A stretch of 64,000 nt of DNA from Eubacteriales bacterium (lineage in GTDB: Bacteria; Bacillota; Clostridia; Lachnospirales; Lachnospiraceae). This document shows, one piece after another, positions 1 through 64,000 of the stretch. The stretch lies in contig JAUNOY010000004.1 of assembly GCA_030536995.1 (NCBI GenBank), forward strand, positions 101,145-165,144. Reading direction: 5' to 3'. The notes under the pieces are model-generated. The model was given only the letters and a program-made list of their open reading frames with translations, was not told where the DNA came from and searched no databases. Position 1 is the first letter of the stretch. Each line of letters begins with the position of its first letter. Position numbers and translations under genes: made by a program.

Positions 1-659
1 AGAGAGATGTCACTCTTCTTTCAGGTGGTCAGCAGCAGCGAGTTGCCATTGCCCGCGCCCTTGTCAATGAGCCGAAGGTGCTTCTCCTTGACGAACCGTT
101 AGGTGCGCTGGATGCAAAAATCCGTAAACAGATGCAGGTGGAACTGAAAAAAATCCAGCAGGAAGTCGGAATCACCTTTATCTATGTCACACACGACCAG
201 GAGGAGGCGCTTTCCATGTCAGATACTGTCGTTGTCATGAACAACGGTGAGATTCAGCAGATTGGAAGCCCGACCGATATTTACAATGAGCCGGAAAACC
301 GTTTTGTTGCAGAATTTATCGGAGAATCCAATATTATTGGTGGCGTGATGGTCAGAGATTACCTTGTGGAATTTGACGGATTCCGCTTCGAATGTGTAGA
401 CAAGGGATTCGAGGACATGGAAGAAATTGAGGTTGTATTAAGACCGGAGGATCTGGATATTGTGGATCCGGATCAGGCACAGATTAAAGGCGTTGTAAAA
501 AACATCACCTTTAAAGGGGTTCATTATGAGATTCTGGTGGAAACAGAGCTTCGTACCTATATGGTACACACAACAGATTATGCGGAAGTCGGACGGAATG
601 TGGGACTGAAATTCGGGCCGGAAGACATCCATGTTATGTGCAGGATGGGAGCTTACTGA
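1..659 (+). CDS. potA: Spermidine/putrescine ABC transporter ATP-binding protein, 5'-truncated
   Basis: This is the ATPase that drives polyamine import on the cytoplasmic face of the membrane. The window begins inside the gene: the open frame runs from base 3 with no start. The first visible codons give the ABC signature LSGGQQQR, followed by Walker B LLLDEP, the D-loop GALD and the switch histidine in [13 protein letters not shown]-like C-terminal domain follows from about base 340. The P-loop lies off the left edge. The stop overlaps the start of potB (TGATG), so the two are translationally coupled. Assignment to polyamines rather than another small solute rests on the PotB/C/D neighbours. 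Confidence 0.93.
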
Positions 660-1474
660 TGAAACAATTCAAGCATCTGATCAAACCTTACCTTGTATGG
701 GCGTTTGTGATCATCGTTATCCCGCTGATCTTGATTGCACTTTACGCTTTTACAGAAGAAGGAAATGAGGTACTGACTCTTGCCTTTACCTGGAAAAACT
801 TTGCGAAATTCCTGGAGACAACCTACTTAAGCGTTATCTTGAAATCCTTTAAACTGGGTATCATCACAACGGTGATCTGTCTTGTTGCAGGTTATCCTCT
901 TGCTTTCATTATCTCCAAATTTTCAGAGAAGGTACAGAGCCTCCTGATTCTTCTTGTGACGATTCCCATGTGGATCAATATGCTGCTCCGTACCTATGCG
1001 TGGATGAACCTTTTATCAGACAACGGAATCATCAATTACCTTCTGGGTATAGTGGGGATTTCCCCGGTTTCCATGATGTATACGGATTTTTCCGTAATCG
1101 TGGGCCTGGTGTGTAACTTTATGCCGTTTATGATCATTCCTATCCATACTTCCTTAAGCAAGATGGATAAATCTTATATTGAGGCGGCTTATGATCTGGG
1201 GGCAAATAAGCTCCAGACCTTTACGAGAGTTATCTGGAAGCTTTCTATTCCGGGTGTCCTCAATGGAATTATGATGGTATTCCTCCTTTCCATTTCTACG
1301 TTTGTTATTCCGAAGCTTCTCGGCGGCGGACAGTATATGCTTATCGGTAACCTGATTGAATCTCAGTTTATCTCTGTGGGAGACTGGAACTTCGGAAGTG
1401 CCATTTCCCTGATACTGGCAGTGCTCATTCTGATTTTTATGAGCTTTATGAAAAAAATGGACAAAGATGAATAA
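659..1474 (+). CDS. potB: Spermidine/putrescine ABC transporter permease PotB
   Basis: This is an integral-membrane permease subunit of 271 residues. I take the ATG at 659, which overlaps the potA stop, rather than an upstream ATG at 638 that lies inside potA. The first hydrophobic segment (VWAFVIIVIPLILIALYAF) is followed by about five more. The EAA loop that docks with the ATPase is seen as EAAYDLGANKLQTF near residue 180. Spacing to the next gene is 14 bases, so this is one operon. PotB-type and PotC-type permeases form a heterodimer in this family. Confidence 0.93.
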   Translation: MKQFKHLIKPYLVWAFVIIVIPLILIALYAFTEEGNEVLTLAFTWKNFAKFLETTYLSVILKSFKLGIITTVICLVAGYPLAFIISKFSEKVQSLLILLVTIPMWINMLLRTYAWMNLLSDNGIINYLLGIVGISPVSMMYTDFSVIVGLVCNFMPFMIIPIHTSLSKMDKSYIEAAYDLGANKLQTFTRVIWKLSIPGVLNGIMMVFLLSISTFVIPKLLGGGQYMLIGNLIESQFISVGDWNFGSAISLILAVLILIFMSFMKKMDKDE

Positions 1475-1488
1475 GGAGCAGGGGGAAG

Positions 1489-3336
1489 ATGAAAAGTAAA
1501 AAGAGTATTTTTTCAAGATTTTATGTATTGCTTTGCCTTGCATTTTTTTACCTGCCGATTCTGGTAACGATGATTTTTTCTTTCAACTCATCGAAATCTC
1601 TGACCAGATTTACAGGCTTTTCTCTTCGCTGGTACGGCGAGCTGTTAAAGAATGTAGAGGTAAGCAAAGCAGTTTACGTATCCGTTACAGTTGCCATCCT
1701 TGCAACGGTGATTTCCACAGTGCTTGGAACCATAACAGCTATCGGTCTTTCCAAGTCAAAGAAAGTGGTAAAGGAGCTGCTTTTAAATATAAACAACATT
1801 CCGATTCTGAATCCGGAGATTGTGACAGCCATCGGTCTGATGCTGCTGTTTTCCTCACTGGGCTTCAGAAAAGGATATATGACAATGCTTCTGGCGCATA
1901 TTGCTTTTTGTACGCCTTATGTGATCACAAGCGTATACCCGAAAGTAAGAGGACTTGACCCGAATATGGCAAATGCGGCCATGGACCTTGGTGCGACACC
2001 GTATCAGGCGCTGACCAAAGTTATTGTGCCGATGATCAAAGAGGGTATTTTTGCAGGCGCACTTCTTGCCTTCACCATGTCCTTTGACGATTTCGTTATT
2101 TCTTACTTCGTGTCAGGAAATGGTGTGAAAAATATCTCCATTGTTGTTTATAACATGACGAAGAGAATCAATCCGACCATCAATGCATTGTCAACCATTG
2201 TAATAGTTGTCATTATACTGGTACTTGCCCTGTCCAATCTTATGCCTGTGTTTAAGAAGTTTACAACAGGCAGAATCAACAGGAAAACAAGAAAAATCCT
2301 CTCCCTGGTTCTGGTGGCTGCAGTAGCTGTGGGACTTGTGAAGTGGGGCTATGTGGCACAGGGAAAACATATGTTGAAGGTTTACAATGCGGGAGAGTAT
2401 ATTGATGCCGACCTGTTGGAGGAATTTGAAAAAGAATATGACTGTACAGTGGTATATGAGACATTTGAATCCAATGAGATGATGTACACCAAGCTTTCCA
2501 GTGGTGAAACTTATGATGTCCTGGTTCCTTCCGACTATATGATCGAACGTCTGATCAAGGAAGAATATCTTCAGCATCTTGACTGGGATCTCATTCCGAA
2601 TAAAAAGAATCTTAAGGATGAGGTAGTCAACAGAAGCTATGACCCGGGAAATCGCTATTCCTGTCCGTATTTCTACGGAACAGTGGGAATCCTGTACGAT
2701 ACCACAGTGGTTGACGAGGCTGACTTAAAGGATGGCTGGAATCTTCTGGCAAATCCGAAATATAAGGGAAATCTTTATATGTACGATTCCGAGAGAGATT
2801 CCTTTATGATTGCCTTGAAGGCTCTGGGTTATTCCATGAATACTACCAGCGAGAAGGAAATCGAGGAAGCGTACCAGTGGCTGATCCATCAAAGAGACAG
2901 CATGGAGCCGATTTATGCAGGAGACGACGTAATCGACAATATGATTTCCGGAAACAAGGCTCTGGCAGTGGTTTATTCCGGAGACGCGTCCTACATTATC
3001 AGCGAAAATCCGAATCTTGCGTACTATACGCCTGAGGAGGGAACCAACCTGTGGTACGATGCTATGGTCATTACAAAGGACTGCAGTGAGACAGAACTTG
3101 CCCATGAATTTATTAATTTTATGATAAGTGAGAAATCTGCTCTTTCCAATACGGAAGAAGTAGGGTATACTTCTACTGTAAAGAGCGCTTTTGAGACAAT
3201 GCGTGACGGAGAATATGCGGGAGTCGGCTCCTACATACCGGAAACGGATAATCCAAACAGCGAGATCTTTGCCTACCAGAAACCGCAGATTAAGCAGTTG
3301 TTTGCGGAGCTCTGGACAAAGGTAAAAGCAAAGTAA
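1489..3336 (+). CDS. potC: PotC permease fused to a PotD polyamine-binding domain
   Basis: This 615-residue protein joins two usually separate subunits. Residues 1 to about 262 are a PotC-type permease with six hydrophobic segments and the EAA loop NAAMDLGATPYQALTKV. A basic stretch and one extra membrane segment (KILSLVLVAAVAVGLVKW, about 270-290) follow. Residues from about 300 to the end are a PotD-like solute-binding domain (LKVYNAGEYIDADLLEEFE, then TYDVLVPSDYMIERL). The extra helix should place the binding domain outside the cell, tethered to the permease. No stop or frameshift separates the halves. Similar permease/receptor fusions are known for osmolyte transporters. The ribosome site is GGGGGAAG before the ATG. 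Confidence 0.93.
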   Translation: MKSKKSIFSRFYVLLCLAFFYLPILVTMIFSFNSSKSLTRFTGFSLRWYGELLKNVEVSKAVYVSVTVAILATVISTVLGTITAIGLSKSKKVVKELLLNINNIPILNPEIVTAIGLMLLFSSLGFRKGYMTMLLAHIAFCTPYVITSVYPKVRGLDPNMANAAMDLGATPYQALTKVIVPMIKEGIFAGALLAFTMSFDDFVISYFVSGNGVKNISIVVYNMTKRINPTINALSTIVIVVIILVLALSNLMPVFKKFTTGRINRKTRKILSLVLVAAVAVGLVKWGYVAQGKHMLKVYNAGEYIDADLLEEFEKEYDCTVVYETFESNEMMYTKLSSGETYDVLVPSDYMIERLIKEEYLQHLDWDLIPNKKNLKDEVVNRSYDPGNRYSCPYFYGTVGILYDTTVVDEADLKDGWNLLANPKYKGNLYMYDSERDSFMIALKALGYSMNTTSEKEIEEAYQWLIHQRDSMEPIYAGDDVIDNMISGNKALAVVYSGDASYIISENPNLAYYTPEEGTNLWYDAMVITKDCSETELAHEFINFMISEKSALSNTEEVGYTSTVKSAFETMRDGEYAGVGSYIPETDNPNSEIFAYQKPQIKQLFAELWTKVKAK

Positions 3337-3373
3337 CTGACGACATCATGGTTTTGCAGAAAGGAGTTTTGCA

Positions 3374-4411
3374 ATGAAGATGAAAAGAGCGGCAGCAGTG
3401 CTGATGTGCGCTGCACTTGCAGGAAGCGTTCTGACAGGATTCAAGGACGCGGGAGACGACAAGGAACTGGTACTTTTTACCTGGCAGGGAATGTTCCCTC
3501 AGGAAGTCCTTGACGGGTTTGAAGAAGAGACAGGAGTTAAGGTCATTTACTCCAATTTTGATACAGATGAGACAATGTTTGAGAAGCTTTCCATGGCGAA
3601 GGGCGGAGACTATGATTTTGTAATCGCAGATGATTACATTCTGGAAACCGTTATCGCAAACGGTCTTGCCCAGGAGCTGGATAAAGAATCTCTGGAAAAT
3701 ATCGGAAATATCAATCCTTTATACCAGGGACAGTTCTACGATCCGGAAGATGCCTATACAGTGCCGTACGGAGCAGGAATCCCTCTCATCGTATATGATC
3801 CGGAGCAGGTTGATCTTGATATCAAGGGATACAGTGATCTCTGGGATGAATCTCTGGAAGACAGTATTGCGCTGGTGGGAAATTACCGTGTGATCAATGG
3901 CATTACCCAGCTGTCTCTCGGAAAGAGTATGAATGAAGAGGATGTAGATGTCATTAAGGAGACCGGAAAGAAGCTTCAGGAGCTTGCTCCCAATGTGCGT
4001 ATGATTCAGGATGATAATACCCAGAATGCACTTTTAAACGGAGAGGCAAGCGTGGCCCTTCTTTATACTTCTCAGGTGACTGCAGCTCTTGCAGAAAATC
4101 CTGATCTTAAGGTAGTATATCCGGAAGAGGGTCTTGGATTCGGAATTATGGGAGCTTTTATTCCGAGCCAGGCGCCGAATAAAGACGCAGCATATTCCTT
4201 CCTGGATTATCTGATGCAGCCGGAGATTGCCGCACAGTGCACCAACTACATCGGTTACTACAGCACAAATAAAGCAGCCGATGAATTTGTAAATGAAAAT
4301 CTCGTAGTTCCTGACGATGTGACCAAAGGCGAAATCGTACAGAACGTAAGTCAGGAAGCCGAAGAACAGTATAACAAAAACTGGACAGAATTTAAGGCGG
4401 CCTGCGACTGA
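3374..4411 (+). CDS. potD: PotD-like polyamine-binding protein without lipobox cysteine
   Basis: This is a 345-residue extracytoplasmic solute-binding protein paralogous to the C-terminal half of the preceding fusion. It has a hydrophobic N-terminal signal and then LVLFTWQGMFPQEVLDGFEE, the usual start of a mature PotD domain. The signal ends in SVLTGF where a lipoprotein would have LTGC: the codon is TTC and one base change would restore TGC. It may therefore be released by signal peptidase I, or stay anchored by its uncleaved signal. Ribosome site AAGGAG sits eight bases before the ATG, and the gene lies 37 bases after the fusion in the same operon. Confidence 0.88.
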   Translation: MKMKRAAAVLMCAALAGSVLTGFKDAGDDKELVLFTWQGMFPQEVLDGFEEETGVKVIYSNFDTDETMFEKLSMAKGGDYDFVIADDYILETVIANGLAQELDKESLENIGNINPLYQGQFYDPEDAYTVPYGAGIPLIVYDPEQVDLDIKGYSDLWDESLEDSIALVGNYRVINGITQLSLGKSMNEEDVDVIKETGKKLQELAPNVRMIQDDNTQNALLNGEASVALLYTSQVTAALAENPDLKVVYPEEGLGFGIMGAFIPSQAPNKDAAYSFLDYLMQPEIAAQCTNYIGYYSTNKAADEFVNENLVVPDDVTKGEIVQNVSQEAEEQYNKNWTEFKAACD

Positions 4412-4444
4412 TATCTGACAGCAAAACTACATAGAAAAAAACAA

Positions 4445-4474
4445 ACAGCCAAATCCGAATCAGGATTTGGCTGT
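4445..4474 (+). terminator. 12-bp inverted repeat after the pot operon
   Basis: ACAGCCAAATCC and GGATTTGGCTGT pair perfectly around a 6-base loop, directly after potD. An A-rich run precedes the stem and no T-run follows it. It is therefore a weak terminator on the plus strand, and may instead be a processing or mRNA-end structure. Confidence 0.55.
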
Positions 4475-4494
4475 AATAACAAGGGGGATAAAAG

Positions 4495-6135
4495 ATGGAA
4501 ATATATAAAGGTTCCATAGCCTTCTCAGGAATCGCCATCGGCAGAATACTGTATTATCAGAGAAATGAACATCGCATACGTCAGTATGTAGTGAGTAATG
4601 TAAAAACAGAACTGGAAATTTTTGGAGAAGCTTGTCAGAAAGTGGAAGAAGAACTGGATGCCCGCTATAAAGAGTATGCAGCGTCCGCAGGGGCGGAAGC
4701 CGATGTTTTTCTCACTCAGAAAAAAATCCTGAACAGTAAAAGCTTCAAAAAAGCCATAGAAAGCATTATTCAAAATGAGAAAGTCAATGCTGCATATGCG
4801 GTTATGACAACAAAAGATGAAATCACATCAACCTTCCGGAATCTGGAGGAAGAAGTGATCAAGGAGAGGATTGCGGGAATCCGTCTTCTGTCAGATCGCC
4901 TGATCGGAGCTCTGGGGGGGATTTCTCCGAAAATTGATCTGGGAGATGAACCTGTTATTCTTGTCACGGAAAATATTTTTCCAACGGAGCTGATGGAAAT
5001 GGACAAAGAAAAACTTCTTGGAATTGTTACCCATCAGGGCTCCGATATTTCTCACGCCTCCATTATGGCGAAAAGCATGAATCTGCCCATGCTTGTGGGA
5101 ATTGAAGCGGATATGGACTGGGAAGGGGAGTATGCTATCATAGACGGCTACAATGGTACTTTTTACATTGACCCAGACGAGGAACTCCTCAGAGAATACG
5201 ACATTCGCAGACAGGCAGATTTAAAGGAAAGGGAAGAACTTCTTGAGCTTCGAAGTATGCCGGATGTGACTCGTGACGGCAAAAAAGTAAATATTTATGC
5301 AAATATCGGAAATATGGATGATTTGAGCAGTGTTCTTTATTACAGCGCTGCAGGAATCGGACTTTTAAGAAGTGAATTTCAATACCTTGGGCGCGAGAAT
5401 TACCCAAGAGAAAACGAACTTTTCCTTGCTTACCGCAAAATAGCCGAAACAATGGGAGACCACATGGCAGTTATCCGCACGGCAGACCTTGGAGCGGATA
5501 AGCAGGCAGAATATCTGGATATTCCGGATGAAGCCAATCCGATTATGGGAAACAGGGGAATCCGCCTTTGTCTTGACCGGAAAAGAATGTTTAAAGCGCA
5601 GCTTCGTGCGATTTTACGTGCAAGCGCTTACGGAAATCTGGCAATGATGTATCCGATGATCTCCTCAGAGGAGGAAATGGATGAAATTGAGAAACTGATA
5701 GAAGAAGTGAAAGCGGGGCTGAAAGAGAAAAAAATTCCTTACAAAGATATAAAGACGGGAATTATGGTGGAGACGCCCGCTGCTGTCATGATCAGTCGGG
5801 AACTGGCAAAAAGAGTAGATTTCCTGAGCCTCGGAACAAATGATCTGACACAATATACACTTGCCATGGACAGACAGAATCCGCTTCTTCGCAGTAAATA
5901 CAATGACCATCATCCGGCAGTGATGAAAATGATTGAGATGGTAGTGAATGCAGGGCATCAGGAAGGCTGTCCCGTCTATATCTGCGGTGAACTGGCGGCG
6001 GATACGCATCTGACGAAAAAATTTCTGCAGATGGGTGTAGACGGATTGTCTGTAGTGCCTGCCAGCATTCTTCCGGTGCGTAAGGCAGTCCGATGTACGG
6101 ATTTAAGATATCAGGAGAACAAAGATGAAAAGTAA
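4495..6135 (+). CDS. Phosphoenolpyruvate-protein phosphotransferase (PTS enzyme I) family
   Basis: Enzyme I autophosphorylates from PEP and passes the phosphate to HPr. At 546 residues this is near the usual length of about 570. The active histidine lies in DISHASIMAKS (His187, like His189 of E. coli EI). PEP-binding motifs follow in order: GIGLLRSEF, RTADLGADK, GNRGIRLCL, IMVETPAAV, SLGTNDLTQY and the C-terminal CGELAAD with Cys497. All catalytic residues look intact. No HPr or EII gene is nearby, and the partner gene overlaps by 11 bases and encodes an iron-sulfur protein, so this may be a second EI copy with a regulatory role rather than the housekeeping ptsI. The ribosome site is AAGGGGG. 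Confidence 0.88.
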   Translation: MEIYKGSIAFSGIAIGRILYYQRNEHRIRQYVVSNVKTELEIFGEACQKVEEELDARYKEYAASAGAEADVFLTQKKILNSKSFKKAIESIIQNEKVNAAYAVMTTKDEITSTFRNLEEEVIKERIAGIRLLSDRLIGALGGISPKIDLGDEPVILVTENIFPTELMEMDKEKLLGIVTHQGSDISHASIMAKSMNLPMLVGIEADMDWEGEYAIIDGYNGTFYIDPDEELLREYDIRRQADLKEREELLELRSMPDVTRDGKKVNIYANIGNMDDLSSVLYYSAAGIGLLRSEFQYLGRENYPRENELFLAYRKIAETMGDHMAVIRTADLGADKQAEYLDIPDEANPIMGNRGIRLCLDRKRMFKAQLRAILRASAYGNLAMMYPMISSEEEMDEIEKLIEEVKAGLKEKKIPYKDIKTGIMVETPAAVMISRELAKRVDFLSLGTNDLTQYTLAMDRQNPLLRSKYNDHHPAVMKMIEMVVNAGHQEGCPVYICGELAADTHLTKKFLQMGVDGLSVVPASILPVRKAVRCTDLRYQENKDEK

Positions 6136-7258
6136 AGTGATTCTTCTCCCTTGTGAGGAGTATGAAGAAGAAAATATATATACGCTGCTGAAAAAAGCGC
6201 TGGAGCTTCTCGGCGGGATAGAAAGCCTGATAAAGAAAGAAGAAAAAATTCTTTTGAAACCTAATCTTTTGAAAAGAGCAGAGGTAGAGAAGGCAGTTAT
6301 TACCCATCCTGTAGTTGTAGGCGCTTTTGCGCGGATTCTCAGGGAAAAAGGCTATCAAAACCTGGTGCTTGCAGATTCCTGCGGTCACGGTACCACGAAG
6401 GCTGTCATCAAAGGTACGGGAATGGATACCTATCTTGAGAAATATGAGATTCCTGCGATTGATTATTCGCAGGGAATCTCTGTAAAGTATCCGCAGGGAG
6501 TACAGGCAAAGGAATTTGTGATTCCGAAAGAACTTCTTGAGTCGGACTGTGTGATTTCTCTGTGTAAGATGAAGACCCATGCTCTGGAACGTGTGACAGG
6601 GGCTGTGAAGAATAGTTATGGCTTTATTTACGGGCTTCACAAGGCAAAGGGGCATACGTTGTATCCCAGTGCAGACAGCTTTGCGCGGATGCTTGTGGAT
6701 CTCAATAAATATGTTGCGCCCAGGCTGTACATCATGGATGGAATCGTGGCAATGGAGGGGAACGGGCCGGGCTCCGGCGATCCCACTCCTATGAAAGTAA
6801 TGCTTGTCTCAAAAGACCCGGTTGCCCTTGACAGCGTATTTTGCCGTCTTGTGCATTTGAAGCCGGAGATGGTGCCTACCAATTATCACGGAGAGAAGAT
6901 GGGACTTGGCACATGGAAAGAAGAGGAAATCGAGCTTCTGACACCGGAAGGGGAAATATCCATGACCGAGGCTGTAAGCCGGTACGGAAACCCTTCTTTC
7001 AATGTTGACCGGACAGAAGTACGTCACAATATCTGGACCAAGATGGCAGGCGCTCTGAAACTCTTCCAGAAGAAGCCCTACATTGATGAGGCGCGCTGTA
7101 TCCGCTGCGGTATTTGCGTCAAAAGCTGCCCTGTCCCCGGAAAAGCCGTAGACTTCCAAAAAGGTCGTGACAAGCCTCCCGTATACGACTACAGGAAATG
7201 TATCCGCTGTTTCTGTTGTCAGGAAATGTGCCCGGAGAAGGCAATAAAAGTCAAATAA
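6125..7258 (+). CDS. DUF362-family protein with C-terminal 2x[4Fe-4S] ferredoxin domain
   Basis: This is a 377-residue protein of unknown function. The N-terminal ~290 residues match the DUF362 pattern (ILLKPNLL, then LADSCGHGTTK, KMKTHALERVTGAVKN and GDPTPMKVML). The tail carries two ferredoxin motifs, CIRCGICVKSCP at about 323 and CIRCFCCQEMCP at about 358, so it should bind two [4Fe-4S] clusters. It has no signal peptide and should be cytosolic. Its ATG lies inside the last codons of the EI-like gene, an 11-base overlap that implies coupled translation. DUF362 proteins are proposed to handle Fe-S or redox chemistry, but no reaction can be named here. Confidence 0.88.
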   Translation: MKSKVILLPCEEYEEENIYTLLKKALELLGGIESLIKKEEKILLKPNLLKRAEVEKAVITHPVVVGAFARILREKGYQNLVLADSCGHGTTKAVIKGTGMDTYLEKYEIPAIDYSQGISVKYPQGVQAKEFVIPKELLESDCVISLCKMKTHALERVTGAVKNSYGFIYGLHKAKGHTLYPSADSFARMLVDLNKYVAPRLYIMDGIVAMEGNGPGSGDPTPMKVMLVSKDPVALDSVFCRLVHLKPEMVPTNYHGEKMGLGTWKEEEIELLTPEGEISMTEAVSRYGNPSFNVDRTEVRHNIWTKMAGALKLFQKKPYIDEARCIRCGICVKSCPVPGKAVDFQKGRDKPPVYDYRKCIRCFCCQEMCPEKAIKVK

Positions 7259-7270
7259 AAAAGATGAAGG

Positions 7271-7299
7271 TTGTATTCTGAAGTAGGATATGCTACGAT
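7271..7299 (+). promoter_or_regulatory. Sigma-A-type promoter of the toxin-antitoxin-chaperone cassette
   Basis: TTGTAT and TACGAT are separated by 17 bases, with TGC just before the -10 (extended -10). It lies in the 135-base gap after the DUF362 gene and faces the cassette. Confidence 0.55.
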
Positions 7300-7393
7300 A
7301 AATATATATTTTGAATGTAAATATTAAAATGTGGTTGGTTTATAGGATGTGATTTTGCATAGTGGCTTAAGCATCTGGAATAAGAGTGAAAAA

Positions 7394-7981
7394 ATGAAAG
7401 AGATAGGATATCATGGAACCTGTTTAAGGCATCGGGAAGATATAGAGAAAAACGGTTTGGATCCTGACAAATGTAGTTATCGTACAGATCATTGGCTGGG
7501 ACAGGGAGTATATTTTTTTGACGATTATGAAAAAGCATTATGGTGGGCATCGACGATATCTTTGCAAAATAAGAGCTGTGGAGGCATAATTTTTGAAGCT
7601 GAGATAGAAGCGTCAGATAAAGAAGTATTGGATTTGGATGATAATAAACAGTTGGATTGTTTTATGACAGAAACCTTACAAACTCTTCAGGAAATAAAGG
7701 AGCAGTGTTCTGGACAAATGCCAATATTTGATGACGGGAAGATGCGTGCTGTTTTTTTCGATTATTATAAGATACGCAAGGGGATATCCGTAATCATAGG
7801 AACGTTTCAAAAAACTTGTGCGGGCTATACGTGTAAAAGAAGTCCCGCTGAAAGAGAAAATCAACAAAAAATAATGGATATAATTGGAATTAAATTTAAA
7901 GAAAGACAAATTTGTGTATCCCAAAAAGAGTGTATCAAATCAACGAAATTGATATATAATGAGCAGGAAGAGGTGATATGA
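7394..7981 (+). CDS. Predicted PARP-like ADP-ribosyltransferase toxin (CmdT-like)
   Basis: The protein has 195 residues from the ATG at 7394, preceded by AAGAG. A GTG at 7349 would add 15 residues. Near the start YHGT supplies a candidate catalytic His7. IEKNGLDPD and WLGQGVYFF (Tyr40) follow, then a glutamate in FEAEIE (68-70). This H-Y-E order with HG and GVYF matches the PARP-like ADP-ribosyltransferase fold. It overlaps the next small ORF by four bases, and a SecB-like gene follows. That toxin-antitoxin-chaperone order is the layout of CmdTAC, in which CmdT ADP-ribosylates mRNA after phage infection. The family call is by motif reading only. The gene is AT-rich compared with its flanks, suggesting transfer. 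Confidence 0.68.
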   Translation: MKEIGYHGTCLRHREDIEKNGLDPDKCSYRTDHWLGQGVYFFDDYEKALWWASTISLQNKSCGGIIFEAEIEASDKEVLDLDDNKQLDCFMTETLQTLQEIKEQCSGQMPIFDDGKMRAVFFDYYKIRKGISVIIGTFQKTCAGYTCKRSPAERENQQKIMDIIGIKFKERQICVSQKECIKSTKLIYNEQEEVI

Positions 7982-8217
7982 TGTTTGATAAGGACTTATT
8001 TCTTTTGCTATGCGAAAAATATGATGTTGAACTGAGTGAGATAAATGATGCCCCGGTAATAAAAAATGGCTTGAATGTTCACGAGATTACAGATGAAGAT
8101 GTAGTCCGTGCTTTTGAATTTCATCAACCATATTTTGAATATTTCGGTAATAGAATTAATACAGAAACTATGATGTGTGAGTTTTCTTTATTGGAAGATT
8201 ATGCAGAGGCATGTTAG
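7978..8217 (+). CDS. Small acidic protein, predicted antitoxin (CmdA-like)
   Basis: This is a 79-residue acidic protein (or 78 from the second ATG at 7981) with no recognisable domain. Its ATG overlaps the toxin stop (ATGA), as in many toxin-antitoxin pairs, and a GAAGAGG ribosome site precedes it. The middle gene of a toxin-antitoxin-chaperone operon encodes the labile antitoxin that the chaperone protects, and position is the main evidence here. The C-terminal part (FHQPYFEYFGNR) is aromatic-rich and could be the chaperone-addiction segment. Confidence 0.66.
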   Translation: MMFDKDLFLLLCEKYDVELSEINDAPVIKNGLNVHEITDEDVVRAFEFHQPYFEYFGNRINTETMMCEFSLLEDYAEAC

Positions 8218-8226
8218 GAGAAATGT

Positions 8227-8619
8227 ATGAAAGTGAAGGCTAAATATGAAAGCTCTCTTGTGTTGGAGAAAATGGAAATTACGGAGAGTACTTTCAGAAA
8301 AAAAGATGGTGATTTAGGCGAGTTAGAACTGAATGTTGAAGTTGAACACAGTATGCGCATACTTACAGAAGATGTTTTCGAGGTGTTTCTGGTTACAATA
8401 GTGTCTGACGAGGAAGAAAAGGTTTTTATCAGGGTGAAGGGAAGAGCGATTTTTGTTACGCAACAGCAAAATGTGGATATTTTAAAGAAAAATATGATAG
8501 CGATCATGTTTCCGTATATAAGGAGCTATATTTCCATAGTAACAACCCAGCCGGGAATGGAGCCTGTTGTGTTGCCGGCTATGAATATTGCTGCAATGAT
8601 TAATGAAGAAAATAAATAA
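8227..8619 (+). CDS. SecB-like chaperone of a toxin-antitoxin-chaperone system (CmdC-like)
   Basis: This is a 130-residue protein. Its C-terminal third (FPYIRSYISIVTTQ, then VVLPAMNIAAMI, about residues 94-125) closely follows the SecB pattern of PYAR..IS..T...G.....LPPINF. Gram-positive bacteria normally lack export SecB, and solitary SecB-like proteins there are typical of toxin-antitoxin-chaperone loci such as the Rv1957 system and CmdTAC. In those systems the chaperone folds the antitoxin and, in CmdTAC, is drawn away by a phage capsid protein. An AGGAG site sits six bases before the ATG, 9 bases after the antitoxin stop. Confidence 0.75.
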   Translation: MKVKAKYESSLVLEKMEITESTFRKKDGDLGELELNVEVEHSMRILTEDVFEVFLVTIVSDEEEKVFIRVKGRAIFVTQQQNVDILKKNMIAIMFPYIRSYISIVTTQPGMEPVVLPAMNIAAMINEENK

Positions 8620-8624
8620 AGAAT

Positions 8625-8678
8625 AAGTGCCATCTCTGTACTACATTTTGAAATAATGTACAGTGATGGCACTTTTAG
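8625..8678. terminator. Bidirectional terminator between convergent operons
   Basis: AAGTGCCATC pairs with GATGGCACTT, extended inside by CTGTAC/GTACAG. A T-run follows on the plus strand and A-rich sequence precedes it. It lies between the chaperone gene and the convergent methyltransferase gene. Confidence 0.8.
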
Positions 8679-8694
8679 ATAATATGAGAAATGA

Positions 8695-9567
8695 TTAAAG
8701 TGCCAATAGCTTCGCAGTCTCCTCAATATACTCCGGCGTTGTCCCGCAGCAGCCGCCTATAACAGAGGCGCCGTTCTCCACCAGAACCTTCATATGCTTC
8801 GCAAATTCTTTGGCAGACATACTGTACTGCGCATTGCCATACTCATCAATAAGAGGCATACCTGCATTGGGCTTGGCGACAACCGGAATAGACACACTTT
8901 CTTTGATGTTGCGAATGACGGAAACAAGCTGATCCGGGCCGACGGAACAGTTGATGCCGACGGCAGCGGCTCCAGCGCTTTCCAGAGCAACGGCAGCTTC
9001 CACCGCATTTCCGCCGCTGAAAATACTTCCGTCAGCCTCCACTGTCATGGTGCAAAGAACAGGAAGAGAGCAGACGGAACCGGCAGCGTCAAGAGCAGCC
9101 AGAGTTTCCTCGATATTAATCATAGTTTCTGCTGCAATAAAATCCACACCGGCCTCTTCCAGAAGCTGAATCTGCTCGCAGTAAACCTCAAATGCATCCT
9201 CATAAGTCAAATCTCCGGCAGGCGCCATCATTTTTCCGGTTGTTGTAATATCGCCTGCCACCAGAATATCCGCCCCCACAGCCTCTCTGGAAAGGGAGAC
9301 AAGAGAATGATTCAGTTCCCGGATCTGTCCTTCAAGATTGTGAAGGCGGAGATTGAAACGATTGCCGCCGAAAGTAGGGGCGTAAACAGCGCGGCTGCCC
9401 GCACGAACATAAGCGCGCTGAAGGTTAAGAAAAATATCCCTGTTCTCCAGAATCCATTTCTCAGTGCAAATCCCCCGCGGCATACCCGCAGCCATAAGAT
9501 TAGAACCTGTTGCTCCGTCAAGGAGAAGAATCTTCTGTGTCAGTGTCTGAAATTGTTCTCTAGTCAT
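8695..9567 (-). CDS. Homocysteine S-methyltransferase domain protein
   Basis: This is a 290-residue stand-alone homologue of the N-terminal MetH/BHMT domain, which moves a methyl group to homocysteine to make methionine. The start is LLLDGATGSNLMAAGMP. The three zinc-binding cysteines are visible as GINCS and GGCCGTTPEY near the C-terminus. The MetH folate, cobalamin and activation domains are absent, so the methyl donor is unclear (S-methylmethionine, or a corrinoid protein encoded elsewhere). I start at the ATG whose complement is 9565-9567, eight bases from AGGAGG; a longer frame to 9621 lacks such a site. Confidence 0.9.
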   Translation of the reverse strand: MTREQFQTLTQKILLLDGATGSNLMAAGMPRGICTEKWILENRDIFLNLQRAYVRAGSRAVYAPTFGGNRFNLRLHNLEGQIRELNHSLVSLSREAVGADILVAGDITTTGKMMAPAGDLTYEDAFEVYCEQIQLLEEAGVDFIAAETMINIEETLAALDAAGSVCSLPVLCTMTVEADGSIFSGGNAVEAAVALESAGAAAVGINCSVGPDQLVSVIRNIKESVSIPVVAKPNAGMPLIDEYGNAQYSMSAKEFAKHMKVLVENGASVIGGCCGTTPEYIEETAKLLAL

Positions 9568-9607
9568 GAAAGTCCTCCTGAAATAAAAAATAGTAAGTTC
9601 TAAGCTG

Positions 9608-9625
9608 CCCCTTCCGCGCAAGGGG
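9608..9625 (-). other. GC-rich hairpin in the methyltransferase leader
   Basis: CCCCTT and AAGGGG pair around a six-base GC loop, upstream of the minus-strand methyltransferase. On that strand it is followed at a distance by TATTTTTTATTT. It could be a weak terminator of the epimerase transcript, or part of the folded element next to it. Confidence 0.45.
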
Positions 9626-9671
9626 GCTATTGTTAAAAGTAAATACGAGGGCCGTCTCAGCAGACCTCGAT

Positions 9672-9847
9672 CAAGAACGCTTCAGCGTTCTTGCTGCGAA
9701 ATGCGCGTTGCAAAGCAACATTTTCTTCTGCGCATTTCTGCAATCTTCGCCGGAGGCGTTTATCTCAGTCGGAGATTGCACTCCCACGGAGACTAATTTG
9801 TTATAACTCACCACTTTAGAAGTGGGAGTCTTCTCCGACTAAGATAA
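9672..9847. repeat. Highly structured repeat-like element (possible MITE or IS200/IS605-derived end)
   Basis: At least four stems lie in 176 bases. They are CAAGAACGC/GCGTTCTTG (9672-9693), GAAATGCGC/GCGCATTTC (9698-9738) with an inner GTTGC/GCAAC, GCAATCT/AGATTGC (9740-9779), and a large imperfect palindrome from TTATCTCAGTCGGAGA (9760) to TCTCCGACTAAGATAA (9847) that also pairs CTCCCAC with GTGGGAG. The right arm runs into the 3' end of the epimerase gene. There is no ORF. The look is that of a short non-autonomous mobile element or a decayed transposon RNA end. Origin is inferred. Confidence 0.55.
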
Positions 9848-10706
9848 AATATTCTTTGTGAAACTCTTCTTTGCTTTTCAGCACATTAATATTCTCTTTC
9901 TCGGCCAGAGTTCCCTCAAATCCGCAGTCGTCACACCGTCCCATCCAAGGCTCCAGACAAACGAAAGGCGCACCCGGAACAGACCAGATTCCGAAGTTCG
10001 GAAAGCCCTTACAGGAAAGAGAAACATATGGTGTACCGTCAGGGAAAAGAATAGAAGCCTTTTCAATCTGCCCGTCGACCACAAGAGCGTCCTTATCAAA
10101 CATATGCTCGTCAATTCTGCGGCAGCCGTCTGTAAGAGAAAGGGTATGAGGTTCATCCGGTCTGGCTGTGCCGTGATTGAGATCGACCAGATAATAAGTC
10201 AGAGAATCCTTTCCCTCAAAAGAAAGAAGATACTCGCTCTGTCTGCCCTGTCCGTCAGCCGGAACGTTGAAAGCAGGATGGCCGCCGATGGTGAAATACA
10301 TGGTTTCTTCGCCCGGATTGGTCACCTTCCAGGAAACAGTTACAGTACGGCCCTTCAAGGTATGTGTAATCTCCAACTGGAACTCATAAGGGTATTTTTC
10401 GAGAGTTTCCGGAGAAGATTTCAGCACATGGGTGATGGAATCCTCGGTTCTGCAGGTACAGACAAACTCACTGTCCCGGGCAAAGCCGTGCTGTTTGGAA
10501 GGAAATTCTCTGCCGAGAGTCCGGAAATGATCCAGATAATGGCGTCCCACATTTGGGAAAAGAACCGGCGCATGGCGTTTCCAGAAAGCCGGATCTGCCT
10601 GCCAGATAACTTCCCTGTTTTTCTCCTTATCAAAAATACTGCACAATTCTGCGCCGTGATCGTTTACAGAAACCTGAAGAAACTCATTTTCTATGGTATG
10701 TGTCAT
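9816..10706 (-). CDS. Aldose 1-epimerase family protein
   Basis: This is a galactose-mutarotase-like enzyme of 296 residues that would interconvert sugar anomers in the cytosol. Motifs of the YihR/LacX-type family are seen: GAELCSIFDK near the start, HAPVLFPNVGR, KQHGFARDSEF, FTIGGHPAFNVP with the likely catalytic His, and VCLEPWMGRCD. I choose the ATG at 10704-10706 (minus strand), which follows AGGAGGATTTAGTC. The last nine residues (ILVGEDSHF) and the stop are encoded by the right arm of the repeat element, so the native C-terminus may have been replaced. Sugar specificity cannot be told. Confidence 0.9.
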   Translation of the reverse strand: MTHTIENEFLQVSVNDHGAELCSIFDKEKNREVIWQADPAFWKRHAPVLFPNVGRHYLDHFRTLGREFPSKQHGFARDSEFVCTCRTEDSITHVLKSSPETLEKYPYEFQLEITHTLKGRTVTVSWKVTNPGEETMYFTIGGHPAFNVPADGQGRQSEYLLSFEGKDSLTYYLVDLNHGTARPDEPHTLSLTDGCRRIDEHMFDKDALVVDGQIEKASILFPDGTPYVSLSCKGFPNFGIWSVPGAPFVCLEPWMGRCDDCGFEGTLAEKENINVLKSKEEFHKEYFILVGEDSHF

Positions 10707-10852
10707 GACTAAATCCTCCTTACAATACGATATAAAGACCATTGTTGGTCAGATTCCGCAGACAAACCTGCTTTTTCTATATGTTATTATAGCATAATCG
10801 ACAAAAATTTACCAGTTTTTTTATAAGATATGTGCAAAATAACAATTAAGCG

Positions 10853-10881
10853 TTGACTTGAAAGCGCTTTTTTGTTACAAT
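10853..10881 (+). promoter_or_regulatory. pfp promoter with embedded cre-like operator
   Basis: A near-consensus sigma-A promoter: TTGACT (10853-10858), a 17-base spacer and TACAAT (10876-10881). The spacer itself is TGAAAGCGCTTTTT (10859-10872), with an AAAGCGCTTT palindrome that fits the CcpA cre consensus. A repressor there would block polymerase, so carbon catabolite control of pfp is likely. On the other strand a TATAAT (complement of 10786-10791) may serve the epimerase. Confidence 0.78.
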
Positions 10882-10947
10882 TTACCTTAATGAGGCGAGC
10901 GTCAGCGAGAAAAGAGACGTGATGCGCAATGTTAGGAGGACAATTAA

Positions 10948-12201
10948 ATGGCTAAAAAGAGAAATATCATCGTAGGACAGTCCGGCGGACCAACCGCAGT
11001 AATCAACTCAAGTCTGGCAGGCGTATACAAGAATGCCATTGAAAGAGGTTTTGACAAAGTATACGGAATGAGAAACGGAATTCAGGGCTTATTGGATGAG
11101 CAGTATATCGACTTATCTACCCAGATTCATTCCGAACTGGACATTGAGCTTTTAAAGAGAACTCCATCTGCATTTTTAGGTTCCTGCCGTTATAAATTAC
11201 CGGAAATCCATGAAAACAGAGAAATCTATGAGAAACTTTTCGGAATTTTAAAGAAACTGGATATTGATACCCTGATCTACATCGGTGGAAACGACTCTAT
11301 GGATACGATCAAGAAATTATCCGACTACGCGATTCTTACAGGACAGACTCAGAAATTCATCGGCTGTCCGAAGACCATTGATAACGACCTGGCATTAACA
11401 GACCATACACCGGGCTTTGGAAGCGCTGCCAAATATATTGCAGCATCCACAAAAGAAGTAATCCGTGATGCAGAAGGCCTTACCTATAAGAAAAATATGA
11501 TTACCATCATGGAAATTATGGGACGTAACGCAGGATGGCTTACAGGGGCTGCAGCGCTTGCGAAAACAGAAGACTGCGACGGACCGGATCTCATCTACCT
11601 TCCGGAAGTGGCATTCGATATTGACAAATTCCTTGTAAAAGTGAAAGACCTTCTTTCCAAAAAAGCATCTGTTGTGATTGCAGTATCTGAAGGAATCAAA
11701 CTTGCAGACGGCAGATATGTATGTGAACTTGGAAATACAGGCGACTATGTAGACGCATTCGGACATAAACAGCTTCAGGGTACAGCGACCTACCTTGCGA
11801 ACTTCCTGGCAGCAGAGTGCGGATGTAAAACAAGAGCCGTTGAGCTTTCCACCTTACAGAGATGCGCATCCCACATGGCTTCCAGAACAGATATAGAAGA
11901 AGCGTTCATGGTTGGCGGCGCTGCAGTGAAGGCTGCAGACGAAGGAGACACAGGCAAGATGGTTGTAATCGACCGTGTATCCGATGATCCATACATGTCA
12001 AAAACAGGTATCTACGATGTACACCGCATCGCAAACGAAGAGAAACTTGTTCCGAGAAACTGGATGAACAGAGATGCAACCTATGTGACAGAAGACTTCG
12101 TAGACTATGTGAAACCGCTGATTCAGGGTGATTACCAGCCGATTATGGTAAACGGTCTTCCGAGACATCTGGTACTCAACACAGGCAAAAAGAGAAGATA
12201 A
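10948..12201 (+). CDS. pfp: Pyrophosphate-dependent 6-phosphofructokinase
   Basis: This 417-residue enzyme converts fructose 6-phosphate to fructose 1,6-bisphosphate using PPi. The nucleotide site starts GQSGGPTAVINSSL. The two residues that set the phosphoryl donor are both of the PPi type: Asp in IGGNDSMDT (Gly in ATP enzymes) and Lys in PKTIDND (Gly in PGTIDND). The catalytic Asp pair of TIDND is kept, and MEIMGRNAGW follows. The start is set by TTAGGAGGACAATTAA before the ATG. The next gene is ppdK, whose enzyme releases PPi when running toward PEP and can run in reverse, so the two make a PPi-linked glycolysis. Confidence 0.95.
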   Translation: MAKKRNIIVGQSGGPTAVINSSLAGVYKNAIERGFDKVYGMRNGIQGLLDEQYIDLSTQIHSELDIELLKRTPSAFLGSCRYKLPEIHENREIYEKLFGILKKLDIDTLIYIGGNDSMDTIKKLSDYAILTGQTQKFIGCPKTIDNDLALTDHTPGFGSAAKYIAASTKEVIRDAEGLTYKKNMITIMEIMGRNAGWLTGAAALAKTEDCDGPDLIYLPEVAFDIDKFLVKVKDLLSKKASVVIAVSEGIKLADGRYVCELGNTGDYVDAFGHKQLQGTATYLANFLAAECGCKTRAVELSTLQRCASHMASRTDIEEAFMVGGAAVKAADEGDTGKMVVIDRVSDDPYMSKTGIYDVHRIANEEKLVPRNWMNRDATYVTEDFVDYVKPLIQGDYQPIMVNGLPRHLVLNTGKKRR

Positions 12202-12216
12202 GCATAAAAACAGAAA

Positions 12217-12259
12217 CAAAATCTCCCGTGCTGATTTTACATCGGTATGGGGGATTTTG
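12217..12259 (+). terminator. Terminator after pfp
   Basis: CAAAATCTCCC pairs with GGGGGATTTTG around a loop of about 21 bases. It lies 16 bases after the pfp stop, followed by TTG with only a short T-run. Confidence 0.65.
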
Positions 12260-12357
12260 TTGCAGAGAAACAAATGCGGAAATCCGACTTAATCAAGGTG
12301 TAAAGAAAAATTTTATACAAAATTACAAAAGTTTTTCACCTTTTTGACAGAATGACC

Positions 12358-12386
12358 TTGACTAATGACATTAAAATCTATAAAAT
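12358..12386 (+). promoter_or_regulatory. ppdK promoter
   Basis: TTGACT, a 17-base spacer and TAAAAT, ending 68 bases before the ppdK start. A second TTGACA lies just upstream at 12344-12349 but has no matching -10. Confidence 0.65.
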
Positions 12387-12453
12387 GATTATGTGCGTAT
12401 AGAAAACATATTTTGTGTTTTTAAAGAACAATAATTTAGGAGGAAAATGTAAA

Positions 12454-15078
12454 ATGGCAAAATGGGTTTACATGTTCACAGAAGGTGACGCTACAATGAG
12501 AAACCTTCTGGGTGGTAAAGGCGCTAACCTTGCTGAGATGACAAACCTTGGTCTTCCTGTACCGCAGGGCTTCACAATCACAACTGAAGCTTGTACTCAG
12601 TACTATGAGGACGGAAGAAAGATCAACGATGAGATCATGGCTCAGATCATGGAAGCAATTACCAAAATGGAAGGAGTTACCGGTAAAAAATTCGGTGACA
12701 AAGAAAATCCTCTGCTCGTTTCCGTTCGTTCCGGTGCTAGAGCATCCATGCCTGGTATGATGGACACTATCCTTAACCTTGGTCTTAACGAAGAAGTTGT
12801 TCATACATTAGCAGAAAAATCCGGTAATGCTCGTTGGGCATGGGACTGCTACAGAAGATTTATCCAGATGTACTCTGACGTAGTTATGGAAGTTGGTAAA
12901 AAATACTTCGAAGAGCTCATCGACAAGATGAAAGAAGAAAAAGGTGTTAAGCAGGACGTTGAACTTACTGCAGAAGACCTTGAAACACTTGCTAACCAGT
13001 TTAAAGCAGAATACAAAGAAAAAATCGGCGAAGACTTCCCATCTGATCCTAAGGAACAGCTTATGGGCGCTGTTAAAGCCGTATTCCGTTCCTGGGACAA
13101 CCCACGTGCGAACGTATACCGTCGTGACAACGATATCCCATATTCCTGGGGTACAGCTGTTAACGTACAGATGATGGCATTCGGTAACATGGGTGATGAC
13201 TGTGGTACAGGTGTTGCGTTTACTCGTGACCCAGCTACAGGTGAGAATGGTCTGTTCGGTGAGTTCCTTACAAACGCTCAGGGTGAGGACGTAGTTGCCG
13301 GTGTTCGTACACCAATGCACATCTCCGAGATGGAGCAGAAATTCCCGGAAGCATTCGCTCAGTTTAAAGACGTTTGCAGCAGACTTGAGAAACACTACAG
13401 AGATATGCAGGATATGGAGTTCACTGTAGAGCACGGTAAACTTTATATGCTTCAGACACGTAACGGTAAGAGAACAGCTCAGGCTGCTCTTAAGATCGCT
13501 TGTGACCTTGTAGATGAAGGCATGAGAACAGAAGAAGAAGCTGTTGCAATGATCGACCCACGTAACCTTGACACTCTGCTTCACCCACAGTTCGACGCTG
13601 CTGCACTGAAAGCTGCAGAGCCGGCTGCAAGAGCACTTGGCGCTTCTCCGGGAGCTGCATGCGGTAAAATCGTATTCACAGCTGAGGACGCTAAAGCTTG
13701 GGCTGAAAGAGGAGAGAAAGTAGTTCTCGTTCGTCTTGAGACATCCCCAGAGGATATCGAAGGTATGAAAGCTGCTCAGGGTATCCTGACAGTTCGTGGT
13801 GGTATGACATCTCATGCAGCTGTAGTAGCTCGTGGTATGGGTACATGCTGCGTATCCGGTTGTGGCGAGATCGCAATGGATGAAGAAAACAAGAAATTTA
13901 CACTTGCTGGTAAAGAATATCATGAAGGAGACTTCCTCTCCCTTGATGGTTCTACAGGATGCATCTACGACGGAATCATTCCTACAGTAGACGCTAGCAT
14001 CGCTGGTGAGTTCGGAAGAATCATGGGATGGGCTGACAAGTTCAGAACTCTTAAAGTTCGTACAAACGCTGATACTCCTGCAGATGCTAAAAAAGCTCGT
14101 GAGCTTGGCGCTGAAGGTATCGGTCTTTGCCGTACAGAGCATATGTTCTTCGAAGGCAACAGAATCGACGCATTCCGTGAGATGATCTGCTCCGAAACTG
14201 TAGAAGAGAGAGAAGCAGCTCTTGAGAAGATCCTTCCAGAGCAGCAGGGAGACTTCGAGGCACTTTACGAAGCACTTGAAGGTAACCCGGTTACTATCCG
14301 TTTCCTGGATCCGCCGCTTCATGAGTTCGTTCCAACAACAGAAGAAGATATTAAGAAACTTGCTGATTCTCAGGGCAAAACTGTAGAGCAGATCAAGACA
14401 ATCATCGATTCCTTACATGAGTTCAACCCAATGATGGGACATCGTGGATGCCGTCTTGCTGTAACATACCCAGAGATCGCTAAAATGCAGACAAAAGCAG
14501 TTATCCGTGCAGCTATCAATGTTAAGAAAGCACACGCTGACTGGAATGTTTGCCCAGAGATCATGATCCCATTAGTAGGCGACGTAAAAGAGCTTAAATA
14601 CGTTAAGAAAGTTGTTGTTGAGACAGCAGACGCTGAGATCGCAGCAGCTGGCGTAGAGCTTAAATACGAAGTTGGTACTATGATCGAGATCCCACGTGCA
14701 GCTCTTACAGCTGACGATATCGCAAAAGAGGCAGACTTCTTCTGCTTCGGTACAAACGACCTTACACAGATGACATTCGGTTTCTCCCGTGATGACGCTG
14801 GTAAGTTCCTTAACGCATACTATGACGCTAAGATCTTCGAGAACGATCCATTCGCTAAACTCGACCAGACAGGCGTTGGTAAGTTAATGGATATGGCAAT
14901 CAAACTCGGTAAACCGGTTAATCCAAACCTGCACATCGGTATCTGCGGTGAGCACGGCGGTGACCCAACATCCGTAGAATTCTGCCATAAGATCGGTCTG
15001 GACTACGTTTCCTGTTCTCCATTCCGTGTTCCGATCGCTCGTCTTGCAGCAGCACAGGCAGCTATCAACAACAAATAA
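12454..15078 (+). CDS. ppdK: Pyruvate, phosphate dikinase
   Basis: This 874-residue enzyme interconverts pyruvate + ATP + Pi with PEP + AMP + PPi. Length and landmarks match the Clostridium symbiosum enzyme: the N-terminal ATP-grasp part (LLGGKGANLAEMTNLGLPVP), the phosphorylated His454 in GGMTSHAAVVARG, the PEP/pyruvate barrel with GLCRTEHMFF and CFGTNDLTQMTFG, and Cys831 in CGEHGGDP. The ATG at 12454 follows TAGGAGGAAAATGTAA; an upstream in-frame GTG is less likely. Codon use is strongly biased toward GCT, GTT and CTT, unlike the flanking genes, which suggests very high expression. It has its own promoter and terminator. Confidence 0.97.
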   Translation: MAKWVYMFTEGDATMRNLLGGKGANLAEMTNLGLPVPQGFTITTEACTQYYEDGRKINDEIMAQIMEAITKMEGVTGKKFGDKENPLLVSVRSGARASMPGMMDTILNLGLNEEVVHTLAEKSGNARWAWDCYRRFIQMYSDVVMEVGKKYFEELIDKMKEEKGVKQDVELTAEDLETLANQFKAEYKEKIGEDFPSDPKEQLMGAVKAVFRSWDNPRANVYRRDNDIPYSWGTAVNVQMMAFGNMGDDCGTGVAFTRDPATGENGLFGEFLTNAQGEDVVAGVRTPMHISEMEQKFPEAFAQFKDVCSRLEKHYRDMQDMEFTVEHGKLYMLQTRNGKRTAQAALKIACDLVDEGMRTEEEAVAMIDPRNLDTLLHPQFDAAALKAAEPAARALGASPGAACGKIVFTAEDAKAWAERGEKVVLVRLETSPEDIEGMKAAQGILTVRGGMTSHAAVVARGMGTCCVSGCGEIAMDEENKKFTLAGKEYHEGDFLSLDGSTGCIYDGIIPTVDASIAGEFGRIMGWADKFRTLKVRTNADTPADAKKARELGAEGIGLCRTEHMFFEGNRIDAFREMICSETVEEREAALEKILPEQQGDFEALYEALEGNPVTIRFLDPPLHEFVPTTEEDIKKLADSQGKTVEQIKTIIDSLHEFNPMMGHRGCRLAVTYPEIAKMQTKAVIRAAINVKKAHADWNVCPEIMIPLVGDVKELKYVKKVVVETADAEIAAAGVELKYEVGTMIEIPRAALTADDIAKEADFFCFGTNDLTQMTFGFSRDDAGKFLNAYYDAKIFENDPFAKLDQTGVGKLMDMAIKLGKPVNPNLHIGICGEHGGDPTSVEFCHKIGLDYVSCSPFRVPIARLAAAQAAINNK

Positions 15079-15121
15079 TTAATCAATAACTGAATATTGA
15101 TTTTGTGTCCAAACGAGATAG

Positions 15122-15153
15122 AACCCCTCCGTCCTTGTGGCGGAGGGGTTTTT
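15122..15153 (+). terminator. Strong terminator after ppdK
   Basis: AACCCCTCCG pairs perfectly with CGGAGGGGTT around nine bases and runs into five Ts. Confidence 0.92.
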
Positions 15154-15205
15154 GCGTATAAGATTCTCGTGTACACAAAAAGAAACATTAAATATGATAG
15201 AATGG

Positions 15206-15214
15206 TGCTATAAT
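15206..15214 (+). promoter_or_regulatory. Extended -10 element
   Basis: TGCTATAAT, an extended -10, lies 40 bases before the next ATG. No good -35 box is seen at the right distance, which extended -10 promoters can tolerate. Confidence 0.45.
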
Positions 15215-15253
15215 AAATATATTAAATGATAAAGCAAGAGGTGAATAACTATT

Positions 15254-15649
15254 ATGGAAGAATTAGTGGGAAAAAGATGCAGGGTTTCAGATGAAAACTC
15301 CTTTTTTTATGGAGATTGCGGTGTCATAGACTTCTTTGACGGCGAATTATATCACGTTATGATTGACGGGGATATGGATACCTTTGCTTTTGAAAGAGAA
15401 GCGATACAAATTCTGGATGAAGAAGCAGCAGAAACAAAAGAGAAGAATGTTGCTGTATCCCGGGAAACTGTCCTGGAGAGTGTCACCCATCGGATGTTGA
15501 CGAAACAGGAACTTATAAAAGCCATCAATCAGGCTTTTCCGGATGAGGGTCCGGACAGTACAGCGCCGATTGCTGCCATTGCAATTACTCAGTTATCTGA
15601 CGGAACCACACTTCAGAGCATTACACTGGCGAAAAAACTTCCGGTCTGA
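15254..15649 (+). CDS. Hypothetical protein, 131 residues
   Basis: I do not recognise this protein. It is acidic and soluble with no signal peptide. The N-terminal ~50 residues (LVGKRCRVSDENSFFYGDCG and then DGELYHVMIDG) read like a small beta-barrel. The C-terminal half contains HRMLTKQELIKAINQAFP and ends in a strand-rich stretch. It is monocistronic, with its own -10 element, and sits between ppdK and the capsule locus. A weak AGAGGTG ribosome site precedes the ATG. Confidence 0.8.
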   Translation: MEELVGKRCRVSDENSFFYGDCGVIDFFDGELYHVMIDGDMDTFAFEREAIQILDEEAAETKEKNVAVSRETVLESVTHRMLTKQELIKAINQAFPDEGPDSTAPIAAIAITQLSDGTTLQSITLAKKLPV

Positions 15650-15756
15650 AAACGTAAACAAACCAACTTTCCATCGTGACATTTTGACAATAAAAGTAAT
15701 TATAAAAAAGCAATAATAGACAAAAAGCGGAAAATATCCAAAAACCTGAGAATTCC
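15650..15756. other. AT-rich spacer before the capsule promoter
   Basis: The spacer has no ORF. A TTGACA near 15684 has no -10 at proper spacing, and no clear terminator for the preceding hypothetical gene is visible. Confidence 0.4.
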
Positions 15757-15785
15757 TTGTATTCAAAGAGTGATTGCGCTATAAT
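15757..15785 (+). promoter_or_regulatory. Promoter of the capsule locus
   Basis: TTGTAT, a 17-base spacer and a perfect TATAAT. The leader before cpsB is about 140 bases long. Confidence 0.75.
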
Positions 15786-15930
15786 AAACACGAAAAGTAC
15801 AGTATAGCATTTTATCAGAGCAGAGTTACATTTTGAAATCCGAATAGTATGATGAGAGAGGCTACCCTTTCGAAATGATTAAATTTCCGGAAAGGGGGTG
15901 CTTTTTCCGCGTAAAAAAAGAGGAGGTAAG

Positions 15931-16647
15931 ATGTCCGGTTTTTGTGACATACATACACATATTCTGCCGGGAATAGATGACGGCGCCAGAGATTGGGATA
16001 TGTGTCTGGAAATGATAGACAGAGCCTGGGAAGGCGGTGTCCGGCGGATGATAGCCACACCTCACTATCTGCCCTGGAAAGAACATAAACCGAATCCTGT
16101 TCAGATTGTCCGACTATGCAGGGAAGCACAGTGGAGGGCAAGAACAGAATTAGGGCATGAAATTATCATTTATCCGGGACAGGAAATCTATTATCATGTT
16201 GATATGATAGAGGAAATCCGGAGGGGAGAAATTCTTACCATGGCCGGAACCCAGCATATACTGGTGGAATTTCCCATAGACATCAGCGCCCGGCAGCTGA
16301 AACAGGCAGTCACCCATATCTGCGAAGCCAGATACATCCCGATTCTTGCTCATATTGAACGATATGAATGCCTTAGAACCGGTGAAATTCTGGAAGAGAC
16401 GGCAGGACTGGGAGCGCTGTTTCAGATTAATATAAAATCCCTGCAGGGAAATATGCTGAACCAGACAACCCGCTGGTGTAAACATCAGTTACTGGAGCGA
16501 AAAATTGACTTTCTGGCATCTGATATGCATAATTTAAGCAGCAGACCCCCCACATCCTACGAAATGCTGGACTGGGTGGGGAAGAAGCTTGACAGAGAAT
16601 ACCAGAGAGACATATTGCTGAGAAATGCATTGCGCATGGGAATATAG
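15931..16647 (+). CDS. cpsB: PHP-domain protein-tyrosine phosphatase (CpsB/YwqE family)
   Basis: This 238-residue metal-dependent phosphatase dephosphorylates the BY-kinase that controls capsule assembly. The PHP metal motif DIHTHILPGIDDG is at the start. ATPHYLPWK, YPGQEIYYH, LVEFPI, PILAHIERYE and FLASDMHN supply the other metal ligands. The ATG at 15931 follows AGAGGAGGTAAG; an in-frame GTG at 15898 is less likely. Its kinase partner lies 17 kb downstream at 33756, which is unusual, since the two are often adjacent. Confidence 0.92.
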   Translation: MSGFCDIHTHILPGIDDGARDWDMCLEMIDRAWEGGVRRMIATPHYLPWKEHKPNPVQIVRLCREAQWRARTELGHEIIIYPGQEIYYHVDMIEEIRRGEILTMAGTQHILVEFPIDISARQLKQAVTHICEARYIPILAHIERYECLRTGEILEETAGLGALFQINIKSLQGNMLNQTTRWCKHQLLERKIDFLASDMHNLSSRPPTSYEMLDWVGKKLDREYQRDILLRNALRMGI

Positions 16648-16656
16648 AAGGAAGAA

Positions 16657-16746
16657 ATGAAAAAGAAAAAGAAATTTCCGGTTTTAAATCGTCGCATCGC
16701 CGCGTTTGAAACAGAAATGATTATACGCTTCGCCGGATTCGCCTGA
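16657..16746 (+). CDS. Candidate 29-residue leader peptide upstream of loaP
   Basis: This short ORF has an AAGGA ribosome site. It begins with M and five lysines and ends in a phenylalanine-rich tail (MIIRFAGFA). Its last codons form the 5' arm of the terminator hairpin at 16727-16778, and its stop falls in the inner stem, so a ribosome translating it would disrupt that hairpin. This geometry is that of a translation-coupled attenuator. It could also be a chance ORF. Confidence 0.4.
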   Translation: MKKKKKFPVLNRRIAAFETEMIIRFAGFA

Positions 16747-16778
16747 AACAGGACGAAATGGCGAAGCATGTCCTTTTT
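16727..16778 (+). terminator. Intrinsic terminator/attenuator between cpsB and loaP
   Basis: GCTTCGCC pairs with GGCGAAGC. Inside, TTCGCCTG pairs with CAGGACGAA apart from one bulged A. Six Ts follow at 16773-16778. It sits inside the operon before loaP, so read-through must be regulated or partial. Confidence 0.75.
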
Positions 16779-16821
16779 TAAAGGAAATCATTTTGATTTA
16801 AGGAAAGAACAGACAGGAACG

Positions 16822-17343
16822 ATGAGAGAGAAATTCATGTGGTACGTAATCCAGGTTCGCACAGGCACAGAGGAAAAAATCTGTATTCAGTGCAAGAAGA
16901 CAATACCGAAATCTATTATGGAGCATTGTTTCATACCTCATTATGAAGAAAAAAGAAAAATTCAGGGCAAATGGAAAACCCTGCAGCATGTGCTGTTTCC
17001 GGGTTATGTATTTGTCATTACAAATGAGATAGACAAACTCCGGGACAAACTGAAAAGTGTTATAGGAATGACGCGGCTCATTGGAAGCGGCGATGATGTG
17101 GTTCCCTTAACCGATCAGGAAATTGCGCTGTTGCTAAGCTTCGGCGGGGATAAACAACTGATTGAAATGTCGGAAGGTATTATTATAGGAGACAGGATTA
17201 TTATCAACAGCGGACCTCTCAAGGGCAAAGAAGGATATATCCGGAAAATAAACCGTCACAAACGGAAAGCCTGGCTGGAAATACCGTTTTTCGGTTCCAT
17301 GCAGACGGTACAGGTGGGATTGGAGATTGTGGAAAAAGGATAA
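16822..17343 (+). CDS. loaP: LoaP-type NusG paralog (transcription antiterminator)
   Basis: This is a specialised NusG relative of about 173 residues that binds elongating RNA polymerase and helps it through terminators in long polysaccharide operons. It has an N-terminal NGN domain starting MWYVIQVRTGTEEKIC, with VLFPGYVFV in the middle. A C-terminal KOW domain carries SGPLKGKEGYIRKINRHKRK. I start at the ATG at 16822. A start at 16837 (MWYV) is equally possible, while one at 16768 lies in the terminator. It is followed by the AT-rich 15-kb glycan operon, its likely target. Confidence 0.87.
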   Translation: MREKFMWYVIQVRTGTEEKICIQCKKTIPKSIMEHCFIPHYEEKRKIQGKWKTLQHVLFPGYVFVITNEIDKLRDKLKSVIGMTRLIGSGDDVVPLTDQEIALLLSFGGDKQLIEMSEGIIIGDRIIINSGPLKGKEGYIRKINRHKRKAWLEIPFFGSMQTVQVGLEIVEKG

Positions 17344-17366
17344 TCAAGAAGGGGAATGGAGAGAAA

Positions 17367-18180
17367 ATGTATAAGAAGGGTTCTGATAGTTGGTTGAAGC
17401 ATTGGGACTTTTATAGTATTGGATATGCTATGTCTGCAAGTGGCATTTATTCTGGCGTATGCATTGAGCGGATATGGAATTAATCCATTATTCCAGAATG
17501 GCATTGTTTTTATTAGTTCCATTGTATATTCTTTTATCCTATTATTGCGCGGGCTTTTTAGAAAAAAATTCTGCGCAATAATAAGATAAAAGAACAAAGA
17601 GATCAGATCGCTTTTGATTGTCACTACAATCATTAACTATGTCTCGTCTAGAAAGCTTTTCTTGAAACGTCTTATGGATATTGCAGGAGGTTTGGGTGTA
17701 TGCATTCTTACCGAAATTCTCTTTCTTTTTGTAGTGCCGGCAATTTACATAGAATCACTGGGCTCGGTCTTTTTTGTCCAGGAGCGCGTCGGCAAGAACG
17801 GAAAACTGTTTAAAATGTACAAATTTGGACTATGTACATGGATGTAGAAAAGCGTAAGGTAGAGTTTATGAAAGATAAAGCTTGGCGACGGGAAGATGTT
17901 TAAGCTAGATTTCTACTCACGTGTAATCGGTAATAGTATTTTACTCGATGGAACGAAAAAAGACGGAATTGGTGATTTTATCAGAAAGTATAGTATTGAT
18001 GAATTTCCACAGTTTTGGAATGGACTGAAAGGAATCTTTTATATAATGAGCGTAACCAAGAAGAACCTTGAATTTGCAAGGGTTTCTGTGGCTTAGTCGA
18101 ATCTCATTATGATGATTTTTCTGTTTAGAAGGTGCGAATAAGCCTGGGAATCGGTATGAGGCATGGTTTCTTGGATGCTT
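17367..18180 (+). pseudogene. Decayed undecaprenyl-phosphate sugar transferase
   Basis: This is a broken relative of the intact gene that follows. It opens with MYKKGSDSWLKHWDF (the intact gene has MYKKNSSGWVKH), then a frameshift continues as LQVAFILAYALSGYG. The middle sugar-nucleotide-like domain is missing. The transferase part resumes at 17614 with FLKRLMDIAGGLGV and QERVGKNGKLFKMYKF, frameshifts again, and continues at 17896 with LLDGTKKDGIGDFIRKY and SIDEFPQFWNGL before decaying near 18180. Several stops and shifts make it non-functional. It is probably a remnant of an earlier locus version or a duplication. Confidence 0.85.
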
Positions 18181-18230
18181 ATTTTTAACCTATAAAAGTA
18201 ATGAAAAATTATGATAAGAAGGTTCGACGT

Positions 18231-18268
18231 AGCCTATAAATATTCAAGAAAATGAATATTTATAGGCT
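18231..18268. repeat. Perfect 15-bp inverted repeat
   Basis: AGCCTATAAATATTC and its exact complement flank an 8-base loop, between the pseudogene and the priming transferase. Flanking CGAC/GTCG could extend the stem. No T-run follows, so it is not a standard terminator; it might be a site for LoaP action or an mRNA stabiliser. Confidence 0.6.
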
Positions 18269-18351
18269 AGTTGTCGTATAAAATCTTCTAACAATAGTCT
18301 TGGAGGGAATCAATAAAAAATATTTTTACTGAAGAGGGAGAATAACAAGAA

Positions 18352-19803
18352 ATGTATAAAAAGAATTCAAGTGGATGGGTGAAACATGTCGATTTTATTA
18401 TTTTAGATTTAGTATGTATTCAACTTGCGTTTTACCTATCGTATGTGTTTCGCCAGGGGGATTGGAATCCGTATGTGGTTCCGCTGTATCGAAACATGGC
18501 CATTTTCATTGTGTTGGCTGATCTTATCATTATTTTTATATTTGAGATATATAAAAGCGTACTAAGAAGGGGATATTATAAAGAATTTGCGGTTTCTATA
18601 AAACAGGCAATTATGCTGTTATTAATTTCAAGTTTATATTTAATTACGGTACAGGATGGTAATTCTTATTCTAGAGTTGTATTGTTTTCTATGGTGATAG
18701 TTTATGGAGGAATAACTTATAGCACACGCTTGCTATGGAAAATGGTTTTAAAATATCGTATGAAAAATAATGAAGATTCATCACTTGTAATTATTACATC
18801 GTCTCAAATAATGGAACAAGTGGTTTGTAATATTAAAGAAAAAAATTACAATATGTATAAAATTAGTGGTGTAATTGTGATAGATCAAGATATGTGTGGA
18901 ACAAGTATTGAAGGAATTCCAGTGCTTGCGAATGCTGATAATGCAGCCGAGTATCTTCTTCAAAATTGGGTAGATGAAGTATTTATTAATGTAGATGAAA
19001 GTGCGCTATATCCAAAAGAACTGATTGAAAGATGCTCGGAAATGGGACTTACAGTGCATTTAAATCTTGCAAAAGTGTCTGACAGTGCACTGGGAAAACA
19101 GTCTATTGGTAAAGTGGGTTCATATACGGTTTTGACAACAAGCATCAATGTTATGACGATGAGACAGGCATTTATAAAACGATCAATCGATATTCTAGCA
19201 GGGATTGTAGGATGCATTCTGACAGGAATTATATTGGTCTTTATCGCACCATTGATTTATATTAGTTCGCCAGGTCCAATTTTCTTTTCTCAGGAGCGTG
19301 TAGGAAAGAACGGAAAGTTGTTCAAGATGTATAAGTTCCGAAGTATGTACATGGATGCAGAAGAACGTAAAGCAGAATTGATGAAAGAAAACAAGATGAG
19401 TAATAATCTGATGTTTAAAATGGATTTTGATCCGAGAATTATTGGTAATAAAATTCTTCCAGACGGTACAAAGAAGACTGGAATTGGACAATTTATCAGA
19501 TCTACATCTTTGGATGAGTTTCCACAGTTCCTCAACGTGTTAGCTGGCCAAATGTCACTGGTGGGTTTCCGTCCAGCGCTGAAATCGGAATATGAAGAAT
19601 ATGATTACCATCATCGTGCGAGAATTGCCATGAAACCAGGAATTACTGGAATGTGGCAGGTGAGTGGACGAAGTGATATTACTGATTTTGAGGAAGTTGT
19701 TAGATTAGATACAGAGTATATTAGAAATTGGAGCATAGGATTGGATTTTAGAATTTTGTTAAAGACGGTAAAAACTGTGTTACATAGAGATGGATCGATG
19801 TAA
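18352..19803 (+). CDS. Undecaprenyl-phosphate sugar phosphotransferase (priming glycosyltransferase)
   Basis: This 483-residue membrane enzyme starts each repeat unit by placing a sugar-1-phosphate on undecaprenyl phosphate. Four hydrophobic segments fill about residues 15-130, a Rossmann-like cytosolic domain follows (VVCNIKEKNYNMYKISG, then WVDEVFINVDE), and the catalytic domain starts near residue 275 (RSIDILAGIVG). Signature motifs are QERVGKNGKLFKMYKFRSM, TSLDEFPQF, LVGFRPAL, MKPGITGMWQVSGRS and FEEVVRLDTEYI. A GAGGGAG ribosome site is visible. The sugar cannot be told from sequence. It is the intact counterpart of the upstream pseudogene. Confidence 0.95.
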   Translation: MYKKNSSGWVKHVDFIILDLVCIQLAFYLSYVFRQGDWNPYVVPLYRNMAIFIVLADLIIIFIFEIYKSVLRRGYYKEFAVSIKQAIMLLLISSLYLITVQDGNSYSRVVLFSMVIVYGGITYSTRLLWKMVLKYRMKNNEDSSLVIITSSQIMEQVVCNIKEKNYNMYKISGVIVIDQDMCGTSIEGIPVLANADNAAEYLLQNWVDEVFINVDESALYPKELIERCSEMGLTVHLNLAKVSDSALGKQSIGKVGSYTVLTTSINVMTMRQAFIKRSIDILAGIVGCILTGIILVFIAPLIYISSPGPIFFSQERVGKNGKLFKMYKFRSMYMDAEERKAELMKENKMSNNLMFKMDFDPRIIGNKILPDGTKKTGIGQFIRSTSLDEFPQFLNVLAGQMSLVGFRPALKSEYEEYDYHHRARIAMKPGITGMWQVSGRSDITDFEEVVRLDTEYIRNWSIGLDFRILLKTVKTVLHRDGSM

Positions 19804-19820
19804 AAGGAGTAAGAAACAAC

Positions 19821-22800
19821 ATGGAAATTGCAAAATACAGGAGATTAAAGAATTTATTTTTACAACAAAGTTATTTGGATGCATGGGAAGATTACCAGAG
19901 AAGTATTCGTAAAAATAGTTTTGCACAGTGGGATTTTGTTGTGTTGACTGCATCCAATGAAGCTCAGGCAGAATCCTTTGATCAGCAGATTGCGTGGAGA
20001 AAAGAAAAAAATGTACTTCCAAAGAATACAAAGTTTCTCGTGATTCCAGATCCAGCAGGAAAGCGAATTGGTTCTGGTGGAGCAACTTTACAGGTATTAC
20101 GTATGCTGTCTGAACAGGAAGGATTCCATGGGGATTTTCATAACAAACGTGTGCTTGTTATTCATTCTGGAGGAGATAGTAAACGTGTACCACAGTATTC
20201 TGTATGTGGTAAACTTTTCTCTCCCGTTCCAAGAGAATTGCCAGATGGAAGAACATCTACCTTGTTTGATGAATTTTTAATTGGAATGGCAGGTGTCCCA
20301 TCTCGTTTTAAAGAGGGAATGTTAATTTTATCAGGAGATGTATTACTGTTATTTAATCCGCTTCAAATTGATGCTTCTTTTGAAGGGGCAGCAGCAATCT
20401 CTATGAAATCCCCAGTGGAGATTGGAAAAGATCACGGAGTCTTTTTGAATGATGGAACAGACCATGTGCAGAAGTTTTTACATAAACAGACAGTGGAAAC
20501 ATTGACAGAGATGGGGGCTGTTAATGGAGAAGGTAACGTAGATTTGGATACAGGAGCGGTGCTTTGCAGTTCGGAACTGTTAGAAGCATTATTTTCTTTG
20601 ATTGCAGAAAATGGAGAGATTCAGGAAGAAAAGTATGCACAGTTTGTAAATGAACGTTCTCGAATTAGCTTTTATGGGGATTTTTTATATCCATTGGCAA
20701 AAGACTCTACATTGGAACAGTTTTACAAAGAACAACCAGAAGGAAGCTTTTGTGAAGAATTATTGGAATGTAGAACAAAAATTTGGAATGTACTACACGA
20801 GTTTCCAATGAAACTGATCTGTTTGTCTCCGGCGGAGTTTATCCATTTTGGTACCACAAGAGAATTGAGACAACTATTGACCGAAGAAATCAATGACTAT
20901 GAATTCTTAGATTGGAAATCCGTGGTATGTGCAAATTGTGAAGTGGAAGGCATAGCTTTACACAAAGCGTTGTTAGAAGAGAATGTAACTGTAGAAGATG
21001 GTTGTTATATTGAAAGTAGCATGCTAAAAGGCAAAACAATTATCCATCAAGGAGCAGTTGTGAGCAATCTGTGCTTAGAGGATGCAGAAGTTCCAGAGAA
21101 TACGGTGTTGCACGCAGTTAAGTTACGTGATACAGAGAAGCATCTTGTGCGTATCTATGGTGTTTATGATAATCCAAAGAATACTTTGGAGAATAAAGGG
21201 TCATTTTTAACAGGAAACTTGGGAACATTGATTGAAAAGGCCAGTATTACGCCAGAAGACTTGTGGGAAGATTATGAGCATTATTTATGGAATGCAAAGC
21301 TGTACCCTGCAAAAGACATACAGGCAGAGGCTGTTAATGCAGCTCTTGTTTTGGTAAAAATTATAGAAGGAACTGCGACAAAAGATGAAATTCAAGCATG
21401 GAAGCTCGAAAAACGATATAGCTTGCAGGAATCCTTCCTTCTTGGAAATACAACATGTTTTATTGAGTGGGAAAACGAACTTGAGAACCAGATTTTAGTA
21501 GAAAAGTTTCTGGAAAGATTATTTGCAGGAGAAAATTATATTTCGGCATTGAAAATATTTGGTGAAAAAGAAATTAATGAACGACAGTATGAAATCTTAA
21601 TGGAAAAATTAGAGACCATGGAGTTCTCACAAAAAATTCGTGTATTATATGCGGTTTCACGTTCTATGAAATATCAGTCTGCTGTATTCCATGGTATGGG
21701 ATATGATGTGATTGAAAAACGGTGTTTTGATACAATTCAGGAAGAAGTATGTGGAAATTCAGAGTTCATTGGTGATGCAGAGCATCGTATTGTAAAGGAT
21801 GATGTAAAGGTAACACTTCCAGTTCGTGTGAATTGGGGGGGAGGATGGACAGATACTCCACCATATTGTAACGAAAAAGGTGGAGTAGTCTTAAATGTTG
21901 CAATTCTTTTAAAAGGTGAGAAACAGATAGAGGTAGAAGTACGTAGATTGGATGAGCTGCACATTGAGTTTGCAAGCTTAGATTTTGATGCTTATGGAAA
22001 GGTAACTACAGTAGAAGAAATTCAAGATTGTCATAATCCATACGATTCTTTTGCACTTCATAAAACAGCATTGATCGCCTGTGGTGTGATTCCAAAGACG
22101 GGAGAAGCAAACCTACAGGAGATTTTGAAACGACTTGGTGGCGGAATCTACTTATCTACAAGAGTATGCAATGTGCCAAAGGGATCTGGTCTTGGGACAA
22201 GCAGTATCTTATCAGGAGCAGCAGTCAAGGCAATTGGAGAATTTTTAGGACAAGCGTGGTCGAATGAAATCTTGTATGAAAAAGTACTTCATTTGGAACA
22301 GATTATGAGTACCGGTGGTGGATGGCAGGATCAGGTCGGCGGCCTAACCCCAGGAATTAAATATATTACAACAAAGCCAGGAATGGAGCAGCATATCAAA
22401 GTGGAATATGTAAATTTAGATGAAGAAACAAGAGAAGAATTACAGGAACGTTTTGCGTTGATCTACACAGGTCAGAGAAGACTTGCAAGAAATCTTCTTC
22501 GTTATGTTATTGGTGGATATATTGGAGGTAAACCAGAGTCTGTAAAAGCTTTGGAAGAGATGAAACACCTAGCTGTATTAATGAGATATGAGTTAGAGCA
22601 AGGAAGAATTGATGAATTTGCAAAACTTCTAAACCAGCATTGGGAAGTGTCTAAAAAGTTAGATGCTGGAACTACCAACACTTGTATCGACCAGATTTTT
22701 GAAGCTTGTGAGGATCTCATTGATGGGAAGTTTATTGCCGGAGCTGGAGGCGGTGGATTCCTTCAGGTGATTTTGAAAAAAGGTGTAAGCAAAGAAGCTT

Positions 22801-22871
22801 TGAGAAACCGACTGCGCAATGTATTCCAGGATTCAGGGGTTGATGTGTGGGAAACAGAGTTTTTGTGGTAA
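19821..22871 (+). CDS. fkp: Bifunctional L-fucokinase / fucose-1-phosphate guanylyltransferase
   Basis: At 1016 residues this is close to Bacteroides Fkp (about 950), which makes GDP-L-fucose from free L-fucose by phosphorylation and then guanylyl transfer. The N-terminal pyrophosphorylase domain carries DPAGKRIGSGGATLQVL near residue 80 and HSGGDSKRVPQYS. A left-handed beta-helix-like linker follows. The C-terminal GHMP kinase has VNWGGGWTDTPPY near 667, PKGSGLGTSSILSGAA near 786 and AGAGGGGF near the end. The sugar could be a relative such as D-arabinose. Position in the capsule operon suggests that the activated sugar enters the polymer. The ribosome site is AAAGGAG. Confidence 0.9.
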   Translation: MEIAKYRRLKNLFLQQSYLDAWEDYQRSIRKNSFAQWDFVVLTASNEAQAESFDQQIAWRKEKNVLPKNTKFLVIPDPAGKRIGSGGATLQVLRMLSEQEGFHGDFHNKRVLVIHSGGDSKRVPQYSVCGKLFSPVPRELPDGRTSTLFDEFLIGMAGVPSRFKEGMLILSGDVLLLFNPLQIDASFEGAAAISMKSPVEIGKDHGVFLNDGTDHVQKFLHKQTVETLTEMGAVNGEGNVDLDTGAVLCSSELLEALFSLIAENGEIQEEKYAQFVNERSRISFYGDFLYPLAKDSTLEQFYKEQPEGSFCEELLECRTKIWNVLHEFPMKLICLSPAEFIHFGTTRELRQLLTEEINDYEFLDWKSVVCANCEVEGIALHKALLEENVTVEDGCYIESSMLKGKTIIHQGAVVSNLCLEDAEVPENTVLHAVKLRDTEKHLVRIYGVYDNPKNTLENKGSFLTGNLGTLIEKASITPEDLWEDYEHYLWNAKLYPAKDIQAEAVNAALVLVKIIEGTATKDEIQAWKLEKRYSLQESFLLGNTTCFIEWENELENQILVEKFLERLFAGENYISALKIFGEKEINERQYEILMEKLETMEFSQKIRVLYAVSRSMKYQSAVFHGMGYDVIEKRCFDTIQEEVCGNSEFIGDAEHRIVKDDVKVTLPVRVNWGGGWTDTPPYCNEKGGVVLNVAILLKGEKQIEVEVRRLDELHIEFASLDFDAYGKVTTVEEIQDCHNPYDSFALHKTALIACGVIPKTGEANLQEILKRLGGGIYLSTRVCNVPKGSGLGTSSILSGAAVKAIGEFLGQAWSNEILYEKVLHLEQIMSTGGGWQDQVGGLTPGIKYITTKPGMEQHIKVEYVNLDEETREELQERFALIYTGQRRLARNLLRYVIGGYIGGKPESVKALEEMKHLAVLMRYELEQGRIDEFAKLLNQHWEVSKKLDAGTTNTCIDQIFEACEDLIDGKFIAGAGGGGFLQVILKKGVSKEALRNRLRNVFQDSGVDVWETEFLW

Positions 22872-22937
22872 GAACTATCATGTATAGTAAAAGAAAATCA
22901 AAAGAACAGGGATAGAAAGTGGAAAGGAACTTGTGAT

Positions 22938-23744
22938 ATGGCAGAGGAGCAAAAAAACAATTATCAGAGAAAAGTGGATAAATCTCTTATCCCCACCTGT
23001 AATATCATGGGAGTGAATATTGCGGCAATCAATATGAAATGGCTACTGGAATATCTGGAGAAAAATCTGCCAGATATCAAAGGCGATTATATCTGTGTAT
23101 CGAATGTCCATACCACAGTGACCAGTTATGATAGTGCTTCTTATTGTGCAATACAAAACGGAGGGATTATGGCAATCCCGGATGGTGGACCATTATCCAG
23201 TGTAGGGCGGAAACGTGGACATCAAGAAATGGAACGCACAACCGGACCGAGTTTGATGGGAGAAATCTTTCAAATTTCAGCGGAAAAGGGATATCGCCAT
23301 TACTTTTATGGTAGTACAGAAGAAACCTTAGCATTACTTGAGAAGAAATTGAAAGAGAATTATCCGGGAATCCAAATTGCCGGAATGTATAGTCCCCCGT
23401 TTCGAGTTCTGACAGAAGAAGAGGACAGGCAGATTGTAGAAAATATCAATTTTGCGAATGTAGATTTTGTATGGATTGGTCTTGGCGCTCCGAAGCAAGA
23501 AAAATGGATGGCAGCACACCAGGGAAAAGTCAATGGGCTGATGATAGGTGTAGGCGCAGGGTTTGATTATTACGCAGGAAATATTAAACGAGCACCTATG
23601 TGGATGCAGAAATGTAATCTGGAGTGGTTGTATCGGTTGATGCAGGATCCAAAGAGATTGTTTAAAAGATACTTATATACAAATATGAAGTTTATATGGA
23701 ATACTATTATTAGGGGAAAGAGAGGTAATGACTGTGGGCAATAA
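22938..23744 (+). CDS. WecG/TagA/CpsF-family glycosyltransferase
   Basis: This 268-residue GT26-type enzyme adds the second sugar (N-acetylmannosamine-type in known members) to the lipid-linked primer. Family motifs: TSYDSASYCAIQNGG near the start, IPDGGPLSSVGR, YRHYFYGSTEETL, DFVWIGLGAPKQEKWM and GVGAGFDYYAGNIKRAPMWM. The C-terminus is basic and likely membrane-associated. It overlaps the next gene by 17 bases. Confidence 0.93.
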   Translation: MAEEQKNNYQRKVDKSLIPTCNIMGVNIAAINMKWLLEYLEKNLPDIKGDYICVSNVHTTVTSYDSASYCAIQNGGIMAIPDGGPLSSVGRKRGHQEMERTTGPSLMGEIFQISAEKGYRHYFYGSTEETLALLEKKLKENYPGIQIAGMYSPPFRVLTEEEDRQIVENINFANVDFVWIGLGAPKQEKWMAAHQGKVNGLMIGVGAGFDYYAGNIKRAPMWMQKCNLEWLYRLMQDPKRLFKRYLYTNMKFIWNTIIRGKRGNDCGQ

Positions 23745-24897
23745 AAAAAAGAATATTTTGATTGTACATAATTATTACCAGATTCCTGGTGGTGAAGATA
23801 CGGTTGTTGCCAATGAAAAGAAAATGCTTGAGAAGCAAGGACATAAAGTAATTTTATACAGCCGTAATAATGCGGAATTGAAGCAAATGTCAAAGCTGCA
23901 GAAAATTTTTCTTCCAATTACAACGGTGTTTAATCCAAGAACATACAGAGACGTCAAGAAGTTGATAAGAGAAGAGAATATAGAAGTTGTTCATATTCAT
24001 AATACGCTTAATTTGGTGAGTCCAGCAGTCTATTATGCTGCGAGACGTATGAAAGTGCCAGTGATTCAGACTATCCATAATTTTCGGTTACTTTGCCCTG
24101 GGGCAACTTTTTATAGAGATGGGCATATTTGTGAAGATTGTGTAGAACATGGTTTGAAATGTGCAGTAAAACACAGTTGCTATCGAGGAAGTAAAATTCA
24201 GACATTGGCATGTGTGCTTAGTACAGTATTTCATCAGATGATAGGGATTTACGGAAAAATTAATTATATTTGCCTGACTGATTTTAATAAGAAAAAACTA
24301 TTGGAATTAAAGCAAATTAAACCGGAGCGAGTATTTATAAAGCCTAATTTTGTTGAAAGCAAAAACGAATATGTTCCAGAGAAAGATAGAAAAAATCAAT
24401 TTGTCTTTGTAGGAAGATTAGATAAGCTAAAAGGAATAGATTTTCTTTTTGAAGCGTGGAAAGTGATGGGAGAGGAAGCTCCGAAGTTAATTGTTTGTGG
24501 TACGGGGCCAATGAAAGAATGGTGTGAGATATTCATTAGAGAAAATTTTGTGAATATTGAAATGTATGGATTTGTGCCTAATGATGAAGCTCTAAAAATA
24601 ATAGCAAATAGCCGGGCACTTGTATTGCCCACTCAGTGCTATGAAGGATTTCCGATGAGCATCGTGGAAGCATTTAGTGTCGGAACTCCTGTTATTTGTT
24701 CTGATCTTGGAAACGCTGGAAGTGTTGTTGAAGAGGGGGTTACGGGATATAAGTTCATGGCTAACTCAGTAGATGGGATTATCTGTGCAGTCGAAAAATG
24801 TCATGGATTATGTAGCCAGACAAAGATAGTATATCAAGAAAACTATTCAGCAGAGAAAAACTATGAATTGATCAGTAGTATCTACAAAGTTATATAG
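23728..24897 (+). CDS. GT4-family glycosyltransferase
   Basis: This 389-residue GT-B retaining glycosyltransferase starts with ILIVHNYYQIPGGEDTVV, a common GT4 beginning. A cysteine-rich insert (CEDCVEHGLKCAVKHSC) follows, as in several capsule transferases. The donor domain has FVFVGRLDKLKGIDFL and the E-x7-E motif in CYEGFPMSIVEAFSVG. It acts on the cytosolic side of the membrane. The start overlaps the previous gene and has AGAGAGG before the ATG. Donor and acceptor are unknown. Confidence 0.92.
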   Translation: MTVGNKKKNILIVHNYYQIPGGEDTVVANEKKMLEKQGHKVILYSRNNAELKQMSKLQKIFLPITTVFNPRTYRDVKKLIREENIEVVHIHNTLNLVSPAVYYAARRMKVPVIQTIHNFRLLCPGATFYRDGHICEDCVEHGLKCAVKHSCYRGSKIQTLACVLSTVFHQMIGIYGKINYICLTDFNKKKLLELKQIKPERVFIKPNFVESKNEYVPEKDRKNQFVFVGRLDKLKGIDFLFEAWKVMGEEAPKLIVCGTGPMKEWCEIFIRENFVNIEMYGFVPNDEALKIIANSRALVLPTQCYEGFPMSIVEAFSVGTPVICSDLGNAGSVVEEGVTGYKFMANSVDGIICAVEKCHGLCSQTKIVYQENYSAEKNYELISSIYKVI

Positions 24898-24913
24898 GTG
24901 AGAGGGATTGTAA

Positions 24914-25804
24914 ATGCGAGATTCAAATATTGTTTCACAGGTCGTGAAAATTGAAACTAGTGATAAAAAGAAAGCTACACATTTTGCACTTTGTAATGGA
25001 TATTATTTACGATATTTAATTGATTTGAATGGTGGCGCAAGACGACTGAGTAAAAATATTTCTACATATTCAAAGAAATTAAGTTTACTAATGTACTTTA
25101 TAGATATTATTCCGTTTTCACTGTTGAAAAGTATGAAGCTTGGATATTTTGTGAAGGCAGAACTTAATTCAGAAGTGGAAACATGTAGGAGAAATACTCA
25201 AAAAAAATATTGGAACATGATTGTTGGAACATATGATGAAAAACAAAAAATAGTTCTTCAATGTTTCAATACTTCAGGAAATGCAGATTTTATTAAAGTT
25301 GGAAATGCGGCTACAGAAAAAGAAATGAATGCAGAGATTTCTTTCTTACAACAAGAGAGAGCGTATTTGACATTTGACATTCCACAATTATTAGGTAGCG
25401 TCAGCAGAGCAGACGGAGCAACCTTCAATATTCAGATAACGAGGGAATTTATTGGTAGCAAGGTAGAGCCTGTATTGACACAGGAAATTGTGGACATCTA
25501 CAAAGAATTGTCAAAGGATACAAAGAATGGATTGGAATTTTCGCATGGAGATTTTGCTCCCTGGAATTTGAAAAAAAATGGTGTTGAGTTCATACTGTTT
25601 GACTGGGAACATTGTGGTTATAGGATGCCGGGGTTTGATTTGATGCATTATGCAACTATTGTGCAACAGGTGTTAAACAGTATGAAGATTTCGGAAGCAT
25701 TTGATGCTGGCCTAAAGGAAATTCAGCAGTTTCTACCTGATTTTTATATAGAAAAAAAGGTTTTTTTAGCAGAGTTTGAAAAGCTAAGAATTCAAATCAG
25801 TTGA
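24914..25804 (+). CDS. APH/choline-kinase-fold phosphotransferase
   Basis: This 296-residue protein has its kinase signature near the C-terminus: FSHGDFAPWNLKKNG (the HGD-x4-N catalytic loop) and LFDWEHCGYRMPGFD (the metal-binding Asp). The N-terminal half has the looser look of a nucleotide lobe (FNTSGNADFIKVG). It is not a drug-resistance gene by context: it lies inside the glycan operon, 13 bases before a nucleotidyltransferase/kinase fusion. It may phosphorylate a sugar or other building block for the polymer. Substrate unknown. Confidence 0.78.
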   Translation: MRDSNIVSQVVKIETSDKKKATHFALCNGYYLRYLIDLNGGARRLSKNISTYSKKLSLLMYFIDIIPFSLLKSMKLGYFVKAELNSEVETCRRNTQKKYWNMIVGTYDEKQKIVLQCFNTSGNADFIKVGNAATEKEMNAEISFLQQERAYLTFDIPQLLGSVSRADGATFNIQITREFIGSKVEPVLTQEIVDIYKELSKDTKNGLEFSHGDFAPWNLKKNGVEFILFDWEHCGYRMPGFDLMHYATIVQQVLNSMKISEAFDAGLKEIQQFLPDFYIEKKVFLAEFEKLRIQIS

Positions 25805-25817
25805 GGAGAGTAAAGTA

Positions 25818-27125
25818 ATGAATTGTACAGAGATTTTTAATTACATATTTGAGTCTTTCAATTCACAGAATATTGATTATGTTATTATTCATTCATATCA
25901 ATATCTGCCTGATAAATTTGATTCTGATATAGATACAGCAATCAATGTTTCAAATATAAAGGACGCCATCAAGTTGCTTGATGATACCTTGGCTGGAACT
26001 GGATGGAGAGTAATTCAATTTTGGCGACATGAAAACTATGCAGCAGACTGTGTTATTTCAAATGATGAGGAGTTTCTTCAAGTTGATTTCTGCACACATT
26101 ATGAGAGAAATGGACGAGTTGTAATACCAGTACAAGAACTCTTAGATGGTAAGAGAATGCACAAAAATTTTTATGTGCCAAAACCACAAACAGAGTTTAC
26201 ATATGTTTTAGTAAAAAAAATACTGAAGAAAGTCTTTTCTGATGGTAGCAAGCAGCAACTGACTGCATTGTGGAAAGCAATGAGCAAAGAAGAAAGGCAG
26301 GACACAAAAGCCGGACTGAAAAGATTTATAGCGGAAGTTAATGAAATTCTTGAATGTGTTGAATCATCACAATATGACTTGATTGATTTGGAACGAGCGC
26401 ATCAGGTATTAAAAAAGAAAACTTCCAATATTGCGGATAATCTGCACTACAAGGTGTTTGATCTAAAGCGTAGATTTGAGAGAATTGTTCATCCTACAGG
26501 TCTTTTTATTGTTTTGTTAGGGGTAGATGGAGCTGGAAAGACAACTATTGCAGAGTCTTTGAAGGAGAGATATACTAACGCGTTTAGAAGAATTGATCAT
26601 TACCACTCCAGAGTCCGTGTATTAAAAGATATTTCTCAGTTAAAAAAAGATGCTGTGCCGATTGATGCATCAGATCCTCATGGGAAGAAGCAGAAATCAG
26701 GAAAATTAACATCAGTGGTTAAGTTTGGCTATTACTTTCTAGATTTTTTAATTGGAAATATAAAGATTACTGTTGCAAAAATAAAAAGCACACTTGTATT
26801 GGTTGAAAGATATTATTATGACTATTCAATCGATAAAGTGCGCTATAATTTAAATCTGTCTGATGGATTTCTTTTATTTTTTGAACGTTTTATTTTAAAA
26901 CCAGATATTATTTTTATTTTGACTGGTGATAGCCAGAAACTGTTGGATAGAAAGCATGAGATTACAATTGATGAGATTGATGAACAGAAGAAAAAATTGA
27001 AGGATAGATTCGATAACAATTCAAAAGCAGTGTTTATTGATACTACAGAAGGAACAGTTGATGAATGTGTTGCTAAAATGCTTAAAGAATGCAATACAAT
27101 TATGAGGAAACGAAGAAAATGGTAA
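25818..27125 (+). CDS. Nucleotidyltransferase-like domain fused to thymidylate-kinase-like domain
   Basis: This 435-residue protein has two domains. The N-terminal ~150 residues include DKFDSDIDTAINV, the S-D-x-D motif of minimal nucleotidyltransferases, and FLQVDFCTHY as a likely third acidic site. The C-terminal ~210 residues are a P-loop kinase with LLGVDGAGKTTIAESL (Walker A), RIDHYHSR, VERYYYDYSIDKV and a lid rich in Lys and Glu, as in thymidylate kinases. Such proteins occur in surface-glycan clusters and are often mis-named dTMP kinases. Its acceptor is unknown. With the upstream APH-like kinase it may build a phosphorylated substituent. Confidence 0.75.
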   Translation: MNCTEIFNYIFESFNSQNIDYVIIHSYQYLPDKFDSDIDTAINVSNIKDAIKLLDDTLAGTGWRVIQFWRHENYAADCVISNDEEFLQVDFCTHYERNGRVVIPVQELLDGKRMHKNFYVPKPQTEFTYVLVKKILKKVFSDGSKQQLTALWKAMSKEERQDTKAGLKRFIAEVNEILECVESSQYDLIDLERAHQVLKKKTSNIADNLHYKVFDLKRRFERIVHPTGLFIVLLGVDGAGKTTIAESLKERYTNAFRRIDHYHSRVRVLKDISQLKKDAVPIDASDPHGKKQKSGKLTSVVKFGYYFLDFLIGNIKITVAKIKSTLVLVERYYYDYSIDKVRYNLNLSDGFLLFFERFILKPDIIFILTGDSQKLLDRKHEITIDEIDEQKKKLKDRFDNNSKAVFIDTTEGTVDECVAKMLKECNTIMRKRRKW

Positions 27126-28375
27126 GAAATAGAATTCGAATTTTAATATCAGCGTATGCTTGCGAACCCAATAAGGGATCAGAACCAGGCGTGGGCTGGA
27201 ATTGGGCACTGCAAATGGCAAAATTGGACGAAGTTTATGTTATAACGCGTTCTAATAATCGAAAAGTCATTGAAGCATTTTTGCAGGAACATCCAATGGA
27301 ACATCTTCATTTCTATTATCATGATTGTGCTGCATGGAAAAGAAAAATGAAGAAATTACCCAATGGTATATTTGTTTATTACAAAATGTGGCAAAAAGAG
27401 ATATTGCCTATCGCAAGAAAAATCGTAAAAGATGAGAAAATTGATATCGTACATCATATAACGTTTAATGAATTTAGAACACCGGGAAAGTTATATCAAC
27501 TTTCAGTTCCATTCATTTGGGGACCCATTGGAGGTGGTCAATTTTATAATTCTATTTTCAAGGACGCTTATTTTAGTCAAAAGGATATTTACAAAGAGAA
27601 AGTAAGGAACTTTATCAATAGATGCTATCTGATGTTCTCTCATGATATTAAAGCAGCTGTCAAAAAAGCAAACACAATTTTGATTGCAGATCAGTCCACA
27701 GAAAGTATTATGCCAAAATCAAGAGAGTATGTTCGTTTGCTGGAGACTGGATATGACTTGAGCAGGAATGAAGTTAAAACTTATGATGAGAGCCTGACAA
27801 TCAACGAAGAGAGACCGATTAGGCTTTTATGGGTGGGTGGTATTTGGCCACGAAAAGGTTTAAAAGTTTTAATTGATGGTTTACATGATAGCCAGTTTGA
27901 TGCTTATTCGTTAAGTGTTGTTGGAGATGGTCAAGATCGTAAAGCAGCTGAAAAACTTGTGCGAGAATATGGGATTGAATCTAAGGTACACTTTCTTGGT
28001 GCGTTAGGTTATAATGAAGTGAATAGCTTATACGATAATGCCGATGTCTTTATATTTACCAGCCTACGGGATACATCAGGAAATGTTGTATTGGAGGCAA
28101 TGTCACATGGTCTGCCTGTTATAGCAATTAATCATCACGGTGTGGGAGAAATCGTTACAGATGAAACGGGTATTCGAATTGATCCAATTTCTTATGATTC
28201 TGTAAAAAACAATTTTATAAAAGCAATTGAAAAATATGCAGAAAAACCTCAGTTGATGAAACAGCAGGGGTTGGCAGGACGAAAACGGTTGGAAACATAC
28301 TATTCGTGGGAGAAGAATGCAAAAGTATTACAAACAATTTATGATGAAATTATGAGAAAGATAATTTCTGATTAA
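27119..28375 (+). CDS. GT4-family glycosyltransferase
   Basis: This is a 418-residue GT-B glycosyltransferase. The start at 27119 overlaps the previous stop by seven bases and follows GAGGA; an upstream ATG at 27089 would sit deep in the preceding gene. Motifs are ISAYACEPNKGSEPGVGWNW (acceptor domain start), FIWGPIGGGQF, IRLLWVGGIWPRKGLKVL and the E-x7-E region SGNVVLEAMSHGLPVIA. Linkage is not predictable. Confidence 0.92.
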   Translation: MVRNRIRILISAYACEPNKGSEPGVGWNWALQMAKLDEVYVITRSNNRKVIEAFLQEHPMEHLHFYYHDCAAWKRKMKKLPNGIFVYYKMWQKEILPIARKIVKDEKIDIVHHITFNEFRTPGKLYQLSVPFIWGPIGGGQFYNSIFKDAYFSQKDIYKEKVRNFINRCYLMFSHDIKAAVKKANTILIADQSTESIMPKSREYVRLLETGYDLSRNEVKTYDESLTINEERPIRLLWVGGIWPRKGLKVLIDGLHDSQFDAYSLSVVGDGQDRKAAEKLVREYGIESKVHFLGALGYNEVNSLYDNADVFIFTSLRDTSGNVVLEAMSHGLPVIAINHHGVGEIVTDETGIRIDPISYDSVKNNFIKAIEKYAEKPQLMKQQGLAGRKRLETYYSWEKNAKVLQTIYDEIMRKIISD

Positions 28376-28396
28376 TATTGACTGGAGAATTGAATA

Positions 28397-29167
28397 ATGG
28401 AAAAAGAAAAAATATCTATAGTAACGATTACATATAATTCACAGGATACTGTAAGAAAAACAATAGAATCAGTTATTTCTCAAAAGTATAGACCATTAGA
28501 ATATGTGTTAGTTGATGGTGGATCTAGTGACAAAACAGAAGAGATTATATCATCATATTTTACTGAATTTAAAGCACGTGGAATTGAGTATAATTTTAAA
28601 TCAGAGAGTGATAAAGGAATAAGTGACGCATTTAATAAAGGAATTGACAGAGCAACTGGGGAAATAATTGGTATTATCAATTCTGATGACCAATTGGAAA
28701 AGGATGCATTATCTGTAGTTGCAGATAAATTAGATGATAATATTGATGTGCTCTGTGGCGATTGCTTATGGGTAGATGAAGAGAAAAAAATAAGTTATAT
28801 TCGAAAATCCAAATTGAATCTGGATAAACTGAAACATGAAATGGTTATAATGCATCCTACTTGTTTTGTTAGAAAGCGAGCGTATGAGAAGTATGGTTGC
28901 TTTGATATAAGTTTGAAATATTGTATGGATAAAGATTTAATGGCACGTTTTTATAGAAAAGGGGCGCGGTTCAAATATGTTCCATCCATTATTTCTATAA
29001 TGGCAGCAGGCGGAACAAGTGATATAAATTATAAAAAAGTATTCGAAGAAGGCGTAATTGTTGCCGAGCGAAATGGAGTATCTCATTATTTTGCTGTTAG
29101 TTATCGAATGTATAAAATATTTAGATTAACACTTGTTAGAATAATGAGAAAATTAAAGAAATGTTGA
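28397..29167 (+). CDS. GT2-family glycosyltransferase
   Basis: This 256-residue GT-A enzyme starts ISIVTITYNSQDTVRKTIES, with VLVDGGSSDKTEEI, GIINSDDQLEKDA (the D-x-D-like metal site) and a C-terminal MHPTCFVRKRAYEKYG. It is about the length of single-domain GT2 enzymes. It belongs to the glycan operon, 21 bases after the GT4 gene. The codon use is very AT-rich. Confidence 0.92.
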   Translation: MEKEKISIVTITYNSQDTVRKTIESVISQKYRPLEYVLVDGGSSDKTEEIISSYFTEFKARGIEYNFKSESDKGISDAFNKGIDRATGEIIGIINSDDQLEKDALSVVADKLDDNIDVLCGDCLWVDEEKKISYIRKSKLNLDKLKHEMVIMHPTCFVRKRAYEKYGCFDISLKYCMDKDLMARFYRKGARFKYVPSIISIMAAGGTSDINYKKVFEEGVIVAERNGVSHYFAVSYRMYKIFRLTLVRIMRKLKKC

Positions 29168-29212
29168 AATGTGTGAAGAAATTAAACCGATAGAGTTTAG
29201 AAGGAAAATGCA

Positions 29213-30415
29213 ATGAAAATAAAGAAAAAAGAAATTTTATGGTTTTTACTTGTGATGCCTTTTTTTTATCCTAATAGTATAGCTGGAACCTTAGTAGCAA
29301 CTATTTGGCATCAGTGGAAAGTATTGGCTATATTTATGAGTACAATTTATATATTTCAAAATATAAAAAGAATAAGATACCTTGAAAAAGTAACATGGTT
29401 AATTATTATATTTTATATTATGCAAATAATTGCAACAAGTATAAATAAACTAGATACGGCATTTGATTGTAAAACTGCAATTATGATGAGTTGTTTTGTA
29501 ATTGTAACATCTTTAATTGTTTATAAAGAAGAAAATGAAGGAATATTGTTTTTTTATCAAATATTACACGTATTAATATGGTTGAATTTTATATCCGTCA
29601 TTTTATTTTATGGAGAAGGTGTGGTTAGGGATTCATATGATACGGCTGTATATTTTTGGAGTACTAAAAACCACATTATAAGTCTTACTTTGGCTTATTT
29701 AGTGATATCATTTTATCTTTTTAATGAAGGGTACATTGCCAAAAGAAAATATTGGATGGGAATAATAGTATCTATTATTGCAGTTTTTCTGATGGGATCG
29801 TCCACTGCTATAGCAGCTCTTGGAGTGTATGGTATTTTTATTTTTGGTTGTAATATATGTGGGAAAAATCAAAAAATTGTTAATATGAAGATGGCAGTTA
29901 TTATTGGAATTTTAGCTGATATTGCAATTGTTGTCTTTAGAATACAGGAAAGGTTAGGGGGGATTATATCAACATTATTTGGAAAAGATACTACATTAAC
30001 TGGACGAACAGATTTATGGGATCAGGCATTGGAGTTGATGAGAATAAATCCCTGGTTTGGAAAAGGAAATTCGTATGCGTTGAATCAATATGGATGGTTA
30101 ACAATGCAATTTTGGAATAGTGGAACCCAGGCTTTAGAAGACGTTTATTATGTTTCGCATAATCAATTTTTAGAAATTATGGTAAATGGTGGCTTGATTT
30201 GTCTTACTCCTTTTATTGGAACATTTTACTGGATGATTCGTTCAGCACAGAGAATACAAAATAGTAAATATAAAATGATAATAGGCGCGGCGCTTATTGC
30301 CTATTTTATTGCAATGATTACAGATTTAATTACACCATATGAACCTGTTTATTTGTTTATTATTGTGGCTTCATATATTTATAAGTGTGAGAATAAAGAC
30401 GCAGGAGGAATATGA
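29213..30415 (+). CDS. O-antigen/capsule repeat-unit polymerase (Wzy-like)
   Basis: This 400-residue protein has about ten hydrophobic segments across its whole length. A large loop near residues 255-325 contains LTGRTDLWDQALELMRINPW, FGKGNS and HNQFLEIMVNGG, the arrangement typical of O-antigen ligase/polymerase proteins. It joins lipid-linked repeat units on the outer face of the membrane. Its pairing with the Wzx flippase two genes later supports Wzy rather than a ligase. It overlaps the next gene by four bases. Confidence 0.85.
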   Translation: MKIKKKEILWFLLVMPFFYPNSIAGTLVATIWHQWKVLAIFMSTIYIFQNIKRIRYLEKVTWLIIIFYIMQIIATSINKLDTAFDCKTAIMMSCFVIVTSLIVYKEENEGILFFYQILHVLIWLNFISVILFYGEGVVRDSYDTAVYFWSTKNHIISLTLAYLVISFYLFNEGYIAKRKYWMGIIVSIIAVFLMGSSTAIAALGVYGIFIFGCNICGKNQKIVNMKMAVIIGILADIAIVVFRIQERLGGIISTLFGKDTTLTGRTDLWDQALELMRINPWFGKGNSYALNQYGWLTMQFWNSGTQALEDVYYVSHNQFLEIMVNGGLICLTPFIGTFYWMIRSAQRIQNSKYKMIIGAALIAYFIAMITDLITPYEPVYLFIIVASYIYKCENKDAGGI

Positions 30416-31218
30416 TTAAAATGGATGGATTAAAAATTACAGTTGTAACAGCAGTATATAATGGCGCAGAGTACATCGAGCAATGTATACAATCTATTAT
30501 GAATCAGACATATAAAAATTTTGAACATATTATTATGGATGGTGGTTCTACAGATGGTACAGTTGAAATAGTTAAAAAATATGAAAGATTATATAATGTA
30601 AAAGTTTATAGTAAGAAGGATAATGGGATGTATGATGCCATTGCAAATGGATTTGACATGGCAACAGGGGATATTTTTTGTTGGCTCAATTCAGATGATA
30701 TGTTGCTACCATGGGCTTTTGAAGTGATGCAAAAAATTATGTCAGAAACAGATGCACAATGGTGTATGGGATTTCCAACATATTGGGGAGAAAATAATGT
30801 AAATAGATGTCAATTTAGAATTAGTGCATATACCCGATTTGCCATAAAATTGGGATTACATGATGGAAGAATTCTTCCATTTATTCAGCAGGAATCAACA
30901 TTTTGGAGAAAAGAGCTTTGGGATAAAAGCAACGGAGCTTTGATTAGAAATTATAAAATTGCAGGTGATTATCAATTATGGAAAAAATTTGCAAGCTATA
31001 CACCACTTTATAAAGTTAATTCTACACTATCAGGATTTAGAACGCATGAAGGTCAGAAAAGTGAAGATAAGGATATGTATTATTCTGAAGTAGGTAAAGT
31101 GAATTTTTTGTTTAAATTATTGATAAAAAGTAAAGTATTGAAAATATTTGATGCTCTTCTTAGCTTGACAAAACGAAGAGACTATATTATGTTACAAAAC
31201 TTGTATACCAAAAAGTAA
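30412..31218 (+). CDS. GT2-family glycosyltransferase
   Basis: This 268-residue GT-A enzyme has VVTAVYNGAEYIEQCIQSI, HIIMDGGSTDGTVEIV, MYDAIANGFDMATGDI, WLNSDDM (metal-binding site) and IQQESTFWRKELW. It starts in the polymerase stop (ATGA), so the two are coupled. It resembles transferases common in capsule loci; specificity is unknown. Confidence 0.92.
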   Translation: MIKMDGLKITVVTAVYNGAEYIEQCIQSIMNQTYKNFEHIIMDGGSTDGTVEIVKKYERLYNVKVYSKKDNGMYDAIANGFDMATGDIFCWLNSDDMLLPWAFEVMQKIMSETDAQWCMGFPTYWGENNVNRCQFRISAYTRFAIKLGLHDGRILPFIQQESTFWRKELWDKSNGALIRNYKIAGDYQLWKKFASYTPLYKVNSTLSGFRTHEGQKSEDKDMYYSEVGKVNFLFKLLIKSKVLKIFDALLSLTKRRDYIMLQNLYTKK

Positions 31219-31233
31219 AAGATAAGGAAGACC

Positions 31234-32700
31234 ATGAAAGAAAAAAGTAATAAAAAAACAAAAGAAAAAGTTTTATCAGGTTTAGTATGGACTTTCGGTG
31301 AAAGAATATTGGCACAGGGGGTTTCATTTGTATTATCAATTATATTGGCTAGAATTCTTATGCCTAGTGAATATGGGATAATAGCAATGGTAATGGTTTT
31401 TATAAATATTGCAAATGTATTCACAAGCACAGGATTTGGTGAATCGCTTGTACAAAAAAGGAAAGCGGATGAATTGGATTTTTCCACAGTATTTTATTGT
31501 ACATTTAGTTTTTCAGTGGTGATTTATATTATATTATTTATTTGTGCGCCATATATAGCAGAGTTTTATCATACGAAAGAAATTATACTTGTATTAAGAG
31601 TGTTATCAGTGAAAATAATTTTTTCAGCGATTGCGACAGTTCAGCATGCATATGTACAAAAACACATGATATTTAAAAAATTTTTCTTTTCAACATTAGG
31701 TGGAACTGTTGTTTCAGGAGTTTTGGGGATTTTATTGGCTTATGCTGGTGCAGGAGTATGGGCGTTAGTGGTTCAATATCTGACAAATACGATTATAGAT
31801 ATAATTGTATTATTTATAACAGTACCGTGGCATCCCAGATTATTATTTTCTTTGGAAAGAGCAAAATCTCTTATGGATTTTGGATGGAAGTTAGTTTTTG
31901 CCAATTTGATAAATGCGATTTATAATGAGTTACGAAGTTTGATTATAGGGCGTTCATATTCATCTGTTGCGCTCGCTTATTATAATAAAGGAAATCAAAT
32001 ACCAGCATTAGCAATTACTAACATAGATACTGCAATCGGAACAGTTGTTTTTCCAGCTATGTCGGAAGCAGAGAATGAAGAAAGACTGAAGACTATAGGA
32101 AGAAGAGCAATGAAGACGACTTCATATATACTTTTCCCTGTAATGATTGGTTTGATTGTAGTTTCACGTCCTCTTATTATTCTTTTATTAACGGAAAAAT
32201 GGGAAAATAGTATTATATTTATGCAGATATTATGCTTGTATTGGATGACGCAACCAATACAAACTACAAATTGGCAAATAATTAAAGCTGTTGGTAGAAG
32301 CGATTTATGCTTAAAACTTGAAGTGGTAAAAAAGACAATTGGTATTATTATGGTCTTTATAGCCATGCAATTGGGTGTGATAGCAATAGCACTTTCAGCT
32401 GCTTTATTTGGTTTTGTTTCTATGGTTATTAATATTCTTCCCAATAAAAAGTTAATTAATTATTCGATTAAAGAGCAGTTATTGGATATAATGCCTTCCC
32501 TTTTGGCGTCGATAGTAATGGGGATGATTATATATCCTATAACTTTTATAAAAATGCCTACTATTTTATTGTTAGCTATTCAAGTGATAGTGGGAATAGT
32601 GAGTTATGTTGGTATATCCTATATATTTAAGATTGATTCATTTAATTATATATTATCAATGGTACGAGAAAAAACAGAAGATAAAATATGGAGATGTTAA
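31234..32700 (+). CDS. Wzx-like oligosaccharide flippase (MOP superfamily)
   Basis: This 488-residue membrane protein with about 12-14 hydrophobic segments moves lipid-linked repeat units across the membrane. The start VLSGLVWTFGERILAQGVSF and ILARILMPSEYGIIAMVMVF are characteristic of the polysaccharide synthase/MOP family, and ALAYYNKGNQIPAL is a family loop. It is the last gene of the AT-rich glycan block. Confidence 0.92.
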   Translation: MKEKSNKKTKEKVLSGLVWTFGERILAQGVSFVLSIILARILMPSEYGIIAMVMVFINIANVFTSTGFGESLVQKRKADELDFSTVFYCTFSFSVVIYIILFICAPYIAEFYHTKEIILVLRVLSVKIIFSAIATVQHAYVQKHMIFKKFFFSTLGGTVVSGVLGILLAYAGAGVWALVVQYLTNTIIDIIVLFITVPWHPRLLFSLERAKSLMDFGWKLVFANLINAIYNELRSLIIGRSYSSVALAYYNKGNQIPALAITNIDTAIGTVVFPAMSEAENEERLKTIGRRAMKTTSYILFPVMIGLIVVSRPLIILLLTEKWENSIIFMQILCLYWMTQPIQTTNWQIIKAVGRSDLCLKLEVVKKTIGIIMVFIAMQLGVIAIALSAALFGFVSMVINILPNKKLINYSIKEQLLDIMPSLLASIVMGMIIYPITFIKMPTILLLAIQVIVGIVSYVGISYIFKIDSFNYILSMVREKTEDKIWRC

Positions 32701-32720
32701 CTTTCTGAAATGAAGCCGTA

Positions 32721-32828
32721 GGTCCTTGTGGTTACAGTTATGAAAATGCCAGAAAAAATACATGGAATCCGGTATTGGATGAAGAAAAAAACGGAGAGTA
32801 TGAAACTTTTTTTGTAAATACTGATTAG
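32721..32828 (+). pseudogene. Gene fragment, 35 codons
   Basis: An open stretch without a start codon follows a TAG at the flippase boundary. It encodes GPCGYSYENARKNTWNPVLD and a tail ending FFVNTD. No ribosome site precedes it. It looks like the 3' remnant of a lost gene between the flippase and the chain-length genes. I do not recognise the parent. Confidence 0.4.
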
Positions 32829-32919
32829 AATGTTAGTATATAAAAAGTGTCAGACGCCTTAAAAGACAGTGAGACATTTGTAATACGACAGAAAATGTAT
32901 AAATTAAGCAACGCATTAG

Positions 32920-32948
32920 TTGCATTTCATATTTATCCGTGCTAAACT
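32920..32948 (+). promoter_or_regulatory. Promoter before the chain-length/kinase genes
   Basis: TTGCAT, 17 bases and TAAACT preceded by TGC. It stands 35 bases before the Wzz-like gene and would give this group transcription independent of the main operon. Confidence 0.5.
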
Positions 32949-32982
32949 AGATGAGTGAATAAGAAAAGAGAAAGGGAGTATC

Positions 32983-33741
32983 ATGAAAGACACTATACAA
33001 CAAAGCAGTAATGACAGAGAAGATACCATTGACTTAATGGAACTGTTTTTTGCTGTAAAAAGAAAAATATTATTAATCTTAGCGGTGGGCTTATTAGGTG
33101 CGGTTTTAGTTGGTGGATACACCGTTTATTTTATGGATCCCGTTTATACTTCTACGTCCAGTGTCTTAATTCTCTCGAAAGAGACAACTTTGACATCTCT
33201 TGCAGATCTTCAGTTGGGAAGTCAGCTTGCTAGCGATTATCAGGTATTGATTAAAAGTACTACCGTTATGGAGAATGCAGTTAAGAAAGTCAATGAGGAG
33301 CGTAAAGAAAAAAACAAAAAAGCAATTGCGCTTACTGCAAAGGACTTGAAGGATTATACTACAATTAATAATCCTTCTGATACCCGTATTCTGGAGATTT
33401 CTGTTGCATATACAGATCCGGAGATTGCCAGAGAACTGGTAGATGCTGTGGCAGAGGTTTCTTCGGAATATGTTGGAGACAAGATGGAAATTATTCCGCC
33501 TAAGATTATTGAAAAAGGTAAAGTGCCAACGGTTCAGACTTCTCCGAGTGTGAAGAAGAATCTTATGTTAGGTTTTCTTGCAGGATTTGTTCTCTGCGCA
33601 GGACTGATTTGTGTGAAAGTCATCATGGACGATACGATTAAAACAGAAGAGGATTTCGAGAATTATCTTGGAATTCCATGTCTTGCCGCTATACCGGATA
33701 GAAAAGACTACATAACTAAGAAAAAAGGAAAACGTAGATAG
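32983..33741 (+). CDS. Wzz/CpsC-like chain-length and kinase-adaptor protein
   Basis: This 252-residue polysaccharide co-polymerase sets chain length and activates the BY-kinase encoded next. The N-terminal TIDLMELFFAVKRKILLIL begins the Wzz domain and first membrane helix (about 20-45). An extracellular loop includes LQLGSQLASDYQVLIKS. The second helix (MLGFLAGFVLCAGLICVKVI) is near residue 200, and a short cytosolic tail follows. The C-terminal DDTIKTEEDFENYLGIP is typical. An AAAGGGAG ribosome site is present. Confidence 0.93.
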   Translation: MKDTIQQSSNDREDTIDLMELFFAVKRKILLILAVGLLGAVLVGGYTVYFMDPVYTSTSSVLILSKETTLTSLADLQLGSQLASDYQVLIKSTTVMENAVKKVNEERKEKNKKAIALTAKDLKDYTTINNPSDTRILEISVAYTDPEIARELVDAVAEVSSEYVGDKMEIIPPKIIEKGKVPTVQTSPSVKKNLMLGFLAGFVLCAGLICVKVIMDDTIKTEEDFENYLGIPCLAAIPDRKDYITKKKGKRR

Positions 33742-33755
33742 AAGGAGGGAAAGAG

Positions 33756-34466
33756 ATGAAAAAAGTTATAATAGAAGACATCCGTAAGCAGGATTTTCAC
33801 TATGCAGAAGCCATCAAGACCCTCCAGACCAATATTCAGTTTGCAGGTAAAAATACGAAGGTTGTTATGATTACCAGTTGCTTCCCCAATGAGGGAAAAA
33901 GTGATATTACGCTTTCCCTTGCGAAGGAAATGGCTGCATCCGGAAAGAGGGTTCTGCTTCTTGATGCGGATATTCGTAAATCTTCCTTTATATCAAGATT
34001 TCGAATTCAGGAAAAGGTTTATGGCTTATCTCAATACTTAAGTGGGCAGATTACCCCGCAGGATTTAATTTATATGACCAATTACCACAATATGAATATG
34101 ATTTTTTCAGGACCATCTGCGCCAAATCCAACAAATTTACTTGGGGATGAGGTCTTTGCTATGATGATGGATACCTTGCGTCAGCATTACGATTATATTT
34201 TTGTGGATACGCCGCCGATCAGTTCTGTCATTGATGCGGCAGTTGTAGCGCAGCGCTGTGATGGAGCAATCATGGTTGTGGAAAGTGAAGCTGTCAGTTA
34301 CCGGGCAGTTCAGAAGGCTCTGGCACAGATTGAAAAGAGTGGCTGCAACATTCTGGGTGGTGTCTTAAATAAGGTAGACACAAAGCGAAATAAATATTAT
34401 TCCTCATATTATAATAAAAAATATGGAGAGTATTATAAAAAATCTGAGGAGTATATGAAGAATTAG
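33756..34466 (+). CDS. CpsD/CapB-like BY-family tyrosine kinase
   Basis: This 236-residue cytosolic kinase couples to the Wzz-like protein through its C-terminal residues and autophosphorylates on a tyrosine tail. The Walker A is PNEGKSDITLSLA rather than the common GEGKST. Walker A' is LLLDADIRKSS and Walker B is FVDTPPISSV. The final 26 residues hold eight tyrosines (YYSSYY, YGEYY and one near the end). The cognate phosphatase is the CpsB-like protein at 15931. It lies 14 bases downstream of the adaptor gene. Confidence 0.94.
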   Translation: MKKVIIEDIRKQDFHYAEAIKTLQTNIQFAGKNTKVVMITSCFPNEGKSDITLSLAKEMAASGKRVLLLDADIRKSSFISRFRIQEKVYGLSQYLSGQITPQDLIYMTNYHNMNMIFSGPSAPNPTNLLGDEVFAMMMDTLRQHYDYIFVDTPPISSVIDAAVVAQRCDGAIMVVESEAVSYRAVQKALAQIEKSGCNILGGVLNKVDTKRNKYYSSYYNKKYGEYYKKSEEYMKN

Positions 34467-34475
34467 GAATAAGGG

Positions 34476-35483
34476 ATGAAGGACAGAAAGAGTAAAAGTC
34501 ACAGGCACTATAAAAATGCCAAAAGAAAGCAGGTATATATCTGGGGATTTATGATAGGCATTTTAGCGGTGTTTTGTGTTGGGATTGTATGGAAAGAGCG
34601 CAGTTGGAATAAGCCTGTTCCGCAGTCTCCTGAACAGGAGGAAGAGACTGTGTCCGGGAAACCGGCTTACAATGATCATCTGAGTAACTATCTGTTTCTT
34701 GGAGTCGATACGAGAAATCCTGTGGAAACTTATGAGACCCAGGCGGATGCGGGTCAGGCAGATGCAATTTTCCTTGTTTCTTTGGACAGGGTCACGAATG
34801 ATATTCAGGTACTTGCCATTCCCCGTGATACCATTGCCGAGATTGAGACTTTTACCCCTGCAGGGAAGAGTCTGGGTAAAGTAAAGCAGCATATTAATAT
34901 TCAGTATGCTTTTGGTGACGGTAGGTTTAAGAGCTGTGATTTGATGAAACAGGCAGTGTCGAAGCTGTTGTATAATCTTCCCATTCAGGGATATTGTTCT
35001 TTAAATATGGACGGCATTCCGTTGCTGGCAGATTTGGCAGGAGGTGTGGAGGTTTCAGTTCCTGATGAAAGTCTGGTGGAAGTGAACCCGGAGTTTCAGG
35101 AAGGGGCTTCTGTAACTCTCACCAGTGACAACGTAGAGCAATTTCTTCGCTATCGTGACAGGACAACCAGCCAGAGTGCGTTGGTGCGTCAGGAGCATCA
35201 GAGGATATTTTTAAAGGCTTATCTTGAAAAGGCAAGAGAGATGCAGAAACAGAATACGTCTTTTGTGCAGGAAATGTATCAAACATTACAGCCCTATATG
35301 GTTACTAATATGGGCAATGATTTATTTGTAAAGCTTCTTGAGGCATCGGAGCAAACGATTCCGCAGGAATATACCCTTCCCGGTGAGGGAGCAGAAGGAG
35401 ACGACGGTTATGAGGAGTATCATGTAGATGAGGAGGCTCTCCATAATCTGGTTCTTCAAATGTTTTATAAGCAGGATAGCTGA
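34476..35483 (+). CDS. LytR-CpsA-Psr (LCP) family glycopolymer ligase
   Basis: This 335-residue membrane-anchored protein transfers the finished polymer from its lipid carrier to peptidoglycan. A basic N-terminus and one helix (VYIWGFMIGILAVFCVGIVW, about 19-38) precede the outside LCP domain. The domain carries YLFLGVDTR, LVSLDRVTNDIQVLAIPRDT with the pyrophosphate-binding Arg, and FLRYRDRTTSQSALVRQEHQ. It is nine bases after the kinase gene and completes the assembly set. Confidence 0.93.
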   Translation: MKDRKSKSHRHYKNAKRKQVYIWGFMIGILAVFCVGIVWKERSWNKPVPQSPEQEEETVSGKPAYNDHLSNYLFLGVDTRNPVETYETQADAGQADAIFLVSLDRVTNDIQVLAIPRDTIAEIETFTPAGKSLGKVKQHINIQYAFGDGRFKSCDLMKQAVSKLLYNLPIQGYCSLNMDGIPLLADLAGGVEVSVPDESLVEVNPEFQEGASVTLTSDNVEQFLRYRDRTTSQSALVRQEHQRIFLKAYLEKAREMQKQNTSFVQEMYQTLQPYMVTNMGNDLFVKLLEASEQTIPQEYTLPGEGAEGDDGYEEYHVDEEALHNLVLQMFYKQDS

Positions 35484-35543
35484 TGGCAGAAGCCATTATC
35501 TATAGAACGTGTAAATCAAGTTTCATAAAGGAGAGATGAAAAC

Positions 35544-36320
35544 ATGAAAATTTCAAAAAAAATTTTAGCAGGTTTAACAGCAGCAGTTTTATGTGTGACA
35601 GCTCCGGCTGGTGTATGTATGGCAGCAGAAGTTCATAACAGTATGACAGCTACAATCAAACCAAGTGACGACAGTGTTGGAAATTACGTTGTAACAGAAA
35701 AAATTGAGGAGTCTGAATCTTTTAAGGTTCTGAAAGAAGAAGCTCCGGAGGTTGTAACTCTGGTTGAGACCATTAATAAGATTGTTAATGATATCCTTGG
35801 TGAGGATATGGAAGAAGGAATTCCTCAGGAAGGCCTTACACAGGAAGCAAGCAAAGCTGCTGCTGTGAAGTTTGTTGAGGAGATTAAGAAGCTTCTGGAA
35901 GAAACAGACGAAGAGGGTAATGCTGTTCTTTCCGAGGAAGCAAAAGCTGCTGCAGAAAAGATTTTAAAGGATATGGAAGAAAAAGAACTTGAGTTTGTAA
36001 CACCATTCTTTGATCTGGATCTGGAAAAAGATGCGGAAGTTGAGAAGAATGAAAACGGCAATTATGATGTTACTTTAAGTCTTCCTATGATGACAGATTC
36101 TCTCGAGAATGTAAATCTGCTTCATTACAGTACAGTCCGCAATATGTGGGAAATTATTGAGCCTGATGAAGTAGATACAGAGAAGCAGACTCTTACAGCA
36201 GAGTTTGTAGATTTCTCCCCTGTTGCTGTTGTTGCAAAGATTAATACAGAAGAGACAGAGGATGTAAAAGAGGCAGCCGAAGAGCCGGAGATTACCGCTA
36301 CTCCTGAGCCGGAGAAATAA
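35544..36320 (+). CDS. Secreted acidic protein of unknown function
   Basis: This 258-residue protein has a clear signal peptide (KKILAGLTAAVLCVTAPAGV, cleavage likely after CMAAE or just before it). The mature part is very acidic and rich in Glu, Lys and Ala, with helical stretches around residues 95-150. A strand-rich section follows (YDVTLSLPMMTDSLENVNLL), and the tail PEITATPEPEK is proline-rich. No lipobox or sorting motif is seen. It follows the LCP gene after 60 bases with AAAGGAGAG before the ATG. I cannot assign a role. Confidence 0.82.
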   Translation: MKISKKILAGLTAAVLCVTAPAGVCMAAEVHNSMTATIKPSDDSVGNYVVTEKIEESESFKVLKEEAPEVVTLVETINKIVNDILGEDMEEGIPQEGLTQEASKAAAVKFVEEIKKLLEETDEEGNAVLSEEAKAAAEKILKDMEEKELEFVTPFFDLDLEKDAEVEKNENGNYDVTLSLPMMTDSLENVNLLHYSTVRNMWEIIEPDEVDTEKQTLTAEFVDFSPVAVVAKINTEETEDVKEAAEEPEITATPEPEK

Positions 36321-36368
36321 TAAAGTTATTGTTTAATAAGAAACGAGTTATACACGTGTAAAGAATGG

Positions 36369-36413
36369 ACACCAGACAGCGGAGGCAGATTATGCAGTTG
36401 TCTGGTGTTTTTT
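36369..36413 (+). terminator. Terminator after the secreted-protein gene
   Basis: ACACCAGACA pairs perfectly with TGTCTGGTGT around 20 bases, and six Ts follow. The next coding region starts only 28 bases later. Confidence 0.88.
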
Positions 36414-36440
36414 AATTTTAGAGAAAGTAAGGTAAAGACT

Positions 36441-37304
36441 GTGTTTAGAAAAAATAGTGTAATGACGAATATATTTTTGCTTTTGAGTTGTATTATTCTT
36501 CTGGGGGCAGTTGGTTTTATTCTGATTAAGGATAAACAGGAGGCAGAGGAGGTAGTAAAAGAGGTGGAAACTGTGGTCAGCAGGGAAGAGGAGACACAGA
36601 AAGAACAGCCGTTACAGAAGGAAGCAGAACCGAAGCCTGCTGCGGTTACTGCAACACCAATGCCGACACAGACTCCTGTTGCAGTGGAGGAGGAAGTGAA
36701 GGGCATTGTATGCTGGGGAGATGATCTGATGACTGCGGATACAACAGATAAGTATTCGTATATGGCAGTACTTCAGCGTATTTTGCAGGAAAAAGGATAT
36801 GATATTCCTGTGATCAATAAAACAATTCAGGGTGGCGGCACCCTTTCTATGATGAAGATGGCCGGTGTATCCGATTCTGTTCTTCAGGGATACATTTCAG
36901 CACATCAGCAGGCGGCTAACGGTGCAGAGCTTTCCGTTATGGAGCGTGGAATCCGTGACCTGACACCGGAGCAGACTGAACGAAACGATTTGGAGTGTAT
37001 TCCTGTTATTTTCATGGGCTACTATGGTGGTTGGAATCATAATCCTGCAGAGTTGGCAGAACAGCAGGAGCATATTTTAAAAACATTTCCGGATCAGGAA
37101 CGCTTTCTGGTGGTAGGTACCCGCCCGGTTGACGGTTCGGTAGATGCACCTTCTTTGGACCAGGCGCTTCAACAGAAATGGGGAGAACACTACATCAGTC
37201 TTGCCCAGACAACTACATATCCGGCTTCGATGATTGAAGCACAGGAAATTATGGCTCAGACGATTGTCCAGAAAATGGAGGAATTGGGATATCTGGAGAA
37301 ATAA
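36441..37304 (+). CDS. Membrane-anchored SGNH-hydrolase-like protein with altered nucleophile motif
   Basis: This protein has 287 residues from a GTG at 36441 that follows AAGG; an ATG at 36462 is an alternative. A membrane anchor (NIFLLLSCIILLGAVGFILI) leads into an acidic, proline-rich linker (about 35-85). The outside domain starts GIVCWGDDLMTAD and continues YSYMAVLQRILQEKGYD and IQGGGTLSMM, a pattern like GDSL/SGNH esterases. The catalytic Ser of GDSL is Asp here. It may be an inactive or re-purposed relative acting on the cell-surface polymer. The call rests on motif resemblance alone. Confidence 0.7.
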   Translation: MFRKNSVMTNIFLLLSCIILLGAVGFILIKDKQEAEEVVKEVETVVSREEETQKEQPLQKEAEPKPAAVTATPMPTQTPVAVEEEVKGIVCWGDDLMTADTTDKYSYMAVLQRILQEKGYDIPVINKTIQGGGTLSMMKMAGVSDSVLQGYISAHQQAANGAELSVMERGIRDLTPEQTERNDLECIPVIFMGYYGGWNHNPAELAEQQEHILKTFPDQERFLVVGTRPVDGSVDAPSLDQALQQKWGEHYISLAQTTTYPASMIEAQEIMAQTIVQKMEELGYLEK

Positions 37305-37331
37305 ATAACAGATGATAGGAATCAGAAACAT

Positions 37332-38957
37332 ATGATGAAGAGATTATTAATTCTTGGCGCTGGCGGTTTCGGCCAGATGATTAAGGAAACAGCAGGATTA
37401 CTTGGTTATGATGAGGTGTTTTTTTTGGACGATGCGGCAAAAGCTTCAGATGTTATTGGCAAATGCTGTGACTATGTGATGAAGCATAAGGAATTTGATA
37501 CTGCCGTGGCAGCCTTTGGCAATAATAATACCCGTCTTTTCTGGACAGAGAAGCTTCTTGAGGAAGGATATCAGGTACCTGCAATGGTTCATCCTTCTGC
37601 TGTGATCAGTCCAAGCGCTGTTTTGGGAGAGGGCTGCTTTGTGATGCAGAATGCCGTTGTGAATACCCATTCCCGTATCGGTTGTGCAGCTCTTGTGAAC
37701 AGTGGAGCTGTGGTGGATCATGATTCTGTAATCGGAAACGGCGCTCATGTTGGTCTTGGAAGTATTGTGAAAGCAAATTGCATCATTGAGGAGAAGAAGA
37801 AGGTGGAAGCCGGTGAGGTTATTTTTTCCACCAGAAGAAAGATTGAGGGCGTGGACAGCCGTGCCCTTGAGGATGCTCTTTATGCCTTTGGCTTCGGCAA
37901 TCAGTGCAGCTATGTGAAGCCTTTCGGCGAGGGGCATATTAATGAGACTTATGCAGTTTATATGCCTACAGAACAGGGAACAGAAGAGCCTTTCTATGTA
38001 CTGCAGAGAATCAATACCAATGTGTTTAAACAGCCGGGTCAGGTTATGGACAATATTTTTGGGGTTACAGAGTATCTTCGTGATGTGATCCGTAAGGAGG
38101 GCGGCGACCCTGACAGGGAGACTATGTCCTGTATTAAGACGAAAAACGGTGAAAATTTCTTTGAGGATGATCAGGGACAGCCCTGGAGATGTTCTAATTT
38201 TATCACGAATTCTATCTGTTACCAGACAGTGGAGGAGCCGGAGCAGTTTTATCAGTCTGCCAGAAGCTTTGGCCATTTTCTGAAGCAACTTGGAGATTAT
38301 CCTGCATCCAGCCTTTATGAGACCATTCCGTTTTTCCACGATACAGTGAAGCGTTTTCAGGCTTTTTCCCAGGCTGTGCAGCGTGATGTAAAGAACCGCG
38401 CAAGAACCTGTCACGAGGAGATTGATTTCGCACTTGCAAGAGAAGAAGACTGTGCTGTTTTGATGAATCAGTTAAATGAGGGAATTCTTCCCCTTCGTGT
38501 AACGCACAACGATACAAAGCTGAATAATATTCTTTTTGACAAAGAAACAGGAGAGGGCTTATGTATTATTGACCTGGATACCATTATGCCGGGACTTGCT
38601 GCCAATGATTTCGGAGATTCTATCCGTTTCGGCGCTTCCACAGCAGAGGAGGATGAGCAGGATCTGGATAAGGTTCACTTCGACATTCATCTTTACGAGC
38701 TTTATGTGAAGGGATATGTGGAAATGGCGAGAGAGGTTCTCACACCGGAGGAGCTTATGAGCCTTCCGTGGGGAGCGAGACTTATGACTTTTGAGTGCGG
38801 AATCCGTTTCCTTGCAGATTATCTTCAGGGGGATGTGTATTTCAAGACGGCATATCCGGAACACAATCTTGTTCGCGCACGTACACAGTTTAAGCTTGTG
38901 AAAGAGATGGAAGAGCAGTTTGAAGAGATGTGCAGGATTGTGAAGGAATATGTGTAA
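37332..38957 (+). CDS. NeuD/PglD-like acyltransferase fused to NahK-like sugar kinase
   Basis: This is a 541-residue two-domain protein. Residues 1 to about 190 form a PglD/NeuD-type O/N-acyltransferase: a Rossmann start LLILGAGGFGQMIKE, then left-handed beta-helix hexapeptides (VHPSAVISPSAVLGEGC, GAVVDHDSVIGNGAHVGLG) with a conserved active-site His. Residues from about 195 form an APH-fold kinase like N-acetylhexosamine 1-kinase: FGEGHINETYAVY, YVLQRINTNVFKQP, RVTHNDTKLNNILF and CIIDLDTIMPGLAANDFGD. It could phosphorylate HexNAc at C1 and acylate a sugar for the capsule. Coupling of the two is inferred from the single frame. Confidence 0.86.
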   Translation: MMKRLLILGAGGFGQMIKETAGLLGYDEVFFLDDAAKASDVIGKCCDYVMKHKEFDTAVAAFGNNNTRLFWTEKLLEEGYQVPAMVHPSAVISPSAVLGEGCFVMQNAVVNTHSRIGCAALVNSGAVVDHDSVIGNGAHVGLGSIVKANCIIEEKKKVEAGEVIFSTRRKIEGVDSRALEDALYAFGFGNQCSYVKPFGEGHINETYAVYMPTEQGTEEPFYVLQRINTNVFKQPGQVMDNIFGVTEYLRDVIRKEGGDPDRETMSCIKTKNGENFFEDDQGQPWRCSNFITNSICYQTVEEPEQFYQSARSFGHFLKQLGDYPASSLYETIPFFHDTVKRFQAFSQAVQRDVKNRARTCHEEIDFALAREEDCAVLMNQLNEGILPLRVTHNDTKLNNILFDKETGEGLCIIDLDTIMPGLAANDFGDSIRFGASTAEEDEQDLDKVHFDIHLYELYVKGYVEMAREVLTPEELMSLPWGARLMTFECGIRFLADYLQGDVYFKTAYPEHNLVRARTQFKLVKEMEEQFEEMCRIVKEYV

Positions 38958-38987
38958 CTGCTGAAGCGGGAGAAATAGCTATATATA

Positions 38988-39046
38988 GGGCGGTGTCAAG
39001 TCCGTGTTATTGCTAAAATAGCACGGAATAGGCATCGCCTTTTTTC
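38988..39046 (+). terminator. Terminator closing the capsule locus
   Basis: GGCGGTGTC and GGCATCGCC pair with small mismatches, and inside them TCCGTG pairs with CACGGA. Six Ts follow, then more T-rich sequence. Confidence 0.85.
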
Positions 39047-39116
39047 TTTTTGTCACTATCACGAAAAAGAACATAAAAATATGCCATTTTTTTAACAATA
39101 AATTATAAAATATATC

Positions 39117-39134
39117 TTGTTAAATTGTTATCAA
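39117..39134. promoter_or_regulatory. Rex-like operator 1
   Basis: TTGTTAA-ATTG-TTATCAA differs at one base from the clostridial Rex consensus TTGTTAA-N4-TTAACAA. Rex senses the NADH/NAD+ ratio. It lies about 200 bases before the malate dehydrogenase-like gene in an AT-rich leader. Confidence 0.6.
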
Positions 39135-39259
39135 TATGATATATTGAATATAAATCATTCCAAACCCACATTTGAAGTAAAAAAAGTGATGTATTTACTC
39201 TCGTAGATTCAAATACCACATTTTTTGATGGAAAAATGTTGGGTGAGATTTTATTTTTT

Positions 39260-39288
39260 TTGACCAGTATTGTTAAATATTAAACAAT
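39260..39288 (+). promoter_or_regulatory. Possible promoter with Rex-like operator 2 over the -10
   Basis: TTGACC (39260-39265), 17 bases and AACAAT. Across the -10, at 39270-39287, lies TTGTTAA-ATAT-TAAACAA, again one base from the Rex consensus. Binding would occlude the promoter, so NADH build-up should relieve repression of the whole downstream operon. The -10 is poor, so the exact start site is uncertain. Confidence 0.55.
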
Positions 39289-39330
39289 ATCATGCGGAGA
39301 TATCTGCATGAAAAAGGAAAGGAGCGCCTT

Positions 39331-40281
39331 ATGAGCAGCAAAATTACTATTATCGGTGCAGGAAGTGTTGGTTCTACAATCGCCTATACTTTATCCAACG
39401 GAGATATCGCATCTGAAATCGTACTCATCGATATTAACAAAGAAAAAGTAGAGGGTGAAGTTCTTGACATTGCCCAGGGTACCTGTTTCCGTGATCCAAT
39501 CTCTATTACAGCAGGAGAATATGAAGATGCGAAAGGTTCTGACATCGTAATCATCACCTCCGGAATTGCCCGTAAACCGGGACAGACCCGTATTGAGCTT
39601 ACTCAGACGAATGTAAATATTCTGAAGTCTATCACTCCTGAGATTGTTAAGGCGGCGCCTGACGCTCTTTATGTTATAGTAAGCAATCCGGTTGACATTA
39701 TGACATATGTATTTACCAAGATTTCCGGACTGCCGGAAAACCAGATTATCGGTTCCGGTACAATTCTTGATTCTGCACGCCTTCGCTGCGGTCTTTCCGA
39801 GCATTTTAAAGTGGCGCAGAAGAATATTCATGCCTATGTATTCGGTGAGCACGGAGACACTTCTTTTGTTCCGTGGTCAGGCGCATATATTTCAGGTGTG
39901 AGCGTTGACGAATATTATCAGCATGCCAAATTAATGGGTAAAGATGTGAAAGAACTTGACAAAGACGGTATGCTGGAATATGTTCGCAAATCAGGCGGTA
40001 AAATTATTCAGAATAAAGGCGCTACTTTCTATGCTGTTTCCAATTCTGTATGTAAGCTTTGCTCTATTCTTCTGGCAGCGTCCGACTCTATCACAACGGT
40101 ATCTTCTATGATGCACGGTGAATACGGAATCGAGGACGTATGTTTAAGCACACTGACTCTTGTAGGCCCTAACGGTGTACAGGGAAAGATTCCAATGCGT
40201 ATGAATAAGACAGAGATCGAACTTCTGAAGAAGAGCGCGGAGGCTTTAAAAGAAGTTATCGCACAGATTGATCTGAACTAA
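39331..40281 (+). CDS. mdh: Malate dehydrogenase on a lactate-dehydrogenase-type scaffold
   Basis: This 316-residue NAD-dependent 2-hydroxyacid dehydrogenase has GAGSVGSTIAYTL for NAD and IGEHGDT-like FGEHGDTSFVPW with the catalytic His. Overall it resembles LDH (IGSGTILDSARLRCGLSE, KGATFYAV). But the specificity position, Gln in LDH (GxxQKPG), is Arg81 in SGIARKPGQTR, the residue that marks malate dehydrogenases and that alone switches an LDH toward oxaloacetate. It leads an operon with fumarase and fumarate reductase downstream, which favours oxaloacetate-to-malate. Start ATG 39331 follows AAAGGAG. L-lactate dehydrogenase remains possible. Confidence 0.8.
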   Translation: MSSKITIIGAGSVGSTIAYTLSNGDIASEIVLIDINKEKVEGEVLDIAQGTCFRDPISITAGEYEDAKGSDIVIITSGIARKPGQTRIELTQTNVNILKSITPEIVKAAPDALYVIVSNPVDIMTYVFTKISGLPENQIIGSGTILDSARLRCGLSEHFKVAQKNIHAYVFGEHGDTSFVPWSGAYISGVSVDEYYQHAKLMGKDVKELDKDGMLEYVRKSGGKIIQNKGATFYAVSNSVCKLCSILLAASDSITTVSSMMHGEYGIEDVCLSTLTLVGPNGVQGKIPMRMNKTEIELLKKSAEALKEVIAQIDLN

Positions 40282-40300
40282 AGAAAGGACAACGGAAAAT

Positions 40301-41098
40301 ATGAAATACAGTTATTATCCGGGCTGTACCCTGAGAACAAAAGCCAGGGATTTGGACGAATATGCCAGAGCAAGTGCACTGGCGCTTGGTTTTGAACTGG
40401 AAGAAATTGAAGACTGGCAGTGCTGCGGCGGTGTTTATCCGCTGGGAACCGATGAGATTGCTACGAAGCTTTCCTCTGTCCGTACCTTAAATGCAGCCAA
40501 AGAAAAGGGTCAGGATCTTGTGACGATCTGTTCTGCCTGTCATCACGTGATCAAACGTGTCAACGATGATATGAGACATGTGGATGATATTCGTACCAGA
40601 GCCAATAACTACATGAAGTTAGAAGAGCCTTATGCCGGAGAGACAAATGTTCTCCACTATTTAGAGGTGTTAAGAGACCGCGTAGGATTTGATAAGTTAA
40701 AAGAAAAAGTAGTAAATCCTTTAAAGGGTAAAAAAATCGGCGCATATTACGGCTGTCTTCTTTTAAGACCGGGAAAAATCATGGCTTTTGACGATCCGGA
40801 AAATCCGAAGATTATGGAAGATTTTATCCGTGCATTGGGTGCGGAGCCGGTAATCTACCCTTATAGAAATGAATGCTGCGGCGGTTACATTTCCCTGAAA
40901 GAGAAACAAATGGCGCAGAATATGTGTGAAAAGATTATGGACAGTGCAAAGGGCTTTGAGGCAGATATGCTGATCACTGCCTGTCCACTTTGCAAATACA
41001 ACCTTTGCAGAAACGGAAACAACAGCATTCCGGTTTACTATTTTACAGAGCTTCTTGCTGAGGCTCTCGGGGTAAAAGAAACAAAGGAGGAGGCATAA
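40301..41098 (+). CDS. hdrB: HdrB-like heterodisulfide reductase subunit
   Basis: This 265-residue protein has two complete CCG domains, each binding a non-cubane [4Fe-4S] cluster. The cysteines are C9, C41-C42, C77, C80, and C152, C192-C193, C228, C231. In methanogens HdrB reduces the CoM-CoB disulfide; here, without coenzyme M, it should pass electrons from HdrA and HdrC to another acceptor. It stands 19 bases after mdh and one base before hdrC. No membrane segment is seen. All ten ligand cysteines are present, so the active site looks functional. Confidence 0.93.
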   Translation: MKYSYYPGCTLRTKARDLDEYARASALALGFELEEIEDWQCCGGVYPLGTDEIATKLSSVRTLNAAKEKGQDLVTICSACHHVIKRVNDDMRHVDDIRTRANNYMKLEEPYAGETNVLHYLEVLRDRVGFDKLKEKVVNPLKGKKIGAYYGCLLLRPGKIMAFDDPENPKIMEDFIRALGAEPVIYPYRNECCGGYISLKEKQMAQNMCEKIMDSAKGFEADMLITACPLCKYNLCRNGNNSIPVYYFTELLAEALGVKETKEEA

Positions 41099-41099
41099 G

Positions 41100-41498
41100 A
41101 TGGAAGTTAAAATGAACGGAAAAAAAGCAGCAGAGCAAATCAAAGAAATTTCCGGTACAAACCCTCTGAAATGTATGAAATGTGGAAAATGTTCCGCAAC
41201 CTGCCCTTCCTATAATGAGATGGATATTAAACCACACCAGTTTGTATCCTATGTGATCAACGAAGATATTGATGCGCTTGTAAATTCCAAATCTCTGTGG
41301 AAATGTCTTTCCTGCTTTGCCTGTGTGGAGAGATGTCCAAGAGATGTAAAACCGGGAAAACTGATTGACGCTGCAAGACAGCTGGTGGTTCGCCAGAAAG
41401 GCGGAAATTACCTTTTGGCAGACGAAATTCCGGAGCTTCTTGATCCGGAGCTTCCACAGCAGCTTTTAGTAAGTGCATTGAGAAGATACAGGAGGTAA
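41100..41498 (+). CDS. hdrC: HdrC-like iron-sulfur subunit
   Basis: This 132-residue protein has two [4Fe-4S] motifs, C25/C28/C31/C35 (KCMKCGKCSATCPSYN) and C69/C72/C75/C79 (CLSCFACVERCP). HdrC relays electrons between HdrA and HdrB in the cytosolic complex. The C-terminus is basic. It has an AGGAGG ribosome site and tight spacing to both neighbours, so the three hdr genes are one translational block. Confidence 0.93.
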   Translation: MEVKMNGKKAAEQIKEISGTNPLKCMKCGKCSATCPSYNEMDIKPHQFVSYVINEDIDALVNSKSLWKCLSCFACVERCPRDVKPGKLIDAARQLVVRQKGGNYLLADEIPELLDPELPQQLLVSALRRYRR

Positions 41499-41503
41499 CC
41501 CAA

Positions 41504-43492
41504 GTGCAGAGGATAGGAGTATTTGTCTGTCACTGCGGAAGTAATATTGCCGCTACGGTAGACGTAAAGAAAGTAGTAGAAATTGCTGCAAAAGAACCCG
41601 GAGTCGTTCATGCAGAAGACTACCAGTATATGTGTTCTGAGGCAGGACAGGCTAAAATTCAGGAAGCCATTAAAGAGAAAAACCTCACAGGAATCGTTGT
41701 CTGTTCCTGTTCCCCGCGTATGCATGAGGCTACCTTCCGTAAAGCTGCAGAAAGAGCCGGCCTGAACCCATACATGGTGGAAATCGCAAATATCCGTGAG
41801 CACTGCTCCTGGATTCATAAAGATATGGAAGAGGCTACCGAAAAAGCGGTTATTCTTGCAAGAGCCGCAATTGCAAAGGTTCATCTGAATGCGCCTCTTC
41901 AGCCTGGCGAAAGCCGTGTCACAAAGAGAGCGCTTGTAATCGGCGGTGGTATTGCCGGTATTCAGACTGCTCTTGACATCGCAGACGCAGGCTATGAAGT
42001 AGACATCGTGGAAAAAACACCGAGTATCGGCGGAAGAATGTCTCAGCTTGACAAAACCTTCCCGACTCTTGACTGTTCCGCATGTATCCTTACACCAAAG
42101 ATGGTGGAGGCAGCTTCCCATGAAAAGATTACAATCTATACTTACAGTGAGGTAGATAAGGTAAGCGGCTTTGTGGGAGATTTTACAGTAGATATCAAGA
42201 AAAAAGCGAGAAGTATTGATATAGATAAATGTACAGGCTGTGGCGCCTGCATGGAGAAATGTCCTTCCAAGAAGACACCAAGCGAATTTAACAGAGGCTT
42301 AAACAACAGAACAGCCATCTACACACCGTTTGCTCAGGCAATCCCGAATGTGCCGGTAATCGATCGCGATGCATGTATCAAGTTTAAAACAGGTAAATGC
42401 GGTCTGTGTGAAAAAGTCTGTCAGGCGGGCGCTATCGATTACACTCAGAAGGATGAAATCGTATCACAGAAATATGGAGCTATCGTAGTGGCAACAGGTT
42501 TTGATACGATTAAGCTTGATAAATACGATGAATATGCATACAACCAGAGCAAGGATGTCATTACATCCTTAGAGCTTGAGCGTATTATGAATGCTGCCGG
42601 TCCTACAAAAGGTCATTTAGAGCGTCTTTCCGACGGAAAAGCTCCAAAGGAAATGGTATTTATCCAGTGTGTGGGAAGCCGTTGTGCCGATGACAGAGGC
42701 AAGCCATACTGTTCAAAGATCTGCTGTATGTACACAGCAAAACATGCAATGCTCATCCGCGACAAATATCCGGATGTGAATGTTACGGTATTTTATATTG
42801 ATGTGCGTACCCCGGGTAAAAACTTTGACGAGTTTTACCGTCGTGCCGTAGAGCAGTACGGGGTTAATTATATTAAGGGTCAGGTTGGAAAAGTTATTCC
42901 TCAGCCAAACGGCAAGCTGTTAGTACAGGGATCAGACCTTCTTGACAACAAACAGATTCTGAAAGAGGCAGACATGGTTGTTCTTGCAACTGCAATTGAG
43001 CCGAACCCGGATGTTCGTAAGATTGCCACCATGCTTACTGCCAGCATTGATACCAATAACTTCCTTACAGAGGCTCACGCGAAGCTTCGTCCTGTAGAAT
43101 CTCCGACAGCCGGTATTTTCCTTTCCGGTGTGTGTCAGGGACCGAAGGATATTCCGGAGACAGTTGCCCAGGCAGGTGCAGCAGCAGTAAAAGCAATCGG
43201 CCTTCTTGCCAAGGATAAGCTGATGACGAATCCGTGTACAGCGAAATCCGATGAGCTTCTCTGCAATGGTTGTTCCGCATGTGCGAATGTATGTCCATAC
43301 GGTGCAATTTCCTATGAAACAAAGGAAGTAAACGATCACGGTATCCGTGAAACAAGAAGAATTGCAGTTGTAAATACAGCCCTTTGTCAGGGATGCGGTG
43401 CTTGTACCGTTACCTGTCCGTCCGGTGCTATGGATCTGCAGGGCTTCTCTAACAGACAGATTTTAGCGGAGGTAGATGCAATATGTCGATAG
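41504..43492 (+). CDS. hdrA: HdrA, flavin-containing (bifurcating-type) subunit
   Basis: This full-length HdrA has 662 residues. The N-terminal segment has VCHCGSNI, and the FAD-binding Rossmann motif is ALVIGGGIAGIQTALDIADA (about 144-162), followed by PSIGGRMSQLDKTFPTLDC. A [4Fe-4S] motif (CTGCGACMEKCP, from C243) and CGLCEKVC near 299-306 interrupt the thioredoxin-reductase-like domain. The C-terminal ferredoxin has CNGCSACANVCP from C587 and CQGCGACTVTCP from C628. In known complexes this FAD splits an electron pair between HdrBC and ferredoxin. The start is GTG after AGGAGG. It overlaps the next gene by ten bases. Confidence 0.95.
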   Translation: MQRIGVFVCHCGSNIAATVDVKKVVEIAAKEPGVVHAEDYQYMCSEAGQAKIQEAIKEKNLTGIVVCSCSPRMHEATFRKAAERAGLNPYMVEIANIREHCSWIHKDMEEATEKAVILARAAIAKVHLNAPLQPGESRVTKRALVIGGGIAGIQTALDIADAGYEVDIVEKTPSIGGRMSQLDKTFPTLDCSACILTPKMVEAASHEKITIYTYSEVDKVSGFVGDFTVDIKKKARSIDIDKCTGCGACMEKCPSKKTPSEFNRGLNNRTAIYTPFAQAIPNVPVIDRDACIKFKTGKCGLCEKVCQAGAIDYTQKDEIVSQKYGAIVVATGFDTIKLDKYDEYAYNQSKDVITSLELERIMNAAGPTKGHLERLSDGKAPKEMVFIQCVGSRCADDRGKPYCSKICCMYTAKHAMLIRDKYPDVNVTVFYIDVRTPGKNFDEFYRRAVEQYGVNYIKGQVGKVIPQPNGKLLVQGSDLLDNKQILKEADMVVLATAIEPNPDVRKIATMLTASIDTNNFLTEAHAKLRPVESPTAGIFLSGVCQGPKDIPETVAQAGAAAVKAIGLLAKDKLMTNPCTAKSDELLCNGCSACANVCPYGAISYETKEVNDHGIRETRRIAVVNTALCQGCGACTVTCPSGAMDLQGFSNRQILAEVDAICR

Positions 43493-43926
43493 AAAACAAG
43501 GAAGAATTCAGACCGAAGATCGTAGCGTTCTGCTGTAACTGGTGCAGCTACGCAGGTGCAGACCTTGCAGGAAGCAGCCGTCTTTCTTACCCGGCTGATG
43601 TGAAGATCATCCGTGTTCCATGTTCCTGCCGTGTGAATCCTATGTTTATCCTCCGTGCTTTTGAAAAAGGTGCTGATGGTGTAATCATGTGTGGATGTCA
43701 CCCGGGCGACTGTCATTACAGCACCGGTAACTATTATGCAAGAAGACGTATGACGCTTCTTTTCTCCATGCTGGATTACCTCGGCGTTGAGAACGGCAGA
43801 ACAAGAGTAGAGTGGGTTTCTGCAGCTGAGGGTGTGAAATTCTCTCAGACAATGAATGAATTTGTAGAAAAAATTCACTCCCTTGGCAAAAACGTAAGAT
43901 TGGGGGATTTAAGATGCAGGAATTAA
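43483..43926 (+). CDS. flxD: MvhD/FlxD-like [2Fe-2S] electron-transfer subunit
   Basis: This 147-residue protein begins IVAFCCNWCSYAGAD, the MvhD signature, with further cysteines in RVPCSCRVNP and CGCHPGDCHY. MvhD joins a hydrogenase, or in FlxABCD-HdrABC an NADH-oxidising module, to HdrA. No hydrogenase large or small subunit gene is in this operon, while flavin and Fe-S genes resembling FlxA to FlxC follow. It overlaps hdrA by ten bases and the next gene by 13. Confidence 0.92.
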   Translation: MSIENKEEFRPKIVAFCCNWCSYAGADLAGSSRLSYPADVKIIRVPCSCRVNPMFILRAFEKGADGVIMCGCHPGDCHYSTGNYYARRRMTLLFSMLDYLGVENGRTRVEWVSAAEGVKFSQTMNEFVEKIHSLGKNVRLGDLRCRN

Positions 43927-44888
43927 TGAATCGTGCAAAAGAGCTTCTGGCAGACGGAACAGTAGCCCGTGTTCTCGGCTGGAAGGCCGGAGACTTATCT
44001 TACAATCCGGAGCCGGCATTTTTTGAGACAGAAGAATCCCTGAAGGATTTCGTTTATAACGGTTTCTGCGGGGCAAATTTAAGCAAATATATGATCGCAG
44101 CGTCTAAGTTTGAGGGAAAGACTCTGATATGTCTTAAACCCTGTGATACATATAGCTTTAATCAGCTGATTAAAGAACACCGCGTTGACAGAGAGAAAGC
44201 ATATATTATCGGTGTCGGCTGCAAAGGTAAGCTTGATATCGAAAAGATCCGTCAGCAGGGTATCAAAGGTATTGAGAGTATTTCCGGAGCTGAGATTGAG
44301 GATGAGGCAGAGACTCTGACAATCCAGACAATCTATGGCGAAAAGACCTGTGCATACAAAGATGTCATGCTGGAGAGATGTCATGTATGTAAAGGAAAAG
44401 AGCATATGATTTATGACGAGCTTATCGGCGAGTCCAAAGATACAAAGGATGCAGACCGTTTTGCCGAGATTGAGAATATCGAGGCTATGAGTCCTGAAGA
44501 AAAGTTTGCATTTTTCCAGAAGGAATTAAGCAAATGTATCCGCTGTAATGCCTGCAGAAATGTCTGTCCGGCCTGCAGTTGCCGTAAATGTGTTTTTGAC
44601 AGTGATAAGTTTGACAGTTCCCAGAAGGCAAATGTGGATTCCTTTGAGGAAAAAATGTTCCACGTAATCCGTGCGTTCCACGTTGCCGGAAGATGTACAG
44701 ACTGCGGCGAGTGCAGCAGAGTATGTCCGCAGGGCATTCCGCTTCACCTTTTCAATCGTAAGTTTATTAAAGACATTAATGAGTTCTACGGCGAATATCA
44801 GGCAGGGGAAGACACAGATTCCAAAGGCCCTCTTACAAACTTTGACTTCGAAGATGTCGAGCCTGGTATAGTAGCAGAAAGGGGATAA
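43914..44888 (+). CDS. FlxC-like iron-sulfur protein
   Basis: This 324-residue cytosolic protein has an N-terminal half with the CoF420-hydrogenase beta/AsrA flavour (LICLKPCDTYSFNQLIKEH, YIIGVGCKGKLDIEK, a possible CHVC site). Its C-terminal half has two [4Fe-4S] motifs, CIRCNACRNVCPACSCRKC and CTDCGECSRVCPQGIP. Extra cysteines (CSCRKC) hint at a further cluster. Position between an flxD and an flxB-like gene makes it the FlxC equivalent. It probably extends the wire from the NADH flavin to HdrA or to ferredoxin. Confidence 0.82.
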   Translation: MQELMNRAKELLADGTVARVLGWKAGDLSYNPEPAFFETEESLKDFVYNGFCGANLSKYMIAASKFEGKTLICLKPCDTYSFNQLIKEHRVDREKAYIIGVGCKGKLDIEKIRQQGIKGIESISGAEIEDEAETLTIQTIYGEKTCAYKDVMLERCHVCKGKEHMIYDELIGESKDTKDADRFAEIENIEAMSPEEKFAFFQKELSKCIRCNACRNVCPACSCRKCVFDSDKFDSSQKANVDSFEEKMFHVIRAFHVAGRCTDCGECSRVCPQGIPLHLFNRKFIKDINEFYGEYQAGEDTDSKGPLTNFDFEDVEPGIVAERG

Positions 44889-44891
44889 TGT

Positions 44892-45923
44892 ATGTTTAAA
44901 ATAAAAGCAGAAAATCTGCCGGCATTATTCCGTAAAATTGCCGCAGAGCAGGAATTATATTTACCGGTGAAGGAAGCAGGTCAGGTGAACTTTGCTGCAT
45001 GGAGCGAAAATGCAGAGGTTTCCCTTGACACCTTAAAAACCGTAAAATCACCAAAAGATGCGTTTTTCCCACAGAGTGAAAATCTTTACAGCTGTGTGAA
45101 GGACGGTAAAAAGATTTCAATCGAACCGGGCGCATTAAAAGAGCAGAATTTCGTGCTTTTCGGCATGAAAGCCTGTGATATTCAGGGCGTTAAGGTTCTT
45201 GACAATGTATTCTTAAGCGAGCCTGTAGATACGTTTTACGCTGCAAGACGCGACCATGGCACAATTGTTGCCCTTGCCTGTCACGAACCGGAAGAAAGCT
45301 GTTTCTGTAAGGTTTTTGGTATTGACTGTGCAGATCCTGTGGCTGATGTTGCTGCATGGATGATCGAAGGTGAGTTATACTGGAAAGCTCTTTCCGAAAA
45401 AGGAGAGGCTCTTACCGCAATTGTAAAAGAGCTTCTCACAGATGCTGATGAGGCAAAGGTGGAAGAGGAAAAACAGGTAATCCGCACAATCGTGGACAAG
45501 CTTCCATACTCCAATCTTTCTTTAGAGGGATGGGGAGAGGAAGACTACATGGAGAGATTTAATTCTTCTGTGTGGGAAGAACTTTATAAACCGTGTCTGG
45601 CATGCGGAACCTGTACTTTTGTATGCCCGACCTGTCAGTGTTATGACATTAAAGATTACGATACAGGACATGGAGTACAGCGTTATCGCTGCTGGGATTC
45701 CTGTATGTATTCCGATTTTACTATGATGGCACACGGAAATAACCGTAACAGCCAGATGCAGCGTTTCCGTCAGAGATTTATGCACAAGCTTGTTTACTAT
45801 CCTGTAAATAATAACGGCATGTTCTCCTGTGTAGGATGCGGCCGCTGTGTGGAAAAATGCCCGTCAGCCTTAAATATTGTAAAAGTAATCAAAGCATTTG
45901 AAAAACAGGGAGGTGAAAACTGA
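44892..45923 (+). CDS. FlxB/AsrA-like iron-sulfur protein
   Basis: This 343-residue protein is related to anaerobic sulfite reductase subunit A and hydrogenase beta-type proteins. It has LFGMKACDIQGVKVLDNVF and ALACHEPEESCFC in the N-terminal half, and two [4Fe-4S] motifs, CLACGTCTFVCPTCQCYDI and CVGCGRCVEKCPSALN, in the C-terminal half. Subunits of this type partner directly with the FAD/NAD(P)H-binding AsrB-like protein, which is the very next gene and overlaps by one base. No sulfite reductase (AsrC) is present, which excludes a complete asr operon. Confidence 0.87.
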   Translation: MFKIKAENLPALFRKIAAEQELYLPVKEAGQVNFAAWSENAEVSLDTLKTVKSPKDAFFPQSENLYSCVKDGKKISIEPGALKEQNFVLFGMKACDIQGVKVLDNVFLSEPVDTFYAARRDHGTIVALACHEPEESCFCKVFGIDCADPVADVAAWMIEGELYWKALSEKGEALTAIVKELLTDADEAKVEEEKQVIRTIVDKLPYSNLSLEGWGEEDYMERFNSSVWEELYKPCLACGTCTFVCPTCQCYDIKDYDTGHGVQRYRCWDSCMYSDFTMMAHGNNRNSQMQRFRQRFMHKLVYYPVNNNGMFSCVGCGRCVEKCPSALNIVKVIKAFEKQGGEN

Positions 45924-46807
45924 TGTGCGAACATAATCACGAACATGGACATGACCATGAATGTACCTGTCATAAAGACTATAAATTAGACACTCTGATC
46001 CCAATGGTGGGTGTGATCACCGATATCAGAGAGGAGACACCGGATGTAAAAACTTTCCGTGTAAATGCTCCGGAGGGGGGCAAGCTTTTTGAACATATGC
46101 CCGGCCAGTGTGCCATGCTGTGTGCTCCCGGTGTAAGTGAGGGTATGTTTTCCATCACTTCTTCACCTACAAATAAAGAATATCAGGAATTCAGTATTAA
46201 GAAATGCGGTATGCTCACAGATTATCTCCACAGCCTTGAGGTAGGAGATGAGATTACAGTCCGCGGTCCATACGGAAATCATTTCCCGGTAGAGGAGGAG
46301 TTAAAGGGTAAAAATCTTCTCTTTATCGCAGGTGGTATCGGTCTTGCGCCTCTTCGCTCCGTAATCAACTATGTACTTGATAATCGTGAAAATTATGGTA
46401 CTGTTGATATTCTTTACGGTTCCCGTTCCGCAGATGACCTGGTACAGTTAAAGGAAATTCAGGAAGTCTGGATGAAAACAGAGGGTGTGAATGTATACCT
46501 TACTATCGACCGTGAACAGGAGGGCTGGGACGGCCACGTGGGCTTTGTTCCGTCTTACTTAAAGGAAATCGGCTTTGACACCAACAAGACAGCTCTTGTT
46601 TGCGGACCGCCGATTATGATTAAATTTGTACTTGCAGGCTTAGAGGAGCTGGGCTTCTCCAGAGAGCAGGTATACACCACATTAGAGCTCAGAATGAAGT
46701 GTGGCGTAGGCAAATGCGGCCGCTGCAACATTGGCTCCAAATATGTATGTAAAGATGGTCCTGTATTCCGCTGCGACGAGATCGACGAATTACCGGCGGA
46801 GTATTAA
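45923..46807 (+). CDS. FlxA/AsrB-like FAD and NAD(P)H-binding subunit with His-rich N-terminus
   Basis: This 294-residue ferredoxin-reductase-fold protein is the likely entry point for NADH electrons. An FAD-binding barrel is seen (MFSITSSPTNKEYQEFSIKK, VRGPYGNHFP), the NAD domain starts LLFIAGGIGLAPLRSVINY, and CGPPIMIKF follows. A C-terminal [2Fe-2S] site is spaced CGVGKCGRCNIGSKYVC. The first 17 residues are exceptional: Cys2, 14 and 16 and His4, 6, 8, 10, 12 and 17 could bind a metal. The start is set by TGATG overlap with the previous stop. Confidence 0.9.
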   Translation: MCEHNHEHGHDHECTCHKDYKLDTLIPMVGVITDIREETPDVKTFRVNAPEGGKLFEHMPGQCAMLCAPGVSEGMFSITSSPTNKEYQEFSIKKCGMLTDYLHSLEVGDEITVRGPYGNHFPVEEELKGKNLLFIAGGIGLAPLRSVINYVLDNRENYGTVDILYGSRSADDLVQLKEIQEVWMKTEGVNVYLTIDREQEGWDGHVGFVPSYLKEIGFDTNKTALVCGPPIMIKFVLAGLEELGFSREQVYTTLELRMKCGVGKCGRCNIGSKYVCKDGPVFRCDEIDELPAEY

Positions 46808-46833
46808 TTTCAGTATTGAGAGGAAAATAAACA

Positions 46834-47508
46834 ATGGAAAAAATGGTTAATGTATATTTTTTCGGTAAAAAATACAGCGTACCTGCAGAGCTCACCATTA
46901 TGACAGCCATGGAATACGCTGGCTACACTCTTAAAAGAGGATGTGGCTGCCGTCATGGTTTCTGTGGAGCCTGTGCCACTATTTACAGAATCAAGGGTCA
47001 GAATGAGTTGAAGACATGTCTTGCCTGTCAGACACAGGTTCAGGAGGGAATGTATGTGGCAAGTATTCCTTTCTTCCCGACAGATAAGAGAACATATGAC
47101 ATCAACGAGATTAAACCGAACCAGCAGATTATGATGGAGCTTTATCCGGAAATTTACAGCTGTATCGGCTGTAACGCATGTACAAAAGCCTGTACACAGG
47201 ATTTGAATGTTATGCAGTACATCGCATACGCACAGCGCGGTGAGTTTGAAAAATGTGCAGAAGAATCTTTCGACTGTGTAGGCTGCGGCTGCTGTTCCGT
47301 AAGATGTCCGGCAGAGATTTCCCATCCGATGGTTGGTCTTCTGGCAAGACGTCTCACCGGTAAATACATCGCTCCAAAGTCTGAGCACCTTGAGAAACGA
47401 GTAGAAGAGATTAACAACGGTGCATACGACGAGCTTATCGAGCAGATCATGCAGAAACCGATCACAGAGATGCAGGAACTTTACAATAACAGGGATATTG
47501 AGAAATAA
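46834..47508 (+). CDS. frdB: Fumarate reductase iron-sulfur subunit
   Basis: This 224-residue protein is shorter than usual FrdB/SdhB (about 240). The N-terminal plant-ferredoxin-like part holds the [2Fe-2S] ligands in RGCGCRHGFCGACATIY and CLACQTQV. The C-terminal part has CIGCNACTKACTQD and CVGCGCCSVRCPAEISHP for two further clusters. It lacks the CCG domain found in methanogen thiol:fumarate reductase TfrB; the separate HdrB in this operon may supply that function. It would wire FrdA to the Hdr-Flx complex. No membrane anchor genes accompany it. Confidence 0.88.
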   Translation: MEKMVNVYFFGKKYSVPAELTIMTAMEYAGYTLKRGCGCRHGFCGACATIYRIKGQNELKTCLACQTQVQEGMYVASIPFFPTDKRTYDINEIKPNQQIMMELYPEIYSCIGCNACTKACTQDLNVMQYIAYAQRGEFEKCAEESFDCVGCGCCSVRCPAEISHPMVGLLARRLTGKYIAPKSEHLEKRVEEINNGAYDELIEQIMQKPITEMQELYNNRDIEK

Positions 47509-47519
47509 GGAGGGCAATC

Positions 47520-49130
47520 ATGTATACACCATATCCAGAAAATATGATGGAATCTATCAAAAAGGTAGAGGCTACAAGAGCAGAACGTATGGCGACAGAG
47601 CCGGCACGTCTTTCTGCGGAAGAAAAAGATGCACTCCTGAAAGAATTCCACCCAGATTATAATCCGGATGCTTTTGCTGAGATTAAAGTTGGACCAAACA
47701 AAGGAGAAAAGGCTCCTCTGGAACTGGCTCACCTTCTTCATTCCACAAGCCGCATCCAGAATGAAAATATTGACCTTTCAAAGGTAGACTACGATGTAGA
47801 TGTGCTTGTTATCGGCGGCGGCGGTGCAGGTTCCTCCTGTGCTATTGAAGCTCATAATGCAGGTGCAAATGTTATGATCGTGACAAAGCTTCGTATCGGT
47901 GATGCCAACACTATGATGGCAGAAGGCGGTATTCAGGCAGCAGATAAAGAAAACGACTCTCCGGTACAGCATTATCTTGACTGCTTCGGCGGCGGACATT
48001 TCGCAGGAAGACCGGAACTGGTAAGACGTCTTGTAATGGAAGCTCCGGATGCAATTAAATGGCTCAATGAGCTTGGCGTTGAGTTTGACAAAGAAGAAGA
48101 CGGAAATATGATCACGACTCACGGCGGCGGTACTTCCAGAAAGAGAATGCATGCTGCAAAGGACTATTCCGGTGCTGAGATTATGCGTACCATCCGCGAT
48201 GAGGTGATTAACCGCGGTATTCCTGTTGTGGAATTCACTTCTGCAGTTGAGCTTATTAAAGATGAAAAAGGTCAGGTGGCAGGTGCTGTTCTCCAGAATA
48301 TGGAAACAGGGGACTACCTTGTGGCAAGAGCAAAAACTGTTGTAATCGCTACAGGTGGTGCAGGAAGAATGCATTATCAGGGCTTCCCGACATCTAACCA
48401 TTACGGCGCAACAGCAGACGGTCTTGTTCTTGGATACCGTGCAGGTGCACCGCTTCTTTACCAGGATTCTATTCAGTATCATCCGACAGGAGCTGTTTAT
48501 CCGGCACAGATTCTTGGAGCTCTTGTTACAGAGAAGGTTCGTTCTGTTGGTGCACAGCTTGTTAACGCGGAAGGTAAAGCATATATCCATCCGCTGGAAA
48601 CACGTGACGTTAACGCTTCCGGTGTAATCCGTGAATGTCGTGAAGGCAGAGGTGTAGAGGTTCCGGGCGGACTTAAAGGCGTATGGCTGGATACTCCGAT
48701 GATTGAGATTCTCGGAGGAGAAGGTACCATTGAAAAGAGAATTCCGGCAATGTTCCGTATGTACATGAACTATGGCATTGATATGAGAAAAGTGCCGATT
48801 CTTATTTATCCTACTCTTCATTATCAGAACGGTGGTATTGAAATCAATGGAGAAGGTTTTACAAAAACAATTCCAAACCTTCTTGTTGCAGGTGAGGCAG
48901 TAGGAGGAATCCACGGAAGAAACCGTCTTATGGGTAACTCCCTTCTGGATATTATTGTATTTGGTCGTAATGCAGGTAAGGCTGCAGCTGCAAAAGCAAA
49001 AGAGACAGAGATTGGTTCTATGAATCTTGACCATATTTACAAATATGCAGAGGAATTAAAGGCGGCAGATGCAGATGAGCATGATATTTCTCCAATGCTG
49101 CTTCCTAATTATGCCCGTCACGAAAGATAA
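47520..49130 (+). CDS. frdA: Fumarate reductase flavoprotein subunit (soluble type)
   Basis: At 536 residues it is shorter than membrane-type FrdA (about 580-600). FAD motif: VLVIGGGGAGSSCAIEAHNA. The covalent-FAD histidine of classic FrdA (SHTVAA) is replaced in DANTMMAEGGIQAA, so flavin is non-covalent. Substrate-site motifs are kept: THGGGTSRKRMHA, IQYHPTGAV, TRDVNASG, LHYQNGGIEI and GNSLLDIIVFGRNAG. L-aspartate oxidase is a relative, but no nad genes are nearby and frdB is adjacent. It should reduce fumarate to succinate in the cytosol. AAGGAGGG precedes the ATG. Confidence 0.9.
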   Translation: MYTPYPENMMESIKKVEATRAERMATEPARLSAEEKDALLKEFHPDYNPDAFAEIKVGPNKGEKAPLELAHLLHSTSRIQNENIDLSKVDYDVDVLVIGGGGAGSSCAIEAHNAGANVMIVTKLRIGDANTMMAEGGIQAADKENDSPVQHYLDCFGGGHFAGRPELVRRLVMEAPDAIKWLNELGVEFDKEEDGNMITTHGGGTSRKRMHAAKDYSGAEIMRTIRDEVINRGIPVVEFTSAVELIKDEKGQVAGAVLQNMETGDYLVARAKTVVIATGGAGRMHYQGFPTSNHYGATADGLVLGYRAGAPLLYQDSIQYHPTGAVYPAQILGALVTEKVRSVGAQLVNAEGKAYIHPLETRDVNASGVIRECREGRGVEVPGGLKGVWLDTPMIEILGGEGTIEKRIPAMFRMYMNYGIDMRKVPILIYPTLHYQNGGIEINGEGFTKTIPNLLVAGEAVGGIHGRNRLMGNSLLDIIVFGRNAGKAAAAKAKETEIGSMNLDHIYKYAEELKAADADEHDISPMLLPNYARHER

Positions 49131-49148
49131 AAGTTTATAATAAATGGA

Positions 49149-49203
49149 AAAGCAGTCTTGCCTGATCATTTCCTCCGGAATGGTTGACAGGTTGGGCTGC
49201 TTT
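49149..49203 (+). other. Hairpin overlapping the fumarase promoter
   Basis: AAAGCAG pairs with CTGCTTT, and CATTTCC inside pairs with GGAATG. It starts 18 bases after frdA and has no T-run. It could be a partial terminator that lets part of the transcription into fumarase. Confidence 0.4.
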
Positions 49204-49211
49204 GCTATAAT
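49184..49211 (+). promoter_or_regulatory. Promoter of the fumarase genes
   Basis: A consensus TTGACA and consensus TATAAT with a 16-base spacer, 68 bases before the fumA start. It gives fumarase expression separate from the hdr-flx-frd operon. Confidence 0.8.
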
Positions 49212-49279
49212 GAAAGAAATGACAAAACAAGTCTTTGTTTTGATTTCAATTAACAATACTCACAGGAGGAGAGAAAGCA

Positions 49280-50122
49280 ATGCGTGAAATTGAAGTAAGC
49301 AGACTTACAGATGTAATTGAAAAGCTCTGTATCGAAGCAAACAATCATCTTCCGGAAGATGTAAAATGCGCGATCAAAAATTGCCGTGCATGTGAAGATG
49401 GAGAAATTGCCAGAGGCGTTCTCGACAACATTATCGAAAACTTTGAAATCGCAGATAATGAAAACGTTCCGATCTGCCAGGATACCGGTATGGCATGTGT
49501 GTTCCTTGAGATTGGACAGGATGTTCACTTTGTAGGAGGCGACTATACAGAGGCGATTAACGAGGGTGTTCGCCGTGGCTATGATAAGGGCTATTTACGT
49601 AAATCCGTAGTGAAAGACCCGGTTCGCCGCGGAAATACAGGAGACAATACTCCAGCTATGATTTATACAGAAATCGTTCCGGGAGATCAGGTTAAGGTTA
49701 CAGTTGGACCGAAAGGCTTCGGCAGTGAGAATATGAGCCAGATCCGTATGTTTAAACCATCTGCAGGTCTTCAGGGAATCAAGGATTTTATTCTGGAAGC
49801 AGTAGAGACAGCCGGTCCTAACCCATGTCCTCCAATGGTAGTAGGCGTAGGTATCGGGGGTACTTTTGACAAATGTGCGCTTCTTGCAAAAAAAGCGCTT
49901 ATGCGTCCTCTGGATTCTCAGAATCCGGACCCGTTCTATGCAGATCTTGAAAAAGAAATGCTGGAAAAAATCAATGAGCTGGGCATCGGACCGCAAGGCT
50001 TCGGCGGTAAGACGACTGCCATTGGGCTGAACATCGAAACACTGCCTACTCACATTGCAGGTATGCCATGTGCAGTAAATATCAACTGCCATGTTACCCG
50101 TCATAAATCGGAGGTGATTTAA
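49280..50122 (+). CDS. fumA: Class I fumarate hydratase, alpha subunit
   Basis: This 280-residue catalytic subunit of the oxygen-sensitive [4Fe-4S] fumarase interconverts malate and fumarate. Cluster and substrate motifs: ICQDTGMACVFLEIG, RRGNTGDNTPAMIYTEIVPG, GPKGFGSENMSQIRMFKP, PNPCPPMVVGVGIGGTFDKC and GIGPQGFGGKTTAIGLNIE. The three cluster cysteines are visible. Tartrate dehydratase alpha is a close relative, but the malate/fumarate context favours fumarase. It joins fumB with no gap, and an AGGAGGAG ribosome site precedes it. Confidence 0.93.
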   Translation: MREIEVSRLTDVIEKLCIEANNHLPEDVKCAIKNCRACEDGEIARGVLDNIIENFEIADNENVPICQDTGMACVFLEIGQDVHFVGGDYTEAINEGVRRGYDKGYLRKSVVKDPVRRGNTGDNTPAMIYTEIVPGDQVKVTVGPKGFGSENMSQIRMFKPSAGLQGIKDFILEAVETAGPNPCPPMVVGVGIGGTFDKCALLAKKALMRPLDSQNPDPFYADLEKEMLEKINELGIGPQGFGGKTTAIGLNIETLPTHIAGMPCAVNINCHVTRHKSEVI

Positions 50123-50686
50123 ATGGAAAAACGTCGTATTACACTGCCTCTTACAGAGGAACTGGCACGCAGCCTTCATGCAGGTGATCAGGTATTGTTA
50201 ACAGGAAACATTTATACTTCCCGTGATGCGGGACATAAGAGAATGTGTGAAGCACTTGCAAAAGGCGAAGAGATTCCTTTTGATCCAAAGGATGCTACCA
50301 TTTACTATGTGGGACCGACTCCGGCTAAGCCGGGCGCTGTAATCGGTTCAGCAGGTCCTACAACAAGCGGACGCATGGATGCTTATGCACCGACTATGAT
50401 GTCTGTAGGTGCAAGAGGAATGATTGGAAAAGGTGCCCGCCTTCCTGAAGTTGTGGATGCTATGAAGAAATACAGTGGTGTTTATTTTGGCGCTATCGGC
50501 GGTGCAGGCGCACTCCTTGCAAAATGTATCAAAAAAGCTGAGCTTATTGCATATGAAGATTTGGGAGCAGAGGCTCTTCGTAAGCTGTATGTAGAGGATA
50601 TGCCTCTTGTTGTTATTATTGACAGTGAGGGAAAGAATCTTTACGAAGACGGACGTGCAGCTTATCTTGCACAGAAGAATGTATAA
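50123..50686 (+). CDS. fumB: Class I fumarate hydratase, beta subunit
   Basis: This 187-residue partner of the alpha subunit, together with it, equals one FumA-type chain. Motifs: LHAGDQVLLTGNIYTSRDAG (start of the swivel domain), YVGPTPAKPG, IGSAGPTTSGRMDAY, MIGKGARLPEVV and FGAIGGAGALLAKCI. It begins directly after the alpha stop with GGAGGTG within the alpha gene's end as the ribosome site. Confidence 0.93.
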   Translation: MEKRRITLPLTEELARSLHAGDQVLLTGNIYTSRDAGHKRMCEALAKGEEIPFDPKDATIYYVGPTPAKPGAVIGSAGPTTSGRMDAYAPTMMSVGARGMIGKGARLPEVVDAMKKYSGVYFGAIGGAGALLAKCIKKAELIAYEDLGAEALRKLYVEDMPLVVIIDSEGKNLYEDGRAAYLAQKNV

Positions 50687-50692
50687 GTGCAG

Positions 50693-51379
50693 ATGAAAGG
50701 ATTAAGAGAGTATCATTCTCACGGACAGATGTCGGAGGCTTTTCTGACAGCAGCCTTTCTTTCTTTGTCCGGAGGTTTGCAGGATGCTTATACCTACGCC
50801 TTCAGAGGCGGTGTATTTGCCAATGCCCAGACTGGAAATATCGTTTTGCTCAGTCAGAATCTTTTTGAGAAAAACTGGGGACTGGCTTTGCGGTATTTTA
50901 TTCCTGTATTTTCCTTTGTTCTGGGAGTTGCCATTGCAGAGTGGATCCGACAGTCTTACAGTAATATAGACAGTTTTCACTGGAGACAGCTGGTTGTATT
51001 AAGTGAGGTCATACTGTTATTTATTGTAGGTTTTCTGCCTCAAAGCATGAATATGCTGGCAAACGCTATGGTTTCTTTTTCCTGTGCCATGCAGGTACAG
51101 GCATTCCGTAAGGTTACAGGTTATGCTTTTTCCAGTACCATGTGTATCGGAAATGTTCGAAGTGCCATGGAATCTCTTTATACCTTCTGCAGAAAGCGAG
51201 AGCCTAAGATGCTGAAAAAAACTCTTCGCTACTGGGAGATTATTATTCTTTTTGCTCTTGGAGCAGGTCTCGGAGGCCATTTTTCAGCAGTATTCGGGGC
51301 AAAGACCATATGGTTTTCCTGTGCTCTTTTGCTGATCAGCTTTTTCCTGATGTTTATCAGGGAAGAAGAGGAAAAATAA
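50693..51379 (+). CDS. YoaK/DUF1275-family membrane protein
   Basis: This protein has 228 residues from the ATG at 50693 (a GTG at 50687 adds two). Six hydrophobic segments are visible. The family signature is LSGGLQDAYTYAFRGGVFAN followed by AQTGNIVLLS. Function is unknown; the family is sometimes linked to transport. It follows fumB almost without gap and has no clear ribosome site of its own, so it probably depends on coupled translation. The role in fumarate metabolism, if any, might be dicarboxylate movement, but nothing in the sequence shows that. Confidence 0.85.
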   Translation: MKGLREYHSHGQMSEAFLTAAFLSLSGGLQDAYTYAFRGGVFANAQTGNIVLLSQNLFEKNWGLALRYFIPVFSFVLGVAIAEWIRQSYSNIDSFHWRQLVVLSEVILLFIVGFLPQSMNMLANAMVSFSCAMQVQAFRKVTGYAFSSTMCIGNVRSAMESLYTFCRKREPKMLKKTLRYWEIIILFALGAGLGGHFSAVFGAKTIWFSCALLLISFFLMFIREEEEK

Positions 51380-51389
51380 AAATAGTTAT

Positions 51390-51436
51390 AAAAATACCCT
51401 TTGTTTATCTTGAAATTGATGACAAAGGGTATTTTT
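51390..51436. terminator. Bidirectional terminator
   Basis: AAAAATACCCTTTGT pairs perfectly over 15 bases with ACAAAGGGTATTTTT. A- and T-runs on both sides let it end transcripts from either direction. It lies between convergent genes. Confidence 0.92.
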
Positions 51437-51448
51437 GTTATATGATGA

Positions 51449-52954
51449 TTATTTCAGTTCAATCTCTTCAAGCTCCTTTGGGGGAAGCTTTTTAGAGGAA
51501 TTGGAAACATACTGTTTCAGAGCTTTGGAAGCTTTGTTGTACGGAGCATTTGTTCCGGCACCGCCCATACAGCCTCCCGGGCAGGCCATACCTTCGATCA
51601 TACATCCTTTCAGTTTTCCTGCTTTGGCGAGAGTCAGGACTTTTTTACATTCTGCAAGTCCTTCTGCGTGTTCAATGTGAACAGGAACATCCGGATAGTA
51701 CTCGTTGAGACAGGCTGCAACGGCACCTGCAACACCACCGGAAACTGCATATCCACGACCGGCAGCAGTAGCGTTGTGGAAGGAGGTGGAAGGTTCGATT
51801 TCCTCAGGATCGATGCCTTTGGCATCAAACAGTCCCCACAGCTCTTCGTAAGTAATAACGAAATCAACATCGCTTCGCACAGTAGTTCTCATGGCCTCCA
51901 GTTTTTTGGAAGCGCAAGGTCCTATGAAGACGATTTTGGCGTTTTGGTGTTCTTTTTTTATGCTTCGTGCAGTGGCAACCATCGGAGTGAGCTCCTGAGA
52001 GATATTGTCAATCATATCAGGAAACTGATTTTTGGCCATCATAGACCAGGATGGACAGCAGGAGGTGAGAAGGAAAGGAAGATTTCCTGTAGCAACTTCT
52101 TTGGCATAGTGGTGAGCCTCTGCAATGGCTCCGATGTCTGCGCCCAGAGCAACCTCATATACATTGCTGAAGCCAAGCGCTGATAAAGCTGCATGGAATT
52201 TCGCAGGGGTTACCTTGTCTCCAAACTGACTGATGTAAGCCGGCGCGATTTCGGCAATAATTTCCACACCTTCACGAAGGGCATGAGCCAGCTGGAAAAT
52301 CTGGGATTTGTCGGAGATGGCTCCAAATGGGCAGCTTACCATACACATACCGCAGGAAACGCATTTTTCCTGATCGATCATAGCTCTTCCCTGTTCGTCG
52401 CTTTTGATTGCTTTTACACCGCAGGCGCGTTCACAGGGACGTTCTTTGTGGGCGATGGCATCGTAAGGACAGACTGCTTTACATTTTCCGCATTTGATAC
52501 ATTTGGACTGGTCAATGTAAGATTTGCCGTTTACCATGGAAATTGCACCTTTGGGGCAGATCTGCATACAAGGGTGAGCCACACAGCCTTTGCACATATT
52601 GCTGACTTCGTACTTATTGGGCGCGCAGGCTGCACATGCAGAAGGAATAACCTGCATAAGCGGCGGCTCATAGTATTTCTCATCAATATTACTTGCTTCC
52701 ACACCTGCTGTCAGATGGACAGCTTTATTTTCGGGACGAAGTGAAAGTCCCATTGCAAGACGGACACGTTCGCTTGCAACAGCTCTTTCGCGGTAAATGC
52801 TTTCACGGTATTTGGCGCGTTCTTCCACAATCTCATAAGGGATTTCCTCAATATCATGAATCAAAGTTTCATCAGTGGAATGAAAGCCAAGCTTGGCAAT
52901 TTCTGTAAAAATTTTTCGGCGAATCTGCTTCACCGGAGTATCAAGACCTCTCAT
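51449..52954 (-). CDS. [FeFe] hydrogenase, group-B-like, with N-terminal ferredoxin domains
   Basis: This 501-residue protein has the N-terminal cysteine-rich region CAACAPNKYEVSNMCKGC, typical of the group B enzymes. Ferredoxin motifs CIKCGKCKAVCPYDAI and CVSCGMCMVSCPFGAI follow. The H-cluster domain has TSCCPSW (L1), GPCASKK (L2, where group A has MPCxxK) and EGMACPGGCMGGAG (L3), giving all four H-cluster cysteines. No NADH-binding subunits accompany it, so it probably exchanges electrons with ferredoxin. I start at the ATG whose complement is 52952-52954, preceded by AAGGAG. The gene is divergent from hydCBA. Confidence 0.92.
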   Translation of the reverse strand: MRGLDTPVKQIRRKIFTEIAKLGFHSTDETLIHDIEEIPYEIVEERAKYRESIYRERAVASERVRLAMGLSLRPENKAVHLTAGVEASNIDEKYYEPPLMQVIPSACAACAPNKYEVSNMCKGCVAHPCMQICPKGAISMVNGKSYIDQSKCIKCGKCKAVCPYDAIAHKERPCERACGVKAIKSDEQGRAMIDQEKCVSCGMCMVSCPFGAISDKSQIFQLAHALREGVEIIAEIAPAYISQFGDKVTPAKFHAALSALGFSNVYEVALGADIGAIAEAHHYAKEVATGNLPFLLTSCCPSWSMMAKNQFPDMIDNISQELTPMVATARSIKKEHQNAKIVFIGPCASKKLEAMRTTVRSDVDFVITYEELWGLFDAKGIDPEEIEPSTSFHNATAAGRGYAVSGGVAGAVAACLNEYYPDVPVHIEHAEGLAECKKVLTLAKAGKLKGCMIEGMACPGGCMGGAGTNAPYNKASKALKQYVSNSSKKLPPKELEEIELK

Positions 52955-53348
52955 AACTTCATGTCTCCTTTTTTTTATTTCCGCGCATTGAGGTAACATA
53001 TTCTTTTACATTACCATTGATTATATAATAATGTTATTTTGCCTAAAAATCAATGTGAAATCTTTCCGACAGATGTTCAGAATCAGATACAATTTGTTTT
53101 ATTATTAACAGGATTGTGACAAAAAATGCTTTGTATTTTTATAGATACAATCCTGAAAAACCTCTAAAAACAAAGGTTTTTTCATGGTGTACACTGGTAG
53201 AAAAATGCATGAAAATGTTGCCAAGAGTATTCATATATTGTATAATTAGCACACAGGTTTATGAAAAAAACGTACATAAATTGTATAATTAGCACAACGA
53301 AAAAGCGCGAAAATATCATGTATAACAACATTTTAAGGAGGGAACTGA
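52955..53348. promoter_or_regulatory. Divergent control region between the two hydrogenase operons
   Basis: This is a 394-base AT-rich gap with no gene. At 53218-53246 a promoter TTGCCA, 17 bases, TATAAT faces hydC. The 17-base string ATTGTATAATTAGCACA occurs twice (53237-53253 and 53280-53296), each copy carrying TATAAT. At 53094-53111 TTGTTTT-ATTA-TTAACAG is a three-mismatch Rex-like site. On the minus strand a TATAAT (complement of 53020-53025) may start the group-B hydrogenase transcript. Confidence 0.55.
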
Positions 53349-53828
53349 ATGTTAGACCAGTCTTACTACAAGAAAACAGATGAGATTATCGAGCACTATG
53401 GACGCAAGCCGGCTTCGTTAATCCCCATCATGCAGGACATTCAGGCAGAGTATCGTTATCTGCCGGGAGAGCTTCTTACTTATGTGGCAGCCGAAATAGG
53501 CGTGACAGAGGCAAAGGCTTACAGTGTGGCTACTTTTTACGAGAATTTCTCATTTGAGCCCAAGGGCAAATATGTGATCAAGGTATGTGACGGAACAGCC
53601 TGTCATGTAAGGAAGTCACAGCCTGTAAAAGACGCTCTGATGAAGGAACTTGGATTGAGCAGCAAGAAGCATACAACCGACGATATGCTTTTTACCGTAG
53701 ATACTGTTTCCTGCCTTGGCGCCTGCGGACTTGCGCCGACTCTGATGGTAAACGACGATGTCTATCCGAAGATGACACCTGAGAAAGTGATCGAACTGAT
53801 TGAGAGATTGAGAGGTGAAAATGCATGA
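53349..53828 (+). CDS. hydC: NADH-linked bifurcating hydrogenase subunit HydC (NuoE-like)
   Basis: This 159-residue protein has the thioredoxin-like [2Fe-2S] fold. The four ligands are in VCDGTACHVRKS (C-x4-C) and VSCLGACGLAP (C-x3-C). An N-terminal helical part (PASLIPIMQDIQAEYRYLP) is as in NuoE. It is the smallest subunit of the trimeric enzyme that couples NADH and reduced ferredoxin oxidation to H2 formation, or the reverse. AAGGAGGG precedes the ATG, and the stop overlaps hydB by four bases. Confidence 0.94.
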   Translation: MLDQSYYKKTDEIIEHYGRKPASLIPIMQDIQAEYRYLPGELLTYVAAEIGVTEAKAYSVATFYENFSFEPKGKYVIKVCDGTACHVRKSQPVKDALMKELGLSSKKHTTDDMLFTVDTVSCLGACGLAPTLMVNDDVYPKMTPEKVIELIERLRGENA

Positions 53829-55696
53829 GTATTACCTGTAAAGATGATTTATTAAAGAAACAGGCAGAAGCAAAGGAACATATTTCTTCTTATACCTGCC
53901 GTGTTCTCGTCTGTTCCGGTACCGGATGTATGGCTTCCGGCGCCCAGAAGATTTACGACGAAATGGTTAAATTATGTGAAGATCTGGACGGAGTACAGAT
54001 TGAAATGCAGAAAGACCTTCCGCATCTGGGTGTGATCAAAACAGGCTGTCAGGGATTATGCGAATTGGGACCGCTTGTGCGTATCGAGCCGTATCATTAT
54101 CAGTATGTGCATGTACAGGTGGAAGACTGTAAGGAAATCGTTGACCGGACGGTTATTGCCGGGCAGCCCGTGGAGAGATTGTTCTACAGACAGAATGACA
54201 AAGTCTGTCCACGGCCGGATGATATTCCGTTTTTGAATCTTCAGACAAGAATTGTTCTGGAAAACTGCGGAAAAATTGATGCAGAATCCATTGACGAATA
54301 CATCGCAGTAGGCGGTTTTCAGGCGCTTGCAAAGGCGCTCTTTGAAATGACACCGGAATCTGTTATTGATGAGATTACAAGATCCGGTTTAAGAGGAAGA
54401 GGGGGAGCCGGTTTCCCGGCTGGTAAGAAATGGTCTCAGGTGGCGCGCCAGAAAGAGAAGGTTCGCTATGTGGTATGTAACGGTGATGAAGGGGATCCGG
54501 GTGCATTTATGGACGGTTCTGTGATGGAAGGCGATCCCTATAAGATGATTGAAGGTATGATTATTGCGGCCTACGCAGTTGGTGCAGAGAATGGATATAT
54601 ATATGTACGTGCGGAATATCCTCTTTCTGTAACAAGACTTCGTATGGCAATTGACCAGGCAGAGAAGTATGGTCTTCTTGGCGATAATATTTTAGGTTCC
54701 GGCATTAATTTCCATTTACATATCAATCGCGGAGCAGGTGCTTTTGTTTGCGGTGAGGGTTCTGCTCTTACTGCTTCTATCGAAGGAAACCGTGGTATGC
54801 CGCGTGTAAAACCGCCTCGTACCGTTGAAAAAGGTCTCTGGGAGAAGCCGACTGTGTTAAATAATGTAGAAACTTACGCAAATGTTGCCAAGATTATTTT
54901 ACAGGGGGCTGACTGGTTCCGTACCATCGGTACAGAGGGAAGCCCGGGAACAAAAACATTCTCTCTTACCGGAGCAATTGAGAATACAGGTCTTATTGAA
55001 GTTCCTATGGGAACGAACCTTCGCCACATTATTTATGATATCGGCGGAGGATTAAAGAGCGGTGCTGCATTTAAAGGTGTTCAGATTGGAGGACCATCCG
55101 GAGGATGTCTGATCGAAGACCAGCTTGACAGTCCTCTTGATTTTGATTCTGTGAAGAAGCTTGATGCTATCATGGGATCCGGTGGTCTTGTAGTTATGGA
55201 CGAGAACACCTGTATGGTAGAGGTTGCCCGCTTCTTCATGAACTTTACTCAGCGTGAGAGCTGTGGAAAATGTGTTCCCTGTCGTGAAGGTACAAAGCGT
55301 ATGCTTGAAATTCTGGAAAGAATCGTTGACGGTAGGGGAGAGCTATCCGATCTTGATGAACTGGAAGAACTGGCAAATATGGTTCAGAGTATGGCTCTGT
55401 GCGGTCTTGGAAAGAGTGCGCCCCTTCCGGTTATCAGTACTCTGAAACGTTTCCGCAAGGAGTACGAGGAGCATATTGTTGATAAGAAATGCCGTGCCAA
55501 GGTGTGTACTGCACTTCGTAAATTCCACATTAATCCTGAATTCTGTATCGGCTGCGGCAAATGTGCGAAGAACTGTCCGGCAGGTGCGATTTCCGGAAAG
55601 ATTAAACATCCGTATACAATTAATAATGATCTCTGTATCAAGTGCGGTTCCTGTAAGGATAACTGTAACTTTGATGCAATTTATGTGGAAATGTAG
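53825..55696 (+). CDS. hydB: Bifurcating hydrogenase subunit HydB (NuoF-like, FMN and NADH site)
   Basis: This 623-residue protein has three parts. An N-terminal [2Fe-2S] thioredoxin-like domain (CSGTGCMASGAQ, then GCQGLCELGP) covers about residues 28-85. The NuoF core has GRGGAGFPAGKKW near 190, GDEGDPGAFMDG, GAFVCGEGSALTASIEG and the [4Fe-4S] motif CGKCVPCREGTKR. The C-terminal ferredoxin carries CIGCGKCAKNCPAGAI and CIKCGSCKDNCNFDAI. This domain set is that of electron-bifurcating HydB. The hydA start is 15 bases on. Confidence 0.96.
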   Translation: MSITCKDDLLKKQAEAKEHISSYTCRVLVCSGTGCMASGAQKIYDEMVKLCEDLDGVQIEMQKDLPHLGVIKTGCQGLCELGPLVRIEPYHYQYVHVQVEDCKEIVDRTVIAGQPVERLFYRQNDKVCPRPDDIPFLNLQTRIVLENCGKIDAESIDEYIAVGGFQALAKALFEMTPESVIDEITRSGLRGRGGAGFPAGKKWSQVARQKEKVRYVVCNGDEGDPGAFMDGSVMEGDPYKMIEGMIIAAYAVGAENGYIYVRAEYPLSVTRLRMAIDQAEKYGLLGDNILGSGINFHLHINRGAGAFVCGEGSALTASIEGNRGMPRVKPPRTVEKGLWEKPTVLNNVETYANVAKIILQGADWFRTIGTEGSPGTKTFSLTGAIENTGLIEVPMGTNLRHIIYDIGGGLKSGAAFKGVQIGGPSGGCLIEDQLDSPLDFDSVKKLDAIMGSGGLVVMDENTCMVEVARFFMNFTQRESCGKCVPCREGTKRMLEILERIVDGRGELSDLDELEELANMVQSMALCGLGKSAPLPVISTLKRFRKEYEEHIVDKKCRAKVCTALRKFHINPEFCIGCGKCAKNCPAGAISGKIKHPYTINNDLCIKCGSCKDNCNFDAIYVEM

Positions 55697-55711
55697 AAGG
55701 GAGGACATATT

Positions 55712-57400
55712 ATGGGTATTATGACAATTGACGGTAGAAAAGTTGAATTTACCGATGAAAAAAATGTCCTGACCGTTATCCGTAAGGCAGGCATCAATAT
55801 TCCGACACTTTGCTACCATTCAGAGGTTTCTACATTTGGTGCATGTCGTCTTTGTACAGTGGAGGATGACAGAGGAAGAACATTTGCATCCTGTTCTGAG
55901 GAGCCTCGTGACGGAATGGTTATTTATACAAACTCCGGACGTATTAAGAAATACAGAAAACTTATTGTAGAGCTTCTTCTTGCAGCGCACTGCCGTGACT
56001 GTACAACCTGTGTCAAGAGTGGCGAGTGTGTTCTTCAGGAGCTGGCGCACCGTCTTGGTGTTCATAACATTCGTTTTGAAAATACAAGAGAGATTCATGA
56101 GATTGATACCAGCTCACCGGCTCTGGTTCGTGATCCGAATAAATGTATTCTTTGTGGCGACTGTGTCCGGGCCTGTGAAGAGCTTCAGGGGATTGGCGCT
56201 CTTGGATTTGCATTTCGTGGCACAGAAGCTATGGTTATGCCGGCTTTTAATAAGAAACTGGCTGAGACAAACTGTGTAAACTGTGGTCAGTGTCGTGTAT
56301 TTTGTCCAACAGGTGCGATTTCCATTAAGACTCATATGGATGAAGCATGGGAGGCAATTGCAGATCCTGAGGTTCGCGTAGTCGCACAGATTGCTCCTGC
56401 AGTCCGTGTTGCGGTTGGCGATCATTATGGTATGACCAAGGGCAGAAGTGTTATGGGAAAAATTGTCAATGCTCTTCACAGAATGGGCTTTGATGAGGTT
56501 TATGATACCAGTTTCAGTGCGGATCTTACGGTAATGGAGGAAACGGCTGAATTCTTAAAAAGAATTGAGAAGGGAGAACACCTTCCGCTTCTGACATCCT
56601 GTTGTCCGGCATGGGTGAAGTTTATTACAGATCAGTACAAGGATTATATTCCGAATCTGTCTACCTGTCGTTCTCCGCAGGGAATGCTTTCTGCAGTTAT
56701 TAAAGAGTATTTCCGCGACCCGGAAAATGCCAAGGGAAAGAAGACCGTTATGGTTTCTGTTATGCCTTGCACGGCTAAGAAGGCAGAGGCTATTCGCCCA
56801 AACAGTTTCACTAAGGGGGAACAGGATACAGATATTGTTATCACGACAACGGAATTGATCCGTATGATCGATAACTTTGGTATTGACTTTGCAACGCTTG
56901 ATCCGGAAGCCTGTGATATGCCATTTGGGTTTGGATCAGGCGGCGGCGTAATCTTTGGTGTTACCGGCGGCGTAACAGAGGCGGTTCTCCGTCGTCTTAC
57001 GAAAAATCATACCAAGGAGGCGATGAGAGAAATCTCCGAATGTGGAATTCGCGGTGAGGATGGAATTAAAGAGGTTACAGTTCCGTATAACGGAATGGAC
57101 GTGAAAATTTGTGTTGCCAGCGGTCTTGCAAATGCCCGTAAAGTTATGGACTGGGTGAAGAATGGCGAGAAAGAATACCATCTTATTGAAGTTATGGCGT
57201 GCCGCCGCGGTTGTATCATGGGCGGCGGTCAGCCGACAAGAGCAGGTGACAGAACGAAGGCTGCCCGGGCGAAAGGTCTTTACAATGCGGATAATACTAT
57301 GATTATCAAGAAATCTGATGAGAATCCGCTTGTACTGGAGCTTTACGACGGACTTCTTAAGGGCAGAGAGCATGAGCTCTTACATAACGATTTTTACTGA
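55712..57400 (+). CDS. hydA: Bifurcating [FeFe] hydrogenase catalytic subunit HydA (group A3-like)
   Basis: This 562-residue subunit makes or consumes H2. A [2Fe-2S] NuoG-type N-terminus (CYHSEVSTFGACRLCTVED), a His-Cys motif region (HCRDCTTCVKSGEC) and two [4Fe-4S] motifs (CILCGDCVRACEE, CVNCGQCRVFCPTGAI) lead to the H-cluster domain. That has TSCCPAW, MPCTAKKAE and EVMACRRGCIMGGG, so all ligands are present. With HydB and HydC it links the NADH and ferredoxin pools. The length is shorter than HydA of Thermotoga (about 645), lacking an extra C-terminal [2Fe-2S] domain. AGGGAGGA precedes the ATG. Confidence 0.96.
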   Translation: MGIMTIDGRKVEFTDEKNVLTVIRKAGINIPTLCYHSEVSTFGACRLCTVEDDRGRTFASCSEEPRDGMVIYTNSGRIKKYRKLIVELLLAAHCRDCTTCVKSGECVLQELAHRLGVHNIRFENTREIHEIDTSSPALVRDPNKCILCGDCVRACEELQGIGALGFAFRGTEAMVMPAFNKKLAETNCVNCGQCRVFCPTGAISIKTHMDEAWEAIADPEVRVVAQIAPAVRVAVGDHYGMTKGRSVMGKIVNALHRMGFDEVYDTSFSADLTVMEETAEFLKRIEKGEHLPLLTSCCPAWVKFITDQYKDYIPNLSTCRSPQGMLSAVIKEYFRDPENAKGKKTVMVSVMPCTAKKAEAIRPNSFTKGEQDTDIVITTTELIRMIDNFGIDFATLDPEACDMPFGFGSGGGVIFGVTGGVTEAVLRRLTKNHTKEAMREISECGIRGEDGIKEVTVPYNGMDVKICVASGLANARKVMDWVKNGEKEYHLIEVMACRRGCIMGGGQPTRAGDRTKAARAKGLYNADNTMIIKKSDENPLVLELYDGLLKGREHELLHNDFY

Positions 57401-57430
57401 TTCCTTAGTTTACATACGGTATAATTAAAT

Positions 57431-57494
57431 GCCTCCCTGCATAGGGTATAATAATACATTGTGTTATTTCATACCTGTGCAAGGAGGCTTTTTT
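57431..57494 (+). terminator. Terminator whose 3' arm holds the spoIVA ribosome site
   Basis: GCCTCC pairs with GGAGGC, and inside TGCA/TGCA, GGTAT/ATACC and ATAA/TTAT add to a long stem. Six Ts run straight to the spoIVA ATG. AAGGAGG (57481-57487), the spoIVA ribosome site, lies in the closing arm. GGTATAAT occurs twice nearby (57418-57425 and 57445-57452), which may be promoter -10 elements for spoIVA. Confidence 0.8.
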
Positions 57495-58961
57495 ATGGAG
57501 AATTTTCAGGTTTACCGGGATATTGAAGCACGGACCGGAGGGGATTTTTACATAGGGGTTGTAGGACCGGTGCGGACTGGGAAGTCTACGTTTATCAGGA
57601 GGTTTATGGAGCTTGCGGCTTTGCCGCAGATGTCCCAGAAGCAGCAGGCAGAGGTCAGGGATCAGCTTCCTTTAAGCGGAGCGGGAAAATTGATTACTAC
57701 AGTGGAGCCTAAATTTATTCCGAAAGATGCGGTATCTGTATTGCTGGGAGAACAGAAGGTGAATGTCAGACTGATTGACTGTGTGGGATTTCTGGTAAAA
57801 GATGCTGCAGGGCACATAGAAGACGGGCGTGAGAGAATGGTAAAGACGCCCTGGTTTGAGAAAGCCATTCCCTTTCATGAGGCAGCAAAGGTTGGTACGG
57901 AAAAAGTAATTCAGGAGCATTCTACCATTGGACTTGTGATTACATCGGACGGTTCCTTTGGAGAAATTCCAAGAGAGAATTTTCTGGAAGCGGAGGAGTT
58001 GACTATCCAGGAGCTTAAGAAACAGGGAAAACCTTTTCTGGTTCTTGTAAATTCTCAAATGCCCTACAAAGAAAATGCGATGAAAACAGCAGCGGAAATT
58101 CAGGAAAAATACAAGGTTCCGGTTCTGACTGTCAATTGCGATCAGCTTCGTAAAGAGGATATTCACAGGATTCTGGAAATGATTCTCTATGAATTTCCGG
58201 TAAGGGAAGTGCAGTTTTATATACCAAAATGGGTTGAAATACTTCCGCCTGACCATGAACTGAAAAAAGCGCTTCTTTTCAGCATAAAAGAGAAGCTTCC
58301 GTCTTTTTCGAGAATTCGCGGTATCACAAAAGAGTCTGTAAAAATACAGGATGACTGTGTGCAGGACACTTTGCTTGAAGATGTGAATCTTTCAAATGGT
58401 ATTGTTCGCATCCGGATTAACATCAGAGATGAATATTATTATCAGATGCTGAGTCAGATGAGCGGAATTCATATGGAAAGTGAATATGAGCTGATTCGCA
58501 CCATGAAAGAGCTTTCAAAGATGAAAGAAGAATATGTGAAGGTGAGGGACTCTCTGGAAGCAGTGCGCGGTGTTGGTTACGGGGTGGTTGTGCCGGAGCT
58601 TGAGGAGATAGAGCTTGAAGAACCTGCCGTAATCCGTCAGGGGAATAAGTTTGGTGTAAGAATCCGGTCAAAGAGCCCGTCCATCCATATGATAAAAGCA
58701 AATATTGAAACAGAGATTGCACCTATTGTCGGCACGCAGGAGCAGGCAGAAGACCTTATTCGATATATCGGAGAGAGCAGCCAGAGAGGGGAAAGTATCT
58801 GGGAGACAAATATCTTCGGCAAGTCTATTGAGCAGCTCGTGCAGGATGGAATACGCAGTAAGATTACAGCAATCAGCGAGGAAAGTCAGGTGAAGCTTCA
58901 GGATACCATGCAGAAAATCGTTAATGACAGCAAGGGTGGTCTTGTGTGTATCATTATTTAG
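57495..58961 (+). CDS. spoIVA: Stage IV sporulation protein A (spore-coat ATPase)
   Basis: SpoIVA polymerises on the forespore surface with ATP hydrolysis to form the base of the coat. The protein has 488 residues from the ATG at 57495, about the standard length. It starts MENFQVYRDIEARTGGDFYI, and the Walker A GVVGPVRTGKSTFIRR follows. A typical middle (RLIDCVGFLVKDAAGH) and the conserved C-terminal domain ending KGGLVCIII are present. An in-frame upstream ATG at 57429 lies in the terminator and is rejected. It indicates a spore former or recent descendant. Expression is probably under the mother-cell sigma factor. Confidence 0.96.
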   Translation: MENFQVYRDIEARTGGDFYIGVVGPVRTGKSTFIRRFMELAALPQMSQKQQAEVRDQLPLSGAGKLITTVEPKFIPKDAVSVLLGEQKVNVRLIDCVGFLVKDAAGHIEDGRERMVKTPWFEKAIPFHEAAKVGTEKVIQEHSTIGLVITSDGSFGEIPRENFLEAEELTIQELKKQGKPFLVLVNSQMPYKENAMKTAAEIQEKYKVPVLTVNCDQLRKEDIHRILEMILYEFPVREVQFYIPKWVEILPPDHELKKALLFSIKEKLPSFSRIRGITKESVKIQDDCVQDTLLEDVNLSNGIVRIRINIRDEYYYQMLSQMSGIHMESEYELIRTMKELSKMKEEYVKVRDSLEAVRGVGYGVVVPELEEIELEEPAVIRQGNKFGVRIRSKSPSIHMIKANIETEIAPIVGTQEQAEDLIRYIGESSQRGESIWETNIFGKSIEQLVQDGIRSKITAISEESQVKLQDTMQKIVNDSKGGLVCIII

Positions 58962-59103
58962 CGTGACGTTCGTTCCATTCTTTGATAAATTCTATCTGCT
59001 CCTGGTCGGAAAGTATCTGTGATGCCGGATCGTTTCCTGCTGCCAGGCAGCAGAAGAGTACAAATGCCTGCAGAAGAGCGAAAAAAATAAAAGCAACAAA
59101 CAC
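58954..59103 (-). CDS. Small membrane protein, 49 residues
   Basis: This gene is read on the minus strand from a GTG (complement of 59101-59103) behind a perfect AAGGAGGT site. One hydrophobic segment (VAFIFFALLQAFVLFCCLAA) is followed by a polar tail, NDPASQILSDQEQIEFIKEW, ending in a few basic residues. It overlaps the end of spoIVA by eight bases, convergently. The strong ribosome site and the clean helix-plus-tail design argue that it is real. Function unknown. Confidence 0.7.
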   Translation of the reverse strand: MFVAFIFFALLQAFVLFCCLAAGNDPASQILSDQEQIEFIKEWNERHAK

Positions 59104-59184
59104 TGGAATAACCTCCTTTTAGAAGAATTTGATAAAAAAAGTATACGCAAAAAAATGATTTTTATACATTTTGTGGAAGAGAGA

Positions 59185-59213
59185 TTGTTTTTTGGAAAAA
59201 TAGTTGGTATAAT
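59185..59213 (+). promoter_or_regulatory. Promoter of the YcxB-like gene
   Basis: TTGTTT, 17 bases and TATAAT, 35 bases before the ATG. The 59104-59184 stretch between the two divergent genes holds nothing else I can name. Confidence 0.6.
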
Positions 59214-59248
59214 GTCCGTTGTATAAAAAATGACATATGAGGTGACCT

Positions 59249-59785
59249 ATGAAAACAACGGAATTTAAAGTACATTCTATTTATTCAAAGGAAGACATTC
59301 AGCAGATGCAGAAAGTGGTAAATCGTAAAATGCGTACTATCGGTTTGTCGGTTTCTGTAGTAGTTTTTATTCTCTATGTTGCCGTACTTATCTGGGAATG
59401 GAATGAAAACGGGAAAACATCTTCTCTGTTTACGTCTGTTTCAGGAAATGTTCTGAATCTGGTTCTTCTGGGAGGACTGATTGCCGGAATTGCTGTACTG
59501 ACAATGCTGCCGCGTATACAGGCAAAAAGAATCCTGAAAGATCTTCCGGGCGGTGTTTTGAAAGCCAACTACTATTTTTATGAAAAGACATTTGAATACG
59601 GATGGGGAAATCATTTTACAAGTACCGGATATGTGGAAATTCAGGAATTTCTGAATCTGGAAAAAACATTCTACATCAAGGCGAGAGATGTTTCCTACTG
59701 GATTAAAAAAGAGGATTTTGAAGTGGGAAATGCAGAAGACTTCCTGAAATTTATGGAAGGAAAAGTGAAATGTAAGATTAAGTAA
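59249..59785 (+). CDS. YcxB-like membrane protein
   Basis: This 178-residue protein has two hydrophobic segments, VSVVVFILYVAVLIW near 35-50 and LVLLGGLIAGIAVLTML near 72-88. A soluble C-terminal part (YYFYEKTFEYGWGNHFTSTG and FYIKARDVSYWIKKEDF) resembles the YcxB-like domain. These residues would face the cytosol. Function is unknown in this family. It is monocistronic, with an AGGTGA ribosome site. Confidence 0.72.
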   Translation: MKTTEFKVHSIYSKEDIQQMQKVVNRKMRTIGLSVSVVVFILYVAVLIWEWNENGKTSSLFTSVSGNVLNLVLLGGLIAGIAVLTMLPRIQAKRILKDLPGGVLKANYYFYEKTFEYGWGNHFTSTGYVEIQEFLNLEKTFYIKARDVSYWIKKEDFEVGNAEDFLKFMEGKVKCKIK

Positions 59786-59855
59786 GCATCTTTTATGTGG
59801 AAGTAAAAGAGGGGAAACTTTATGTGGAACCATATGAATATTTTGAAAAAATCTC

Positions 59856-59884
59856 TTGCAATCCACATCTACCTATAGTATAAT
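59856..59884 (+). promoter_or_regulatory. rplS promoter
   Basis: TTGCAA, 17 bases and a perfect TATAAT. About 75 bases of leader follow before rplS. Confidence 0.8.
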
Positions 59885-59963
59885 CATCAATGTTGTAAAA
59901 ACGATGGTCCTCTGTTGCACTAACAGGCATTAAGAACATCCAGATAAGATAGGAGAATATAAA
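59885..59963 (+). promoter_or_regulatory. rplS 5' leader, possible L19 autoregulatory element
   Basis: The leader contains a CCTCTGTTGCACTAACAGG hairpin (CCTGTT-type stem) before the ribosome site AGGAGA. A conserved L19 leader RNA is known in Firmicutes. I cannot confirm that this is the same fold. Confidence 0.35.
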
Positions 59964-60311
59964 ATGAACGAAATCATCAGAAACATTGAAGCAGCTCAGT
60001 TAAAAGCTGAAGTACCACAGTTTAACGTAGGTGACACAGTAAGAGTATACGCTCTCATCAAAGAGGGTAACCGTGAGAGAATCCAGATTTTCGAAGGTAC
60101 TGTACTTAAGAAACAGGGTGGAAGCACAAGAGCTACTTTCACAGTAAGAAAGAACTCTAACGGTGTTGGCGTTGAGAAAACATGGCCGCTCCACTCCCCA
60201 CATGTAACTAAAGTAGAAGTTATCCGTCATGGTAAAGTTCGCCGTGCGAAACTGAACTACTTAAGAGACCGTGTAGGTAAAGCAGCTAAGGTTAAAGAGC
60301 TCGTTAAATAA
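59964..60311 (+). CDS. rplS: Ribosomal protein L19
   Basis: This 115-residue large-subunit protein sits at the 30S/50S interface. Motifs: [51 protein letters not shown] and [20 protein letters not shown]. Length matches the family. Codon use is biased (GTT, GCT, CGT), as expected for high expression. rnhB and a YraN-family gene downstream are frequent neighbours of rplS in Firmicutes. Confidence 0.98.
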
Positions 60312-60326
60312 TTTCATGATTTAAAA

Positions 60327-60364
60327 GAGAAGGGACAATAACTTGTGTATTGTCCCTCTTTTTC
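60327..60364 (+). terminator. Terminator after rplS
   Basis: AGGGACAATA pairs perfectly with TATTGTCCCT around seven bases, followed by CTTTTT. Confidence 0.92.
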
Positions 60365-60381
60365 CATTATTCGGGGGTTCT

Positions 60382-60966
60382 ATGAAGAAAGACTGGAAAG
60401 AGAACAGGAAACTCCAGGATGCAAAAGAGAAGCTGGAGGATAAAAAAATACGGAGTGTCCTTATATGGGTTTTTCAGATTACGGCAACACTCGCTTTTGC
60501 AGCGATGACTGCAATTGTGATGTTTCAATCTGTGACGATGCAGGAGAGCTCCATGGAGCCTACATTATCTGTAGGTGATAAGTTTTTTATGAACCGTATT
60601 GCATATAAGATGTCTTCTCCGAAAAGAGGGGATATTATTGTGTTTAAGACGAATGCCGGTGATGATGCGGCGCTGCATATCCGACGTGTGATAGGGCTTC
60701 CGGGAGAAACTGTGCAGATTGCGAATGGAAGAATTCTTATCAATGGTGAAACATATAAGGAAGGCAGGGATTTTCCGGCAATCAGTAACGCAGGACAGGC
60801 ATCAAATCCCATTTCCCTGGAAAGCGGAGAATACTTTGTACTCGGAGATAACAGAAATAACAGCGAGGACAGCAGACATGGAGATATCGGAATCGTGAAG
60901 AAGCGCTATATAGCAGGGAAATTGTGGTTTACGATTTTTCCGGTGAAAAAGATAGGATTTTTGTGA
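60382..60966 (+). CDS. lepB: Type I signal peptidase with Arg at the catalytic Lys position
   Basis: This 194-residue protein has one N-terminal membrane segment (SVLIWVFQITATLAFAAMTA, about 26-45) and an outside catalytic domain. Box B has the nucleophile Ser in MQESSMEPTLSVGD. Box C is SPKRGDIIVFK, and box E is LGDNRNNSEDSRHGDIG. Box D reads LHIRRVIGLPGETV, where the general-base Lys of KR-x2-G-x-PG is Arg. The ATG at 60382 follows GGGGG; an earlier in-frame ATG lies in the rplS terminator. It processes secreted proteins if active. Confidence 0.88.
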   Translation: MKKDWKENRKLQDAKEKLEDKKIRSVLIWVFQITATLAFAAMTAIVMFQSVTMQESSMEPTLSVGDKFFMNRIAYKMSSPKRGDIIVFKTNAGDDAALHIRRVIGLPGETVQIANGRILINGETYKEGRDFPAISNAGQASNPISLESGEYFVLGDNRNNSEDSRHGDIGIVKKRYIAGKLWFTIFPVKKIGFL

Positions 60967-60997
60967 AAGATAAGATCTTGGAAAGGTTAGGTAAGTT

Positions 60998-61852
60998 ATG
61001 AACGTACAGTGGTACCCAGGTCATATGACCAAGGCAAAGAGACAGATGCAGGAAGACATCAAGCTCATAGATCTGATTATTGAGCTTGTAGATGCCCGTG
61101 TTCCTCTTTCCAGCAGAAACCCGGATATCGATGAACTTGGCAGAAATAAGTCCCGCCTGATTATTTTAAATAAGGCGGACCTTGCAGATGACAGACAGAA
61201 TGAAAAGTGGAAGAAGTTTTTTGAAGAAAAAGGCTTCTTTGTGGTGAAAATTGATTCTCGGAACAAGACAGGCATGAAGGCAATTCACAATGTGATTCAG
61301 GAAGCCTGTAAGGAGAAAATTGAGAGGGACAGAAAGCGTGGTATCAAGAATCGACCTATCCGTGCCATGGTAGTTGGAATCCCGAATGTGGGTAAATCCA
61401 CTTTTATCAATAGTTTTGCTGGGAGAGCCTGTGCGAAAACAGGAAATAAGCCGGGTGTTACCAAAGGAAAACAGTGGATTCGCCTTAACAAAGGAGTGGA
61501 GCTTCTGGATACGCCGGGAATTCTCTGGCCGAAATTTGAGGATCAGCAAGTGGGAATGCGTCTTGCTTTTGTAGGCTCTATCAAGGATGATATCCTGAAT
61601 ATGGAGGAGCTTGCCCTTGAGTTAATAGAGTATCTGAGAGGAAATTATAAGGGGCTTCTTGCGGACCGTTATCAGATTTCTGAGGAGGGAACGGCAGTGT
61701 CTGTTTTGGAGGAGATTGCCAGAGTCCGAGGCTGTCTGAAAAAGGGCGAGGAGCTTGATTATGCCAAAGCGTCAGGTGTTTTGTTCGACGAATTCCGTTC
61801 CGGAAAAATCGGGCATATTACGCTTGAGTGGGCGCCTGCAAAAGAGGAATAA
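60998..61852 (+). CDS. rbgA: Ribosome biogenesis GTPase RbgA (YlqF)
   Basis: This 284-residue circularly permuted GTPase is needed late in 50S assembly. Motif order is G4 (ILNKADLAD), G1 (GIPNVGKSTFINSF), G2 (KPGVTKGKQW) and G3 (LLDTPGILWP), the permuted order. The N-terminus MNVQWYPGHMTKAKRQM is characteristic. The C-terminal ANTAR-like RNA-binding domain is shorter than in some relatives. AAAGGTTAGG precedes the ATG. Confidence 0.97.
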   Translation: MNVQWYPGHMTKAKRQMQEDIKLIDLIIELVDARVPLSSRNPDIDELGRNKSRLIILNKADLADDRQNEKWKKFFEEKGFFVVKIDSRNKTGMKAIHNVIQEACKEKIERDRKRGIKNRPIRAMVVGIPNVGKSTFINSFAGRACAKTGNKPGVTKGKQWIRLNKGVELLDTPGILWPKFEDQQVGMRLAFVGSIKDDILNMEELALELIEYLRGNYKGLLADRYQISEEGTAVSVLEEIARVRGCLKKGEELDYAKASGVLFDEFRSGKIGHITLEWAPAKEE

Positions 61853-61866
61853 ATGAGGAATAAATC

Positions 61867-62622
61867 ATGAATACAATCAGTGAAATCAAGGCCGAGTTTG
61901 CCGCTGCAGATATCAGCGGCTACCCGGCTTTCTGTGAAAAATATAAAGATGACAAAAGAAGCGGAGTTCAGAAGCTGATTGAACAGTGCCATAAGAAAGA
62001 GGCGGCACTGGAGGCAGAGAGGCAGAGAACAGAGGCTATGAAGGTTTATGAGCGCAAATATGAACATCTGGGATATCTCTGCGGAATTGACGAAGTGGGA
62101 AGAGGGCCGCTGGCAGGTCCGGTGGTTGCCTGTGCGGTAGTTCTTCCCAGGGATTGTCAGATTCTTTATCTCAATGATTCAAAGAAGCTTACAGCGGCAA
62201 AAAGAGATGAGCTTTACGATGTCATTATGAAAGAAGCAGTTTCTGTGGGAATCGGTATGAGAGGACCGGGCAGAATTGATGAGATTAATATTCTTCAGGC
62301 TACCTATGAGGCTATGCGAGAAGCAGTGGCGAATCTTAAGGTGACACCTCAGCTTTTATTAAACGATGCAGTTACAATTCCGGAAATTGAGATTCCGCAG
62401 GTTCCTATTATCAAGGGTGATGCAAAAAGTGTTTCCATTGCCGCTGCCAGTATTGTGGCAAAGGTAACAAGGGACAGAATGATGGAAGAATACGATAAAT
62501 TAATGCCGGAGTACGGGTTTGCTTCCAATAAAGGATACGGCTCGCAGAGCCACATTGAGGCTCTGAAAAAATTCGGGCCGACTCCGATTCACAGGGCAAG
62601 CTTTATAAAAAATTTCATCTGA
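61867..62622 (+). CDS. rnhB: Ribonuclease HII
   Basis: This 251-residue enzyme removes ribonucleotides from DNA-RNA hybrids. Active-site motifs: CGIDEVGRGPLAGPVV (the D-E-G-R-G core), YLNDSKKLTAAKRDEL, LLLNDA, KGDAKSVSIAAASIVAKVTRD and NKGYGSQSHIEALK. The N-terminal ~65 residues are a helical extension, as in the longer Firmicute forms. It lies 14 bases after rbgA. Confidence 0.97.
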   Translation: MNTISEIKAEFAAADISGYPAFCEKYKDDKRSGVQKLIEQCHKKEAALEAERQRTEAMKVYERKYEHLGYLCGIDEVGRGPLAGPVVACAVVLPRDCQILYLNDSKKLTAAKRDELYDVIMKEAVSVGIGMRGPGRIDEINILQATYEAMREAVANLKVTPQLLLNDAVTIPEIEIPQVPIIKGDAKSVSIAAASIVAKVTRDRMMEEYDKLMPEYGFASNKGYGSQSHIEALKKFGPTPIHRASFIKNFI

Positions 62623-62689
62623 AAATCGAAAATACGCTGATGATACCATACGAAAGATACCTACATAAAACCCAAAAGGAAAGATATCT

Positions 62690-63049
62690 TTGAAGAAAAA
62701 TAAACGCATCCTTGGCAGCCTGTATGAAGAACTGGCTGCTGCCTATCTGAAAGATCAGGGGCTTGAGATTATCCGGAAAAATTACAGAGTGAAATCAGGA
62801 GAGATTGATTTGATTGCTCTGGATGGAGAATACCTTGTTTTCGTGGAAGTCAAGTACAGAAGTTCGGACTGCGCCGGAGATTCCCTCTGTGCGGTGGATG
62901 CGGCGAAACAGAGGGCTATCAGTCGTACAGCTATGCACTATCTTGTTTCCCAAAGGGATAATGTGAATCTTCCCTGCCGCTTTGATGTGGTGGGGATTGA
63001 CAGGGACGAAATTCACTGGATAAAGAATGCTTTTGATTACTGCGGATGA
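62690..63049 (+). CDS. UPF0102/YraN-family nuclease-like protein
   Basis: This 119-residue protein has a restriction-endonuclease-like fold. The core is GEIDLIALDGEYLVFVEVKY (D-x-n-E-x-K) after RKNYRVKSG. The start is a TTG at 62690 behind AAAAGGAAAG at good spacing; no ATG serves the conserved GSLYEELAAAYL start. It probably acts in DNA repair or processing, but the family is poorly characterised. It overlaps a possible early pgeF start by four bases. Confidence 0.9.
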   Translation: MKKNKRILGSLYEELAAAYLKDQGLEIIRKNYRVKSGEIDLIALDGEYLVFVEVKYRSSDCAGDSLCAVDAAKQRAISRTAMHYLVSQRDNVNLPCRFDVVGIDRDEIHWIKNAFDYCG

Positions 63050-63063
63050 GAGGAGGAAGGAAA

Positions 63064-63912
63064 ATGAAAATTAACTGGCACAGTGAAAATATGCCAAATA
63101 TGCATGTAAACGAAAAAGAAGAAGTTACCTTTCTGACGTACCCTGCCTTTGAGGAGATGCCGGAAATCGTACACGGTTTCAGCACCCGTCTGGGAGGGGT
63201 AAGTGAAGGAATCTATTCCTCCATGAATCTGAGTTTTACAAGGGGAGATAAGGAGGAAGCGGTAAAGGAAAATTATCGAAGGATTTCTTCTGCAATGGGG
63301 TTTGCAATGGAAAACATAGTTACCTCGGATCAGACGCATACGGCAAATGTACGCCGGGTTACAGAGGAGGACAGGGGGAATGGTATCACGAAGCCCCGCC
63401 CGTATAAAGATGTGGACGGTATGATTACCAATGTTCCGGGTATAGTTCTCGCTACCTTTTATGCAGACTGTGTTCCGCTTTATTTTGTGGATCCGGTACA
63501 GAAAGCAATCGGGCTGTCCCATTCGGGCTGGAGGGGGACTGTGTCGAAAATCGGAAAAATAACCGTTGAAAAAATGAGTGAGGAATACGGAACAAGGCCG
63601 GAGGAGCTGTATGCGGCTGTGGGACCTTCTATCTGTCAGAAGTGTTATGAAGTAAGCGAAGACGTAGCAGAAGAGTTCAGACGAGCATTTGATCCGAAAC
63701 ACTGGAATACTCTGTTTTATAAAAAAGAAAACGGCAAATATCAACTGAATCTCTGGGAGGCCAATCGTATTGTGCTTTTGGAGTCGGGTATTCCTGAAGA
63801 CCATATTTCTATGCCGAATCTTTGTACCTGCTGTAATCCTGAATTTCTCTTTTCTCACAGGGCATCCAAAGGGAAACGGGGGAATCTTGGTGCGTTTCTG
63901 GGAATTCGCTGA
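63064..63912 (+). CDS. pgeF: Peptidoglycan editing factor PgeF (YlmD/laccase-domain family)
   Basis: This protein has 282 residues from the ATG at 63064 behind GAGGAGGAAGG; an ATG at 63046 is possible but lacks such a site. Metal site motifs: SDQTHTANV (His), TFYADCVPLYF (Cys) and IGLSHSGWRGTV (His), and the tail ends with CTCCNPEFLFSHRA. The E. coli relative removes wrongly added amino acids from cell-wall precursors. Older labels call the family polyphenol oxidase. It is the last gene in the window. Confidence 0.94.
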   Translation: MKINWHSENMPNMHVNEKEEVTFLTYPAFEEMPEIVHGFSTRLGGVSEGIYSSMNLSFTRGDKEEAVKENYRRISSAMGFAMENIVTSDQTHTANVRRVTEEDRGNGITKPRPYKDVDGMITNVPGIVLATFYADCVPLYFVDPVQKAIGLSHSGWRGTVSKIGKITVEKMSEEYGTRPEELYAAVGPSICQKCYEVSEDVAEEFRRAFDPKHWNTLFYKKENGKYQLNLWEANRIVLLESGIPEDHISMPNLCTCCNPEFLFSHRASKGKRGNLGAFLGIR

Positions 63913-64000
63913 AACTAAAAATATTAAAAATGTTATAAAATATATAAAAAGGGGCTGTCGGTTAATACCGATTTTTAGGCTCTAAATCTTAAAATACGAA

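Follow-up and report, generated by a model that had tools for sequence, protein, structure and literature searches.

The locus described here raises the question whether hdr-flx genes and the fumarate reductase genes lying beside them encode one cytosolic enzyme that oxidises NADH with fumarate while reducing ferredoxin. In the window, which is the whole stretch of 64,000 nucleotides analysed, an ORF check found all twelve ORFs of mdh-hdrBCA-flxDCBA-frdBA, then fumAB, at their coordinates and on the same strand (Table 1). Gene families were assigned with Pfam/NCBIfam profiles and curated cut-offs and, together with the ORFs and their strand, confirm the tight block of MDH, HdrB, HdrC, HdrA, FlxDCBA, FrdB, FrdA and fumarase described in an earlier note on this DNA. 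The intergenic gaps are minute or replaced by overlaps (hdrA/flxD and flxD/flxC overlap; flxA-frdB, 26 nt; frdB-frdA, 11 nt) and the mdh ATG at 39331 is preceded by a ribosome site, AAAGGAG. Gene scanning covered 39331 to 58958 and revealed no Sdh/Frd-type membrane anchor, in line with the note's description of FrdBA as lacking a membrane anchor in this operon. Its view of fumAB as the end of the block is retained in part: the two genes adjoin the others on the same strand, but a perfect sigma-70-like promoter of their own lies in the 149-nt gap before them, hence fumAB is not necessarily just the tail of one transcript. Two neighbours were rejected as members of the unit, namely the DUF1275 gene 3' of fumB, found complete at just 9 of the 80 named loci (39-55% identity), and hydM with hydCBA (51449-57400), one or the other of which was seen in 3/80 named loci with flanks examined up to 10 kb and often less. 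The host of the operon belongs to the genus of Blautia luti, a gut bacterium.

Table 1. Features of the operon and its upstream region, in window coordinates.
Feature	Position	Strand	Remarks
Rex-like operator 1	39117..39134	+	13/14 fixed positions of TTGTTAAnnnnTTAACAA
Rex-like operator 2	39270..39287	+	13/14 fixed positions of TTGTTAAnnnnTTAACAA; similar sites kept upstream of relatives' mdh
mdh, LDH-lineage NAD-dependent dehydrogenase, predicted malate dehydrogenase	39331..40281	+	Arg at LDH Gln102 column
hdrB	40301..41098	+	two CCG domains; ten non-cubane cluster Cys all kept
hdrC	41112..41498	+	two [4Fe-4S] motifs; alternative start 41100
hdrA, FAD/Fe-S subunit, HdrA2-like, as in solved bifurcating HdrA	41504..43492	+	GTG start
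flxD, MvhD/FlpD family	43483..43926	+	matches C-terminal part of fused HdrA2
flxC, Fe-S protein	43914..44888	+	resembles F420-formate dehydrogenase beta subunit
flxB, Fe-S protein	44892..45923	+	resembles sulfhydrogenase beta / AsrA
flxA, FAD/NAD(H) diaphorase subunit	45923..46807	+	resembles sulfhydrogenase gamma / AsrB
frdB, short Fe-S subunit	46834..47508	+	one [2Fe-2S] and two four-Cys [4Fe-4S] motifs
frdA, fumarate reductase flavoprotein	47520..49130	+	Asn replaces FAD-binding His; without PF02910; conserved ~90-residue N-terminal extension
sigma-70-like promoter before fumAB	49184..49211	+	12/12, TG ahead of second hexamer
fumA, class I fumarase first part	49280..50122	+	domain match
fumB, class I fumarase C-terminal part	50123..50686	+	domain match

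All seven Flx-Hdr subunits are encoded in the one cluster, the Flx subunits being presumptively named with the help of domain matches. HdrA is full length; its best model is HdrA2 (803 bits, under the cut-off of 1100), the solved HdrA aligns over residues 3-660 of the operon protein, and the Cys motifs of the solved bifurcating HdrA are kept, as judged by eye on the printed alignment. In the HdrB alignment, the ligand Cys of both non-cubane sets are kept in 63/63 sequences.

The identity given to FrdB and FrdA in the earlier note stands as regards the catalytic residues, but the curated cut-offs are not reached and the C-terminal domain PF02910 was not found in FrdA by Pfam profile search. Indeed, FrdB falls below the FrdB/SdhB cut-offs (26.9 vs 88 bits for TIGR00384), and the best FrdA-type model for FrdA is TfrA (333 bits vs a cut-off of 718), in which respect the operon resembles methanogen TfrAB. 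Hence both proteins belong to a divergent branch that "works like" FrdAB rather than being ordinary FrdAB. Methanogen TfrB carries its own CCG domain, whereas the operon FrdB gives no CCG hit with Pfam and CCG sits in the separate HdrB. The fumarate-site columns H321, T337, E338, R341, R362, H434 and R469, taken from an alignment to the solved SDH 7d6v and presumed to be the catalytic fumarate-binding residues, are invariant in 80/80 sequences; an Asn instead of the FAD-linking His is likewise found in 80/80, and the twelve ligand Cys of FrdB are kept in 75/75. Fumarate as the substrate, as first proposed, is supported by these active-site residues and by the linkage to mdh and fumAB. As for Mdh, it scores above the L-LDH models (TIGR01771, 337.8 vs 303.6; NF000824, 345.8 vs 339) and just over the MDH subfamily model NF004863 (286.3 vs a cut-off of 283). 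An Arg at the specificity position, LDH Gln102, marks malate dehydrogenase, and this malate-type Arg is present in 43/43 operon copies of more than 50% identity, while an LDH-like paralogue (L162) has Gln. The operon mdh is thus predicted to be a malate dehydrogenase.

Our preferred reading, to which we give a probability of about 0.72, is a cytosolic NADH:fumarate reductase that is electron-bifurcating to ferredoxin and Rex-controlled. Mdh would convert oxaloacetate into malate and FumAB malate into fumarate. A hydride from NADH would enter at FlxA, with FlxB, FlxC and FlxD relaying the electrons to the HdrA FAD; there they would be split, one travelling via HdrC and the HdrB non-cubane clusters to FrdB and then to FrdA, which would reduce fumarate to succinate, and the other going to ferredoxin. 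The net reaction would be 2 NADH + fumarate + oxidised ferredoxin -> 2 NAD+ + succinate + reduced ferredoxin, and the reduced ferredoxin would then be consumed by Rnf or a hydrogenase. We infer the complex, the HdrB-to-FrdB contact, the bifurcation and the stoichiometry from the genes. The computed energetics, about -33 to -53 kJ/mol with potentials from PMC5861303 and PMC12773636, fit a thermodynamically easy bifurcation.

Flx-Hdr could instead pass both NADH electrons to FrdBA with no ferredoxin reduced, giving a non-bifurcating soluble NADH:fumarate reductase, which we consider unlikely. A precedent is reportedly the soluble, five-subunit NADH-dependent fumarate reductase of Hydrogenobacter thermophilus, the subject of a 2008 study by Miura. 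Such a plain NADH-dependent enzyme was also considered for B. luti (PMC12773636). RnfC with its neighbouring genes, ATP-PEPCK and [FeFe] hydrogenases are all present in the window genome (92% complete). Among carriers of the operon, RnfC (E<=1e-40) is rarer than in the other members of the class (23/40 vs 204/251, Fisher p 0.0017) and ATP-PEPCK shows no enrichment (10/40 vs 46/251, p 0.39), so neither Rnf nor PEPCK was retained as a co-occurring partner. The 17/40 carriers with no RnfC match at this threshold favour the plain enzyme, and these counts speak against Rnf as a universal outlet. However, an outlet for ferredoxin, RnfC or [FeFe] hydrogenase, is present in 39/40 carriers, although nearly every genome of the class has hydrogenase (273/291). 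Moreover, the full-length HdrA with its bifurcating-type Cys motifs (by eye) and the split MvhD argue against the plain enzyme, and a diaphorase alone would have no need of HdrA.

We also judge it improbable that the genes are co-transcribed for separate functions, with Flx-Hdr reducing ferredoxin and a disulfide/thiol protein while FrdBA is fed by reduced ferredoxin or another carrier. Desulfovibrio FlxABCD-HdrABC has the same seven components (presumptively named, with domain matches), and electron transfer from NADH to ferredoxin and a high-potential acceptor is proposed for it. That acceptor is proposed to be the DsrC disulfide (PMC4215793, PMC10920352), which, with the HdrB ligand sets kept throughout, favours separate functions; in contrast, the window genome has no DsrC match, for which reason DsrC was rejected as electron acceptor here, and has FrdBA in the operon, within the same tight gene run. 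Furthermore, close HdrA (at least 55% identity) and the operon FrdA family occur together in 39/291 genomes of the host's class, the exceptions being one extra genome with HdrA and one with FrdA, both at contig ends where the remaining genes match the operon. The functional link between Hdr-Flx and FrdBA claimed earlier, against which hdr-flx mostly without frdBA would have spoken, is therefore upheld in this class, both being present in 39/41 carriers. The pair lies on one contig in 34/39 genomes, and always on the same strand in those 34.

The nine-gene order hdrBCA-flxDCBA-frdBA is found in 61/61 testable loci, out of 80 named loci; mdh is present in 39/57 and fumAB in 61/72. The gene set is widely conserved. 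Genome G306 is arranged as fumAB-frdBA-hdrBCA-flxDCBA, hence the parts remain together despite rearrangement. Outside the class, full Hdr-Flx is found at just 5/39 FrdBA loci; the 34 loci without the full set indicate that FrdBA itself does not need Hdr-Flx, a point in favour of separate functions. Four loci there read hdrC-hdrB-frdB-frdA, without hdrA within the stretch examined, and point to a direct HdrB-FrdB link. The history of frdA is partly unlike that of hdrA, which speaks against strict co-evolution of these genes, and outside the host's class FrdBA is, judging by gene content, a modular cassette.

Regulation was examined with the Rex operator consensus TTGTTAAnnnnTTAACAA given for Clostridiaceae in PMC9600882. 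Two Rex-like (NADH-sensing) operators lie upstream of mdh, a new element of the present analysis, and they are kept in 27/40 mdh-led relatives; hdrB-led operons are mostly without (5/20 have one) and control regions before fumA gave 0/67. The two sites alone are only moderately over chance, as 12/100 shuffles reach two. A Rex-type domain gene is present in the window genome and, together with operators at the promoter, makes the operon a putative member of a Rex regulon. It would be repressed by NADH-sensing Rex, whose binding we infer. Mainly reverse operation, with succinate oxidised by NAD+ and reduced ferredoxin (confurcation), is very hard to credit: two FrdBA loci outside the class do adjoin succinyl-CoA synthetase (L206) or CoA transferase (L213), but the FAD-linking His is replaced throughout, loss of the His-FAD bond in E. 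coli FrdA reportedly abolishes succinate oxidation and spares fumarate reduction, and a role in disposing of NADH is suggested by the Rex-like sites and by the fermentative setting.

The novelty of the bifurcation idea was overstated in the earlier note, since fumarate reduction linked to bifurcation from NADH to ferredoxin had already been proposed for the "succinate operon" of Pseudoclostridium thermosuccinogenes (PMC7282089, citing a preprint that Koendjbiharie and van Kranenburg posted in 2019). That operon, likened here by description, also combines fumarase, a seven-gene Flx-Hdr and a two-gene fumarate reductase, but no mdh is listed, the fumarase is at the opposite end (by locus tags), a possible transporter gene is listed and, in the available part of PMC7282089, no Rex site is mentioned, compared with two Rex-like sites in the window. 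It was ~4-fold up under CO2 limitation, not significantly for all subunits, which its authors relate to NADH excess (PMC7282089). In tubeworm symbionts and Thioflavicoccus, the fumarate reductase genes tfrAB likewise lie amid flxABCD-hdrABC and a direct complex was suggested, but these are reductive TCA autotrophs with korABCD also in the cluster (PMC6315080). Our literature search, with subscription papers mostly outside it, found the prediction and no biochemical test.

B. luti also has a second system, the membrane SdhCAB (L165), which shares the FAD domain and catalytic residues with operon FrdA (30% identity) but has PF02910 and an adjoining membrane-protein gene (named by eye). Hence the measured activity and the frdAB transcript of B. 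luti may reflect either enzyme. Neither an SdhA of this type nor a second fumarate reductase was found in the window genome (92% complete), where an L-aspartate oxidase is the sole FrdA relative at E<=0.001 besides the operon protein. Blautia schinkii, a cultured commensal that carries the operon (L039), likewise has a single further FrdA-family match at E<=1e-10, again an L-aspartate oxidase.

More tentatively, FrdBA could be a soluble cassette for fumarate reduction, portable between electron-input machines such as Flx-Hdr, HdrA-MvhD, HdrBC alone or a cytochrome-type partner. In Clostridia of the gut and elsewhere it would be wired to HdrB, now a wire rather than a disulfide site, and succinate formation would resemble respiration in conserving energy, but without a membrane and with Rex as the switch. 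The host probably oxidises NADH with fumarate, forming succinate and storing some of the energy in reduced ferredoxin. If the bifurcating reading is true, the succinate of many gut Clostridia would be coupled to ferredoxin reduction, with ~2 H+ per succinate via Rnf where present, equal to 0.56 ATP as computed on the PMC12773636 assumptions of 2 H+/2e- and 3.6 H+/ATP. The published energy balance of B. luti in that paper, the main text of which lacks the words "hdr" and "flx", would then need revision. The value of the finding is that cultured gut commensals, Blautia, offer a means of testing the predicted bifurcating fumarate reductase.

All twelve genes named in the earlier note were found on the + strand, in an assembly of 2.83 Mb and 40 contigs, and domain and family models confirmed their families. 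The mdh start has a good ribosome site in front and the intergenic gaps from hdrB through frdA are small or negative. Given that a perfect sigma-70-like promoter sits in the frdA/fumA gap, fumAB may also be expressed on its own.

The possibility that hdr-flx occurs mostly without frdBA found no support in the class. Indeed, among 291 genomes drawn from it, a close HdrA (at least 55% identity) is present in 40, the FrdA family of the operon in 40 and both in 39, with one exception each way: the contig of the genome with hdr only (G072) ends within flxA, and that of the genome with frd only (G110) starts within flxC. In 34 of the 39 genomes hdrA and frdA share contig and strand, and hdrA lies ~ 4 kb ahead of frdA in 33 of these; in the other one (G306) frdBA precedes hdrBCA-flxDCBA. 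Five class genomes whose HdrA is less close (39-48%) lack the family FrdA, and since flxDCBA adjoins that HdrA in four of them, Hdr-Flx-like sets without FrdBA exist in the class. The trait is patchy in the genus of Blautia luti (7/24 congeners, the window genome not counted) and was found in 0/9 sampled genomes from other genera of the same family; flxA, frdB and frdA stand together in all 10 carriers among 41 relatives. Gene order was compared in the 80 top-ranked of at least 571 loci, the ranking being by FrdA likeness. The nine genes keep their order in 61/61 testable loci (19 of the 80 being too short upstream), with mdh directly upstream in 39/57 and fumAB within 1.5 kb in 61/72.

FrdA and FrdB of the operon form a separate branch. 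The best model match of FrdA is TfrA, far under the cut-off; PF02910 is lacking and an N-terminal extension of ~ 90 residues is conserved. Among class survey matches at E<=1e-60, family FrdA scores at least 713 bits (best match per carrier) against at most 223 bits for every other relative, a clean gap. Residues that line up with the fumarate/succinate site in a solved SDH are invariant in 80/80 sequences, and Asn replaces the covalent-FAD His of SDH in the same 80/80. In 75/75 sequences FrdB carries a single [2Fe-2S] motif, and both of its four-Cys [4Fe-4S] motifs are complete. The third centre of canonical FrdB is a [3Fe-4S]; class E enzymes have a [4Fe-4S] there and a separate CCG subunit. 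HdrB scores 140 bits against the HdrB model and 145 bits against that for the CCG subunit in 8-methylmenaquinol:fumarate reductase, both far under cut-off; with scores so nearly equal, HdrB is a natural neighbour for FrdB.

The mdh product exceeds the curated L-LDH cut-off. A one-residue rule, Arg versus Gln at LDH position 102, tells MDH from LDH, and in an alignment to solved structures the product has Arg at this position, as does the solved 'LDH' 1y6j. Arg is found in 43/43 operon copies (excluding the lower-identity L094 and L100, the latter also with Arg) and in the copies of B. luti and B. schinkii that are not linked to the operon; a second, LDH-like gene of another genome (L162) has Gln. 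This pattern fits a malate dehydrogenase. Extracts of glucose-grown B. luti used NADH fivefold faster with oxaloacetate than with pyruvate (1070 vs 209 mU/mg), and two- to three-fold faster on other sugars (PMC12773636).

The proposed bifurcating reaction, computed for standard conditions, is favourable by 33 to 53 kJ/mol. The genome contains RnfC, next to genes that by eye resemble those for Rnf D, G and E; it also has ATP-PEPCK and [FeFe] hydrogenases, and gave no match to DsrC. RnfC (E<=1e-40) is rarer in class carriers of the family FrdA (23/40) than in non-carriers (204/251), ATP-PEPCK is not enriched in them (10/40 vs 46/251), [FeFe] hydrogenase is near-universal (37/40 carriers, 273/291 class genomes), and 39/40 carriers have one or the other of RnfC and [FeFe] hydrogenase. 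From this pattern, the ferredoxin outlet seems to vary among carriers. The placement of the hydrogenase genes near frd is not conserved (hydM or hydCBA within the flanks examined in 3 of the 80 top-ranked loci); in L048 hydCBA starts ~ 165 nt after frdA. In B. luti hydM and hydABC are close together (PMC12773636).

The operon is real, conserved and well supported, and its type has already been predicted, without proof as far as the literature showed. A 'succinate operon' of P. thermosuccinogenes, with a proposed bifurcation of NADH electrons to ferredoxin and fumarate, is described in PMC7282089, and for autotrophs PMC6315080 suggests this same coupling with tfrAB as the reductase genes. For B. 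luti, PMC12773636 considers a plain NADH-dependent fumarate reductase and reports fumarate reductase activity measured with reduced viologen. This activity is not assignable to one enzyme, since B. luti has both the operon (L038) and a membrane SdhCAB, the latter a second set, sdhC-sdhA-sdhB (L165, G016), of the Bacillus subtilis kind (its sdhC and sdhB were assigned by eye). No SdhA like it was found in the window genome or in B. schinkii, which carries the operon and whose only FrdA relative besides it is an L-aspartate oxidase.

Over 53 loci and the window, the correlation of pairwise identities between frdA and the other operon genes is poor (Spearman 0.15-0.34, against 0.42-0.83 among the other genes). 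In AU tests the grouping seen for frdA is rejected by the hdrA data (p 0.0028), while the hdrA grouping of four loci falls just short of rejection by the frdA data (p 0.056). Hence, frdA alleles may have been exchanged between operons, a lead only, because the groups were picked after the identities had been seen and the loci selected by FrdA likeness.

Allowing up to two mismatches to the Rex motif of Clostridiaceae, as quoted in PMC9600882, the window has only two sites against 0.67 expected, and 12/100 shuffles reach two. A best site of at least 12/14 matches lies within 300 nt upstream of 27/40 mdh-led and 5/20 hdrB-led loci, compared with control regions before fumA (0/67), frdA (0/74) and flxC (1/65). 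The genome has one Rex-type domain, and regulation by Rex would make sense for a unit that consumes NADH.

Features of the window and of fetched loci
Locus	Position	Feature	Remark
Window	39117; 39270	Rex-like sites	just ahead of mdh, one mismatch each
Window	39331	mdh start	+ strand
Window	47520-49130	frdA	discordant phylogeny, L054-L112 and L048-L052 against the window
Window	51449-57400	hydM-like monomeric-type [FeFe] hydrogenase (-), hydCBA (+)	directly 3' of operon
Window	57429-58961	spoIVA	after hydA
L057 (Sporofaciens musculi)	around 10001-11611	frdA, several stops in family search	pseudogene or assembly error
L133 (G306)	1915-3621	aldehyde ferredoxin oxidoreductase-like gene, by eye	3' of operon; possible ferredoxin partner
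L134 (G062)	4360-11155	hdrA-flxD, two HdrD/GlcF-like proteins with CCG-type motifs, glycolate/lactate oxidase-like FAD protein, by eye	another HdrA-coupled oxidase, without frd
L195 (G424)	8848-10850	second family FrdA	beside DUF4387 and AtuA-like genes
L210	12535-15744	HdrA-like protein, 1070 residues, pyridine-nucleotide oxidoreductase and ferredoxin domains	adjoins hdrA, flxD, frdBA
L189		pyruvate carboxylase	FrdBA neighbour
L213		malic enzyme	FrdBA neighbour
L206		succinyl-CoA synthetase	FrdBA neighbour
L199		cytochrome b561-like protein	FrdBA neighbour
L197		NapC-like protein	FrdBA neighbour

Outside the class, 398 phylum-wide genomes yielded 39 family loci in 38 genomes besides the window's; all 39 were fetched, and L201, also fetched, was dropped as a weaker relative. 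Five have the full Hdr-Flx, 11 an HdrA-type protein and flxD without flxBA, four hdrC-hdrB only, eight fumAB only and 11 none of these, the last classes being upper bounds because matches under 60 bits, hdrC excepted, were not counted and some stretches stop at contig ends. In a scan of 20 neighbours in nine of the 39 loci, those without an entry in the table were unrelated or without family name. With the HdrA-like protein of L210, the same FrdBA would be served by another kind of input module. No frdB was found for the second family FrdA of G424, which perhaps acts on a different substrate. With neighbours this varied, FrdBA resembles a C4-dicarboxylate cassette whose electron input can be exchanged; its strict pairing with Hdr-Flx is thus a property of the class, not of FrdBA itself.
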